From positions 43,403,948 to 43,467,947 of the forward strand of contig OX638370.1 in the NCBI GenBank assembly GCA_951812925.1: DNA of 64,000 bases, read 5' to 3'. The position numbers and the translations under genes were made by a program. Origin of the DNA: Calliopum simillimum (lineage: Eukaryota > Arthropoda > Insecta > Diptera > Lauxaniidae). Positions 1 through 64,000 of the stretch are shown one piece after another. How positions within the stretch are numbered: position 1 is the first letter of the stretch; the number at the start of each line of letters is the position of its first letter. The notes beneath the pieces are model-generated. The model was not told where the DNA came from and did no database searches. It saw only the letters and a program-made list of their open reading frames with translations.

Positions 1-114
1 ATAGGCTAATATTCATGAACACTCTCTAGACATTCGTATGGAGCACGATCTTCGAAAAAAAACCTTTTTTTTTTTAAAAAATTTTTTGAAAATTCAATAT
101 TTTTGTTTGGAAAA

Positions 115-535
115 AACTTTTAAACTAAAGATGAACAAACAAAAATGAAGGGTGGATAAACATAAGCATACGATGGACAAACGAACAAGATACAAATTTT
201 TAATTTTTTCCGAATTTTTGGCGCCAAGTTCACAGTTCCTCACAAACTAATTTCTTTAATATCTTTTGAATTAAGGATGGACAAACAAAAATAAAGGGTG
301 GACAAACATGGACATTCCTTGGACAATCCATTGGAATAGGTTTTTTTAAAAATTTTGAAATTTTTGGCGCTAGCGTGAAGTTAGCGCCAAAACTTATTTT
401 TTGAATAATTTTTTAACTAAGGGTGGACAAACGAAAAAAAAGGGTGGATAAACGTGGACATTCCTTGGACAAACCTTTAAAATACTCTTTTTTAATTTTC
501 CCGACTTTTGGGCGCTAACTTCACGTAGCCCCGAT
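115..535. repeat. Three imperfect ~150-bp tandem units
   Basis: Three successive units carry the words GGTGGACAAAC, GGACATTCCTTGGACAA and a trailing TTTTTGGCGC block (about 120-245, 260-390 and 408-535). The middle unit contains the inverted pair GGCGCTA (366-372) and TAGCGCC (382-388) around a 9-nt loop. No coding capacity. Class unknown; it could be the edge of a satellite array running out of the window. Confidence 0.6.
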
Positions 536-540
536 GTTGC

Positions 541-2860
541 TAGCACACCGAATGCTTGAGGCATTTTTGTAAATCTTTAAGTTCTTTGCCTAAATACTGT
601 ATTTTGATAAATGGCCACTGCAAAAATATTTCAAAATTGCTTAAAACAAATACAAAATTTTGTTGTTTTCTTTTTTCAAGTTCTGTACTTTTGCATGAAA
701 TAACCCAGCCAGTATTAACAACAGCCACAAAACAGCAATGGCAGCAACAGCAAAAGCCGCAACAACAGAGTTGCTGCTGCCATCATCATCATTTATTTTC
801 GACCCAGCTCTGGTCTTAAGTACATTTACGTCTTTGAAGACAGCACCAGCTTAAGGATTCTTGTACTTCTTAGCAAGGATGTAAAGTCGTTGGTGGTTTG
901 TGTTTGTTTTTTTGCTTTTTTTTTGACTTTCTTCAATATTTGCTTTGCATAGTTGCTATTGCCGCAGCTTATTTCATTTTATATATGCAATATATATTTT
1001 TTTTTCATCTACAATATTACTCTTTGTTTTATTCTCTGCTTTTGCTTAACGTTTTTTTTTTTTTTTTCTTGGTTTGGTTGCTTTTATTTTATGGCAACAT
1101 AAATTATGATTTTAAGGCACTTTTTTCTATATGCGAACTTTAAAGTCCCCTTTTCACTACTGGCAATAAACAAAGAGAAGACCTATATGATTATTTATCG
1201 TTGTTATGTACTTGTAGACTTATAGTAACTGGTTTGGCATTGCATCTGGCACAGACAATTTTTCAACATAAAATTATTAAATTATTAAAATTTTTTTAAG
1301 CAGCATATAAAAATAACTCATGTTGAGAAAAACTGTCTATATACATGCATGCATATCTTCGAATCGATATTGCGTATGTTCTGCATGTCTTGGACAGTTG
1401 GGTTACATTAAGAAAATTCTACTAAAGTATTTAAATATGATTAGGGGCCGCTTATCATAGCACAAGAAAATCACATGTCAAAAATATGTTACCTTATAAA
1501 TCGTGACAACAATGTAGGTACTTACTTGTTGAAAAATTTTACAAAATATATAATTAAATTATTTTTTTACAACATTATCTATTCCTCTTGTTTTTGTTGA
1601 TATTCCAATGTAAATATTTATTACCTTTAATGGAACTTTATACGAGTTTTTCCTTTTATTATCTATGCAGCTCGTAAGTAAGTCCAATATTAAAATGTGT
1701 AAAAAAAATCCCTCTCCTTAAAATTATTATTTTTGTTTTTCAGTGTCTTATTCTTTTGTGGCCGATTAGTGTCAAGTGCATTTCAAAGTTGACTTTGAAA
1801 ATGATTAGCTTTCTCATATTTTCTTGCTCACTCTAGTGGTTTATTTTGTTTTTGTTTTAAGATATTGAAAATTAGCTTTATTTTCAATAAAATTTAGGGT
1901 ATGCTTTCAATAATGATGTGTCTACTTACTTAAATACTTTACTCCAGTGAGTCTTTTATGGCATATGTGATTTTGTCTTAAAAGTTCAGAGACAATTTAT
2001 AATTACGGTGTTAAATTAAGCACACTTGTTGTCGCTTTCCCATATGTTTCATAGAATGTGCTCATACGGGCACAGATAAACTGCTGTCAAAAACATAGCT
2101 AATGATAATCTTTTCATAGAGCTAATATTACTGTGGTTCTAGAAATAAAATCTTTTTAAAAAGAAAAACCATACAACTACTTAATAGCTTATATTTCGCC
2201 AAATTCATTTTAGTTTTCATTTGAAATTCTGAAAGCAGAAAACCAAATTGAACAGTTTATAGCATAGCACTTAATTTTTATTGAAAAAATACACTACGAT
2301 ATAAAGCTTATCATGTTTTAAAATCAAAAATCATGGATTAAACAAAAACACTCTGGAAATTATGAAATTTCCAAAAATGTATTTTTTTGCGTCATTCTGA
2401 TATAAAAGAAAAACTTTTTTGGAGTTGCCATGACTACTCCCAAAAATCTGAAAGAGTTTGCTGAGACTTCTGCAATTTTAAACAATTTTAACAAAGTTAT
2501 GTTGATAAGGGGGTCCAAAAGACCCATAAGGACAAGATGTAATGAGTTAAATTGAAAATTGTTGTTTCGTGATTTCATAATGACCTTGGGACAACAAGTT
2601 TTATCCAATGTGAAGAATAATGGTGAAATTTGTAAAAAAAAATGTTGTTGTTATTTTAGCCAGAAAAACAATATGATATAGTCGGGTAATGTTATATATC
2701 AGCTTATCGACTAAAATTTTCTTGCCAATATAAAAGTAAGGGGAAAAAACCATTGCTGCAAGTCAATACACCCTCGAATTTACTTTTTTTACCATCAGTG
2801 TGGTGAAATTAACTTTTCTGTGCAATCAAAAGTTTTTTTGTGTGTTCTTTAAGAGTGAAT
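541..2860. other. No gene recognised; CAG/CAA-rich patch
   Basis: No convincing exon, RNA gene or transposon end was found here. A CAG/CAA-rich microsatellite-like stretch lies at about 714-795, and T-rich tracts at 900-1080 make short spurious open frames. Probably intergenic or intronic. Confidence 0.5.
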
Positions 2861-3335
2861 TACCTGGAGACCGATCCCTGCTCTGTCGGCTATCTGATCT
2901 TATTACTTCAGTCCATGTTTTTTATTCATAGCTATTTTTTGTGATTAAAATTTGTATATTTTTACCTCCAATTTTCATGCATTCAAAATTTTAAATTTAC
3001 CTATGAGAATACTAATAAGAAAAACTTGGAAAGTGTCAAATTGGTATCGGAAACAATAAAAAAATATCGTAAATAACAATAAAAAGGAAACCTAACTTCC
3101 AGATACTAAATTTCAATAAAATTTAATAATTGGTTCTGGACAAATAAGTTAAAGAATAATTTACCCTCATTATTTTGAGATATCCTTACCTGAAGTTGGA
3201 GAAAACTCTGTTTTCAAGCTTGTAGCGTAGATAAATTTTTTTTTGAATTTTCCAATAGGACTCCTACTTTCCGAGTTTGGAGATACTACTTTGCTATACT
3301 ACTACATATGGTATTTTGCGGCAATTTTGCTAATG
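2861..3335 (+). repeat. Unclassified dispersed repeat B, truncated copy
   Basis: It starts with TACCTGGAGACCGATCCCTG and shows order-conserved similarity to the longer copies starting at 37251 and 48721, including the shared words TATTCATAGCTATTTTT and CCTGAAGTTG. The similarity fades after about 3335. No coding region; class unknown. Confidence 0.6.
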
Positions 3336-4838
3336 CCGTAAAAGAAAAATTCATAGAATTCGTATTTATTTCCCGGTTTTAAATAATTATAGCTTGTTGG
3401 AAAGGTATTGCAGTTTGCCATAAGATAAAATTATGCTTTGACTAATTTAATTAAATTTAAAAAAATTTTCATTGTTTTTTGTCTGAAACCTCAACTTGAC
3501 CTTGACCTCTCTTGAGGGCCGGGTTATCGTTATCCGATCGCCGTGAAGCTTCAAAGTATTTGTTTTTATGACTATTAAAAGGATTTCAGGGGGCGGCATC
3601 AACGAAAATCAGAAAATCGTAAAAAAAGCGCATGCCTAATGCACACACAGCATTCTCAAAATAGCCACATTAAAATATTGCCCCAGATTTCCCTGAAAAC
3701 GTCATTTGAATTGTTGCCCGTGAAAACCACTTCTGTTTTTGTCCCGTGCGACTGCCAAAATCAAATTTTGGGCTAATTAAGAGCTATAAGTTTAGTCTAT
3801 TGTCAATATAAGTTTTATTTAGACTTCTGCTTAAATTCAAATGTGTTCGACGATTACATGAGACACCATGAAAATGCCAATATATAAAACAATTATGCCT
3901 TTTTTTATCGCAAACACAAATATGCATTGTACGACACTTTAATTGCAGAACGTTTAAATTAAAATAAAATGTAAACAAAGTAAATTTTATAGCAACTGAT
4001 AAGCTTCGAGTGTAGCAGCTACACGTGCCTCTGGTCATGATATCGTAGACACAAAAAAACTACAAGTACAATTTACCCATTTACAGCTTTTCTCATTTGC
4101 AACGACCTAAAGGACCTTCACATCTGTTGTTGACCGCTAGACACCTGCGCGCGAAATCAGTGTTCTAATGTTTTTACTTTTGTCACTGCTCTACTCCCAC
4201 TGTATGTATATACGAGTATTTTATCATATGTATGTAGAAGTGGGTTAATTAAAATTTAGATCATTAAGTGCCGCGTAAAAATTGTAAAGTGTGTGAGTAA
4301 CTATTTGAGGGATGGTAAAATTTAGGGAAGAACTTTTTGTTCTTATATACTGAGGAATGTTTACGGCAAATTACTTTGAAACATTTATGTGAACACTTTT
4401 ATTTGATTTCTGAAAACAACAAGAAATACAAATTTATATGCATAATTTGAATACCCTTTTTTTTGCAGATTCGTGCTTAGCGACAGTATATTTCTATTCA
4501 AATGTGTTTTCAAAAAATATTTTTTTTTTTAATTCCAAGAGTGAAAATAGTAATGGGACAAACGGATATATGTCCCATCGGTCCTTAAAAGTTAAAAATA
4601 GGCGGAGTTTTTTCTTGAGTGGCGTGGGATGTATAAAATTTTCCGGCGTCATTTTGATTTTTTCCGCTTTCCAACAACATATTCAGTTGCAATTACCCCA
4701 AAAACAACCTAGTTAGCATTATTTTCCATTTTCAAACAGTTTTATCTAATTTATCGGTTTTTGAGAGCTCCATGGGGGATTTAAAGAAAAAAAAAAAAGA
4801 CTAGACCATATAAAACTAGAGTATTGGTTTAATTTAAA
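3336..4838. other. No gene recognised
   Basis: AT-rich sequence with only short open frames of random composition. A small inverted pair, GGGACA/TGTCCC, lies near 4555-4578. Nothing else supportable. Confidence 0.4.
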
Positions 4839-4840
4839 TA

Positions 4841-5156
4841 CAGTAGCGAACAAAATGAGACGTGTCCGATCAAAGTCGGTTCATGTTCAACAAAATTAGA
4901 TGTGGTTACTTAGTTTGGCTGGACTATTTTTATTTCACAGAAGAACAAAATTGGTTTGAAATTTTCTACGCGTTATTTCTATACATATACCATATGGTTG
5001 TTTTTTTTTTAATTTAATTCGAATCAATAATTTTTTTTAGTATTTCATGTAAAAAATGCAGAACTACGAAATTTTAATGAAAAAAACAAAAACTCCCTCA
5101 TTTTTACCTTTAAGGGCCAATGTGACACGGTTGTCTCATTTTATCCAAATACCCTG
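4841..5156. mobile_element. Tc1/mariner-like MITE
   Basis: A 316-bp unit flanked by TA (4839-4840 and 5157-5158). The left end reads CAGTAGCGAACAAAATGAGA. The reverse complement of the right end is CAGGGTATTTGGATAAAATG followed by AGAC, so the terminal inverted repeats match imperfectly and both contain ACAAAATGAGAC or TAAAATGAGAC. There is no transposase frame, so it is a non-autonomous derivative. TA flanks and CAG-starting ends are typical of Tc1/mariner/pogo elements. Confidence 0.65.
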
Positions 5157-5325
5157 TAGGAAAACAAACTGATGAATCAAAAATTCTTTGGTATTTTTAA
5201 AAACCTGAAAGTCCTGTCCGCAAGTCCCGTCTTTTTTTTCTGCTCCAAAGAACTTTTAGCATTTTACGGTTTTTAATGTTTGAAAATTTTTTCATAAAAA
5301 AATCTTATACCTATTTAAATAAAAA

Positions 5326-6154
5326 ACTAGTAAGGGTGTAAATTTTGGCCTGGCCATAAAATAAATACCCTACACTGCAGTATTTTGAAAATTTTGCTTA
5401 TATGGGTGGTGCCACTCCCTCTTGTCCGAGTACACCCAGTTTTTGTTCAGAGCTTGCATTTATAGTTTTTAGTGTCAGAGTGAAATATAGTTGGATTATC
5501 TCAAAAAACTCTTTCAGTATAGCATTTTGAAACTTTTGCTTATATGGGAGGTGCCTCGCCCCCTTGCCTGATTTCAACCAATTTTTGCTGAGAGCTTTCA
5601 TTTATAATTTTAAGTGTCTGAGTCAAAGTTGGTTCGAATATCTCAAAAAACGCTTTCAGCATAGCGTTTTGAAGCTTTTGCTTATATGGGAGGTGCCACG
5701 CCCTCTTGTCCGAATTCGCTCAGTTTTTTATCAGAGCTTGCGCTTACAATTCGTAGTACTTATATGCATTGTGGTTGCATTGTCGTGAAAAATGCTCCTA
5801 AAATTGAATTTTGAATATAGTTTTTGTATGGGCGGTAGGCGTGGCCGTTGACCGATTTCGCTCATTTTCAATCCCCCGAGCTAACTTTGACGACGGAGGC
5901 TGTGTACCAAATTTCATTGAATTATCTTGCTCAGTTTTCCCAAAAAGTGTATTTCAACACACAGCCAGCCACCCAGCCACCCAGCCAGCCAGCCAGCCAG
6001 CCACCCATCCAGCCAGACAGACGGACATGGCTGTATCGACTCAGGAGGTGACGCTGATCAAGAATATATATACTTTTCTATACCTGCCACGCCTCCTTCT
6101 CTGCGTTACAAACGGAAGGACAAAGTGAATATACCCTGGGTGTAGGGTATAAAA
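5326..6154 (+). mobile_element. DINE-1-like Helentron, copy 1 (complete)
   Basis: It begins ACTAGTAAGGGTGTAA. Subterminal inverted repeats are ATACCCTACAC (5365-5375) and GTGTAGGGTAT (6140-6150). A 3' terminal hairpin, ATACCCT/AGGGTAT with a 6-nt loop, occupies 6131-6150. A CAGC/AGCC simple-repeat block (about 5963-6015) is followed by GACAGACGGACATGGCT and then TGATCAAGAATATATATAC. These are the hallmarks of the dipteran INE-1/DINE-1 Helentrons, which are non-autonomous rolling-circle elements. The 5' part holds ~140-bp tandem units around the word TTATATGGGAGGTGCC. No protein is encoded. Confidence 0.85.
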
Positions 6155-6280
6155 AATTTTACGCAAATGAATTCTAAAGCAGCACTGTGCGACAGATTAA
6201 ATCTTAATTATAGACGCAATAATGGGAATGTTTTTATTGCATGATTTTAGGCATTTTTTAAATACATATTACATAGACAT

Positions 6281-7950
6281 CAGACTTGGGGGTTTTGCAT
6301 TAGATTTTATTTTTCACTAAATTTAGTGCTAGTGAAAAAATATTCACTATCAAGGAATTTATTTAGTGTTAGTGCAAAATCCTTCACTATCAAAAAATTC
6401 ATTAAGTGGTAATGAAAAAGATTTTCATTATCACTAAATTTAGTTAAAAGTTTTAAATAATATTTCCACTAAATTTAGTGATAGTGAAAATTCATTCACT
6501 ATCAAAAAATTGATTTAGTGGTAATGGCAAATTTTCCATTATCACTAAATCTATTGAAAGTGAAAATTTGTTCCATTGAATTTAATAAAACTTTAATGAA
6601 AATTTTCAATAAATGTTGCAATAAATTTAATGAAACATTTTCACTTTCATTAAATTTAATGAAACTTTAATGGAAATTTTCATTAATGTTTCATTAAATC
6701 TAATGAAACAAATTTTCACTATCACTAAATTTAATGAAACTTTAATGAAAATCTTCATTAATGTTTCATTAAATTCAATGAATAAATGTTCACTTTCAAT
6801 AACTTCAGTGATTTTTTTATTGAAAATTTCAATTCAATTAAGACAAAATGTGCCGTGCTAGGTCAAAATATTTTGATATCTTTAAATTTTTCCTTCAAGA
6901 TCTTGTACGAGACGATTGCGTGAACATTAATCCTACTAGTACTTAAAAAAGCTTACGAAAGCTGTTTTAAGCATTTAGTTGACAAAGGGCAGAAATTATT
7001 TGGGTCTGAAGAACTTCAAAAACTAAAAGTCGTGTTTGCATTTGACTTTAATGAATCTCCTTCAAACTGATACTATTCCCACTCATTCTAACTCTTTTTA
7101 AATAAATTTAATTTAATCAGTATGTTCGTTTACTCGAAGATTTTGCAAGTTTTTATCCGAAAAGCTCTCATTCATGTACGTTTTATGCTCAAACGAGAGC
7201 TTTTCGGCTAAAAACTTGCAAAACCTTGGAGTAAACGAACAGCTTGGATTTTAATGAAAAATTCTATTAAAAGTTTAATTAAAAGCTTCATTAATTTTAG
7301 TGATAGTAAAATTTTGTTTCATTGAATTTAATGAAACTTTAATGAAAATTTTCGTTAGAAGTTTCATTAGAAGCTTCATTAAATTTAGTGATAGTAAAAT
7401 TTTGTTTCATTGAATTTAATGAAACTTTAATGAAAATTTTCTTTGGAAGTTTCATTAGAAGCTTCATTAAATTTAGTGATAGTAAAATTTTGTTTCATTG
7501 AATTTAATGAAACTTTAATGAAAATTTTCGTTAGAAGTTTCATTAGAAGCTTCATTAAATTTAGTGATAGAAAAATTTTGTTTCATTGAATTTAATGAAA
7601 CTTTAATGAAAATTTCCACTAATGTTTCATTAAATGCAATGAAACAAATTTTCATTATCACTAAATTTAGTGCAATTTTTATTGGATATTTTCATTAAAT
7701 TTTAATGATAGTGAAAAACTTTCCACTATCATTTAATGAATTGTTAGATAGTGAAAAATTTTTCATTACCATCAAATGAATTTTTTCATAGTGAAAAAAT
7801 TTCCACTATCACTAAATTTAATGGAGAAAATTTTCACTATCTCTAATTAGAATTAGTGGTAGTGGAAAAAGTTTCACTATCAAAATATTCATTAAATATT
7901 AGTGAAAAGCTCAATGAACTAAAAAATTTAGTGCATTACCCCCAAGTCTG
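6281..7950. mobile_element. Large non-autonomous hAT-like element, copy 1
   Basis: A 1,670-bp unit with ends CAGACTTGGGGGTTTTGCAT and, inverted, CAGACTTGGGGGTAATGCAC. It is flanked by the perfect 8-bp duplication ATAGACAT (6273-6280 and 7951-7958), the length made by hAT transposases. Most of the interior is degenerate palindromic sequence built from words such as AATTTAGTGATAGTGAAAAT. A unique core lies at about 6840-7080, with a 119-bp hairpin at 7123-7241. Four ~100-bp tandem units occupy 7296-7620. No transposase frame. A second copy lies at 52158-53630 in the opposite orientation. Confidence 0.8.
7123..7241. repeat. Long hairpin inside the hAT-like element
   Basis: TGTTCGTTTACTCGAAGATT is answered by an inverted arm ending GGAGTAAACGAACA. 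The arms also share GCAAGTTTTTA/TAAAAACTTGC and GAGCTTTTCGG/CCGAAAAGCTC, around a centre near 7182. The same hairpin is kept in the second copy (52690-52809). Confidence 0.75.
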
Positions 7951-8340
7951 ATAGACATTGACTAAAAGAAAATTTTCCAATTCAGGGGCCAAACAATTCT
8001 AAAATTAGTTATAAAAAAACACAATTTTTTGGATTTGAAATGATCCTGTGAGGTCCTGAATATATAACTCTCTAATTTTCCGACACATTTGAAAACCTAT
8101 ATTTATTCTCTATCAACCAGTGCCCGCTGGGCCTAATCAATAAGAAAATGTGGGTCTGTTAGCAGAAAATTCAAAAAGGGTTAGTAAAGTATACTTAAGC
8201 TGCTATTATTTTTTGTTAAGTTCTATGAGGATTTCTATTCCATCGCTGGTGCGGTCATTGCTTAAGTATTCCTATTTTCTTGCTTCAGTTCATTTCTTAT
8301 TCAAATGATAAGTTATTTTTAAAGCAAATTGTATCGAACT

Positions 8341-8921
8341 TATGCATCAAGTACCTGAATTTGCGATCACTTGTATATGAAGCAATCCACGCCAATCCAG
8401 CTCAAACTTTTTTTTCTCCGATTTCGCTCAAATTTGGCAATATGGTAGATCCGGTGTGCAAGAATCCGGGAGGATTCGGTCCTAATACCATTTGTTGTTA
8501 AAATACAGGGTGTTGAATTTGGTGTTTTTAGTCATTTTCAAGAGAAGGGTGTTTTTTCAAAAATTTGTAGCTTACACTAAAGTTTGTAAATTGATAAATC
8601 TAAGTTACTGGTCCCATTCACTTTGAAGTGTTCTTTAAAAAAAAAAATATTTCTTGGTGAAAAAAATTTTGAAAAAAAATGTAGATTTTTTTTAAAAGTA
8701 CTTTAAATTAAAGCATATTTTATTAGCTTTAAAATGATGTATGACTCAAGATGGGATTCAAACGCTAAATGGGAGTTTTTGGCTTTTGAACGCGCGCGGA
8801 AGGCAAAAATCTTTTTTTACTCAAGAGGAAAGCATCTTACAAAAAAAGTGTATTGGGAAAAAAATTTTGAGCCGGTGCACTTGGCGTGGATTGCTTCATA
8901 GTATATATAAACGTTACTTAT
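8341..8921. repeat. Possible inverted-repeat element
   Basis: GAAGCAATCCACGCCAA at about 8379 is matched inverted by TTGGCGTGGATTGCTTC ending near 8899. Flanking similarity (GCATCAAGTACC against GCATAAGTAACG) extends the arms to ~60-80 bp. The interior shows no frame and little further symmetry. No target duplication was resolved. Confidence 0.4.
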
Positions 8922-8929
8922 GCTAAAAA

Positions 8930-10395
8930 TTCAAGCCATACTTCAAAAGTCTTGATTTCAATACTCTTTTTGATTATTTATTAATTTCTTGGACCAAACT
9001 CTATCTTTTAAATTAAATTATCAAAATGTTGATGTTTGAACCCGCTTAATAGGCCTTAAAGGTGCTCTATTACACTCTTTTACTAATCGGATGTAACGAA
9101 TGTGTGCATGCGTGTCAGTATGTGGATGTGTTGCTTAAATCAGCATGGCATCGTATAACATTTAAGTGTGCGGAACTAACAGGTATCATGATTTTAGTAC
9201 CGTATTCACAATTTGTCGTTGTAACAGAAAGAATTTTTTTTTTTATTATACAAATAAAAATATACAGGCTCTACAGTATTGTGTGTTATAGGACCTGCAG
9301 GTATGTCTGATTTAAAATTTTTGAATGCACAAAGCACAACGCTTTTAATTCATTAACATCCTTGTAAAGGATATGTAAATTGCGCTGATTGTAATCTTTG
9401 AAATAAATCGCTGTGGTGGAATAGTAATTTTTTATTTTATTTTTTTTTTCATTTTAGAAGTATTTAAGACAAAGTAAGACATAAAGTCATCAGAATGCAC
9501 ACTGGTTCAAAATCCTTAAGTCGAAAAAAAGAGTATTTTTATTTCCTAACTGATATTTATGGACTTCAAAGAAAGGGATCTCTCCAAAAGTACGCTAATC
9601 AGACGCAAAAATCTATGAGTTAAAAGTAAAAATTAAGTGTTCAATGTAAAAATTGTGTGGTTACTGTAAAACTGAACAGTTTTGAATGTTTGAATATGAA
9701 ATTTTTTCGTTAAAAAGAGTTATATCAAACCTTTAAACTCAAAACTAACAAAAATTTATACTTTTTTGATAATTGTGATTAACTCAAAATCAAATTATTT
9801 CACAAAATCTGTTAATAATGGTTATGAAATAAGCTTAGAAGTAACTTGTTCTTTAAGGCCCCGCCAAGATTTTTGGTTGTTTTGGAAAGATTGTAACCTT
9901 TTCTAACACATATTAAAAAAATTGAGATGCCCTTATTATCTTTTTTTGTTTGACGCAAACTTTTCTGAAGCGCCTACAGAATAATTTAACTCAAAAAACT
10001 TTCCAAGTATCTATTTGTGCTGTTCACCCGAAATGATAAAAAATTTACTCTATTATATAGCTAGACAACTTTACAGTTGCACAAACTCTGTCATACTTGA
10101 AGTTTCTAAATACATTTTTAAATAAGATACTGAAATTGTGGAAGTGTCGTTTTGTAACATTTCGAGTCCGCCATTTTTATTTTTAAAAATTAACCATCCG
10201 CCATTTCTTTTTTACAAATATAACATCAGGTTCGTAATCAGCGACCTCCGAGTAAAAAATTTTGTCTCGAAAATATAATGATTTCGACTTTGGGTCAGCT
10301 TTTAATGATTTTTAGGCAGTGTGCAACGGTACTACTTTTTAAAAAGTAAAGATAATTCAAACGCAGTGCAAATGTACAGAAAAGTTTAATACGTA
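8930..10395. other. No gene recognised
   Basis: AT-rich sequence with short, low-complexity open frames only. Nothing supportable was seen on either strand. Confidence 0.4.
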
Positions 10396-10401
10396 TTCGA
10401 G

Positions 10402-10694
10402 TTGAAAATTTTTACCGGATCAGATAATGTTTTTTGCCTGAGCTTCCAGTTTAAAATTTTAGTTTCTGTAAACGAAAAACCTGAACATAAATCTATTTTG
10501 GAAATGGATCAGAATATGCGCCTTTTACATCAAGTGAGACATCTGGTACCAAAAGTCATCGAAATGTTTTCTAAGGCAACATTTAAGCCCGGACTGGAGA
10601 AAAAAGAGTACGAAATGCTGGAAGAACGAAGTTAAAAGAATTCTGTGATGTCATATATCACAACTTCGGAAAAGAAGATTTTAATATAATTTAA
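10402..10694 (+). pseudogene. Frameshifted coding relic, unknown family
   Basis: A 77-codon frame (10402-10635) has normal-looking amino-acid composition. It includes the charged stretch LLHQVRHLVPKVIEMF and ends in ...KKEYEMLEERS. A one-base shift opens a second frame directly after it (about 10634-10694) that reads LKEFCDVIYHNFGKEDFNII and then stops. This suggests one originally continuous C-terminus, broken by a single indel. The family is not recognised. The part upstream of about residue 20 looks like random AT-rich sequence, so the true 5' boundary may be an exon or retrocopy edge. It could be a decayed retrocopy or a last exon; a real exon with an assembly error is possible. Confidence 0.35.
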
Positions 10695-10836
10695 ACTCAG
10701 TTTTCCACAAAAAAAAAAACACGACTAGGAACTTTAGCTGTCATTTCAGGTTGTATGGTGTCCTTTGTAGCTTCTTTCCAAAATACCTAAAAATGCATTT
10801 TTTTTAAAAAAAGCTGAAAAATTTAGTAAATATTTA

Positions 10837-12667
10837 TATTAGAGCGCCCATATGTGCGCAATTCTGATCTTGTTTGCTCCCCGCCCATTTCCTGAAATTA
10901 GAGGTCAAAAAAATAAGATCTCAAAAAAAAATTTGGAATCGGTAGTGGAAAAAACCAAGCCGGTTTTCGATCAAAGATCGAAAAATTGACTAAAAAAAGG
11001 GAAGTCGCTTTGACTGCCCGTTACTTCAAAACTGTTAATTTTTTCATAATATTTTGTAGACAATTTTTGTAGAACATGACTTGGTCTACATTATCTTCTT
11101 AAAAAATGTTGGTCAAAAAATTAAATTTGTTGTTGTTTCGGTACAAAAACTTAAATTTTTTAAGAAAATTTTCATGACTTTTTTTCTATAAATTAGTTTT
11201 TTGTAATTTTTAAAAGGTGGAATATTTGTTCTGGAATTTTTATATTGTAGATAATTAAAAGTTGATTAATTTAAAAGAAAAATTTCTAAAAAGTTCTAGT
11301 TTTTAAGAAATGGAGCCCATTTCAAAGTTAAAAAAAAAATTTTTTTTTTTTATTTTTTCTTCTTAATTTTTAATCTGGTAAGAAACCATTTCAGTAGTCA
11401 TATTTCTTAAACTAATTTGGGATTGCCAAACACGAAAATAGCATTTATTTTCGTTTTAGTGCGTTTTTGGGCTGTTCCAGTAGAGATAATCGAAAATTTC
11501 CAAATTCGTGCACGCAGTTCAGGAAAAAATTTCAATCAAGTTGTTGAGAACTGCACAAAGCTGTGAAGCTGCACCTGAGCATTTACTGAATAAGAAAAAA
11601 AAGTTTTCAAAATCGGTTCATGGCATGGTTTTTGAAATGAGGTCGAAAAACGGTATTTAAAAAAAAACGACTACAAATCAAAACCAAAATAGTCATTTCA
11701 GATGAAGTTATTAATGCTAAATTCGAAATTGGACGCGAAATTGCTGTATCACTTATGGTTTGTGAGATATCTCACCCCTAATGTTCAAAAAACACGATTT
11801 TGCAGGTTGTGTAGAACACGCACAAAATCGTTTTGGTCTTTCCATTAAATGCGTCATTTAGTACTGTTCTTCTTCTTCAAAATAAGTTACAGAATAGTCT
11901 TGTGTGATTTTTCTTTAAAAAGTTATGACCATTTTAAAAAAAACTTTATAAAAGATATAGTAATATGGCAATTGCTATAGAAAATCCATACATGATTTTT
12001 AACTTTTATGATGTCATTTTAAAATGATCATAACTTTTTGAAAAAATGTCGCACAAGCCCATCTCATAGCTCATTTTGAAGGCAAAAGGCAGTTCTAAAT
12101 GATGCATTTAATAGCAACTAGCACTACATTTTCTTGCATCCAATAAAAAAGCGATTAAAAGAAGAACATTAAAATACTTCTTTTTTTTACAAATTTTGAG
12201 ACCGGCTCCATTCCTTAAAATGTAATATTTTTGTAAAATTTTTCTTTTTAAATTAATAAACATTTAATTTACTTTAACATAAGAATTCCATAACAAATAT
12301 TCCGCCCTTTAAAAATTACAAAAAACCAATTTATAGCAAAAAAGACTTGAAAATTTTCCTAAAAAATTTAAATTTTTGGACCAAAACTTTCTAAGAAGAT
12401 AATGTTGACCTAGTCATGCTCTATAAAAGTTGTCTTGAAAATATTATGAAAAAATTAACAGTTTTGAAGTAACGGGCAGTCAAAGCGACTTCGCTTTTTT
12501 TAGTCAATTTTCGACCTTTGATCGAAAACCGGCTGGGTTTTTTCCACTATCGATTCCAAATTTTTTTTTGAGATCTTATTTTTTTGACCTCTAATTTCAG
12601 GAAATGGACGGGGAGCAAACAAATTCACAACTTTGCACATTTCATACATCTTGTGGGCGCTCTAATA
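10837..12667. repeat. Foldback element A, arms of ~500 bp
   Basis: Ends read TATTAGAGCGCCCA and, inverted, TGGGCGCTCTAATA. The arms (10837-11335 and 12170-12667) share long inverted words, for example CATTTCCTGAAATTAGAGGT, AACTGTTAATTTTTTCATAA and CTTTGACTGCCCGTTACTTC. The ~830-bp spacer holds a second palindrome centred near 11978 (arms about 11800-11955 and 12000-12160; words GTCATTTAG and CTAAATGATG). No protein frame. Superfamily unknown. Confidence 0.75.
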
Positions 12668-13028
12668 TATATAATATTTCATAAAGGCTACCAGACAGAA
12701 TTATCATTATGAATTAAATTTTCATTTCGTTTTTATACAAGATTTTATATAATTCAGCGATAATGTGAAGAATCTTTGAGACATCAAAGACTATATTGCT
12801 TCTGACATTTGAGAAATCTTAACCTAATGGTTAAATTTTTTGAGATTTTTGAAAATGCTATGCCATGAAACTTTACTACTATCCTTTTGCTTTAAAACTG
12901 AGGTTAAATTAGATCGATATCTTTTATGTTCTTATTCTTATTATTCGTATTGTTTGTTTTTCCATTTTCATTTCCTTTTTCACTTTCCAAAATACCATTT
13001 TTTAATAAACAGACAGACGAAAAACTGA
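12668..13028. other. No gene recognised
   Basis: AT-rich spacer between foldback A and the hAT MITE. Only a short, low-complexity open frame is present. Confidence 0.4.
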
Positions 13029-13036
13029 ATGCTTAC

Positions 13037-13295
13037 TAAAGGTGGGCACTGGCCTCAAAAATTAGGCCTGGCCCGCCACGAACATGAAACAAGCACTTGA
13101 AAAAAAAGCCCGGGCCCGCACGAATATTTTTCGTTGAGGCCCGAGCCCCGCCCGATTCATCCATATTATTACATATTCACACATACATTTTCGCGCACGA
13201 AGCCCGCACAAAACTTGATTTCAAGGCACGAGTCCGTAGCTGAAGAATACAGGCTCGCGGGCCACGAAGAAAAGCGCGGCCCGTGCCCAGCTCTA
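13037..13295. mobile_element. hAT-type MITE, GC-rich
   Basis: A 259-bp unit with ends TAAAGGTGGGCAC and, inverted, TAGAGCTGGGCAC. It is flanked by the perfect 8-bp duplication ATGCTTAC (13029-13036 and 13296-13303). The interior is rich in GGCCCG and GCCCGC words, in sharp contrast to its AT-rich surroundings. The TIR form and 8-bp duplication fit hAT MITEs. No coding capacity. Confidence 0.8.
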
Positions 13296-13424
13296 ATGCT
13301 TACTAGATAGTATCACAGAAAAAAAGTTCGCTTTGAACCACCCATTTTGAAAGCTTATTGGTCTTGATAAAATTTTTTTTTAGACCCCTAAATAATACGC
13401 GATTTGATTTTTTCATATTGCTCC

Positions 13425-13960
13425 GCCATTTGACGTCTGATCATCAAGTATAGTATATCCTTGTAAATTTCGTGATGTGGGCTATATTCTATTCACAAAA
13501 GTAATTTATCTCAAATGTTTTTTTCGACTAGTTGTACTCATTATCTCAGTTTCTACCGCCCTAAGGTGCCATGGACACTTCATAAAATTGAAGCCCGTAA
13601 AAAATCTATAAATTCAACTCTACACAGTTTTCTCATATTGAAGAAGTTATAGCGAATCTAAAACTTCAGTACAAAATATGAAAAACAGGACGTTCCAAAG
13701 CGAAAATCGCCGCCTAGAACTATGTAATATTCTTTTTTTTTTTTTAAATGTCAAGCAAATGAATAAAAAAAAAGAGTTTTCCGTAGTTCGGGGGGTGATT
13801 TTTTATGGGTTTCAATTTTATGAAGTGTTCTTAGAAACTGAGATAATCCAACTAGTCAAAAAAACATTTGAAATAAATTACTTCTGTTATTGAAATATAA
13901 CCCACATCAAGACACTTACAACAATATATTCGTACTACACTTGACGATCGGAACTCAAAA
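13425..13960. repeat. Foldback element B
   Basis: Imperfect palindrome centred near 13691. Matching inverted words are CACTTCATAAAATTGAAGCC (about 13575) with its complement near 13805-13827, TTTTTTTCGACTAGTTG with CAACTAGTCAAAAAAA, and ATGTGGGCTATATT with AATATAACCCACAT. Arms are ~215-220 bp. The short open frame over it is incidental. Confidence 0.65.
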
Positions 13961-14259
13961 AGAAGCTTTTGTGTATATTTGAACATCAGTGAATAACTTT
14001 TCATAAAAAAACCCTGGAGAGCGGGACCTTTGGGTTAAACAAAATTGTGGGTAGCTGAATACTTTTAAAATTTTCGTTCTATCAAAATAGGTGTTACTGA
14101 AATTTTACCCGAAAAAGTAAAAAACGAGAAAAGTGAAAGCAAATGAATATAATTTTTGAAGAAAAGCAACTTCTGGGTTGAAATTATTTCTAGCCTATTA
14201 TTTCGTGCTATTTTGCTTTGAGGAAAAAAAGTCTGATATCAACACTTAATGAAACATAT

Positions 14260-14635
14260 CTGCGGACTTTTGACAAAACAACCTAAGTCGATATAAGACA
14301 ATTCTCCAGGATTTTAGTCCTAGATATAAAACTTAAATACGCTTCTTTTGGTATAATTGCCATGTCTTTATGGTTTCTTGTTACAGAGATATAAGGGTGT
14401 CCCATAGTTCACGCAAGATTTGAACTTACCGCCATTCATGCGGTGAGTGTTATGAACAAAAAAAAAAAATATTAATTTGACAGATCACAATTTAAGATTA
14501 GTAAAAATGTATAGATAAAGGAAATTCAAAGCTGAATCAACGAAATTGAGTGTAGTAGTTAAGTAGTTAATCAGTTTTTAGGCTCTCCTGCAAAGTTGCC
14601 AATTTCAAGTTAGGTTGTTTTGTCAAAGTCCACAA
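14260..14635. repeat. Weak foldback C
   Basis: ACTTTTGACAAAACAACCTAA (near 14266) is matched inverted by TTAGGTTGTTTTGTCAAAGT (near 14611). Similarity beyond about 25 bp is poor. It may be an old foldback or TIR element with a degraded interior. Confidence 0.35.
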
Positions 14636-14654
14636 AGTCCACAGTCCTGCGATG

Positions 14655-15240
14655 AAAAAAAGTATGAGATCAGAGTATGTGATTTTTATAGATTTTTGCT
14701 CGCTGCATCCGAATATAACCTCCAATTTGCTTTATCATGTCTAAGATCCGAGTTATCCTTGATTTAAAGTGAAGAAAACGCTATTTTTAAAAATACAGCG
14801 AACATTCTTAAAGCAGTCTAGTTCACTTTTGACAGCGGCATTGAATAGCCCTGAGCTTCTCTTTAAAGCGAATTTTTATATTTTTCAATTGGATCATTAG
14901 TTTTTGAGATATCATCCATTGAAGTAAAGGTATATAAATTTAATATAGTCCTTTCAGGGATAATCGATACCTTTACTTCAATTGATGATATCTCGAAAAC
15001 TCATGATTCAATTGAAAAAGATAAAAGTACGCTTTAAAGAAAAAACTCAAGGCTATTCAATGCCGCTGTCAAAAGTGAAGTAGACTACTTTCAGGATGTA
15101 CGCCATATGTCTGCAAATTGCGTTTCTTGTACTTTAAATCAGAGATAAGTCGAATATCAGACGTGATGGAGCAAATTGGAGGTCTTATTCGGACTCAGCG
15201 ATCAAAAATCTATAAAAATCACTTACTCTCATTTCATTCC
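14655..15240. repeat. Foldback element D
   Basis: Imperfect palindrome centred near 14952 with arms of ~270 bp. Inverted partners include GTGATTTTTATAGATTTTTG with AAAAATCTATAAAAATCAC, TGACAGCGGCATTGAATAGC with GCTATTCAATGCCGCTGTCA, and CTTTACTTCAAT with ATTGAAGTAAAG close to the axis. The 70-codon open frame in the right arm is incidental. Confidence 0.75.
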
Positions 15241-17232
15241 TTAATAACTTTTTCAAAAACGCAGAACTGTGTTATTGATAAATCTTACTTATGTAATAGA
15301 TTAAAGAAAAGAAATGTAGACTACGCTTGAAATCAGCTGCAAAATACGAGTACTTAATACAATAAAACTCGTACGATGACAAATTTTTATTTTTATATCT
15401 ATAAAAAAGAATTTTTTTTTTCCAAACCTTCTAAGAAATTAAGCTTCAATTTAGTAAAGTGAAAGAAGGCACTCTCTTGCACACACTCATACGATTCCAA
15501 TTGTCCGATATTGCAGTAAAATTCACATTGTTACTCATAAAATTATTACTTTTTACTATAAAATCCGTATAAATGCTGGAAAATAAAATGAACTGGTAAA
15601 TAAAAATTGAATTCTGGCATAATAAAATGCGAAAAATCGTTGAATAAAATAAAATGTTGAAAAAGTGCAGAAAATTCTCAAAATAAATATTATTGATGTG
15701 TCAAAAATAAAATCAACAAATGACAGCAAAAGAGTGTTATGTTGTAGATTGAAGTAGAAAAACTCCATATGAACGACAATCCTTAGACAGGCAATGATCT
15801 GTGCAGTGAGGACACTTACTGTCCGTCTGATTGTCTGTTTGTCAGTGTTGAATGGCTTACAAAATACTGATAGACAGAGCGCTACGTGTATTTGTAAGTT
15901 TAGTATATTCTATACAATTGCTTATGGGTAAGTCCATAGGTAAATCGGGAATCCGTAGATGACTTGCAAATCTAAGTTAAAATAAAATCTTACAGTTGAG
16001 TATGAGAGAATCAAGTTTGTGCGCAATGGATTACAAAATCCTATCATTTGATGATTCTCTGAAGAGGTTATGAATTGAGCTGTATATTTACATTGTAAAA
16101 ATTATTATTTTTAAAAAAAATTTTAAATATTTCGGTTGCGAATAATAAAAACTGTAAGTTTTCTGTTTAAATTCTCAGAACTTAACAAAAAGAATAAATA
16201 AATGTACAACTTATAGACAAGGTAGTTGGTGTGAGGTCGAATTGTGCTCGAATTTTAAATTTGTACTTCGGCTGTTTCGAAGTAATTTGCCTATTGCTTA
16301 AAATTACACTTACCACGAAAAGCTGCATACTGTAACGAATTCTTTTTGATCCACTTCAAACTCTTGCTCTATTCTGTCCTGCGAAACTATGTAAGGCGTA
16401 TGCTTATCACGAGAGCTTCGATCTTCAAATGATTTTCATCCACCTTTCAAAAGATTTCCATAAAAAATTTTTTTTTTTTTTTTGTTTTGTTAAGATCGAG
16501 ATAGTTGACATTTCTTAAGTTAAGGCACTTTTCTGGCGTATTTATCCAAATTCTAATTTTAACCTTAAAAATTGTCCTTAAATTGTCGCACACGTTACTA
16601 TGGAAATTCCCATAAACAAAAATTTTCGGTATTGATATGGACTTTATCTGGAGAGATAAATATATAAATAAAGTTATACAATTGACCAAAAAGAGCTTTA
16701 TCGTTATGTTTATTGTTCTTTGCTGTGTTGTTGCTGTCGTCCAATGTCATCTCCATTTTCAAAGTCTACGTACGGTGACATTTCAATTCTAATAAAGTAA
16801 ATATACGGGACATTTATCTGCTGTTGATGCTTTGCTAAAGGCAACTTACATCTACGAACTACAAGTTATTTGATGTTGTTGCTTTATTTTTGTTGTTGTT
16901 AAGTCGCTAGAAATTGACAAGAAAATATAAAGGGAAAAAATCTTAGTGACAACAACAATTTTCGTTTCAATTCAATAAGATACAATGCAATGTGATATGT
17001 TTTCAAACGATTTATTCCTATACAGAGATATCAATGCAAATACACTGAGGATACAGCTTTTGGTTTATTTTTATGAGAATCAAAATTTGTTTCTAATCAG
17101 TAATTCTAGAACGATCTTATTCAAATATCCTTTTATTTCAAGAATTTTTAAATTCATATGATTTAACTAGTTTTTGATACCTATTTATAGTTCAAAAACT
17201 ATTGAATAGATTTTTGAGTAGCTTTTTATATT
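15241..17232. other. No gene recognised
   Basis: AT-rich sequence without recognisable exons, RNA genes or transposon ends. A poly-A/T-associated frame near 16447-16689 has no protein-like character. Confidence 0.4.
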
Positions 17233-17510
17233 ACAGACAGATGACAGCGTTAATTCACATCAGCAGTTGTAATTTCAATTAACTTGTGCATTATCCCCAT
17301 CTCAATATAAATTGACTCTATCGTTAATGCATGAAATCACAGTCAATTACAACTGAATTGAGCTATTTCGCTGTCGATGTTTGTAATAGATTGCAACAAT
17401 TTGATAGAAACAATACATTTGAATGTCAATTTTGAAGTGAATTTATTAAATTTATAAAAGTTTCTTCATTTAAAAAATATAAACTGAAACCACAACAAAA
17501 AAAAAAAAAA

Positions 17511-18415
17511 CTAGTAAGGGTGTAAAATTTGGCCTGGCCAAACATTAAATACCCTACACTGCAGGATTTTTAAAATTTTGCTCATATGGGAGGTGCTACG
17601 CTATCTTGTCCGAGTTCACCCAGTTTTTGTCCAGAGTTTGGATTTATAGTTTTTAGTGTCTGAGTGAAAAACGTTTTCAGCATAGCGTTTTGAAGCTTTT
17701 GCTTATATAGGAGGAACCACGCCCTCTTGTCCGAGCTCGTCTAGTTTAAACTTAAAGCGTGCATTTATAGTCTTTAGTATTTGAGCGAAGTTTGGATGGA
17801 TTATCTCAAAAAACTCTTTCAGTATAGCATTTTGAAACTTTTGCTTATATGGGAGGTGCCGCGCCCCCTTGTCAGATTTTACCCAATTTTTGTTAAGAGC
17901 TTTCATTTATGATTCTTAGTGTTTGAGTCGAATTTGGTTCGAATATCTCAAAAAACACTTTCAGAATAGCGTTTCGAAGATTTTGCTTATGTGGGAGGTG
18001 CCACGCCCTCTTTTCTCAGAGCTTGCGCTTACAATTTTTAGTATTTATGCGTATTTTGGTTGCATTGTCGTGAAAAATACTCCTAAAATTGCATTTTGAA
18101 TATATTTTTTGTATAGGCGGTAGGCGTGTCCGTTGACCGAATTCGCCCAGCTATCTTTGACGACGGAGGCAGTGTACCTAACTTCATTGAATTATCTTGC
18201 TTAGTTTTTCCAAAAAATGTGTATTTCAACACACAGCCAGCCAGCCACCCAGCCAGCCAGCCACCCAGCCAGCCAGACAGACGGACATGGCTATATCGAC
18301 TCAAGAGGTGAAGTTGATCAAGAATAAATAAACTTTTCTATATCTGCCATGCCTCCTTCTCTGCGTTACAAACGGAAGGACAAAGTGAATATACCCTGGG
18401 TGTAGGGTATAAAAA
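17511..18415 (+). mobile_element. DINE-1-like Helentron, copy 2 (complete)
   Basis: It begins CTAGTAAGGGTGTAA and ends in the hairpin ATACCCT/AGGGTAT followed by AAAAA. The same internal order as copy 1 is present: TTATATGGGAGGTGCC tandem units, an AGCC/CAGC block (about 18236-18275), GACAGACGGACATGGCT, and the conserved GCGTTACAAACGGAAGGAC tail. Flanking words GACAGATGACAGCGTTAAT (17235-17254) and, inverted, ATTAACGCTGTCGTCTGTC (18485-18504) suggest it may sit inside an older inverted-repeat element. Confidence 0.85.
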
Positions 18416-18519
18416 GGAAAATGGATTCAGCAAAAGTGAGTTTTAAGATAAAATTTTCATTCGCATTAGTAAATTTTTAATTCAGATTAACGCTGTCGTC
18501 TGTCTATGCTATTAGGATC

Positions 18520-19545
18520 TTTTGCTAGACTCTTGCAATGTACCCCGTAGCATAAGCTGACTTCCATGGCGTTTTCATCAATGACTTGTCGGTGACTTTG
18601 AGTCTCACACACGTTTTTTAGGCGACATACAATAGACATATCGTAAACATAGTCACTGACAAGTCATTGCCATGCATACGTCTCTCAACAAATGACGCAA
18701 ACAAGAAAATGTCATGCAATCGTCAGCCTCATACAAATCCTCTCTCGTTTTTTCATTATTTTTCATTGTTTTCTTTGTCAGTCTTGCTAGTTGTTTTTCT
18801 TAAAAAAACTGATTGAAATATTTGAAAAATTTTATTTTAACAAACATTTATTTGTTCATAATTTTTTATCTACTATAAAAAGGGTCCTAGAAAATGTAAA
18901 AATTGTGGTTCCTAGATTATGTAGAGACATTAATGGCAGACTTTTTAATTAATATTTTATAGAGGCATACAGAAATAGCATTTCACGAAAATTGTGGCCG
19001 AACTTCGAGCAACTATAAGAAGGAGCGTACAAATGACAGCATATCATCAATACATATTTATGTACATTAATTCTTTTGAAATTAATTTCTTCATTTAGTA
19101 AGTGATGTACTAGATATGTACTACCTTAATATAATATAATTTGGTAAAAAAAACCCAGTAATTATCTTAATTATTTAGAATTGAATAGGAAAAGTTTTGA
19201 ACAAAGAAAAAGGTCATTTGTCATTCAGAAGCCGTTTATGACACATCACGTCATTGTCGTTTACCTGACGTTGATGACATATAGACATTGTGTCACTTAT
19301 GTCCACTGCATGACAAAGTCATCCACAAGGCATCATGTCCCCTCCATGACAATGTCATCCAGAAGGCATCATGTCCCCTGCATGACAATGTCATCCAGAA
19401 GGTATTAACGACAGCTTGGTCACTTGTATGGAATTGTCATGAAAGACTTATATGGGAACGTCCCTGAATGTCATCAACGCCAAAGCACTGTCGTTAGTGA
19501 CTCATAATGATTCTTTCATGACATTCGCTTCGGGGTAGAGTCATT
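18520..19545. repeat. Degenerate repeat with ~45-bp tandem units
   Basis: Three ~45-bp units with ATGACAATGTCATCCAGAAG and CATCATGTCCCC lie at about 19305-19402; the word ATGACATTGTCAT-like recurs throughout. TACCCCGTAGC near 18540 is echoed inverted by GCTTCGGGGTA near 19527-19537, so the whole may be an eroded foldback element. No coding support despite an open frame at 19181-19408. Confidence 0.4.
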
Positions 19546-19926
19546 TACTACAAATCAATAAGCTTTGGCTACGGAAAATTAAACTAATGCGATTAAAAAA
19601 AAAATACCAATTTGACTCATATTCTATAATGTAATTATAAATGAAAAATATACTAAAATAAAAAATATACTAAAAATTAAAATGTTTGATATTGCTCACT
19701 GCTCTGAATTTTTATTTTTTTTAGTGTACAATTACAGCTGTAATGTCATAGGAATATGGGCAGTACATAGCAACTCATCATTTTGTACGTTTTTTTTTTT
19801 TCAAAGAAAATGTATCGCATTTCACATTTCAATTTCTGTTTCAATTATTATTTTTGTGTCTTGTTACCAAAGTTTATCAGTTCTTTCTGCAGTCTGAGTC
19901 AAAACGTATCAAATCAACTTAAAACT

Positions 19927-20566
19927 ATTAAGGGTGTAACTTTTGGCCTGGCCAAAAAATAATTACCCTACACTGCAGTATTTTGAAAATGTTGCTTATA
20001 TGGGATGTGCCATGCCCTCTTGTCCGAGTTCACACAGTTTTTGCTCAGAGCTTCCTTTTAAAGGTTTTAGTGACTGAGTGAAATTTTGTTTTATTAACTC
20101 AAAAAACATTTTAAGTAAAGCGTTTTGAAGCTTCCGCTTATATAGGAGTTGCCACGCCCTTCCGTGCTCATCTAGCTTAAGCTTAGAGCGTGCTTTATAG
20201 TCTTTAGTATTTAAGTGAAATTTAGTTGGAATATCTTAAAAAACTCTTTCAGTGTAGCATTTTGAAACTTTTGCTTATATGGGAGGTACCACGCCCCCTT
20301 GTCCGATTTCACCCAATTTTTGTTGAGAGCTTTCATTTATAATCCTTAGTGTCTGAGTCAAATTTGATTCGAATATCTCAAAAACCGCTTTTAGTATAGC
20401 GTTTTAAAGCGTTTGCTTGTATGAGAGGTGCCACGCCCTCTAGTCTGAATTTGCCAAGTTTTTTCTCAGAGTTTGCGCTTACAATTCGTAGTATTTATGT
20501 GTATTTCAGTTGCACTGTCATGAAAAGTACTCCTAAAATCGCATTTTGAATATATTTTTTGTATGG
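19927..20566 (+). mobile_element. DINE-1-like Helentron, copy 3 (3'-truncated)
   Basis: It begins TATTAAGGGTGTAACTTTTG and carries the TACCCTACACTGCAG subterminal motif and the GGGAGGTACCACGCCC-type tandem units. It stops at TTTTGTATGG, where copies 1 and 2 continue with GCGGTAGGCGTG. The CAGC block and terminal hairpin are missing. Confidence 0.75.
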
Positions 20567-20870
20567 TCGCACAGTGGTCCGAAAGGCTAATCTAGATGGA
20601 ATAAAGTCATAACTCCTGGTTGGAAGCAGCTAGAAGCCTGAAATTTTCAGCGATTAAATATATTATAGAAAGGGTACTTCGCGCTAAAAACGGGCTGTGT
20701 ACGTCGTGTGGGCGTGGTGCAACCTCTATATGGTAGTCGGTAGAGACCCGAGTTTTAAGGGTCTTATTTTTATATGGAAACAGTACTTTACACCAAAATG
20801 AGCGGTGTACGTCAAGTGGGCGTGGCACATATGTTCTTCGTTTTTTCACTGATTTAAAGTTTAGTCCAAG
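20567..20870. repeat. Unclassified GGGCGTGG-containing repeat
   Basis: Two ~120-bp imperfect units share the words GTGTACGTC and GTGGGCGTGG (about 20697-20716 and 20802-20827). It abuts the truncation point of Helentron copy 3. No coding support. Confidence 0.4.
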
Positions 20871-21104
20871 AAAAAATTAAAAAACTATTTTTTATTTACT
20901 TAATCGGCATTAAAACAATCCATCGGATGGTTAACAAAAACAACTACATATTGTGCACGAACTAAATTTATGGCTTTTGAAGCAATACACACTTGTTCGC
21001 TGCAGTGAAACCCAACTGTTTTCTTGAAAGACACTGTCGAAGGCAATTTGAAACGCAGCACGCCACTCGCATAGTTGTTCAACCATTATTCTGAGGATGT
21101 TGAT

Positions 21105-21300
21105 TTGATCTACGCATGAACGGTTTCGTGGTAGACCCAAAACCAACTGGAAAAGGTCACTGGAAAAGGAAATCCAAGAATCGGGAAAGTCGTGGCAAGA
21201 GATCAAAGTCATCGCAAGGGATCGCATTAAATGGAGATGTTTCATATTGGCCCTATGCTCCTCTTAGGAGTTAAATGAGAATACATACATACATACATGA
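21105..21300 (+). pseudogene. LINE reverse-transcriptase C-terminal tail
   Basis: The frame ending at the TAG at 21265-21267 reads RFRGRPKTNWKRSL, then SGKSWQEIKVIARDR, then IKWRCFILALCSS. This is the characteristic tail of RT proteins of several non-LTR retrotransposons (GRPK..W, then W..., A.DR..WR, ALC). A short 3' UTR is followed by an ATAC microsatellite (21280-21298), a usual LINE 3' terminus. Everything upstream of about 21105 has been lost, as expected of a 5'-truncated insertion. The exact clade cannot be fixed from this short piece. Confidence 0.65.
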
Positions 21301-21594
21301 ACCGTTTCGCCGGAGTCCTGTTTGTTGCTTTCGGATGGCCGAATCAAGTTTTTGCTCTTCTCCATTTAGAAGCACTGTTGTCAGTACTTTTGATGGTACT
21401 GAAAGCAAAAGTATTTATACTAGAGTTCGCCTTGTGGCCGAAATTCGACCATTTCGATTTGACCACAAAACAAAGGAAAAAGTTTTTATACCCTTCCTTG
21501 GTCGATAAAACACAAAAAGCTTTTAATATTCTTCCTAAGGGTTCAGGTTATCTGCATCGGTGCAGCAGCTAAGTTGCAATATCGTACTTTCCAT

Positions 21595-22180
21595 TTAGAG
21601 GCGTGTAACTCCTACTAAAGAGCAAACAGTTTTTGATATCTTTCTATACCAAAATTCACAAAAATCAATCATGCTATCGTGCTACATAGTGCTAACTCTA
21701 TATCTATACCAAATTTCATAAAATTCGTACGCAGTAGTTTCGCCGTGAGAGCATTTTTCCCATTTAGGGGCGTGGCACTGTCCACTGAAAATATAATGGT
21801 TATGTTATCGTTCCTTAGTGTTAACCCTATTACCATACCAAATTTCGTTAAAATCGATGCAGCGGTTTAGCTGTGAGAGCGTTTTTTCCATTTAGGGGCG
21901 GAGCACCGCCCACTGAAAAACATAATTGTCATATTATCGTTTGTTAGTGTTAACCCTGTCTCCATACCAAATTTCGTTAAAATCGATGCAGCGGTTTAGC
22001 CGTGAGACCATTTTTTTCATTTAGGGGCGTGGCACCCCCCGCTGAAAAACATAATGGTCATATTATCGTTCCTTAGTGCTAACTCTACCTCCGTACCAAA
22101 TTTCGTTAAAATCGATGCTGCGGTTTAGCCGTGAGACTATTTTTTTCATTTAGGGGCGTGGCACCACCCACTTTAAAAAA
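21595..22180. repeat. Four to five ~128-bp tandem units
   Basis: The word GGGGCGTGGCAC or GGGGCGGAGCAC recurs near 21768, 21894, 22023 and 22153 (spacing 126-130 bp). Between them TACCAAATTTCGTTAAAATC and CGGTTTAGCCGTGAGA recur in the same order. More divergent units extend left to about 21595 and possibly 21300. Noncoding; overlapping open frames are incidental. Confidence 0.75.
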
Positions 22181-22309
22181 ATATATAGTCCTATGAACTG
22201 CTCCTCCTCACAACCTTTCCAACAAAAAAAAAAAACAAACAAATCGGTTGAGATTTAGGTATAGAAACAGGGACCTAACCGATTTCGTTTGCCTATTTAA
22301 GTATATATA

Positions 22310-22650
22310 GATATAATTTTGGCACTCGCTTGACAAACTGTCTGACATACCATGTAGGCAGCCTTCTGGGACATGCTTTTAGCAGTTCAGCTGTTATTTG
22401 ATGTACGCCAGCGGCCTTGCTGATTTTCATTCCTTGGATAGCCTTTACGTCATGCGGCAATTATAGTTGTAGTTGGTGATTCTGGTTGCGGGGCTGTGGT
22501 AGACGTGAATTCAGTATATCACAGAAATAGTCTTTCCATTGCTTTAATTGGTCATCCGTGGATGTTGAAAGATGTCCGTTTTTATATTTGATAGGGCGGT
22601 TCTGTTGGTGTTTTTTGTCAAATAGTCTATGGGTGATATCGTAAATGACA
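22310..22650 (-). pseudogene. LINE reverse-transcriptase fragment
   Basis: On the minus strand one frame reads YKNGHLSTSTDDQLKQWKDY with FCDILNSRL. A second reads VKAIQGMKISKAAGVHQITA then ELLKACPRRLP. These match the region just before and at the first RT block of RTE-like and related LINEs (G.L......L..W..(Y/H)F..(V/I)LN, and AI..MK..KA.G.D.I.AELLKA). A stop and probably a frameshift separate the two pieces. It faces the opposite way to the 21105-21267 tail, so it is a separate relic. Confidence 0.6.
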
Positions 22651-23577
22651 CATGTATCTTGATTTTATTATTCACTATTATTCCACAAAATCTTTGCAAA
22701 TTCGAAGTTCTTAAAAAAACCTTGTGCTGATTTTAAATGTTTTGACTCAATTGCTGCTTTGTAGCTTGAACAAAAAAATAAAAATCTCGTTGATAAAAAG
22801 AAAATTTTTCGAAAGTAAAAAACTTAAAGAAACTATTTTACGAAGATAACAAAATTCCTAAGCAAAGGCATTTTTACAGCAGCATGAATGTTGTCAACAA
22901 CATCAGTTTACAGAGGCAATCGAAAAAGCAGCAGCAGGTTTCTTGCTTGACTTAGAAGTTCGTTCGTCGAAGATTCAACAAAACAACTGAAAAATATAGC
23001 TGACAACAACATAAATGCAATGCAATTCAATTCAATTTCATCTCATTCCATTCAATTCACTTGAATTGCTGCTGATGCTGTATGTTGCTGCTGCTGCTGC
23101 TGCTGCTGTTACACTCAAATCAACTCAGCAGCATTTTCCTACTGAATTTTTTGTTTTCGGTTTCCTTTCATTTGTTTCATTTTCATTTCAATTGGTCTTA
23201 AATTGTCGATTTAGAAAATCTTTTTCATCGTTGTTGCTGTTGTTTGTCTTATACTACTTAAAATTTGGTATTGTATTGTTGCCAAATTGGAGATGCCAAA
23301 TAGTTTGGTAACAGCATGTAGTATATTTTGGTTAAAAGATCATGTTTTATGAAGGTACTTTGATGTTTGATTAATCTTTAATCCTTCAATGGTTTGCTTA
23401 ACTGGATTTAGCACGCCTTTCAATTGTTGGATAGAGATGGTTCTTGGAAGAGAGATTAATGAATACAAATTTTAATATTCCTACAGTCTTTAAAGAACAA
23501 TTTAACAATCTAAGCTGAAGAAATTATGGAGTAACGAATAATAGATTTGATTGATTTATAAAATTATTCGATCATTT
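22651..23577. other. No gene recognised; (CTG)n microsatellite
   Basis: AT-rich sequence with a pure CTG run at about 23083-23109 and ATTCAATTCA-type low complexity just before it. The alanine-rich open frame at 23015-23311 is produced by the microsatellite. No exon was recognised. Confidence 0.5.
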
Positions 23578-24163
23578 GAGGGGTATAGAAGCAAAAGCGA
23601 CAATCTCCACTTTTTTCAATTTTGTGCAAAACTAACAGAAACGTGTTTCTGATTTTAGTATACTGTATGTTTTGCAATTCTGTAGAATAGAGTTAGATAA
23701 GGATGAAAACAAAGTTTGAATCAAATCCTCAGAGGAGTTTATGGACAAATTCGATAAGAAATATGAAGATGGTCGTGTTTGTTTCAATCAAGCGAAAAAT
23801 ACTAGGTTTGTAATAATCGAACTGCCACACCCCATTCTATTTCGCTGGAATTAGGTACATGACTTCATTAGTTGCTAAAACCAATAAAAATGGTGAAAAA
23901 AATAATATACATAATTTTTTGGCGGAGCTCTAAGAAGTTTTGCTTAAGAAGTTTAGTAACCAAAGCAAAAGCTGCAATCTCCAATGAAGATTGCTGCCTT
24001 TGCTTTGATTGGCAGTTTTCAACCTTAGATATATATTGGATAGAGACGTATTTGGTATTGCAAATTTCACTGACCACAAGCTTACATCAAATGCAACTAG
24101 ATGGCATTCTCAGATGCATTCATTAAAAAAATGGAGATTGTCGCCTTTGCTTCTATACTCCTC
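23578..24163. mobile_element. 586-bp TIR element with 4-bp flanks
   Basis: Ends GAGGGGTATAGAAGCAAAAG and, inverted, GAGGAGTATAGAAGCAAAGG form ~40-bp TIRs that also share CGACAATCTCCA. ATTT flanks both sides (23574-23577 and 24164-24167). The subterminal motif recurs internally as a hairpin, AAAGCAAAAGCTGCAATCT against AGATTGCTGCCTTTGCTTT (about 23964-24008). No transposase. Superfamily not assigned. Confidence 0.6.
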
Positions 24164-24485
24164 ATTTGTTCATGTACTGGCAACCCTTCTACATTTAAAC
24201 GGTTATCGTTAGAATGCTGTTGGTATATTTTGAACAATTTTCCAAGTTCACATTTGCTGCAATTTTCGTAATATTATCATTAATTTTGAACCTTGGTTGT
24301 TGTAACTTTGTGTTTCTAATCTTTTATCTATGTAAGTAAAATTCACTCGGAAAAATAATATTTATTAGAAAAAAACGCAATGCCCTTAAAAAATGCCAAT
24401 CATTAAGAAGCTCACACCGTTTGAGCTTGGGTTACTTAACACACCTGTCCTATCGTGTTTTACATAAAAAGTGCTTGCTCCCAAA

Positions 24486-25089
24486 AGATTACCGTACACT
24501 TTCCGGAATTAAGTTTCCGGAAAGTCTATTTTCCGGAATGACCAAAAATCCGAAAACTTTTTCCGGAATCCATTTTCCGGAATTTCTTTTTCCGGAACAT
24601 ATTTTAGGAACGGATATTTTCCGGAATGTTTTTTGTTTTTGTGAAGGTTGGCACAATAGGTTTCAACTTGTTGTGAGAAAGCACCATCCAGACCTGTATT
24701 CTGCGCTAAAGGAGATCAAAAAGAGCAGGCAGATTTAGAGATAGCAATCATTGAACTAAGCCTGGGCAAAAAGGTTAAGGCCGGACCTAAGAAGAAGTGG
24801 ATTGAATATCAATGAAGGATGGGATCAATATAGCCCTCTGACATTGTACAATTTTGGTATTCGATGCTTGAAATAAAGTTTGGTGATTTTTTTGTACGAT
24901 CATGTGCCCACAACATTGCCCTGCGACATTGTACAATTTCGATATTCTGTGCCTGAAATAAAAATTTTCGCGTGCATTTTAATTGGTTTGCATAATATGT
25001 TACACTGTAAAAGACAATCACTTGGGTTTTTGGACACTCCGGAAAATAGATCTTCCGGAGATTAGGTTCCGGAATGTGGGCGATTACCT
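24486..25089. mobile_element. Mutator-like (MULE) relic with TTCCGGAA TIRs
   Basis: The left end AGATTACCGTACACTTTCCG and the inverted right end AGGTAATCGCCCACATTCCG begin ~70-bp imperfect TIRs that both contain several TTCCGGAA palindromes and the word TCTATTTTCCGGA. CCCAAA lies directly outside on both sides and may be the core of a target duplication. The interior holds a transposase C-terminal relic (24640-24815) and a duplicated ~84-bp block (24834-24881 and 24918-24965, word GACATTGTACAATTT). Confidence 0.6.
24640..24815 (+). pseudogene. MULE-type transposase C-terminal relic
   Basis: One frame reads EGWHNRFQLVVRKHHPDLYS then ALKEI. After a frameshift near 24718 it continues QADLEIAIIELSLGKK to a stop at 24813-24815. 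E(G/S)WH-x-x-F followed by HP-x-(L/I)-(Y/W) is the C-terminal signature of many Mutator-like/FLYWCH-associated transposases. The N-terminal catalytic DDE region is absent. It lies between the TTCCGGAA-rich TIRs, which supports a common origin. Confidence 0.55.
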
Positions 25090-25429
25090 ACCCAAAATGT
25101 TTTTTCGGGGAAATGTTAAGAATGACTCTAGGATGAAATTAGCAAATTTTCCATTATTTTATATTAAACTATTGTTAAAAATTTTTTAGTACCTTTTTTG
25201 ATCTTCGAAGTTACGTAGCTTGACTAACTGTCTTCTTAAAATAGGTCATGTTTTGAGATATTAAAAAGTTCATTACTTCTTCATCGTTTAACATACTATC
25301 TCATGTCTCTGACTACCATTCGTAGCGAACGGACGTGTTTTTTCTTAGTTGCCGTGTGTAATAGCAAGTTGAACATTTCTCTCTCGCTTTTCTTTTTCGT
25401 TGTTCGTATGCTGTTGAAACCATACAGCT

Positions 25430-26590
25430 ATGGTTAGGCGAAAAAGAGCTAGCAAGCTTAAGGCGCCGAAAGTTATTGCAAGCACTTCGCAAATGCAAAC
25501 AACTCTGAGAAGATCAAACCGGTTTAGTGAATTTAATAAAATTCACGATGCTGAAATGAACGATGCCGCCGATGACGACGATGAAACTGTAATTTCCAAG
25601 GTCCCTCCTATTGTTGTTGACAACATTCATCAATTTGTTGATGTTATAAAACTTTTCGACGTTGGAAAACACAACTTTAAAAGACTGTCTATTGGCACTA
25701 AAATTTTTTCGAGCTCTTTAACAGATTATGATGCATGCATTAAAAAACTGCAGGAAATTAATTACAACTTCTTTACTCACCCTGTAAAAGATGGTTCGTG
25801 TTATAAACTAGTACTTTTTGGATTGCCGAAATTATTGCTTAGCGTAATTTCCGATGATTTAAAAGAAAATTACAACATTGACATCAAATCTATAAAAGAA
25901 ATAGAAACTAAACGTTCTAACGTTAATGATGCCATTTATATGATGGAGTTTGACAGAAATATTGTTCCCAAAAGTCAAATCTTAAAAATAAGATTTCTTT
26001 GCGGTGTTGCTGTGCAATGGAGAAAACCCACGAATAAGAAATATGGTCCTACGCTTTGCAACAAATGTTCTATGTTTGGACATGGCTCCTCAAACTGTCA
26101 TCGCTCAAAAACGTGTTTGGCGTGTGGACTTAATCATGACTTCAACAATTGTAAGCTAAAATGTGCCTCAAACAGTAATAATCTGGTGTTTAAGTGCTCA
26201 AACTGCATTAAAAGCAACAAAAAGCCATTTAACCACAGGGCAGATGATCCTAAGTGTCCCTGCCGCAGTGAATACCTCGAGCTGAGAAACCGCTTAACTA
26301 CTAACCGTAGTAAAGCCAAAGTGTCAAAGACGACTCATTTTGAAAGTTTTGATTTGCCTTTAATTAACTCGGCTTCAGTTGAAATTCGTCCACTCGCAGC
26401 CCAATTCAGAAGGAGCTATGCTGATGCAGCCAAGTCATCTCAACAACATCTTCAACAGCAAAACATTGATTTATTTTCGATTGAGGAGCTTTTTCAGATA
26501 TTTACTAAAGCTACTACAGAACTTCGCAAATGTAATTCAAAATTGGAGCAACTCAATGTTATTATGGGTTTGCTTAAATATGCGATATAA
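25430..26590 (+). CDS. LINE ORF1, Gag-like zinc-knuckle protein
   Basis: A 386-aa nucleic-acid-binding ORF1 protein. The N-terminus is basic (VRRKRASKLKAPK). A central region of about residues 110-195 is consistent with the RRM-like fold of jockey ORF1 proteins. Cysteine/histidine knuckles follow: CNKCSMFGHGSSNC, then CLACGLNHDFNNC, then CSNC and a distal CPC. In jockey-type elements ORF1 packages the RNA with ORF2 protein. The ATG at 25430 follows a 127-nt leader. The stop TAA (26588-26590) overlaps the ORF2 start ATG (26580), so ORF2 is probably translated by reinitiation or scanning. No stop or frameshift is visible. Confidence 0.88.
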   Translation: MVRRKRASKLKAPKVIASTSQMQTTLRRSNRFSEFNKIHDAEMNDAADDDDETVISKVPPIVVDNIHQFVDVIKLFDVGKHNFKRLSIGTKIFSSSLTDYDACIKKLQEINYNFFTHPVKDGSCYKLVLFGLPKLLLSVISDDLKENYNIDIKSIKEIETKRSNVNDAIYMMEFDRNIVPKSQILKIRFLCGVAVQWRKPTNKKYGPTLCNKCSMFGHGSSNCHRSKTCLACGLNHDFNNCKLKCASNSNNLVFKCSNCIKSNKKPFNHRADDPKCPCRSEYLELRNRLTTNRSKAKVSKTTHFESFDLPLINSASVEIRPLAAQFRRSYADAAKSSQQHLQQQNIDLFSIEELFQIFTKATTELRKCNSKLEQLNVIMGLLKYAI

Positions 26591-29252
26591 CTTAAAAAGA
26601 TTAAGCAGTCTTCAAATAATGCATTGGAATTGCCAAGGCATTACAACGTTTGATTCGTCAACTCAGCTTCACCGATTTTTAATGATCAAGTCTATTGATA
26701 TTGTCCTGCTTAATGAAACGTTTCTTAAACCTCACCATAAATTTCGCCTTCCCGGGTACAAAATTTACAGAAAAGATAGAGAGACTTTTGGTGGTGGTGT
26801 TGCGATTGCTATCCGTTGCGGTATCGAGCATAGTTCACTAAAGTCATATCCAACTAAAGTGATTGAAAATATTAGCATTGCTGTAAAGATCAACAACAGA
26901 AATGTAGTTTTCATTTCTGCCTACTGTCCAAGGTACTGCAATGACTTTCTAAGCGACATAAATCTCCTTACATCAAACAGTAACGATTTCTTCCTTCTTG
27001 GCGACCTAAATGCACACCATACCAGCTGGAATTGCAGAAAAACTAATCGATCCGGGCGAATTTTGTTTGACCATCAAAGTATTTCTAATTATTTTATATA
27101 TTATCCGGCAAGTCATACTAGAATGGCTCAAAATTTAAGCTATCGACACTCTTCTACAGTTGACCTACTATTATCAAACTCCTCTATGTCTTTTTCTAAC
27201 CTAATTGTTTATGGTAGTGAGTTGAACTCTGACCATGCCCCAATTAGCTTTCACATTAATGAACACATAGTTGAGTCAGAAGAGTATTACCCTGATTACC
27301 GAAATACTAATTGGGAAAATTTTAGATGCCTAATAAACGATAAAATTACATCTTCTGCTCTATTGCTCGAAGAATCCACTAGTTCTAATATTGAGTCTCA
27401 ATTCAATTGCCTTCTAAATATTCTTGAATCGGCTAGATTAGAAAAAATATCATACAAAAAACGTAAACATGACTCATTACAGTTGTCTGATTTATGCACT
27501 TCACTTATTTCAACAAGAAATAAGTATAGAAGAAAATTCCAAAGAAGTGGCAATGTAAGAGAAAAAAACTGTTATCTTGCTATAATCAAGCAACTATGTC
27601 AACTGATCTCTTTTCATATAAACAAACTAAAGAACGACCAGTGGTCTAACTTTTTATCGTCTCTAACTGTAGGGAATAAAAATTTCTGGAAAGTGACTAA
27701 ATATTTTAGTAAAAAGAAGAAAACTATTCCGACCTTAGTTGTTAATAATAGCGAAATTAGTTGCCATGAAGAAAAGGCAAACGCTATTGCAGACCATTTT
27801 TCTAAAGCCCACTCAATGCAGTCGTTCCCTACGCGTAGCATTGATAGACATGTCAATTCGATTATAACGGAGTTGAATGCAAATACTTCTTTTAATGAAA
27901 ACTCGGATACATTCACAGATGTTGCTGAAATAAAGTGTTTAATAAATTTACAAAAAAATCGTAAAGCTCCTGGTTTTGACAGAATTAACAATATAATTCT
28001 TAAAAATATTCCTGAATCTGCCTTAACTGTTTTAGCTAAAATCTTAAATTTTTGTCTACGTTCTTGCTATTTTCCGCAATGTTTTAAAAAAGCTAAGGTT
28101 GTGCCGATATTAAAACAAAATAAAGATCCAAAATCACCTTCAAGTTATCGGCCTATTAGCTTGTTGAGTTGTTTAGATAAAATTTTTGAAAAAATTGTCC
28201 TAGATAGACTGAAAAAGTTCACTGACGAAAACAATATTATAAACAAGTTTCAATTTGGTTTTAAAGCTGAACACAGTACGACTCATCAGGTTAAAAGAGT
28301 CGTTAATTTAATTAAGGCGAATAAACAAAAAAGGCTTTCCACTGGTGTGGTGTTTTTAGATATTGAAAAAGCCTTTGACTCGCTATGGCACAACGGTCTT
28401 TTGTATAAACTTAACGCTTTACGATGCCCCGTGTTTCTAATAAAAATTATTAAAAGTTTTCTTGCTAATAGGTCATTTGTAGTGCAAATTGAAGGTTTCT
28501 GTTCCACTGAAAGACAAATTAGTTCAGGGGTCCCACAGGGTTCTGCTTTATCACCTATATTGTACTCTATATATATCTCTGATTTTAAGTCTGCATCTAG
28601 TGTTGATTTAGCCTTTTACGCTGATGACAGCGCCTTAATCACATCTGGCAAGGTCTCAAACGCTGTTGTCAAGAAAATGCAGCACGCCTTATACTTAGCT
28701 ACAAAATTTTTTGACAAATGGAAAATTAAGGTTAATGAAGAAAAAACCCAATCTATTATATTTCCATTTAATAAGTCTCCGAAGCGTGTTCCTACTAGAC
28801 CGTTTTCAGTGCAAGGTAACGCAATACCGCTCACAAAATCAGTTAAGTACTTAGGAGTAATACTCGATGAAAAATTATTATTCAAACCTCACTTAGAGAA
28901 TGTCTGCATCAAAGCAACCAGGTGTAGTAGAGCACTATATTTCCTGTTAAATAAAAAGTCGAAATTAAACACTAAAAACAAAATGTTGTTATATAAAATG
29001 TGTATTAGGCCAATTCTGACCTATGCCTGCCCTGTTTGGAAGAATTGCGCAAAAACGCACTTAAATCGTCTTCAAGTTATTCAAAACAAGAATTTAAAGA
29101 CAATTTTCAGCCTGCGAAATAGATTTCCAACGTCAGACTTGCATACTCTGGCCCAAGAAAAAATGATCTTACATACGCTAAACGATTTGACCCTGTCATT
29201 CTCTAACAAATGCAGGATTTCAGCCCATGCCCTCTTGCGGAATTTGCCATAG
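26580..29252 (+). CDS. LINE ORF2, endonuclease-reverse transcriptase
   Basis: A protein of 890 aa from the ATG at 26580; the frame is open upstream from 26379, but that part overlaps ORF1. The N-terminus is an APE-type endonuclease: MHWNCQGI, LLNETFL, GGGVAIAI, LLGDLNAHH and SDHAPISF hold the catalytic N, E, D and H residues in order. The RT domain follows, with VPILKQNKDP...SYRPISLL, FLDIEKAFDSLWH, SGVPQGSALSPILYSIYI and the catalytic AFYADDSALI. The C-terminal ~200 residues form the usual thumb/connection region. Length and motif spellings fit the jockey clade. It nicks target DNA and primes reverse transcription of its own RNA. Confidence 0.9.
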   Translation: MRYNLKRLSSLQIMHWNCQGITTFDSSTQLHRFLMIKSIDIVLLNETFLKPHHKFRLPGYKIYRKDRETFGGGVAIAIRCGIEHSSLKSYPTKVIENISIAVKINNRNVVFISAYCPRYCNDFLSDINLLTSNSNDFFLLGDLNAHHTSWNCRKTNRSGRILFDHQSISNYFIYYPASHTRMAQNLSYRHSSTVDLLLSNSSMSFSNLIVYGSELNSDHAPISFHINEHIVESEEYYPDYRNTNWENFRCLINDKITSSALLLEESTSSNIESQFNCLLNILESARLEKISYKKRKHDSLQLSDLCTSLISTRNKYRRKFQRSGNVREKNCYLAIIKQLCQLISFHINKLKNDQWSNFLSSLTVGNKNFWKVTKYFSKKKKTIPTLVVNNSEISCHEEKANAIADHFSKAHSMQSFPTRSIDRHVNSIITELNANTSFNENSDTFTDVAEIKCLINLQKNRKAPGFDRINNIILKNIPESALTVLAKILNFCLRSCYFPQCFKKAKVVPILKQNKDPKSPSSYRPISLLSCLDKIFEKIVLDRLKKFTDENNIINKFQFGFKAEHSTTHQVKRVVNLIKANKQKRLSTGVVFLDIEKAFDSLWHNGLLYKLNALRCPVFLIKIIKSFLANRSFVVQIEGFCSTERQISSGVPQGSALSPILYSIYISDFKSASSVDLAFYADDSALITSGKVSNAVVKKMQHALYLATKFFDKWKIKVNEEKTQSIIFPFNKSPKRVPTRPFSVQGNAIPLTKSVKYLGVILDEKLLFKPHLENVCIKATRCSRALYFLLNKKSKLNTKNKMLLYKMCIRPILTYACPVWKNCAKTHLNRLQVIQNKNLKTIFSLRNRFPTSDLHTLAQEKMILHTLNDLTLSFSNKCRISAHALLRNLP

Positions 29253-29530
29253 TCAGTAATTTCTTTCTCTATTTGTAATATAGTGAACTTGAAGTGACTG
29301 ATCCCAAAATATCCTCTTATAAATACGATAGTTTGTGATATTAATTTAGGTTTTTTACTATCTTTTTCCTATAATTGTATTTTAATTTAAGTTATTCTAA
29401 AAATGTTAAACTATGAATTTATTTGTTGCAATATCTATAAGATAAAATCTCAATCTTTGTAATTTACTTGTAAATATCTGAATTGATGATAGAATAAAAT
29501 ACATACATACATACATACACATACTATCTC

Positions 29531-30450
29531 GACTATGGGTTCATATGGAAGGAAATTTTATTTTCTTTCCATCAAAAGAATTCTGGAAGATCTAAAAAGA
29601 AAGCCATGGTGATTTTTTTGTAATTTTAGTACTGAAATGGATTAATCTTATTATTTTTTGACAAATACAAAAAAGCGCATCTGTACGGTAGAACCAATTT
29701 TAAAACAAAAACAAATTTAAAATTGTAAGTGTATTTTTTTCTTCTAAAATTTAAGCAAATACAGTACCAAAACAGTACCTACTTTCAAAAATTTCGCGAG
29801 AAGTACAGAACATTTTACTGCAATAAAGCGAAATGTAAGAGATTAAATAGCAATAAAAAACTTAAGAGATCGTACATAAGTATGTATGTTTGTAGTTGAA
29901 AAACGATGAAAATAAGACTACGGTACAAAAAATTCTAATACAAGTTTTTCCTTTATTTCTACCGCTTTTCCTATACATTTGACAGACAAGCTACAAAGAC
30001 AATAGAAAATTGCATGAAAATACTGCGCGGCTTCTAAAGTTTTTATGTTTTTTCACATTTTTTTACTTTGCACAGCAAAATAGTTACAACTGTTGTTTGT
30101 GCAAGATGAGGCATAGTTGGCAACAACAACAACAACAACAATAGTCAAAACAACAACAAAATCATTTGGAAAACATTGCAAATCACAATACTTAACAACC
30201 ACTCGCACAAAATACCTATAACAAAAACAGAACTGCACGACTGAAGAAAGTTGCTCAATGCTTATTACGCATTTAAGTAATTTCAAACTACTTTATTTTC
30301 TACTACGATCTCAAAACTCAAATTTCAGTTCAAAATGTTGCGGATGCTGAGAAAATATCGAACATGAAATATTTTAGAAGCTTTAAATTCTATTAGCTTT
30401 GCAGATGAAAAATTAAAGAGGTGCTGATAAGTATAAGTACAACTATATTT
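29531..30450. other. No gene recognised; (CAA)n patch
   Basis: AT-rich spacer between the LINE and the hexamer array. A short CAA microsatellite lies at about 30120-30139. No exon or transposon end found. Confidence 0.45.
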
Positions 30451-31890
30451 ACAATTACAATTACAATCACAATTACAATTACAATTACAATTACAATTAC
30501 AGTTACAATTACAATTACAATTACAATTACAATTACAATTACAATTACAATTACAATTACAATTACAATTACAATTACAATTACAATTACAATTACAATT
30601 ACAATTACAATTACAATTACAATTACAATTACAATTACAATTACAATTACAATTACAATTACAATTACAATTACAATTACAATTACAATTACAATTACAA
30701 TTACAATTACAATTACAATTACAATTACAATTACAATTACAATTACAATTACAATTACAATTACAATTACAATTACAATTACAATTACAATTACAATTAC
30801 AATTACAATTGCAATTACAACTACAATTACAATTACAATTACAATTACAATTACAATTACAATTACAATTACAATTACAATTACAATCACAATTACAATT
30901 ACAATCACAATCACAATCACAATCACAATCACAATCACAATCACAATTACAATTGCAATTACAATTACAATTACAACTACAATTACAATTACAATTACAA
31001 TTACAATTACAATTACAATTACAATTACAATTACAATTACAATTACAACTACAATTACAATTACAATTACAATTACAATTACAATTACAATTACAATTAC
31101 AATTACAATTACAATCACAATTACAATTACAATTACAATTACAATTACAATTACAATTACAATTACAATTACAATTACAATTACATTTACAATTACAATT
31201 ACAATTACAATTACAATTACAATTACAATTACAATTACAATTACAATTACAATAACAATTACAATTACAATTACAATTGCAATTACAATTACAATTCCAA
31301 TTACAATTACAATTACAATTACAATTACAATTACAATCACAATCACAATCACAATCACAATCACAATCACAATCACAATCACAATTACAATTACAATTAC
31401 AATTACAATTACAATTACAATTACAATTACAATTACAATTACAATTACAATTACAATCGCAATCACAATCACAATCACAATCACAATCACAATCACAATC
31501 ACAATCACAATCACAATCACAATCACAATCACAAACGCAATCGCAATTACAATTACAATTACAATTACAATTACAATTACAATTACAATTACAATTACAA
31601 TTACAATTACAATTACAATTACAATTACAATTACAATTACAATTACAATTACAATCACAATTACAATTACAATCACAATCACAATCACAATCACAATCAC
31701 AATCACAATCACAGTTACAATTGCAATTACAATTACAATTACAATTACAATTACAATTACAATTACAATTACAATTACAATTACAATTACAATTACAATT
31801 ACAATTACAATTACAATTACAATTACAATTACAATTACAATTACAATTACAATTACAATTACAATTACAATTACAATTACAATTACAATT
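30451..31890. repeat. (ACAATT)n hexamer array 1, 240 units
   Basis: The array is 1,440 bp long, exactly 240 hexamers, and keeps phase from end to end with substitutions only. Variant hexamers cluster: ACAATC blocks at about 30902-30944, 31335-31383, 31453-31536 and 31671-31712, with scattered GCAATT, ACAACT and ACAAAC. A ~75-bp variant pattern recurs at 30885-30962 and 31653-31735. Because ACAATT has no stop in any forward frame, very long repetitive open frames arise here; they are not genes. Confidence 0.95.
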
Positions 31891-32226
31891 ATAATAATAA
31901 TAATAGAGTTTAGCTTCTACAGCTATTAGCCTTCTTGACTATTTAGCTTCAAGCTTTAAATCAAGTAAAGCTTAAAATAAATTAGGAAAATGAAAAAATT
32001 ATGAGTTTTAATGTGTTATCTTTTTATAATTTTTTCTTAGCTTTTTCGCACTTTCTCAACATACCCACTCAGATCACTTGTATACATAACTACAAATGCA
32101 TAAATGCAGTTGTATGTATGTAATAACATGATCCAAGGATTGAATGTTAGAAAAAATTAACCCTGCATGCTGTGGGGCTCGGACAACACAAACAGTAAAT
32201 AAAAAAACAACCAATAACCAACAAAT

Positions 32227-35115
32227 TTAATTATAATAATTTTTCAATCTAAGTTTGAGTTGACCTTTTGACAAGCTAATGCTATATACTTCGCAATGAT
32301 TAATAAGAGTTGTCATGCGATTAAAAGGGGCTGAAGCCATATAATTAGTTCTACTAACCGGTTGATAAAATAATTGATTAGTGTTACGATTACTTCTTCG
32401 GTTAGTATTAAAATAAATATATTTAAGAAGCTCTGGTGCGGCAAGAGACCCTGTAATAAGCTGATGCAGATAAAGTATATCCGCTATATTTCTACGTGTA
32501 CTTAAAGACTGCATACGTAACAACATCAAACGATCCTCATAAGGAGGAATGTTTGAAGAATCCGTCCAATTAAAGCCTTTAAGAGCAAAACGAACAAAAT
32601 TTTTTTGAATTCTTTCAATTCTATCAATGTGTATATTATAAAATGGTGACCAAACTTGGCTAGCGTACTCTAAGTGAGGACGCACAATTGTGTTATATAA
32701 AGTCACCGTTACTAAAGGGCTATTAAATTCTTTTGCCCATCGTTTTATAAAGCCAAGCAGTGATGAAGATTTTTTACAAATTTGATTAATATGTTCATTG
32801 AACGTTAGTTTAGCATCAAAATTTATACCAAGGTCTTTGACTGAACCGACACGACAGATATGTTTATCATTAAATTTATAATTAAACTCTGCGATTTGAT
32901 TTTTTCTAGAAAAAGTCATTGTTTGGCATTTTTCAGAATTGAGATGTAAGTTATTTTTACAACACCAAACTTCAAAAGATTTCAAGTCAGATTGAAGTAG
33001 GAAACTGTCTTCAGCTCCCTTCACGATCCTGTATATTTTCATATCATCTGCATATATTAGCAAATGAGAGTTTTTAATAATGTGAGTAACATCATTTATT
33101 GCTAAAATAAACAGGAGAGGTCCCAAGTGGCTTCCTTGCGGAACACCTGAAGACGCAGTAAAAGGAGGTGACAACACCTTCCGAAATCTTATTTGATATG
33201 AACGATCAGACAAATAAGATTCGATCCAACTGACAAAATTTAAAGGAAATCCAAGCTTTTTTAATTTAAACAAAATTAAGTTATGTGGTAGTTTGTCAAA
33301 TGCTTTACTGAAATCTGTGTAGATACAGTCAACTTGCCCACCAGAGTCCAAAGAATTTAATGTAAAAGAAGTGAAATCAAGAAGGTTAGATACTGTAGAT
33401 CTGCCATTAACAAAACCATGCTGACGTGATGAAATGACTTCACCACAGCACACCTTAACTTGATCGTATATAATTTTTTCAAAAAGCTTTGGTATTGATG
33501 ATAGCTTGGCTATGGGCCTGTAATTTGAAACATCATTTTTACATCCTTTCTTAAAGATTGGACTTATGAATGATTCCTTCCAAAATTGAGGAAAATAGTT
33601 ATCGTTAATAGATTTATTAAATAAAAAACTGAGTGGATGACTCAAGATAGAGCTACAATTAATTAATAATGTTGCTGGAATACCATCAGGTCCACTTCCA
33701 ATATCGTCATCAATAGATGCAATATATTTCTCCACGAGTTCAGGGGAGAAAGATATTGCATTAAATGAAACTTTCGGGTCAGTTTCCATGAATTCAAAAT
33801 AGGGGATGTCGGGGCTAAATAAGTCAGATGAAAAAGAATTTTTAAATAAGTTAGCAAACAACCCCGCAATTATTTCGGGGTTGCTGGTAAGCTCGTCACC
33901 AGTCTTGAACTCAGTCGGAAAACCGTCTGACTTTTTTTTTGAATTAATAAATGCCCAAAAATTCTTGGGGTCTTGGAGAATGTTCAGCTTCATTTTATTC
34001 AAATACTCAGAATAAACAGAAGCTGATTTTAATTTAAATTCGTCAAACAGTTTGTTGTAATTTTCTAAATCGTTTCGGTTTTGACTACAGATATATTTTT
34101 TCCAAGCCCTGTTACGACTATTACGAATTTTCTTTAAGTCTCTTGTATACCAAGGGTATGAAGAGTTATTAACGTATTTAAATGTATATGGCACTGCCAA
34201 AGCTATAGCTTTAAAAAGTTCTTTATAGAAAAACTTAATGTTATTATCCAAAGAATTATTTTCAAAGAAGTTTAAAAAATTATTAACATTGTTCCTTAAA
34301 ATGTCATTCAACTTCCAAAAGTCAGCTTTTTTGAAATTGAATTCATAAATTTTAATAGAAGAGCATTCATTATTTAAATTATTTTGATCTGATTGGTACA
34401 ATATATTCAAAGGTGGATGATAAGTATCAACCACACTTAGGGCATTGAAGGCGTTATTTACAACAACCTTACTACTATCTGTAACCAAAACTAAGTCAAG
34501 TTGTCGTCCGTGACAATTCGTTATACAACTAACTTGTTGTAAATCAGTTAAAATTTCGTCAACAAAAATTTGTTGTTGTCGGGTTTTAGGACATGACGCA
34601 TAATAATATGTGTCTTCCTCAGACAAAGTCCATTTTAGGTCAGGTAGATTGAAATCACCTAACAATAAAATGTCGTCATTAACGTCAAGTTTTTGAGTAA
34701 TGTACTCTACGGCCTGTGCAAGACTATCGTAGACTTCTATGCTACTATTAGGAGGAATATAGGTGTTAAGAATATATAAACTTGACTTGCGAATAGTAAC
34801 TTCTACGCATATTAGTTCAATGTCAGATACACAGGGAATGTCAAACAAAGAACTCGTCAAATGATTTTTTATTGCTATTAAAACGCCTCCACCAACTGGA
34901 GAAAGGTCATTTGTGTGTCTGTCTCTTCTAAAGACATTAAAACTATTGTCAAATAACTCCGAGTTAAGTATATTGTTATTTAACCAAGTCTCGGTAAAAA
35001 TGATAACATCCTCAGAAAAATTCTGAGTTGCTAAAAATAAATCATGCGTCTTTGAACGTAGGCCCCTTACATTTTGGTAGTAAAGGGATAGCCGATTTAG
35101 TTTTTTGAATTGTGT
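32227..35115 (-). CDS. LINE ORF2, endonuclease-reverse transcriptase
   Basis: The frame is open from 35115 (just after a TAA) to the stop at 32227, about 960 codons, with no ATG at its very beginning. The first ~90 codons hold endonuclease motifs YYQNVRGLRSK, IIFTETWLN and GGGVLIAIKN, and LLLGDFNLPDLKW follows. RT motifs are FISPIFKKGCKNDVSNYRPI, YTDFSKAFDKLPHNL, SSGVPQGSHLGPLLFILAIN and LLIYADDMKIY. The C-terminus ends LKLRLKNYYN. The motif spellings differ clearly from the jockey-type LINE at 25-29 kb, so it is another lineage within the jockey/CR1/I assemblage; the clade is not fixed. No internal stop is seen. Confidence 0.82.
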   Translation of the reverse strand, partial: TQFKKLNRLSLYYQNVRGLRSKTHDLFLATQNFSEDVIIFTETWLNNNILNSELFDNSFNVFRRDRHTNDLSPVGGGVLIAIKNHLTSSLFDIPCVSDIELICVEVTIRKSSLYILNTYIPPNSSIEVYDSLAQAVEYITQKLDVNDDILLLGDFNLPDLKWTLSEEDTYYYASCPKTRQQQIFVDEILTDLQQVSCITNCHGRQLDLVLVTDSSKVVVNNAFNALSVVDTYHPPLNILYQSDQNNLNNECSSIKIYEFNFKKADFWKLNDILRNNVNNFLNFFENNSLDNNIKFFYKELFKAIALAVPYTFKYVNNSSYPWYTRDLKKIRNSRNRAWKKYICSQNRNDLENYNKLFDEFKLKSASVYSEYLNKMKLNILQDPKNFWAFINSKKKSDGFPTEFKTGDELTSNPEIIAGLFANLFKNSFSSDLFSPDIPYFEFMETDPKVSFNAISFSPELVEKYIASIDDDIGSGPDGIPATLLINCSSILSHPLSFLFNKSINDNYFPQFWKESFISPIFKKGCKNDVSNYRPIAKLSSIPKLFEKIIYDQVKVCCGEVISSRQHGFVNGRSTVSNLLDFTSFTLNSLDSGGQVDCIYTDFSKAFDKLPHNLILFKLKKLGFPLNFVSWIESYLSDRSYQIRFRKVLSPPFTASSGVPQGSHLGPLLFILAINDVTHIIKNSHLLIYADDMKIYRIVKGAEDSFLLQSDLKSFEVWCCKNNLHLNSEKCQTMTFSRKNQIAEFNYKFNDKHICRVGSVKDLGINFDAKLTFNEHINQICKKSSSLLGFIKRWAKEFNSPLVTVTLYNTIVRPHLEYASQVWSPFYNIHIDRIERIQKNFVRFALKGFNWTDSSNIPPYEDRLMLLRMQSLSTRRNIADILYLHQLITGSLAAPELLKYIYFNTNRRSNRNTNQLFYQPVSRTNYMASAPFNRMTTLINHCEVYSISLSKGQLKLRLKNYYN

Positions 35116-35572
35116 TTATTAGAAAATCGAGCAGTCTTCTTAGTTTCTTTGAATTCAGAAATGAAGACATTATCGACCCATACTTTTGACCGCAGGAAAA
35201 TTATCAGAAGCCACCGTTATTTTAAAGGAAGCATGTGTTGGCTTATTGCCAAGTTTCCTACATGAAACATAAGCGTCAAGAGGAATGACATTATTCTGTC
35301 TTAAAAACTCTATAATATTGTCAGAAGTTGTGTCAGGGTGCAGCCACGAAACAAAAATTGATTTCGATTTAGGCAATGCACGCAAGGAGACAGGGATAAC
35401 AACCGTATCAACAACTTGGGTATTGGTTGATGTTGACGGGGTTGGATGGACACTATTCGGCATATTCGACGAAGTTGTAGGAATAGAAGAAGATGAATTG
35501 GCTGCAGCGACAGTGTTGTCTAAACTTTTAGTAAGCTTTCGTCTCGGTTTTCTTTTCTTTTCAAGGGACTTA
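35097..35572 (-). pseudogene. LINE ORF1 C-terminal fragment, frameshifted
   Basis: The minus-strand frame starts at the array edge with a basic KSLEKKRKPRRKLTKSLDN stretch. It then runs through a serine/threonine linker into SIFVSWLHPDTTSDNI, LDAYVSCRKL and ASFKITVASDNF, the C-terminal fold found in ORF1 proteins of many arthropod LINEs. At about 35186 the frame shifts: the zero frame stops at 35170, while the neighbouring frame continues VWVDNVFISEFKETKK to a TAA at 35097-35099. That tail overlaps the start of the ORF2 frame by ~18 nt, the expected ORF1/ORF2 arrangement. It is therefore both truncated and frameshifted. Confidence 0.65.
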
Positions 35573-36010
35573 AATTACAATTACAATTACAATTACAATT
35601 ACAATTACAATTACAATTACAATTACAATTACAATTACAATTACAATTACAATTACAATTACAATTACAATTACAATTACAATTACAATTACAATTACAA
35701 TTACAATTACAATTACAATTACAATTACAATTACAATTACAATTACAATTACAATTACAATTACAATTACAATTACAATTACAATTACAATTACAATTAC
35801 AATTACAATTACAATTACAATTACAAGTACAATTACAATTACAATTACAATTACAATTACAATTACAATTACAATTACAATTACAATTACAATTACAATT
35901 ACAATTACAATTACAATTACAATTACAATTACAATTACAATTACAATTACAATTACAATTACAATTACAATTACAATTACAATTACAAATACAATTACAA
36001 TTACAATTAC
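35573..36010. repeat. (ACAATT)n hexamer array 2, ~73 units
   Basis: Almost pure ACAATT repeats, with single variants ACAAGT (near 35824) and ACAAAT (near 35986) and a degenerate right edge (CCATTACGAAT). It has the same strand orientation as array 1 and is far more homogeneous. The long NYNYNY-type and VIVIVI-type open frames are artefacts. Confidence 0.95.
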
Positions 36011-36015
36011 CATTA

Positions 36016-37248
36016 CGAATAGAGTACTCGATACTTATCGCTTAGTGTATCGTAATTCATAGTGCACATCGCAGTTGTTTTGTTGTTTAAAGTTTAAGTA
36101 GTTTTCATTTTGTTATTTGAGTCACTTCCATTATTATCATGTTTTTATTTCTGTAGGCATTGGAATACGCGAAAGAAGGCAAAAGCTTAAAGGGCGTGGT
36201 GCACAAACATCTTTTGGTGTTGACTGCATTGCCACGCTTTGTATTGCGTCGCGTTGCGTCAAACTTTTGCGCCTTTTGATTTAATTTTTATTTTTTTTTT
36301 TCTTTTTATTTTGACTTGTGTTTGTACAATTTTCTTTGAAGTTGGCAAAAACTTTTCTAATTTAAAATTTTAACTTAAAACATATAATACTAACGGCATA
36401 CTGCCGGAAAAAAGGATGAGGTTACTGCGCGGAGCTTGGCGGTGTGCTAAAATCGAAGACAAAAGAATTGCAGAAGTTTTGCAGCATCATGTGGGCATAT
36501 TTACACGACGACGAAAACACTAAAGGCTTTAATATTTGTTTTTGTTTATGACAGTACCTTCAATTTGAACGCAACACTTACAATGCTGGGGAGTTTTTTC
36601 AATGTATTTGAAGCGAAAAGTAAACGGAAATTAAAGTTTTTGCAAATAACTTTATTGGTTACTACGACTTTTTTTTATTATTAATTAATTTAATGATTTT
36701 TATTCTTTCGGTCACGACACTCAGTACATTTCTTGTCTTATAATCCAAGCAAAACAATTTAACCATCAAAAATTTCCCTAAGGCATAAATCTGTTGTAGC
36801 TGACAACAGCACGCTGCTGACACAGGGTTAATGCATTAATGTTGTTAGCAAGTACGAGGTGCAGTAAGATGGTATAACCAAAACAAACCACAGCTAAGTA
36901 GCTTGCGAATGCTCTTGGCACTGGCTAATTGGTTTTATGTTGGTATCATAAAAAAAAAATAGCAGAGAAGGGATTTTTTATTACATGCGAGAGAAATTAT
37001 GCGAAAAATGTCATTAAAAATGCATATTTATGAGATATAAAAAAAAGGAATATATATGTATAATGCACAAGCTGCATGCCACTGGCAGAGTAAAGTGATA
37101 AAGTACGCGAAAGTGATGAAGAAAATTAAGTACAAGTGGAGAATTATATGGGTCAACACTTAGATGACTTTAAGGTTTAAATTTTACTGATTTATTTAAC
37201 AATTGTGAATTGATATAAATACAATAAAGAAATGTCATACAATAATTT
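36016..37248. other. No gene recognised
   Basis: Mixed-composition sequence without obvious repeats, exons or transposon ends. It is the largest stretch in the middle of the window that looks unique. Nothing supportable. Confidence 0.4.
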
Positions 37249-37250
37249 AG

Positions 37251-38830
37251 TACCAGGAGACAGATCCCTGCTCGGTCGATAATCTGATTTAATAATTTCA
37301 ATCGATGTGTCTATTCATAGCTATTTTTGTGATGGAATTCGTTTCTGTTCACCTCCAATATTCGTGCTTTCCAAATGGTAAATTTAGCTAAAAGAATAAT
37401 AATAAAAAAAACAGGGAAAGTATCGAAAAGAGACAATATAAAAAAAATGAAAAGTTAAGAATTGATAGTTTTTGATGAATTAGAAAATTTTTATAATACC
37501 GAAAAAAGGAAACCTAACGAAACAGCTCTGCTGATACAAAACTTCAATAAAATTTTAGAGTTGGTTCTAGATAAAAATCTAAAAGAATAATTTACAATAA
37601 CTTGCCTGAAGTTGTAGAAAACGCTCTTTTCAGGCTTGTGGCGTAGCTAAAGAGAAGTCTTAAATTCTTTTTTTTAATGGTATTAATGTTTACCTTCGGA
37701 CTTTGCCAATAGAGCTCTTACTAACCCAGTTATGATCCTTTGAAAAGAAGGTGTTTCAGTCCCATACAAAGGAGGAAATATTTATATAAATATAAATAAA
37801 ATAAAAATAAAAAAGAATTTCATATTTTCCTGTAGCTACGTCATAAGACTGAAGGCAGCATTTTCTTCAAATTCAAGCAAATATACATATTGACGGGATT
37901 CCTGAAAACATGTAAAAGCCTCGAAAACTTCGTAAACTCGTAAAACTGCCAAATTTCGTATTGATTTTGACAACATTTACGAGTTTATGAAGTTTTCGAG
38001 GCTTTTACACGTTTTCAGGAATCTCCTCATTATGAAATCCTGCAAGTAAAATGATAATGTTGCAGATGAAGATGGATTCAGCGTCAAAAAGAACATAAGA
38101 CTTCAAATAAGAAATAAAAAGTTCATTCCATTTTATTTTTTGTGTCTGAGTAATTAACCAAAATTTTTATATTGGTAAAAAAGTGGGCGTGGCAATTATT
38201 GAACAACACCCATGCTTTAGATCCTCATGAACCAGACCCGCATATTAAATTTTATCGAAAAATGTTACACCACTTGCGGGAAATAGCATTTAGCATGTGT
38301 CTTACTTGTATGGGAGGTTCCTCGCGCATCGGCTATATTTCAACCACTTTCAGTTCGTAGGTGCCCAATAGCAAGCAGACTCCGTGTAGTTAAATCCAGA
38401 AAGATGGCTTTGGTAGTTTTTGTTAATAAGCATATTAGATTATTGTGGTTGGTGCCACACCCTTCAACGAGTTTTCCCAATATTACGGAATATCACATTC
38501 CAGTAATATTGAATCCATATTTTGAATGGTAAAAAAGTGCGCGTGTTACAAGGTATTGTTCAGCAGTACTTCTACCGAATTTCATCAAAATACCTTGTAT
38601 GGTTTGCGAGTTATGACCAAATTTAGTTTAAAATTTAGGGCGGTGCCACGCTGCTGCTGAGTATTTAAAAAAAGTCAAAACCTAGCTCATTCTTTATTCC
38701 ATGCTAATATCTATCATTATCCCAAATTTCTTTAAAATCGCTGTGGCCGTTTTCGAGAAAAAGTTTTGCCCGTTCCAAACGTACATACATATGTACATAC
38801 AATTTTAGCTCGCATAAGAAGAGAAGATAG
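37251..38830 (+). repeat. Unclassified dispersed repeat B, long copy
   Basis: It starts TACCAGGAGACAGATCCCTG and ends near TTTTAGCTCGCATAAGAAGA. Order-conserved similarity to the copy starting at 48721 includes AAAAGTGGGCGTGGCAATTA, GTATGGGAGGTTCC and GGTTTGCGAGTTATGAC. Recurrent GGGCGGTGCCACGC words resemble Helentron interiors, but the Helentron terminal hairpin was not found, so the class is open. It holds a 127-bp hairpin at 37897-38023. Confidence 0.65.
37897..38023. mobile_element. Hairpin MITE within repeat B
   Basis: Near-perfect hairpin: GATTCCTGAAAACATGTAAA on the left answered by TTTACACGTTTTCAGGAATC on the right, with further pairing through CTCGAAAACTTC and a short central loop. 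The sister copy of repeat B (around 49170-49200) runs from TTCAAATTC to ATCCTGCA without it, so the hairpin is an insertion. Confidence 0.6.
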
Positions 38831-39284
38831 TTCGACTTCAATTAAGAAATCACTTTGAACAGCGTAACTTTGCACTATGGGTCAAATAGCACATTTTTCT
38901 GTCCAAAACCTATAGCGTCTATATTATCATGGCGATCAACTGGAAATTTAGTTTTTATGTTGACTTTAGACGAAAAAAACTACTCTGAGAAAAAACCTGA
39001 CCCTGGTACTACCAGGTCAAAAATGGTACGTAGGGGAACTGATGCTATTGTGGTATAGTTTTTCAATGTGGTATGGTCGCATATCTCAGATTTGGGAAAA
39101 AACCTGCGAACGTCACTGCTTTTATCCTGTGTGTTGCTGTCATGGACCAAACAAAATTTTTCCGATGTCAGTTGAACGAAACGGAAATCGCGTGTGGTCG
39201 ATGTATTTTTGTGCATTTTTTGCAACAAAATTTTGTAAAGAAAAAGTTGCTTTTTGGTGAAGTTCAATTTATATGCAATTAAAG

Positions 39285-39378
39285 TAAGTGAAAAATATTG
39301 CGAAGCAAGTGGGATTAATATCAAATAACTGGTGCAGAAACTGTTCCGAACCCGACGAGGAAGAAACGGTAGAGCACG
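39285..39378 (+). pseudogene. LINE 3' end, left piece (upstream of insertion)
   Basis: The frame reads AKQVGLISNNW followed by CRNCSEPDEEETVEH, and is then interrupted at the target duplication AGCACG (39373-39378). CRxC...E.T..H is the first half of the C-terminal CCHC finger found in LOA/R1/jockey-related LINE polyproteins. The other half lies at 44371. Confidence 0.65.
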
Positions 39379-39740
39379 AGTAGGGTGTATTCGTATGTTC
39401 GAGCGCACTCCTGGCAGAGGCCCCTGGCAGAATTTTCCCCCTTCCTAGTACATCGTGGCAGAATTTTCCCCCTTCCTAGTACATCTTGGCAGAATTGCTC
39501 CTGTAGGAGCCCCTTCCTAGTATATCTTGGCAGAATTGCTGCTGAAGGAGACAGAATTTTTTTTCCTAGTTGAATTTTTCTAAAGATATTTTTATAGGTC
39601 ATTTTTTGTTGTTTCTTATGTTTTTTATTTTTTGTTGTTGTTTTATATGCTAATGGGGTTATGGTGAACATATACCTTAGTAGATTATGGAGGTAGTTCT
39701 AAAACTTATTGTTACCGGAAGCGATGACTCATATTAAAAG
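39379..39740. repeat. Left terminal inverted repeat, Polinton-like element
   Basis: About 360 bp, nearly identical to the inverse of 44003-44364. It carries three ~38-bp tandem units with CTTCCTAGTACATC and TGGCAGAATT (39410-39550). It ends inward near GTTACCGGAAGCGATGACTC. The long open frames across both TIR copies are mirror images and have no protein signature. Confidence 0.85.
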
Positions 39741-40104
39741 GCTTTGACTGATACTTTGTTTCTTCCTCTTGTGCAACCGAAATCAATGATGATCCTCTTT
39801 GTAGGTTATTTTTATTGAAAATAATCATTATGAAAGTTTTAATAGTGACGTTGTTTAGCTGTACACAATCCACAGATAACTAAATAATTTTTAGGGTAAT
39901 TCATATGTTTGATACATATCTACTCAATGTTAATTTGTTGCTGATCATAAATACGATAAACAAATTTAGCAAAAAATATATAGGTGATAACATAAGATAC
40001 TGAAACCAACGTTCATCCAATTCGTAATCGTAAATAACGAATTCGGTCTTTAGTTAGTATAGCCCATTTCTCTCAAATGATTTCTACACATGAGAGAAGT
40101 ATGA

Positions 40105-40380
40105 AAAGTTTTGAAGCTTAAAATTTTGATATGTTTGAAAAGTTTGAGGTTTCAAATTTTTCAAAAATTTAAACTTTTTTCAAATTTTTCAAATGTTTTC
40201 AAATTTTTCAAATATTTTCAAATATTTGAAAATTTGAAAAATTTAAACTTTTTTCAAATTTTTCAAATGTTTTCAAATTTTTCAAATATTTTCAAATATT
40301 TGAAAATTTGAAAAATTTTAACTTTTTTCAAATTTTTCAAAATTTTTTAAATTTTTCAAATACTTGCAATTTGAAAATAT
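40105..40380. repeat. TTTTTCAAAT-rich tandem repeat
   Basis: Repeated TTTTTCAAATATTTTCAAA-type words, including a ~105-bp direct duplication (about 40166-40317). It is the inverse in sense of the TTTGAAAAA array at 41360-41810. Noncoding. Confidence 0.7.
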
Positions 40381-41239
40381 TTTTATTTTAGGTACAAGCA
40401 AATGCTTGGTAGCATTATTTTATTACAATTTGAGAACATAATAATATTACATTCTACCTTCATATGTTCGCCAGCAAATGTATGTACCTAGTTATATGGT
40501 TCATCATTTGCACAGACCATAATGTGGCGCACAGCATCATAATCCATATCATATGGTGTGTCATCAGTACTTGGTTGATGTATTCACCTTAAGAATTAAA
40601 GCTCACCTAGTTAACATTTGGTAGATCTTTATAGCTTCGCACCCATTTTTGAGAATTTTGAATTTTAATATGTAGATTTCCATATAAAATGTCATATTTT
40701 TGTCCAGAATCTACATAATAACCCTTAAATAAAGAAGGTGGCATTCAGGTTATATGTAGAAGCAGCTACAGTAGTTCCATACATTTTTCTAAAGTGCTGA
40801 GTTTCACGTATTTATATGTACGTATATGTAAGTAATTATATTTATAAAGAACTAAACTTACTTACATACATAATTATATATTTTTTCAAAATACATATCT
40901 ACAGATATGTTCATATATACCTTGTTTTATCAAATGAAGCACTATTTTATTTAAGTTATGTAGCTCTAAGAGGATCTTTTCAGGTGATCTTTCAAAATGC
41001 GTGCAATCATATGAAGCATTTTGGAATGTCCAATGTATATTTCATTATAAAAACAAACTTAGTAATAAATTTATGATCAAACTCCTTAGTTATGATGGAT
41101 CTTCATGTAAGCAAACTGGGATTTTATTCGTTTGGTTTTGTAAACAAATATGAAATTAAAACAAAAAATGTATGTATATAATCTAGGGATGGTAAACTAG
41201 AGAACATCTGTCATACACATACAAACCAATACCTTTTGT

Positions 41240-41345
41240 TGAAGAGGATCATTATGAGGATTATTAGGATTATTATGATGATAATGCTAGGAGTCCACCA
41301 ACTTAAATGAGAAAACTAGATTTTGAGAAAATTAGAGAAATAGTT
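41240..41345 (+). pseudogene. Duplicated fragment of the Polinton-type gene
   Basis: GATAATGCTAGGAGTCCACC and ACTAGATTTTGAGAA occur here in the same order and spacing as at 42103-42152 inside the gene downstream. The copy has a stop right after CCACCAACT and lacks any longer frame. It shows that an internal piece of the gene was duplicated, with a simple-repeat array expanded between the copies. Confidence 0.55.
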
Positions 41346-41359
41346 TTAATAATTGATAA

Positions 41360-41815
41360 GTTTCAAATTTTCAAATGTTTGAAAAGTTTGAAAAAGTTTG
41401 AAGTTTCAAGTTTTCAATTTGAAAAAGTTTGAAAAAATTTGAAGTTTCAAGTTTTCAATTTGAAAAAAGTTTGAAAAATTTGAAGTTTCAAGTTTTCAAT
41501 TTGAAAAAAGTTTGAAAAAGTTTGAAGTTTCAAGTTTTCAATTTGAAAAAGTTTGAAAAAATTTGAAGTTTCAAGATTTAAATTTGAAAAAAGTTTGAAA
41601 AATTTGAAGTTTCAAGTTTTCAATTTGAAAAAAGTTTGAAAAATTTTGAAGTTTCAAAATTTTCAATTTGAAAAAAGTTTGAAAAATTTGAAGTTACAAG
41701 TTTTCAATTTGAAAAAGTTTGAAAAAATTTGAAGTTTCAAGTTTTCAATTTGAAAAAAGTTTGAAAAATTTGAAGTTTCAAAATTTTCAAATTGAAAAAA
41801 GTTTGAAAAAGTATT
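41360..41815. repeat. ~58-bp tandem array, TTTGAAAAAGTTTGAA type
   Basis: About eight units containing GTTTGAAAAA, GTTTGAAGTTTCAAG and TTTTCAATTTG. It ends just upstream of the Polinton-type gene. The minus-strand open frame over it (41663-41863) is low complexity and not a gene. Confidence 0.8.
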
Positions 41816-41863
41816 TAAAGGATTCAAGAATGAATTCAATATCAGTATACTTTTAACTTTCAA

Positions 41864-43159
41864 TTGTATAACATCATGAATCCAAAAATTTTAAAAGATC
41901 TTATCAAAACTCGAAATACTTTAAAGAAGAAATACAAGCAAATAAAATTGAAAGAAACAGCAAATGATGATTTCTTAGAGAAAACTTTTAAGCCAATAAC
42001 AAAACCATTAAAAGAATTATATAATGCGTCTAATGAAAACCTAATAGAAAATAAAAAGATTGGAAACAACTTTAATCGAGATTATAATGGGGATTAGTAT
42101 GACGATAATGCTAGGAGTTCACCAACTAAAAAGAGCAAACTAGATTTTGAGAAGTTTGACAACAAGAAACAAGAAAAAAGTTCATCTAATGAAGACGTTC
42201 CAATATCTGAGAAAGATATTGATGAAGATGTCGAAAGTGAAAACAGTAAATCCTTCAAAAGCCAAAATAGTGAAGACGTTGAAAGTGAAAATAGTGAAGC
42301 TTTTGAAAGCGGAAATAGTATGGAGCTTGAAAGAGAAAATTTTTCTGTTTTAAAGGACTTGAGTGGTTTAATAAAGTCAGCTGATTTCGATATATTGTAT
42401 GGACCTAAAAAACAATTGGACGGAAATTGGAAATTAGGAAACATCAATTGTAAAATAAATAATGAGAAAATCATATTGCCTAATCACAAAAGTTGGTTTC
42501 TAAACCCTGGACTACATCAATTATTATTTTTAAAGAAGCCTAATCCAAATATCTATAATGATGATGATAAAAAAATATATAAGGCCATTTTAGAACAATC
42601 AAATGTTCATAAAGTTGGATTTGTATCAAATGGTCGTATTAGGGGTCCAAATTCATATAAGTATAGAACAATAATTAAATATTTATTTACTAAAAACCCC
42701 AGATCTAGTAATAAATACGGAGGCAACGTACTAATGCAATCAAATCAGCATAAATCTAATAATTTTGATGATTGGAATGCTCCAACTGAACTGGCGGATA
42801 GATCAGGAAACAAACAAAAACTTAGGAAAAAATCCACATATAGCGATTTGTATGGAGACAACATGAAAAAACAATTAAATGAGCGCAAGTCTAAGTGTGA
42901 TGACTGGGAGGATTCTAATGAATTGGAGGATAGATCGAGAGATAATCAGCAATTAAGGGAAAAATCTGCATCTAGTGATATATATAAAAATTATAGACAA
43001 ATGCAAATTAATGAATGCCAACCTAATTATGATGACTGGGAAGATCCTAATGAATTGGTTGGCAGACTGCGGCTTTTAATAACATTCGGGTGGAAAAATC
43101 ATATTAGCGAAATAGTTTTAATAATTAATGAATTGCGTGAAGCTGGCATTATAGTTTAG
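41864..43159 (+). pseudogene. Polinton-associated protein gene with one in-frame TAG
   Basis: A single frame of 431 sense codons is broken only by TAG at 42095-42097 (after codon 77). The N-terminal ~75 residues are lysine-rich; then come an acidic, serine-rich linker, a globular part (GPKKQLDGNWKLGN, LNPGLHQLLFLKKPNPNIYN, YKYRTIIKYLF) and a C-terminus with repeated D(D/E)W(E/D)xxNEL motifs ending DPNELVGRLRLL...IINELREAGII. From general knowledge, proteins with this middle block and an (N/D)PNELV.RLRLL...ELREAGI ending recur in insect Polinton/Maverick elements; the molecular role (possibly a virion-related protein) is not established. Downstream of the stop, an ATG at 42320 could give a 279-aa product. 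Its position between Polinton-type TIRs supports the family call. Confidence 0.65.
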
Positions 43160-43529
43160 ATAAAAATACATATATGGTTGATCGATTGATTGATTGGTTG
43201 AATCTTCAATACACTTTTGGAAAAACATAAATAAATCTTTAAGAAAAATTGTATTACTTCTAAGAAAAATTTTGTACCGAAATATCAATAAGCTATTAAA
43301 AAATACAAAAAAAAATTTTACTATTGTTCTTATTTAATATAGGTCAAGAAAATCCAAAATTTCAAGTTTTGATACATACTGTATACAAATTATGAATTAA
43401 AGGGTCTTTTGTTTGATTGTTTATTTAGACTGAAATATAATACTCAATATAGTGAAGCTGCCAATATTATACGTATATTTTAGCTTCAACAAAGCAAGAG
43501 GGAAAAATGATCAATAAACAAATTGCAGC

Positions 43530-43740
43530 ATACGACGTACATACACACATATTTGTTTATCGAAAATTGGTTGACATATAAAATATGTGATCCACTAAGA
43601 TATATAAATAAGACTTGTACCTCATAAGTAATATGAAAAATATTGTTCATACACACACAGACACATACATATTTGCATACCGAAAATCGGTGGACACATG
43701 AAATATGTGAGATATACAAATAACAAGTCTTATCATGATA
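43530..43740. repeat. Two ~125-bp tandem units
   Basis: ACATACACACATATTTG...CGAAAATTGGTTGACAT is repeated as ACACATACATATTTGCAT...CGAAAATCGGTGGACACAT. Both units end in an ATATGTGA word, followed by AAGACTTGT in one and ACAAGTCTTA in inverse in the other. Noncoding interior of the Polinton-like element. Confidence 0.55.
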
Positions 43741-44002
43741 AGTTTTAATATTTTCACCCAGTCTGAAGTTTCTGATAACCTGATACATTAATTTCAAATT
43801 CATATTGAAATTCTGGTCTAGGGGAGGGGGTACGTGGATATGAGTTTGATTATCTTGACCTTTGTTAGATTGTCATGGATCCTACATATATCAGTTGGAC
43901 GAAAAAATGTTATAAATGTATAATAGTGTAAGTACCTAATATACAAAATCTATTTTTTACATATAAAAACATTATATTCGCCAGATAGCATGATTTTAAT
44001 AC

Positions 44003-44364
44003 CTTATAATATGAGTCATCGCTTCCGGTAACAATAAGTTTTAGAACTACCTCCATAATCTACTAAGGTATATGTTCACCATAACCCCATTAGCATATAA
44101 AACAACAACAAAAAATAAAAAACATAAGAAACAACAAAAAATGACCTATAAAAATATCTTTAGAAAAATTCAACTAGGAAAAAAAATTCTGTCTCCTTCA
44201 GCAGCAATTCTGCCAAGATATACTAGGAAGGGGCTCCTACAGGAGCAATTCTGCCAAGATGTACTAGGAAGGGGGAAAATTCTGCCACGATGTACTAGGA
44301 AGGGGGAAAATTCTGCCAGGGGCCTCTGCCAGGAGTGCGCTCGAACATACGAATACACCCTACT
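44003..44364. repeat. Right terminal inverted repeat, Polinton-like element
   Basis: Inverse of 39379-39740, differing at very few positions; the two arms have hardly diverged. It ends GAATACACCCTACT directly before the AGCACG duplication. Confidence 0.85.
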
Positions 44365-44370
44365 AGCACG

Positions 44371-44650
44371 TCTTGTGCTATTGCCCGGCGCTAACCAGAC
44401 GCAGAATGGCAACTCTTGGGCAGGCTATGTTCGGCTCCATAAATGAGATAGCTGGAATAGCATTATCGAAACTAATGAATTTCGCCTTAAAAACTGGAAC
44501 CTTCGATATAGATGAAAATCATAAAGCCAGAACACTGCTATTCTCCTAACTGAAGGGAGTTTTGTGGTAACGCTATGGACCTAGTTGGTCTATGTGAGGT
44601 TTTTGCTTACGCGATTACCGCAACACTAACCTAACCTAACCTAAGTGTTT
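44371..44650 (+). pseudogene. LINE 3' end, right piece and tail
   Basis: The frame continues from the left piece: VLCYCPALTRRRMATLGQ, then MFGSINEIAGIALSKLMNF, then ENHKARTLLFS and TAA (44548-44550). C.CPAL...R...LG is the second half of the CCHC finger and C-terminus of LOA/R1-like LINEs. The ~85-bp 3' UTR ends in CTAACCTAACCTAACCTAA (44627-44645). It is a 5'-truncated copy later split by the Polinton-like element. Confidence 0.65.
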
Positions 44651-45249
44651 AACTATCTAAATTCACAAAGTTTTCAATTTAATTTTTAAAATTTTGTAAT
44701 TTCTAAAAATTGGCCAGTGTGGTATAGTCGGGCTTCGCTAATGTGGTATATGAACATTTGTTGATATTCTTTACATTATTTGATTGCTGTTTATTTTTTA
44801 ATAAAAACTATGAGTTTGAGAACCAATGAAAATGTTATTTGAACTTATTTCATGCCTTTCAAACTTTATATTTGGTTGTATGGTTAAGTATACCACATTT
44901 CCCTACTTATATGTACCACATTACCTGCCCACTTTACAAGTACTGATCAGTATATATAACACATTGCGCCACCATATATACCACATTACCTGCCAACTTT
45001 TTGAAAACAGCTTTTTTGACTTTTTCAGATTTTGCTCAATAACTTTTTTTAATGAAATTGCACACATTTTATTGAAATATATTCTGTAGCCAATACTTCA
45101 ATGATCAACATAACAAAAATTGACTGAAATTGATTAAACGCTTCGTTTCAAATTCCAACTAAAAATTAGCTATACCACAATAGCAACAGTTCCCTTACTA
45201 CACTTTTTAAATTAATAATACTTACCTGCATGGTTTTGTTTCTGGGCAT

Positions 45250-45813
45250 TACTGAAGTAACTTTGTGCGTAGAATCCAAATTTGATGTAAAAACTGGGCA
45301 ATCACCTCAAGGTTTGAGATATTTGAGGTAAAATATACGAAAAAGGGCTATTATGGTTATTTTTGAGGTTAGATGTAGTCTGCACAAAATTAATTGAATT
45401 ATTTTTTTTTTACCTAATTTACCATGTAGTAATATTCTGTTCGTTCGAAAAATGAGCTACGTGTAAGAGGTGCCATAGGATACTTTCTTCAAAAGTTATG
45501 ACAGATTTAAGATGAAATCTTGAAATCCCATATAACGGGTAAAATGACACAAGCTTTATATTCATGGTGTCATCTTAAATCGGCCATAACTTTTGAAAGA
45601 TGTATTGTTTGGCACACTTTAAGAGCTCATTTTAAAGAAAAAGAGTGATATTTAGCAATGGATTATAGAAAAGAAAATTACAAAAATTTTGTGCAGTCTG
45701 CAACGAACCTCAGACATAACAAAAATACTAATTTATCGTATATTAAACCTCAAATATCTCAATTTTCGAAAAATCTAATGCAGAAATTATGCTCACTTTT
45801 CCGGATGTAACTT
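45250..45813. repeat. Foldback element E
   Basis: Imperfect palindrome centred near 45535-45544. Inverted partners include GAGATATTTGAGGT with ACCTCAAATATCTC, GTCTGCACAAAATT with AATTTTGTGCAGTC-like sequence, and CAAAAGTTATG with CATAACTTTTG near the centre. Arms are ~250 bp, with no frame. It adjoins the TIR of the TA-flanked element. Confidence 0.65.
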
Positions 45814-46755
45814 AGACTAGTACCATCTTTAGTATTTTCTAATAATAAATTGAAAATCGAACTTCATATTTTTCTTTTTTGTCTGCCTATTGCAAAGAGA
45901 CTTTGAATAGTTTGAAATTTCGGAAAAATAAGCTAACTGACAAAAAATTTCTTTAAAAAATATTTAGATTTTTCCACAGAAACTCAAAATATATTTAAAT
46001 GTTTTAAACTAAATTGCATTATCAATACCATCGGCTATTTTATCCATTTTTATTTTAGAAAAAAACAAATTATTTTAATTACTTTTTAATAATTGAAAAA
46101 AAGAGTTAAAATCACTACTTTTTGCCGTTTTTTCAGTAAAATGCAAATGCATCAACTTTGGCACATTGCTGAAGAACGGAAAATTATTTTTACCAAAAAA
46201 GTGTGCTTTTTGACCTATAGTGCTTTGTGTAAATTTAATGCTTATTAAACATAAATCCAATGAATGTCATTTCAATGTCACTAGGTATTTCAAAAAAATA
46301 ATGAATTTGTCAGCTTATCGCATAACAAATAACTTCCTCGTAATGCGCATTGTCAAACGTCACTCTGATGTCTTCAATACAACATAATTAAATAAATAAT
46401 TAATAATAACAAGAATCGTGCAAAATTTTGTTATTCTGATTCTTAAAAAAACTAATCACTAAAAATTGTTTTTTTTTTTTAATTTTTATTTAACATTATA
46501 TTTCCGTTTCATTACGAGTACATCTCGCAAATGATTCAAGAGAATCGGATGATAAGTGAGTATTTTGTGTACACGGAGATAACAATTGATAATAATTAAA
46601 ACAATATTTTTAAGTTGAAAAAATTAATATTTGAATTGGCTTATTTGAAAATAGAATCAGTCCATAAACTTGGAAAATTTGAGCTTTTGGTAGCAATAGT
46701 AAAGTAGCTATTTATGCTCTGTTTAGATCACGGTTTCATCATAAATTACTCAAAC
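45814..46755. other. No gene recognised
   Basis: AT-rich sequence with only short, low-complexity open frames. No repeat family shared with the rest of the window was noticed. Confidence 0.4.
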
Positions 46756-46756
46756 A

Positions 46757-47411
46757 AGTAAGGGTGTAACTTTTGGCCTGGCCAAAAAATAAATACCCTA
46801 AGCAACAGTATTTTGAAAATTTTGCTTCTAAGGGAGGTGCCACACCTTCTTGTCCGAGTTCACCCAATTTTTGGTTGAGAGCTTTCATTTATAGTTTTTA
46901 GTGCTTGAGTGAAATTAAATTGGATCATCTGAAAAAACTCTTGCAGTATATCATTTTGAAACTTTTGCTTATATGGGAGGTGCCACGCCCCCTTGTCCGA
47001 TTTCACCCAATTTTTGGTTGAGAGCTTTCATTTACAATTCTTAGTGTCTGAGTCACATTTTTCGAATATCTCAAAAACCGCTTTCAGTATAGCGTTGTGA
47101 AGCTTTTGCTTATATGGGTGGTGCCACGCCCTCTTATTCGAATTAGCCTAGTTTTTGGTCAAAGCTTGCGCTAACTATTCATAGTATTTATGTGTTTGCG
47201 TTGTCGTGAAAAATACTCCTAAAGTTACATTTTGAATCTATTTTTTGTATGGGCGGTAGGCGTGTCCGTTGACCGATTTCGCCATTTTCAATCCCATGAT
47301 CTAACGTGAACGATGGAGGCAGTGGTCTAATTTCATTGAATTATCTTGCTCAGTTTTCACAAAAATATTTCCACGCACAGCCAGCCAGCCAGCCAGACAG
47401 ACGGACATGGC
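46757..47411 (+). mobile_element. DINE-1-like Helentron, copy 4 (3'-truncated)
   Basis: It begins AGTAAGGGTGTAACTTTTGG and holds the GGGAGGTGCCACGCCC tandem units, a short CAGC block and GACAGACGGACATGGCT. There it is cut by the inverted-repeat element at 47414. The usual downstream tail and terminal hairpin do not reappear on the far side. Confidence 0.8.
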
Positions 47412-47413
47412 TA

Positions 47414-48068
47414 AGCCACGCCTTAAATTGTGTATGACATTAAAATATTTATTTTTATGGGGTACTTATTTGCATTTATTATAATTAATATTTTTATAGC
47501 CAGTCATTAAATGCAAAAGATATGTTCAATAACCTTAATTAAAAACAAATACAAAAAAAATCTAAGATTGCGTAAGCACATTTTTACAAATTTATGAGAA
47601 AGCATCAACAAATGAGGAGTGGCCGTACCAAAGGGCCTAAGTACCATTACGAGACAAAAGTAGTGTCATAATATGAATTGGGCGACATTTTGTTAGAAAT
47701 GATTAAAATGTTTTCTGTTTTCACGAAATATTTACTTGATGGTGTGGAATTGGCATTTTTTTAAAAAAATTATACCGGTCAAATAACCGACTATTATGGC
47801 ACATAATATACATGACATTAGTTTTGCCTCATAATGGTACTTAGGCCCTTTGGTACGGCCACTCCTCATTTGTTGATGCTTTCTCATAAATTTGTAAAAA
47901 TGTGCTTACACAATCTTAGATTTTTTTTTGTATTTGATTTAAATTAAGGTTAATGAACATATCTTTTGCATTTAATGACTGGCTATAAAAATATTAATTA
48001 TATAAAATGCAAATAAGTACCTCATAAAAATAAATATTTTAATGTCATACACAATTTAAGGCGTGGCT
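47414..48068. mobile_element. 655-bp inverted-repeat MITE with TA flanks
   Basis: Ends AGCCACGCCTTAAATTGTGT and its perfect inverse, flanked by TA (47412-47413 and 48069-48070). Arms of ~250 bp (to about 47665 and from about 47812) are almost identical over their full length. Inner arm words include GAGGAGTGGCCGTACC and AAAGGGCCTAAGTACCATTA. The ~145-bp centre is unpaired. TA flanks suggest mobilisation by a Tc1/mariner-type transposase. Confidence 0.8.
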
Positions 48069-48070
48069 TA

Positions 48071-48717
48071 GGTAAGATGTATTAAAAGTACAACTTTATC
48101 AATATAAAGGGTGTTTTGAGATTGAAATTGAAGATTGTAGAAATTGTAGATAATTTAAATTCAGAGTGATGCAAAAAGTTTTCGAGCATGTTTCTACCAA
48201 GTTTTCCGTTTTGATTGAGTTAAAGCATTAAATCTTTCCTGGCTTGTGGGTTGACCAATAAAAACCCGAAAAGAACCGAGCCTTTTGTTTTTGGTCATCA
48301 TTTGTTTAATGATCTTAAAAAAAATGCCACTTATTGTTTTACCTAAAGGTTAATGAACCCGTTATCGTATTTATGATAAGCTTTTATTCATTTCTCAATT
48401 AGAAAAACATGAAGTATACATTTTTTGGGATGCCTTATACTTTTGGCCAAGGCTGTATATATTTTTTTTTAATTTTTAAAATGATCCTAAACTATGAAAA
48501 CTAAGAAACTTATCACGAAGAATATTATAATGTTCTTTTTTATGAAAAATTGCTTGCTCTACCCAATGGTTTTAGACCCATTCGTCTTAGTTTTCTCTTT
48601 TATAAGAGGTACACAAAACTGTTTGGAAATGTATGGTAAAATAAAAACAGAAGTAAGATTCGACACTTATAAATATTAATATTTAGCTTATAAGGGCTCT
48701 TCTTGCACCATAATTAT
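48071..48717. other. No gene recognised
   Basis: AT-rich sequence after the inverted-repeat MITE. Only a short incidental frame (48494-48679). Confidence 0.4.
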
Positions 48718-50410
48718 CAGTACCTGGAGACTGATCCCCGCTCGTTCAACAATCTGATTTTATTATTTAAGACGATGTTTTTATTCATAGCTATTTTTTG
48801 TTATGAAACTTATAACCTCTAATGATCATGCTTTCAAAATGATAAATAAACCGATGAGAATAATAATAAGAAAAAACTCGGAAAATATCGAATGGTATAG
48901 AAAAATTTCAAAACCTCAAATTTTTTTTTGGTGAAATAGAATGCCCTAAAATAAATAAATGGGATATGCCACAAACCCAAAATATTTCGTTACTTGTATG
49001 GGGGCTGAAATATCTTATCTTCAAAGGATCATAGCTTGGAAAATAGAGTCCAATTGTAAAATCCGAAAGGATATTTTGATAAGGAAGATTGTGGCTATTC
49101 GATGCTGTTAATAAAAAAGAATTTTACCTTTTCTTGTAGCTATGCTGTATTGACGTTATCTTCAAATTCGGGCAATGATATTTCAAAATCCTGCACGTGT
49201 AACGAAAGTTCTGCAATGGAGACGGATTCAGCGTCAATTAAAAAGTTCATTCCATTGTTTTTTTTTTGCTCCTGAGTTATTAACCAAAATTTTTATTTTG
49301 ATAAAAAGTGGGCGTGGCAATTATTGAACAAAGCCTACTTTTCATTATGCTTTAGATAATTATGATACAGATCCGCATACCAAATTCCATCAAAATATGT
49401 TGTACCATTTGTGAGAAATAGTATTTAATGTGTTTTACTTGTATGGGAGGTTCCACGCACACCGGCGATATTTTGCCCACTTTCAGGTCATAGGTGTCTA
49501 ATAGCAAGTAGACTCCCTACAGTTAAATTCAGAAAGATTGCTTTAGTAGTTTTGTTTTTATAGTGTATTATATTTTTTGTGGGCGATGCGACGCCCTTCA
49601 ACGTATTTTCCTAATATAACGTTATATCACATATTAATTCTTGTTTTCAGTGGTAACATCTCCTAAATTACCATTAAAATGGTTGTAGTCGTTTTCAAGT
49701 AATATTGAATTAAAACCTTCAATGATTAAAAAGAGGGCGTGGCACTTCTTCGATACCGGCCGCTTTGCGGTTATTAAAAGGAATTGATAAGCAGTACCTA
49801 CATACCAAATTTCATTGGAATATCTTGTAACATTTGCGAGATATAGCATTTTACGTATTTTGCTTGTATGGGAGGTTCCTCACGCAACTGCGATATTTTG
49901 CCCACTTTCAGATCAGAGATGTCCTATAGCGACTAGGCTCCTCACAGTTAATTTCAGAATGTTTGCTTCATTAGTTTTCTTTTTATACCGTTTTATATTT
50001 TTGTGGGCGGTGCCACGCCCTTCAACGAGTTTTCCCAATATAACAGTGTATTATATAATAGTCTCTGTTTGTAGAAGTAACACCTCCTAAATTTTCATTA
50101 AAATTGTTGGAGTCGTTTTCGAGTAATATTGAATTAAAATTTTCAAAGGCCAAAATTTAGGCGTGGCACTTCTTCGATCCCACTCACTTTTTTTCTGTGA
50201 CAAGGTATTATTAAGCCGTACCCGCTCACCAAATTTAATTTAAATAATCCATTAATACGAACTTGTACAGTCAAATTTGCAATGAACAACAACCGACGCT
50301 ACAAATATTAACTTGGAAATTGGTGACATATCCCAAGAGGAAAAATTTCTAGCGCTTCTGATCCAAGCACTTCAAAAGTGCTTGGCCCCATAGAAATTTA
50401 GAAGCACTAT

Positions 50411-50860
50411 CACAATGATTTTTTATAAGGCTGCAGTAAGAACAACGTGAGTTCGAACCCAGCCAGGGAGATTTTTTTTTTTTACTTTTTTTACTTTTTT
50501 TTACTTTTTTTTTGCTTTATTTTTTTTTTTAATTAAATATGTTTTATTCAACATCTTTTATTTCTCTTTTCTATTTTCCTTTCTCTTATTAATTTACTTT
50601 TGTTTAACCGAATTGAAATTGATTACACAATGATTCCATATAAGGCTGCTGTAAGAACAACGTGAGTTCGAACCCAGCCCGGGTGATTTTTTTTTCCGTT
50701 TTTTTATTTGTTTTTGCTTTATTTTTTTTTTTTTTATTAAAATATTTTTTATTCCACCTTTTTTATTTCACTTTTCTATTTTAATTTCTCATTTTTATTT
50801 ACTTTTGCTTACTTGAATTGAAACTGATTGCACAATGATTCTATGTAATGCTGCAGGACA
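50411..50860. repeat. ~208-bp T-rich tandem units with B-box-like word
   Basis: CACAATGATT...ATAAGGCTGC...GTAAGAACAACGTGAGTTCG followed by AACCCAGCC recurs at about 50411 and 50622. A third, incomplete unit starts near 50828. Each word is followed by long T runs. AGTTCGAACCC resembles the internal B box of tRNA genes; no A box was found at the proper distance. Confidence 0.6.
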
Positions 50861-50893
50861 ACATTTGCTTAATATACAAATTTAATACCTCTT

Positions 50894-50995
50894 CATATCA
50901 TCGGGCGTTGGTGGAGTGGTCTAAAGGGTTAGTAAATGTAAGAAAAAAATATCAAGCACGCGGAGGGTCGTGGATTCAAATCCTGGCGCGGCCAG
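50894..50995 (+). ncRNA. tRNA-like sequence, probably SINE-derived
   Basis: GGCGTTGGTGGAGTGGTCTA (A-box-like, TGGTGGAGTGG) is followed about 70 nt later by GTGGATTCAAATCCTGG (B-box-like) and then a long T run, as in Pol III terminators. The spacing and the extra middle sequence suggest a Ser/Leu-type tRNA relic. A clean acceptor stem cannot be formed, so it is not called a functional tRNA. Confidence 0.4.
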
Positions 50996-51235
50996 TTTTT
51001 TTTTTTTCTTTTTTTTTTTTCTTTTTTTTAATTTATTGAAAAAACGCTTACCGCAGCATTTCAAATAAGCGCTTTAAAAACTCTTTTTTGGTAAGGCTGC
51101 GATAAGCTTTTGCTCGCTTACATCCTATGACATGCAATGTTAAAAAGAAAGTATTGTTCTTACGGAGCGGAAGCGCTTATTGGTGAAAGGGATGCACTTC
51201 AGAAGGGTTTTTGAAGCACTTCTTTTCCCCTTGGG

Positions 51236-51800
51236 ATGTTTCGGCTATTACCACATACACATATATATATTTGCATATATATATATAAACATAGCCTCAT
51301 CAGACCTATTTTAGTTAATCTTTGCTTCTTACTAGAATCGAACCTGCAGCCTTCTGCATTCTAATGAAAGAGTGCAGCAAGCCTCTACCACTTAGGCCAC
51401 GCTACGGAACGATCTACCTCGTCAAAGATCCTCACATAAATAACACTGTTGTTGTTGTTATTTATGTAAGTACACTTGTTGCTATCAGCTGTGTTCATTG
51501 GAGTGCATTCAACATAATAAACAATTAAGAAAATATTTCCAATGAACACAGCTGATAGCAACAAGTGTACTTACATAAATAACAACAACAACAGTGTTAT
51601 TTATGTGAGGATCTTTGACGAGGTAGATCGTTCCGTAGCGTGGCCTAAGTGGTAGAGGCCTGCTGCACTCTTTCATTAGAATGCAGAATGCTGCAGGTTC
51701 GATTCTAGTAAGAAGGAAAGATTAACTAAAATAGGTCTGATGAGGCTATGTACATATATATATATGCAAATATATATATGTGTATGTGGTAATAGCCGTA
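51236..51800. repeat. Palindrome of two head-to-head tRNA-like arms
   Basis: The arms (about 51236-51500 and 51536-51800) are almost perfect inverses around a ~35-bp centre. The right arm, on the plus strand, has a perfect A box TGGCCTAAGTGG (51641-51652) and a B box GGTTCGATTCT (51696-51706; 10 of 11 matches to consensus). The left arm has the same on the minus strand (A box 51388-51399, B box 51334-51344). Between the boxes TGCACTC/GAATGCA can form an anticodon-arm-like stem. It looks like an inverted duplication of a tRNA-derived SINE head. Confidence 0.65.
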
Positions 51801-52157
51801 ACATATGTCACCAATTTCTAAGTTAATATTTGTAGCGTCGGTTGTTGTTCATTGCAAATTTGACTGTACAAATTCGTATTAATGGAATATTCAAAAATAG
51901 CAGTCTTAAAAAGCAAAATTAAAAATCATTTTAATTTGTGAAAAATCATTTAATTTAAATAACTTGAATGGTTTGCGAGTTATGACTAAATCAATTTTAA
52001 AATTTAGGGCAGTGCCACGCCCCCTGGTGAGCATTACCAAAGTTCAAACTTAGCTCATTCTTCATTGTATGCTAATATCTAACACTGTTCCAAGTTTGAT
52101 TAAAATCGATGCATCCGTTCTCGAGAAAAATTTGGGCACATATATATTTATAAACAT

Positions 52158-53630
52158 CAGACTTGGGGGTAATGCACTAAATTTTTTAGTCATTGAGCTT
52201 TTCACTAATATTTAATGAATACTTTGATAGTGAAACTTTTTCCACTACCACTAAATCTAATTAGAGATAGTGAAAATTTTCTCCATTAAATTTAGTGATA
52301 GTGGAAATTTTTTCACTATGAAAAAATTCATTTGATGGTAATGAAAAATTTTTCACTATCAAACAATTCATTAAATGATAGTGGAAAGTTTTTCACTATC
52401 ATTAAAATTTAATGAAAATATTCAATAAAAATTTCACTAAATTTAGTGATAATGAAAATTTGTTTCATTGAATTTAATGAAACATTAGTGGAAATTTTCA
52501 TTAAAGTTTCATTAAATTCAATGAAACAAAATTTTTCTATCACTAAATTTAATGAAGCTTCTAGTGAAACTTCTAAAGAAAATTTTCATTAAAGTTTCAT
52601 CAAATTCAATGAAACAAAATTTTACTATCACTAAATTTAATGAAGCTTCTAATGAAACTTTTAATAGAATTTTTCATTAAAATCCAAGCTGTTCGTTTAC
52701 TCCAAGGTTTTGCAAGTTTTTAGCCGAAATGCTCTCGTTTAAGCATAAAATGTACATGAATGAGAGCTTCTCGGGTAAAAACTTGCAAAATCTTCGAATA
52801 AACGAACAGACTGATTAAATTAAATTTATTGAAAGAGTTAGAATGAGTGGGAATAGTATCAGTTTGAAGGAGATTCATTAAAGTCGAATGCAAACACGAC
52901 TTTTAGTTTTTGAAGTTCTTCAGACCCAAATAATTTCTGCCCTTTGTCAACTAAATGCTTAAAACAGCTTTCGTAAGCTTTTAATGTTCACGCAATCGTC
53001 TCGTACAAGATCTCGAAGGAAAAATTTAAAGATATCAAAATATTTTGACCTAGCACGGCACATTTTGTCTTAATTGAATTGAAATTTCCAATAAAAAAAT
53101 CACTGAAGTTATTGAAAGTGAACATTTATTCATTGAATTTAATGAAACATTAATGAAGATTTTCATTAAAGTTTCATTAAATTTAGTGATAGTGAAAATT
53201 TGTTTCATTGGATTTAATGAAACATTAATGAAAATTTCCATTAAAGTTTCATTAAATTTAATGAAAGTGAAAATGTTTCATTAAATTTATTGCAACATTT
53301 ATTGAAAATTTTCATTAAAGTTTCATTAAATTCAATGGAACAAATTTTCACTTTCAATAGATTTAGTGATAATGGAATATTTGCCATTACCACTAAATCA
53401 ATTTTTTGATAGTGAATGAATTTTCACTATCACTAAATTTAGTGGAAATATTATTTAAAACTTTTAACTAAATTTAGTGATAATGAAAATCTTTTTCATT
53501 ACCACTTAATGAATTTTTTAATAGTGAAGGATTTTGCACTAACACTAAATAAATTACTTGATAGTGAATATTTTTTCACTAGCACTAAGTTTAGTGAAAA
53601 ATAAAATCTAATGCAAAACCCCCAAGTCTG
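52158..53630. mobile_element. Large non-autonomous hAT-like element, copy 2
   Basis: A 1,473-bp unit in opposite orientation to 6281-7950, with the same CAGACTTGGGGG ends. It is flanked by a perfect 8-bp duplication ATAAACAT (52150-52157 and 53631-53638). The internal order is the mirror of copy 1: degenerate TTTAGTGATAGTGAAAA repeats, the conserved hairpin (52690-52809) and the unique core (about 52815-53070). It is shorter mainly because the ~100-bp tandem array has fewer units. Confidence 0.8.
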
Positions 53631-53676
53631 ATAAACATATTGTACATACAATTTTAGCTCGTATAAGAAGAGAATT

Positions 53677-54055
53677 GTCTATTCTTGCAACTATTAAACC
53701 TATATGAGAGCAAAAATAAAATAAAAACTAAGCAGTCTAGCGTACACATATATTTTTTTAAATATTCAATTTGTGTGTCTTGCCCCCATTTTTTCCAGTG
53801 CATCTTAAAGCTTTTCTCATAATTATAAAGTTATCTCTCAAAAGTTTCTAATGAATAAATTGATAATCGTAAATTAGGGTGCGCTATCAATTTTGTTTAA
53901 ATGTGACGTAAAAGCGAAAAAAAAACAAAAACAAAAATTACACTGAAAACGCGAATGATGACAAAAGCCGCTGTGTGAAAAATAAAGCTTAAAAGATACC
54001 TGTTTGGTAAATAATTTGCACAGAAATTCATTGAAGTCAGGTTTGTCTGCCACAA
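53677..54055. other. Upstream region of the cuticle gene
   Basis: AT-rich sequence between repeat B and the candidate transcription start at 54059. No exon or transposon end recognised; it presumably holds the promoter-proximal control region. Confidence 0.4.
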
Positions 54056-54056
54056 C

Positions 54057-54091
54057 TCAGTTCAGAAGACAAACGCACGCTTTCGTAGACA
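54057..54091 (+). promoter_or_regulatory. Candidate Inr-DPE core promoter, cuticle gene
   Basis: TCAGTT (54057-54062) matches the arthropod initiator with A at 54059 as +1. AGACA (54087-54091) sits at +29, one base from the standard DPE position. No TATA box is visible 25-35 bp upstream. The 5' leader to the ATG would be 148 nt. Confidence 0.45.
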
Positions 54092-54206
54092 CAACGAATA
54101 TACGGAGCTAAGCAAAAAGTGATTGTGAAGATATTTTAAAGTACTTAGCACGATTTTGTAAAATAACACTCATAGTTGAAATAAAATTAAAATAAAATTT
54201 AATAAA

Positions 54207-54227
54207 ATGAAAACGTTCGTAGTGCTG
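54207..54227 (+). CDS. Cuticle gene coding exon 1 (signal peptide start)
   Basis: Seven codons, MKTFVVL, followed by the donor GTAAGT at 54228. A 7-codon first coding exon that splits the signal peptide is the usual layout of dipteran CPR genes. Intron 1 is 408 bp. Confidence 0.8.
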
Positions 54228-57200
54228 GTAAGTTGCAAAAAAGCGAAAGCAAAAATTTAAATACAGTTTCGTAAAAGTGATGTAACGTTAGGAAAGTTTA
54301 AGAACAATCAAAATTGTAGTGAAGACATAAAGTAACAATTTGAATCTCAATTAAGGGGAAGTTTTGTTATCATTCATAAAATTTTTAAAAGAATACATCA
54401 GAATTCGTCGCATGCTACATACGAACTAAAAAATATTTAACAGTTTTATTTAATTTCAAATAATAGTCCCCCTTAATTCCAAACGAAAACAAGTTTTGCT
54501 TGATGTTGTCATTTGGGTTTTTTGTTTTTCTTCTATTACTTTACTATTATTATACATAACAAAAATAACATCACAAACTTATTGTAATAAACTTTTCAAA
54601 TTAATGATATTTCTTCCTATTTATAAATTTTCAAGGTCACACTAAGCATTATTTGCGCATGCGTACACGCTGATGTCTCACATTTGCAGCAGCCGTACGG
54701 TAGCAGAACGCCTCAACCTGTTGCAACACCATATGTGTTCAGCTATCAAGCGGGACGCTTACCCGGCCATGTAGATCACCAACATACAGAAGTCTCTGAT
54801 GGCTCTGGTGTGATACGCGGTGCATTCTCTTATATCGATCCAAAGAATGAGCTACGTACTGTACAATATACAGCTGATAAAAATGGTTTTCATCCCGAAC
54901 TCAGTCATAAAAATGAAGATACCGAGTCGGTAAAACGCGCCAAACAGAAACACTTTGCACTTTACAATCGCATTGCGCAAGAGCATGCACAGGCTGCGCA
55001 GACGCAACAATACGTAGAGCCACAGCACTATGCACAACCGCAGCATTATGCACAACCACAACAGCAGCAACAATATCATCATCATGTGGTGAGTTAAAGC
55101 TTTTCGTTTCGTTTGCATTACTGACTAAAAGAGCGTGGTGGCATTAAATAGCTCACGTTTTTGCAAAAAGTTACCCATTTTACCCAAAGGCGATTGTAAG
55201 CTGCTCTGTAGAATGTATTTATTGGATTTTATAATATCGTCAAAGAGAATTTCGACATTTGAAATGCTAAAGAAAACTAGTAAGGGTGACCGACACCTTT
55301 GGTCTGGCCAACAATTAAATACCCTACACTGCAACATTTTTAAAATTTTGCTTGTACGTAGTTTTTGCTCAGACCGTGCGCTAACTACTTCAAATATTTG
55401 TGCGAAAGTTGCATAAACTCAAGAAACGCTTTCTTTACAGCGTTTCAAAAACTTTGAACGGTAGGTGCCACGCCTTCTTGTCCGAATCAACCAGATTTTT
55501 GCTCAGATCTTACATTTCTGACTTACGTGTCTAACTATACTTTGGTTGAATTATCTCCTTTCAGTATAGCATTTTAAAATTTTTGCTTTAAGGAAGGTGC
55601 CACGCCCCCTCGTCCAAGTTTACCAATTTTTTTGTTCAAAGCTTGAGCTTACGATGCTTATTGTCTGAGTGAAATTTGGTTGGATTATCTTAACAAACGC
55701 TTTCAGTACAGCATTTTGAAACTTTTATTTATATGGGAGGTGCCACTCCCCCTAGTCCGAATTTGTCTAGTTTTTGGATAGAGCTTGCAGTTACTATTCC
55801 TAGTAGTTACGTCTATTTTGCTTGCGTTATCGTGAACAATGCACATAAAATTGCGTTTTGAATATATTTTTCGTATGGGTGGTAGGCGTGTACAATAGCT
55901 ATGGGCTTAATAACAATTTTTCGATTTTTATACCCTGCGGTGGTTTTTTATGTGAGGTTTGATGAAAAAGTAAGAGAACCAAAATTTGGAGGGGGTGGGG
56001 TGGGTCTAACCCTTGCCGGTTTTGAGTCAAAGTTCGAATTTCGGGGGTAAAATTTTGAAAAAAGCTTCTAACTGCAAACCAGTTATACTTACAGGCATAG
56101 AATGTATGACCAACCCCCATTATATTTTCTACCCCAACATTTTCACTACACATACTTACCCCCTATCTCTACCCCTAAGGGTCGCTCCCATATAAGTCTT
56201 CATTTTCATGACATTTTTATAAAATCGACCTCCACCACCCCCAGGCTGCCCCTACATTGTTCAAAAGTATGACCTACCCCCATTATGTTTTCCACCCCAT
56301 CATTTTCAGGAAACATACTTACCCCCTATCTCCACCCCCTAGGGGTGCTCCCATACAAAAATACTCATATTTATGTTAATTAATAAACATTTTTTCTCTC
56401 ATCAACCCTGCCCCCATAGTGCTACTTAGGAAGGTAAAATGAATGACCGACCCCTATTAGTTTTTCCAGCTCGACAATTTTACAAAACAAACTTGCCCTC
56501 TACCTCCGCCCTCTAGGGGTGCTCTCATACAAAAGCGGTCCGGGGTGCGACTTTATACTGGTGTACTAATATTGCTTCTGCTACAAAAATTAATTGCCAC
56601 AGTTACAGTGGTTTTGAATTAAAAAAAAAAAAAAACGAGTATCACGTATGACGGAAACGAGCAGTTACTGGGTGTGCCGATCGTACCATCCGGTAAAAAT
56701 AAAGGACGGAGATAGAGGGCAAGTTTGTTTAGTAAAATTGTCGGGCTGGAAAAGTTAATGGGGGTCGGTCATACATTTTACCTTCCTAAGTAGCAATATG
56801 GGGGCAGTAGGGGTGATGAGAGCAAAAATGTCTATTAATTAACATAAATATGAGTATTTTTGTATGGGAGCACCCCTAGGGGGTGGAGATAGGGGGTAAG
56901 TATGTTTCCTGAAAATGATGGGGTGAAAAAAATAATGGGGGTAGGTCATACTTTTGAACAATGTAGGGGCAGCCTGGGGGTGGTGGAGGTCGATTTTATA
57001 AAAATGTCATGAAAATGAAGACTTATATGGGAGCGACCCTTAGGGGTAGAGATAGGGGGTAAGTATGTTTGGTGAAAATGTTGGGGTAGAAAATATATTG
57101 GGGGTTGGTCATACATTCTATGCCTGTAAGTATAACTGGTTTGCAGTTAGAAGCTTTTTTCAAAATTTTACCCCCGAAATTCGAACTTTGACTCAAAACC

Positions 57201-60135
57201 GGCAAGGGTTAGACCCACCCCACCCCTTCCAAATTTTGGCTCACTTACTTTTTCATCAAACCTCACATAAAAAACCACCGCAGGGTATAAAAAGTTAATT
57301 TTTAAAAATGTCCATACAAACTAGCCCATAGCTAGTGTACAACAAAGGCAGTGTACCAAATTTCATTGAATTATCTTGCTTAATTTGTCCGTAAATAATA
57401 TTATCACAGCCTGCCTGCTAGCCAGCCAGACAGAGAGACGGACATGGCTATATCGACTCAGGAAGTGACGCTGATCAAGAATATATACTCTTTTCTATAT
57501 CTGCCACGCCTCCTTCTCTGCGTTACAAACGGAGGAAAAAAGTGAATATACTATGGGTGTAGGGTATAAAAATCATAACAGATTTTTTAATCAGGGATAT
57601 GAACAAGCCTCTTGTAAGACTTTTAAGACAAAAGAGAGTACAAAAAAGTAAAATATATTTAAATATGTCCTGGAGGCCCCAATGAAACATTAAATTAAGC
57701 TATGCATATGTTTACGTGTACATGGAGAAAAAAAATGTTCTATAGATCATAGAACATAGATCATGGAGCAAATAGCTCTTAAATGAAATATTTAGAATTG
57801 ATCTCAATACTGTACAAAATCATCCTAAAATACGACAAACTTGTTCGCAATCCGAGCTTAAATTTGGGCATAATACGTATATAAGTTTTGATAATCAACC
57901 CATTAATACCCAACGAGAACTATAGTAGATAGGATGTTGAATTTTTCAGGAGCTTTATACTTATGTACTTCAAACAATTAAACTAATCATTGTTTAGCAA
58001 TAAATAGTACAGATACAGCTATGAACTCAAGTTATATTGGGTCTACAACTCAAGAAGTTCGTTTTGCTACTAGATAGCGTTACTTATAAGTGTACTTATT
58101 TGTTATCATTGAAAGCTATTGCATCTTAAAGAGCGTAAAAAATTCTATTAGATTTGATCAGTCAAAGTGAATACTGCCGTCCTAAGAAAGAATGCCGTAA
58201 CTCCAATAAATTTTTATTTTTGTAAAATGAGTTTTTGTGTTTATGTTTATGTCTGCGGCTGAGAGAAACGACAAAAGTCGTAGTTGTTTTATAGGGAAAA
58301 TGAAGGTATAATGCAACCTGTTCTTGTGGGTTGACGGACTGAACCGAGATGACCCAAAAAACGCCGTAAACTAATTTTTTTGGAAAATTGGAGTTACGGC
58401 ATTTTTGCTTAGAACGGCAGAATAGCAGTTGATATAAACAATTTTTTTATTACGTTGAAAATGTCGAAATACGTGCCAACAAACCAAAATTTGGGGGAAC
58501 ATTTTTAATCTAAAAAAATGCAACAGAAGCTCATTAATTGCTCACAAAAGCTTATGCTGAATATGTTCCAGAGGTTATAGTGTGTCAAAAGTGGTTTGCA
58601 CTATTTAAAAGTGGTGATTTTGACATCGAAGACAGAGAACGTCCAGGACGATCTTCCGATGGACAATACTTTGAATAATAATCACATTTTGATAAATAAT
58701 CACATTAGGACATGATATCAAGAAAATTATGGCTAAGCTGAGTACCTAAAATTTATTGGTTTGGGATTGTTTTCGGTTCAAAATTCTCTCCGTGTACCCT
58801 TAAGCTCATTAGGTAAAGTTTTTTCACACTTTATATCATTTAAGATAGTAAAAATTTAATACCATACCAACGACGTATATGATAAAAATATACGTCGTTG
58901 ACCATACATCCCTTCTAAATTTTTTTTTTCAGATCTTGCTGTAGATATCCCAAGTATCTGTTCTAAGTTTGGTTGCATTATCTAAAAAACCGCATGCACT
59001 ACAGAAAATTGGACTATCTCAATAATAAATCTCAGTATAGCATTTCGTCTAAACTCTCTTGTCACATAGATTGTGCTCAGAGCTACCACCTACCATCTCA
59101 ACATTTTTGTACATTTTGGTTGCATTCGTTAATTTATTGTAAAAATTTCACTAAGCAATGTTTCATGTAATACATTTCTGAATGAAATTTTTGTGCATTT
59201 TTTAACAGAGATAAGACTTAGTGACTTTAAGTCTACAGACTATATGTACAACTTTAGACCAGGTATACTAAATAATTCAAAACTGTAAAAAATAACTTAG
59301 TGTTTTTCACTTGTAATTCCGCAGTTATTATGTATTAGTGAGTATTTAATTTTTGTTATATGTACTTTAAACCGTTTCACAAAAAATTCTGCCATACCGC
59401 CTCTGCAACGATGTATTTTTGAAAGAATTTTCGGAAAACGCTTTACTAAAGGCCTTTTTAGAGGTAACCCAATCAAGTTTCACTCAAACGCTAAGAACAA
59501 TAATTGTAAGCCTTGAGGAAAAACTAAGCAAATTTGAAAAAGAGGGCGCGGCACCTCCCATATAAACAAGAGTTTCAAAAAGCTGTACGGAAAGCGTTTT
59601 TTAAGATAATTAAACCAAATTTAGTGCAGATACTTGGAATAGTTAGTGCAAGATCTAAACAAAAACTTAATGAATTCAGTCAAGACGGCATACCGTACAA
59701 TCAAAATTTTCCAAATAGTGCATTGTAGGGTATTTTATTTTTTAGCCACGCCAAAGGCTACACCCTTACTAGTTTTATAAAAATTTAACAAAATGCCAAG
59801 CGAAATAAATTAAATATTTTGTAACAAGCAAAATTGGCATTGGTTTCTTATCGAAGGAATCTTATAACAATATTATAAACATAAAGCAGTCAATTCCTAA
59901 ACACTTTCCCCTTTTTTATTTTTAGGCTGCCGTTGCAGGTCCAGAACAAAGTGAAGCTGTCGTTCGCGCTACCAATCAACATTTGAATCAATTCGATCGG
60001 ATTGCAGCTGAACATGCAGCTATTGGCAGAAGACAAGAAGCCGAACGTCAAGCTTTGCTTGCACAACACGCACAACATGGTGAGACACAGAATGCAGGAG
60101 AAGATGGCCAATATCATCCTGAACAATATCAATAG
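54207..60135 (+). CDS. Cuticular protein, Rebers-Riddiford family (three exons)
   Basis: A secreted structural protein of 227 aa that would bind chitin in the exoskeleton. CDS exons are 54207-54227, 54636-55088 and 59926-60135; all junctions are GT-AG and in phase 0. The signal peptide spans exons 1-2 (MKTFVVL joined to VTLSIICACVHA). The chitin_bind_4 (RR) domain is at about residues 40-95: YVFSYQ, DGSGVIRGAFSYIDP, RTVQYTADKNGFHPEL, closest to the RR-1 form. The rest is rich in Gln, His and Ala, with two QPQHYA repeats at the end of exon 2 and an acidic end in exon 3. NRIAQEHA in exon 2 is echoed by DRIAAEHA in exon 3. Intron 2 (4,837 bp) is filled with Helentrons, a palindrome and a mariner relic. 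The exact ortholog is not assigned. Confidence 0.85.
54636..55088 (+). CDS. Cuticle gene coding exon 2 (RR domain)
   Basis: 151 codons from the acceptor TTTTCAAG (54628-54635) to the donor GTGAGT (55089). It carries the end of the signal peptide, the whole chitin-binding domain and the QPQHYA repeats. Reading through the donor adds only VVS before a stop at 55095-55097, so intron retention would give a shorter protein lacking exon 3. Confidence 0.85.
55276..57571 (+). mobile_element. DINE-1-like Helentron, copy 5, split by a palindrome
   Basis: It begins AACTAGTAAGGGTGACC, keeps TACCCTACACTGCA, and has GGGAGGTGCCAC(T/G)CC tandem units up to GGTAGGCGTG (55890). After the palindrome it resumes at GGCAGTGTACCAAATTTCAT (about 57347), then GACGGACATGGCTATATCGA and a slightly altered hairpin end ATACTATGGGTGTAGGGTAT (57547-57566). 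It lies in intron 2 of the cuticle gene, in the gene's sense. Confidence 0.8.
55894..57336. repeat. 1.44-kb palindrome with tandem-repeat arms (foldback G)
   Basis: Arms of ~620-635 bp (55894-56510 and 56702-57336) are near-identical inverses around a ~190-bp centre. Each arm holds three ~170-bp units with TATGACC(A/T)ACCCCCATTAT, ATACTTACCCCCTATCTC and CTCCCATA. GTAC abuts both ends (55890-55893 and 57337-57340). Inverted repeats built of tandem subrepeats recall Drosophila foldback (FB) elements, but the sequence family is not recognised. Mirror-image open frames in the two arms are incidental. Confidence 0.75.
57572..58169. other. Intronic, no feature recognised
   Basis: Part of intron 2 of the cuticle gene. 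AT-rich, with one small palindromic patch (near 57741-57768) and no transposon end or exon. Confidence 0.45.
58174..58420. mobile_element. 247-bp TIR MITE
   Basis: Ends CTGCCGTCCTAAGAAAGAAT and, inverted, CTGCCGTTCTAAGCAAAAAT continue into a shared GCCGTAACTCCAAT (TIR ~34 bp). AATA flanks both sides (58170-58173 and 58421-58424). No coding capacity. Superfamily not assigned. Confidence 0.65.
58461..58678 (+). pseudogene. mariner transposase N-terminal relic
   Basis: It begins MSKYVPTNQNLGEHF then stops. After a frame change it continues AYAEYVPEVIVCQKWFALFK then SGDFDIEDRERPGRSSDGQ before a stop at 58676. C..WF..F(K/R)SGDFD(I/V)EDRERPGR is the unmistakable N-terminal/HTH region of mariner transposases. 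The catalytic DD34D domain is absent, so it is dead. It lies in intron 2 of the cuticle gene. Confidence 0.75.
58868..58900. other. Perfect 13-bp hairpin
   Basis: CAACGACGTATAT pairs exactly with ATATACGTCGTTG around a 7-nt loop. Intronic; no T run follows, so a terminator role is not supported. Possibly a small MITE footprint. Confidence 0.5.
58960..59150. repeat. Possible degenerate Helentron fragment
   Basis: GGTTGCATTATCTAAAAAAC, CAGTATAGCATTT, CTCTTGTC and TGTGCTCAGAGCT occur in the order seen in the tandem units of the DINE-1-like copies, but with many changes. The open frame at 58973-59170 is incidental. Confidence 0.3.
59380..59775 (-). mobile_element. DINE-1-like Helentron, copy 6 (reverse, truncated)
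   Basis: Read on the minus strand it starts ACTAGTAAGGGTGTAGCC, then TACCCTACAATGCAC and two degenerate GGTGCCGCGCCC-type units, fading near 59380. The CAGC block and 3' hairpin are missing. The 64-codon open frame across it is the antisense shadow seen in other copies. Confidence 0.7.
59926..60135 (+). CDS. Cuticle gene coding exon 3
   Basis: Acceptor TTTTTATTTTTAG (59913-59925). The frame encodes AAVAGPEQSEAVV, then FDRIAAEHAAIGRRQEAERQ and a Gln/His/Glu-rich end, with TAG at 60133-60135. Base composition is clearly more GC-rich than the flanking introns, as in exon 2. DRIAAEHA parallels NRIAQEHA in exon 2, which supports the exon joining. Confidence 0.75.
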   Translation, partial: AAVAGPEQSEAVVRATNQHLNQFDRIAAEHAAIGRRQEAERQALLAQHAQHGETQNAGEDGQYHPEQYQ

Positions 60136-60186
60136 ATAGTGTGGATATTTACAATTAATCTATTTTGTGATGCAGCTTTGTTTCGA

Positions 60187-60192
60187 AATAAA
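60187..60192 (+). terminator. Polyadenylation signal AATAAA, cuticle gene
   Basis: AATAAA lies 52 nt after the stop codon, the first canonical signal downstream. Confidence 0.6.
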
Positions 60193-60972
60193 TTAAGAAA
60201 ATAATAAGCAATTTATTTGAAATCTGATGATTTGTATATTAATTAGTATCGGTACTTATAGCACTATAACAAACTACAAAAACTTTTTCATAAAATTTGT
60301 TGAATAGGTGCCGATCATGAATACCATACACAGAACGAAAAAAATTCGCACCAACTACTCATACATACGTATGCTTATATGATTTTTATTTCCTTCAAGC
60401 GTACTGAGCATCAAGCTTATTTTGGTTTTAAGTTAAACGTGCATCAAGCTCTATCCCTTCTCTTTCTTCAATAACTTTCTTAAGGAATTCCTAACATTAA
60501 GTTATTTTTGATATGAATGATAGCAAACACATTCACGCATATGCCAATGACCCACACATATGTAATTCTGAAACATAGGTCTGCATGTGATTTCACTTTA
60601 CAGTGTTTAAGCCAGACATTGTAATAATTTCGCTATTCCAAGCGAAACGAAAGCGTTACATCTCATACCGCCGCTACTACTTTACCAGCACAAAATGGCA
60701 TCCTGTTAAATCTACACTAAGGTGGGTCCACAACAAAATTTTTCTGCTAACCATTGAAATATGATCCCTGTCCTTTTGTTACACTTTCCAATAAATATTT
60801 TAGCAAAAATAAAAAATTTGTATGGAAAACTTGTTTGTTTGGTTACATAATGTAAAAAAAATTAACAAAAATAGTTCATAATAGTTAAGTCACTCCCATT
60901 AGGGAGGGCTAAAAAAATTAAAGATGGGAACCGGCCACTGGTTCCTTTCCTTCCTTTTTTATCCTGGAAATG
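60193..60972. other. Spacer between cuticle gene and errantivirus
   Basis: No exon recognised. Part of this stretch (from about 60720 rightwards) could belong to the 3' LTR if that LTR is longer than 280 bp; a GGAACCGG...CCACTGGTTCC inverted word occurs at 60929-60948. Confidence 0.4.
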
Positions 60973-61252
60973 AATTAAAAATTCCAGAAATTCAGTTAAC
61001 AGTATTTATTACCTATTCCCTTTGATACCAAATAAGAATTAAATTATTCATCGCTCAAAGCTTAACACTAAACCTAAATTTAACTAAATAAACTGCTGAG
61101 TCTGCGCTTCCCACGGGAACGAAGTGACGTGGCTCTCAAACGGGGTCCTATTACCTGGCACGTACTTAGTTATTAGTCAGACGCATAGTCAGCAAAAAGA
61201 ATTAACTAAAGTTGTGAAATACGTTTCTGTGTTGAGGGCAAATGTGTTAACT
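60973..61252 (-). repeat. 3' LTR of gypsy-type errantivirus (left edge uncertain)
   Basis: On the minus strand the polypurine run AAAGGGGGGG (61254-61263) directly precedes AGTTAAC at 61252, the conserved start of gypsy-family errantivirus LTRs. A candidate end, TTTTTAATT, lies at 60973, giving 280 bp; a longer LTR cannot be excluded, because the 5' LTR is outside the window. Confidence 0.55.
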
Positions 61253-61261
61253 GCCCCCCCT

Positions 61262-62751
61262 TTAAAGATCTGCGTCCCGCAGATTGACGTGGTAAAATGT
61301 AGGACTCTTCAGGACTGCCTCCTTTTGATGAATGCCCTTTTCGCTGTTGCAATTTTGCTGTAAACCGGGGATTTTAATGTCCGTGGTAATCTTCCTCCAG
61401 GTAACGTAACACGTTATAGCTATTACCAAGAGAATAGCAGCCTCTACTGCTGTAGAGATGTGGAAATTCATGCCAAGCTTACCAAGATGCTTAATATTTT
61501 CCAAGCTCAACCCATGAATGTAGCCCAGATTTAATTTAAGTCCTTCGTGAGTCACATTAGTTAGCACAGATGGTAATGGCTGAAAGCTTCTGATCGCCTT
61601 ACTGGAAAAAGTCTCGTTACCAATATGAACCGTTTCGTTCGTTAACTGCACTAAAAATGTCCCGTTGAGAATCTTCGTCTGCTTTTCACTTTGGATTATT
61701 CCTCTGAAATTATTTAAGAAGATAGTGTTATCGTTTACCATTTCCACAGTTTCATCGTTATCGGTTTCAAAACGACATTTCGCGTTTCCGCCTTTGATTA
61801 ATCTCGACAAACACCCGTCTTCAGGCAGCTTCTTCACCAAATTTCCTTCACAGATTGTCGCATTATTTATCGCAGAGCATCTCCCAGTAATTCCATACGT
61901 TTCTCGTTCGTTCATCAGCAATTCCTTAAACTCAAGATCTACTCGTTTCCCATTCAAAGAAGCAGCTCTCGTTAGCAGCACCCTATAGCGGCTTGGCTTT
62001 ACTTTTGGAACAGACAGCACATAGATGAGAAGAGTACCGTTTGAGTATATAGAGGGCTTGGCGTACTCCATTGCTTCTACTAAGTTTTGATACGGGAGAT
62101 TTTCTTCCTCGGTGATTATCCGTTGAATTTCCGATTGATCCAATAGATTAGTGTTGACAATACCGGTCTTCGCCATTTGAGATGCTCGTATGATTTCAGA
62201 TATCTGTTCCTTCAGGACTAAGACTTTATTTGACATTAAAATCTCCAAATTGTCAGCGTTTATGTTCTTTTCGATGTTATTGGAGTGGGTGATCATATCG
62301 TTGACCTTCTGAATAGCTTCGTGAGTAGCGTTAAAGAATTCCCTGTTGATTAAATATTGGTTATTATTATTGTCAATCAATTTATCTTGACTTTGGAGAA
62401 TGTTGTCCCAATCAGTTGCGTCAGGTGATCCTGCAATCCACTTCCACGCTGAGCCAATCCAGTTTATGGAACGAGTTCTCCTTATTTTATCAATCTGCAG
62501 CTCATCGAGACGAAGTCTAGCTTGACTGAGATGAAATTCGATGATAGATTTCATAGGTCTCTGATCCAGATCATGTTCAACCGTGTCCGCTGTTTCGTGT
62601 AAAATTTTGTTCAAGAGATCCAAGTCGACGGTGTGTACCAGCTTGAAGTATCCGTTGATGATCCAACCGCTACCATGGTCAATCGTCACCAGTGGGGAAT
62701 CATAACTGTAGATGTTGAAGCCACAGACTCCGGAGATAATAAACAACCTAT
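61262..62751 (-). CDS. Errantivirus envelope glycoprotein (env)
   Basis: An old or recent endogenous insect retroelement gene of ~495 codons with no internal stop. It is open from just after a TAA at 62755-62757, and an AG at 62751-62752 could be the splice acceptor, since gypsy-type env is expressed from a spliced RNA. A hydrophobic N-terminus (LFIISGVCGF) could act as a signal sequence. A furin-type site RRTR at about residues 89-92 is followed by a W/G-rich segment in the position of the fusion peptide. At least six N-glycosylation sequons are visible. A transmembrane helix lies at about residues 431-450 (AAILLVIAITCYVTW) with a 44-residue cytoplasmic tail. The layout matches env proteins of errantiviruses, related to baculovirus F proteins. 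Its stop codon abuts the polypurine tract. Infectivity cannot be inferred. Confidence 0.85.
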
Positions 62752-62759
62752 CTTACGAT

Positions 62760-63447
62760 AATTAAAAAAGAAAGTTTAATAAAATTGAATTAAATTCTAC
62801 TTTTGCATATGGATCCTTAAAGCGTTTTTCCCTTAATACATGAATTTTTGAAATAAACGATTAAGTATTGTCTGGAAGGGAAAAACTGCTCTAAGTGGTA
62901 TTTACTTTTCTTCATAATTTTGTTTGACGACATCGTCTTCTTTTCCTTCTTAATTTAAATAGTGATGTTACAGTGGATTCGAACAAATTTGTATGTTCTC
63001 TGACTACTTTAATCTTAAGACTTCAACAATTATTATATTCTCTTTTTGTGCTTATTACTTTGAAAATTTTTACTTTAATTATCTTAATTCTACGTATTAT
63101 TTTTTTTCTTTTTTTAAATTTTTATTTTTCTTGTGCCTATTCGTGCCTTCATTTTATAATTTTCGTGTCATTTATTTTTTTGCAATTTTTTGCGTAATTT
63201 TATGTGACATTTTATTAATCAATTATTAATTGTGCTCTTATTTGTAAGTTTTGTGCCGTTTTATTTCAATTATTAATATTTTAACTGTACTTTTATTTGT
63301 AATTTTTCGTGTCATTTTTTGCAACTTTTGTGCCATATTTATTAATTAATTATTAATTTTGCTATTGTGCTCTTATTTGTACTTTTTTGTGTCATTTTTT
63401 GTAACTTTTGTGTGCCATCGTGCCTTTAAAGATATGAAATTAGTTAT
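62760..63447. repeat. pol-env spacer with ~90-bp tandem units
   Basis: T-rich on the plus strand. TGTGCTCTTATTTGTA...TTTTGTGTCATTTTTTG...AACTTTTGTGCCAT recurs near 63230-63335 and 63365-63420, and more weakly to 63040. It has no real frame; the open frames at 62973-63229 are T-rich low complexity. Such an expansion between pol and env is unusual for a compact errantivirus. Confidence 0.55.
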
Positions 63448-64000
63448 TTACCTGTTACTGTTTCTTATATGGGCCTTATGAACTTTTCTTCCCCCCTCGG
63501 TGGTTAATGTTACCCCACCATCGCGAGTAACTACCTGCTTTTTAAACCTTTTTCTATGTTTAGGTTTTATCTGCCTATCCGCAACATAAACAATTTCGCC
63601 TACATCGTATCTCCTAGGCTCCTGTCTATTTTTGTTTAACCTGGCATTTCTAAGCTCTTGATTGGTTGCAATCCTCTCCTTTATATCGTCATGAACTTTA
63701 TCCCTAAAATCTAACAAGTTTTGATAATTTATCCTTGACGTGCGGTTCAGGAAAATATCAATTGGCTTATTCTTCGTTATGGAGTGAACAGAGTTGTTGT
63801 AACGATCAACCGCCATATATAAAAGTTCCCTGATTCTGAAATGAGGATATTCGCCCTTCAAGCACCTATAAATTTCCAAAAGCGTAGAGTGCAGTCTTTC
63901 CACTTGTCCATTGACCTCGCTTCTTTGTGTGGGTGTTTTGTACAGTTCTACACCTAAGGAAGTAATAAAATTCGAAACGGTAGGGCTCATAAAACCTTTT
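63448..64000 (-). CDS. Errantivirus Pol, integrase C-terminal part (runs off window)
   Basis: The minus-strand frame is open to the window edge (KGF precedes the first methionine at 63990), so only the end of pol is present. FITSLGVELYKTPTQRSEVN leads into GQVERLHSTL, where the Glu of QVER is the last catalytic acid of the integrase DDE triad. A GPY/F-like C-terminal module follows (RYDVGEIVYVADRQIKPKHR with KRFKKQVV). The product joins retroelement cDNA to host DNA. No stop or frameshift is seen up to the terminator at 63448. It lies upstream of env in the order expected of a gypsy-type element. Confidence 0.85.
   Translation of the reverse strand, partial: KGFMSPTVSNFITSLGVELYKTPTQRSEVNGQVERLHSTLLEIYRCLKGEYPHFRIRELLYMAVDRYNNSVHSITKNKPIDIFLNRTSRINYQNLLDFRDKVHDDIKERIATNQELRNARLNKNRQEPRRYDVGEIVYVADRQIKPKHRKRFKKQVVTRDGGVTLTTEGGRKVHKAHIRNSNR

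What the first reader, a model, noticed from the sequence alone, without database searches (positions are those of the whole stretch)
39373..44370. Short Polinton/Maverick-like element with ~360-bp TIRs and a 6-bp target duplication
Direct observation: perfect AGCACG duplication, AG...CT ends, near-identical TIRs of about 360 bp, and a gene whose C-terminus (DPNELV, RLRLL, ELREAGI) recurs in insect Polintons. Full Polintons are 15-20 kb; this 5-kb unit has none of the core genes, so it would be a non-autonomous family moved in trans. The TIRs are barely diverged, which implies recent insertion.
Basis: partly seen in the sequence, partly recalled or inferred. Interest (0 to 1): 0.85.

Follow-up and report, generated by a model that had tools for sequence, protein, structure and literature searches.

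The report
Deleted satellite-like Polinton transposon copy
A 5-kb piece of jumping DNA in an insect genome is a recently inserted, cut-down relative of giant virus-like Polinton transposons; it lacks the machinery to move itself, but belongs to a family that has kept its own version of one Polinton gene.

Summary
A 4,986-bp element (39379-44364) has inverted repeats identical over 358 bp, AG...CT ends and a perfect 6-bp duplication, AGCACG. The genome holds many TIR-matched copies; 15 of 16 whose two ends I read have a perfect 6-bp duplication. Three long copies (15.9, 17.4, 22.1 kb) with the same ends carry integrase, polymerase, capsid and ATPase genes: these are Polinton ends.

Correction: the 5-kb form is one copy; its deletion junction occurs once in the genome. 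It is a ~3.2-kb internal deletion of a 7.3-8.7-kb non-autonomous family.

New: the gene is of DUF8207 type. Nine of nine remote versions here lie 1.1-1.6 kb from a Polinton integrase; of 23 window-type places one has an integrase remnant within 100 kb. Window-type genes are 35-38% identical to the autonomous version, carry a repeated extra segment and show moderate purifying selection. The window copy has one in-frame stop. A satellite Polinton lineage is the boldest reading, not proven.

The parts
39373..39378 (.). left target-site duplication AGCACG
39379..39736 (+). left terminal inverted repeat, 358 bp identical to the right one, begins AGTAGGG
39425..39550 (+). 31- and 41-bp tandem sub-repeats inside the left TIR
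39734..39743 (.). junction of a ~3.2-kb internal deletion; about 3 bp of shared sequence (TTA) at the break, read by eye; junction found once in the genome
39742..41240 (.). non-coding interior, near-identical to the 8.3-kb copy L010 (0 of 399 and 2 of 861 mismatches in the two stretches compared, 39742-40140 and 40380-41240)
40150..40361 (.). AT-rich tandem array, 74-bp unit
41260..41362 (+). decayed remnant of a second copy of the gene (matches 42084-42153 and 43103-43134)
   Evidence: families D6, D7
41358..41810 (.). AT-rich tandem array, 41-bp unit, just upstream of the gene
41876..43159 (+). DUF8207-type Polinton gene, 427 codons, interrupted by one in-frame TAG at 42095-42097
42692..43058 (+). 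~135-nt (45-aa) tandem repeat in the C-terminal part of the gene, absent from the autonomous version
44007..44364 (-). right terminal inverted repeat, ends CCCTACT
44365..44370 (.). right target-site duplication AGCACG

Best explanation
The element is a recently inserted, internally deleted copy of a non-autonomous Polinton family in an insect genome. Shown: Polinton-type ends and 6-bp duplication, the same ends on long copies that carry the Polinton gene set, a 7.3-8.7-kb non-autonomous family from which this copy differs by a ~3.2-kb deletion, and a DUF8207 gene version peculiar to that family. Inferred: the integrase and polymerase of long copies act in trans on the shared ends (linear DNA copied or excised, then integrated with a 6-bp stagger). 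Inferred and less sure: the family keeps its own DUF8207 protein because it serves the element, perhaps by binding its ends or acting with the integrase, beside whose gene the autonomous version lies.
For: TIR-matched copies: 66 matches, 40 of 130 candidates scored. 6-bp duplication perfect in 15 of 16 pairs. Pfam on the C4 long copy: DJR capsid PF21738 (2.4e-127), rve (4.4e-13), phospholipase A2-like domain (3.2e-15), A32-type ATPase (4.2e-7), DNA_pol_B_2 (3e-9); the same genes by tblastn in the C46 and C139 copies. Deletion derivation. DUF8207 type; aphid proteins P0024 and P0029 run from this domain into an rve integrase (P0029's rve match, 24.9 bits, is under Pfam's cut-off of 32.6). Integrase beside 9 of 9 remote-type DUF8207 genes. 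Excess of synonymous changes among 6 intact window-type copies, 30 syn / 42 non-syn against 18.9 syn expected, reached in 0.0015 of simulations; no excess in the two other frames.
Against: Movement in trans was not observed. The first ~160-180 bp of the TIR match the long copies at only about 84-87%. One paired copy (L012) lacks a matching duplication. The window's own gene has an in-frame stop. Selection is moderate (ratio about 0.5); of ten single comparisons with L011, 6 are below P 0.05 with all changes weighted alike, 4 with transitions weighted twofold and 0 with fourfold. The second gene of some copies, ZF254, shows no selection. The protease of the long copies is only weakly matched (E 0.028).
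Confidence: 0.85

Rival explanations
1. The DUF8207 gene is a passenger: it came from an autonomous Polinton lineage that is extinct, absent from the assembly or unseen, and the selection signal was made there; the non-autonomous copies keep it only because they are young.
For: Seven window-type copies are open over 436-441 aa and 93-97% identical to the window's; selection is only moderate; ZF254 in the same kind of copies shows none; one window-type place (C2:116.10 Mb) has a 127-residue integrase remnant 7.4 kb away, start to start, on the opposite strand, which could be a trace of such a parent and could not be read.
Against: All 8 full-length Polinton integrase matches in the genome are accompanied by the other DUF8207 version; window-type matches range from 51 to 100% identity over 23 places, some decayed, which suggests that the gene has been in the family for a while.
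Confidence: 0.45
2. The integrase-less family is autonomous by another route, with DUF8207 itself (with a zinc-finger protein) as recombinase.
For: DUF8207 is the gene common to the complete window-type copies and is under selection.
Against: The same kind of gene lies in Polintons that have an rve integrase; the 6-bp duplication is shared with them; no significant fold or sequence match to a recombinase (inconclusive).
Confidence: 0.03
3. A cut-and-paste transposon with a 6-bp duplication such as Ginger2.
For: Ginger2 also has 6-bp targets (passages of PMC2836005).
Against: Ginger2 ends are TGTNR and its preferred targets RTATAY; here ends are AGTAG and targets mixed; TIR-matched long copies carry Polinton capsid and polymerase genes.
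Confidence: 0.01
4. Assembly artefact or chance inverted repeat.
For: None found.
Against: Perfect duplication, and TIR-matched copies with different flanks on each of C1 to C5 and on small contigs.
Confidence: 0.01

Closest known systems
Insect Polintons/Mavericks (autonomous, 15-20 kb)
   Same: 6-bp duplication, TIR ends of the same kind as the long copies of this genome, DUF8207-type gene
   Different: none of the core genes; 5 kb; DUF8207 version only 35-38% identical and with an extra tandem segment
Bracovirus-borne Maverick of Cotesia (DUF8207 protein R9XLH4; Dupuy et al. 2011, seen only as an entry in the reference list of PMC4028283; that R9XLH4 lies in that Maverick is my inference)
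   Same: DUF8207 protein, 36% identical over the part aligned to the model of the homologue P0002
   Different: here on an integrase-less element of another insect
Short Maverick fragments of the Hessian fly (passages of PMC8504770)
   Same: Mavericks of 0.6-4.5 kb in an insect, far below full size
   Different: described there as deleted fragments with only a polymerase or integrase domain, whereas this family keeps neither, has whole ends and duplications, and keeps DUF8207
Non-autonomous DNA transposons and MITEs (deletion derivatives; general knowledge)
   Same: keep the ends, lose the enzymes, presumably moved in trans; even a 943-bp copy exists (L016)
   Different: the 7.3-8.7-kb family keeps a gene under selection
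Virus satellites such as virophages or phage satellites (general knowledge)
   Same: a smaller element with its own gene that would depend on a larger relative
   Different: no evidence of particles, interference or helper dependence was obtained

Membership tests
Polinton/Maverick (as an autonomous member) | 6-bp target-site duplication (the rule is recalled) | tested here: met
   window and 14 further pairs perfect, 15 of 16
Polinton/Maverick (as an autonomous member) | long terminal inverted repeats with AG...CT ends (recalled), shared with full-length copies | tested here: met
Polinton/Maverick (as an autonomous member) | 15-20 kb with PolB, rve integrase, ATPase, protease (PMC4028283, passages) | tested here: not met
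   4,986 bp, only the DUF8207 gene; so it is filed as a non-autonomous derivative. The TIR-matched long copies meet integrase, PolB and ATPase; their protease match is weak (C48-like, E 0.028)
Non-autonomous Polinton derivative | TIR-matched copies in the same genome that encode the Polinton enzymes | tested here: met
Non-autonomous Polinton derivative | movement in trans by those enzymes | not testable with these tools
   inferred from shared ends and duplication length
Ginger2 | TGTNR ends and RTATAY targets | tested here: not met
   ends AGTAG, mixed targets
DUF8207 (PF26634; that the two are the same is recalled) | sequence relation to members | tested here: met
   31 of 31 proteins at E <= 0.01 (9e-27 to 2e-6) carry PF26634; 24 columns are invariant over a 29-row alignment that includes the window's piece. 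A direct Pfam scan gave no hit, nor for seven such homologues, so the Pfam copy used seems to lack the model

The most novel reading that the evidence does not exclude
The 7.3-8.7-kb family is a satellite of Polintons: a lineage without integrase, polymerase or capsid that has carried its own, far-diverged DUF8207 gene for a long time because the protein serves the satellite itself, for example by directing helper integrase or polymerase to its own ends or by competing with the helper's protein.
Probability: 0.35. Interest if true: 0.8.

Novelty: new variant of a known kind. Interest (0 to 1): 0.55.

Why it matters
Polintons are held to be virus-like transposons. Non-autonomous forms that merely decay would be ordinary; a multi-copy lineage that sits almost wholly apart from the integrase yet keeps one gene in frame would be a satellite of a transposon-virus in animals, and would point to DUF8207, a protein of unknown role found beside the integrase at 9 of 9 places in this genome, as something an element needs for itself. 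One insect genome with presumed helpers and dependants side by side makes that testable.
Full report
Observation. The window lies in a 690-Mb genome of 334 contigs, C3:43403948-43467947; an insect cuticle protein at 54627-55097 says insect, the species is not known to me. The element is 39379-44364. AGCACG flanks it on both sides. The arms are identical over 358 bp; the one mismatch in the 363-bp repeat reported by the tool, at position 359, is at the deletion junction. The arms carry 31- and 41-bp tandem sub-repeats. GC is 0.284 in the element and 0.321 in the window.

Sister copies. The TIR search gave 66 matches (40 of 130 candidates scored, so a lower bound). For 12 pairs and 4 further I read both ends; the comparison of the flanking bases is by eye. 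Perfect 6-bp duplications: window AGCACG, L009 GACCAC, L010 ACTCTC, L011 TGCACG, L013 CTGATT, L014 TAGATC, L015 TTGGAG, L016 TATAAC, C46 AACCCA, C139 GTTGCA, C4 GTCGCT, L028 AGCATG, L030 ATTTCT, L034 ATTGTA, L033 TATGAC (its left end is mutated). Exception: L012 (ATCATG against TACATC). So 15 of 16. Other fetched copies showed only one end and were not counted. Sizes run from 943 bp (L016) to 22.1 kb (C139).

Autonomous-type copies. Three long copies were read in pieces: C46 (15.9 kb), C139 (22.1 kb, with what looks like a foreign insertion), C4 (17.4 kb). In the C4 copy: double-jelly-roll domain PF21738 (2.4e-127), rve integrase (4.4e-13), phospholipase A2-like domain (3.2e-15), A32-type ATPase (4.2e-7), a weak C48-type protease match (0.028), zinc fingers at the start of the polymerase frame and DNA_pol_B_2 (3e-9; the other polymerase pieces scanned there and gave no polymerase family). 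The C46 and C139 copies match the same genes by tblastn. In the C4 copy the polymerase region is spread over several frames, and the C46 integrase has one in-frame stop; I describe them only. L038, L040 and L041 are three further left ends with such genes; no integrase match was listed near L038.

The 8-kb family and the origin of the window copy. L010, L011, L015, L028, L030 and L034 are complete copies of 7.3-8.7 kb with duplications; L026 and L027 are incomplete in the fetched stretch. L010 has 1,458-bp arms with 6 mismatches. The window equals the outer end of such an element joined to its right part: query 7-369 matches L010 101-438 and query 362 onward matches L010 from 3658, i.e. about 3.2 kb is missing, including most of one arm. 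The junction, allowing 2 mismatches, occurs once in the genome. The left interior is nearly identical to L010 (0 of 399, 2 of 861 mismatches) and the right interior to L026 (0 mismatches and one gap in 842), whereas the gene is 97.6-98.1% identical to the five full copies compared (windows): the copy is young, and I infer that the family has recombined. Smaller derivatives L009, L012, L013, L014 and L016 show no match to the gene at E <= 1e-8.

The gene. Its downstream piece has 31 homologues at E <= 0.01, all carrying PF26634, recalled as DUF8207; the model of one homologue matches R9XLH4, named DUF8207, of a Cotesia bracovirus, at 8.4e-18. Two aphid proteins run from this domain into an rve integrase (P0024, and P0029 under Pfam's cut-off). 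It differs from the version in the long copies (35-38% identity over most of its length, 54-60% over the last 55 residues) and has an extra ~45-residue segment repeated in tandem, not seen in the autonomous version or in five homologues aligned with it. Genome-wide, with all 51 candidates scored, I grouped the 53 matches by place: 23 places of the window type (matches of 51-100% identity) and 9 of a remote type (25-38% in the main match). All 9 remote-type genes lie 1.1-1.6 kb (start to start) from a Polinton integrase match. Among the 23, one (C2:116.10 Mb) has a 127-residue integrase remnant 7.4 kb away on the other strand, one lies 163 kb from that same remnant, and 21 have none within 200 kb (only integrase matches of 55% identity or more, 13 hand-picked places, were used). 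The integrase search scored 128 of 2,827 candidates, most of the listed ones gypsy-like at 24-35%, so remnants could be missed. Complete window-type elements read end to end (window, L010, L011, L015, L028, L030, L034: 7 of 7) hold no integrase, capsid or ATPase match and no polymerase match at E <= 1e-8 (for the window); the zinc-finger protein of L010 shares 33 residues at 58% with the zinc fingers of the polymerase frame. Five of them (L011, L015, L028, L030, L034) hold a fragment of the protease and a 137-residue gene 92.7-94.2% identical to the C4 copy's, so pieces have been exchanged with autonomous relatives or kept from them.

Selection. Pairwise pN/pS among six copies was 0.22-0.38 in 13 of 15 pairs; the other two had no non-synonymous or no synonymous change. 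Ten single comparisons with L011: 6, 4 and 0 below P 0.05 at transition weights 1, 2 and 4. Pooled over 7 copies (L010, L011, L015, L027, L028, L034, window): 22 synonymous, 27 non-synonymous, ratio 0.30-0.46, P 5e-5 to 0.006 by the weight. With mutation types held fixed, for six intact copies (L010, L011, L015, L027, L028, L043; L034 left out for length, L030, L031, L033, L039 as broken or partial): 30/42, expected 18.9 synonymous, 0.0015 of simulations as high, and no excess in the other two frames. Shared history makes these P values approximate. ZF254, a zinc-finger protein of five copies, gave 5/16, no selection; the 137-residue gene (nine rows, four of them autonomous) gave 9/15, P 0.03-0.16.

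Reading. By its ends it belongs with Polintons, but it fails the test for an autonomous member; it is a non-autonomous derivative. That its movement uses the enzymes of the long copies is inferred. Why a family without machinery keeps its own DUF8207 gene is the open question; a helper-dependent satellite and a passenger gene from an unseen parent remain about equally possible.

Noticed in passing
25418-29252: Two-frame LINE-type element: a 390-aa frame without Pfam match, then a 962-aa frame with endonuclease and reverse transcriptase.
   Followed up: partly
32227-35115 (minus strand): A second LINE-type 962-aa open frame with endonuclease and reverse transcriptase.
   Followed up: partly
30409-31929 and 35570-36062: Long arrays of what reads, from the translations, as a six-base unit (AATTAC), open in several frames.
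   Followed up: no
61262-62752 (minus strand): Open 496-aa frame matching PF07253 'Gypsy' (E 6.9e-62), recalled as the envelope family of errantiviruses.
   Followed up: no
54627-55097: Insect cuticle protein frame, PF00379.
   Followed up: no
41260-41362: Remnant of a second, internally deleted copy of the DUF8207 gene upstream of the present one.
   Followed up: partly
L013 (C4:66415436-66418577) and L014 (C2:104216654-104220521): Foldback-like derivatives: arms of 897 in 2,941 bp (L013) and 717 in 3,668 bp (L014).
   Followed up: no
L043 (C4:37145900-37153900): A window-type DUF8207 gene joined to a right end like that of the autonomous copies, with no left end found in the stretch: perhaps a recombinant.
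   Followed up: partly
L026 (C3:123883591-123893000): Sister element interrupted by frames that look like a Tc1-type transposase and a LINE (my reading, not scanned).
   Followed up: no
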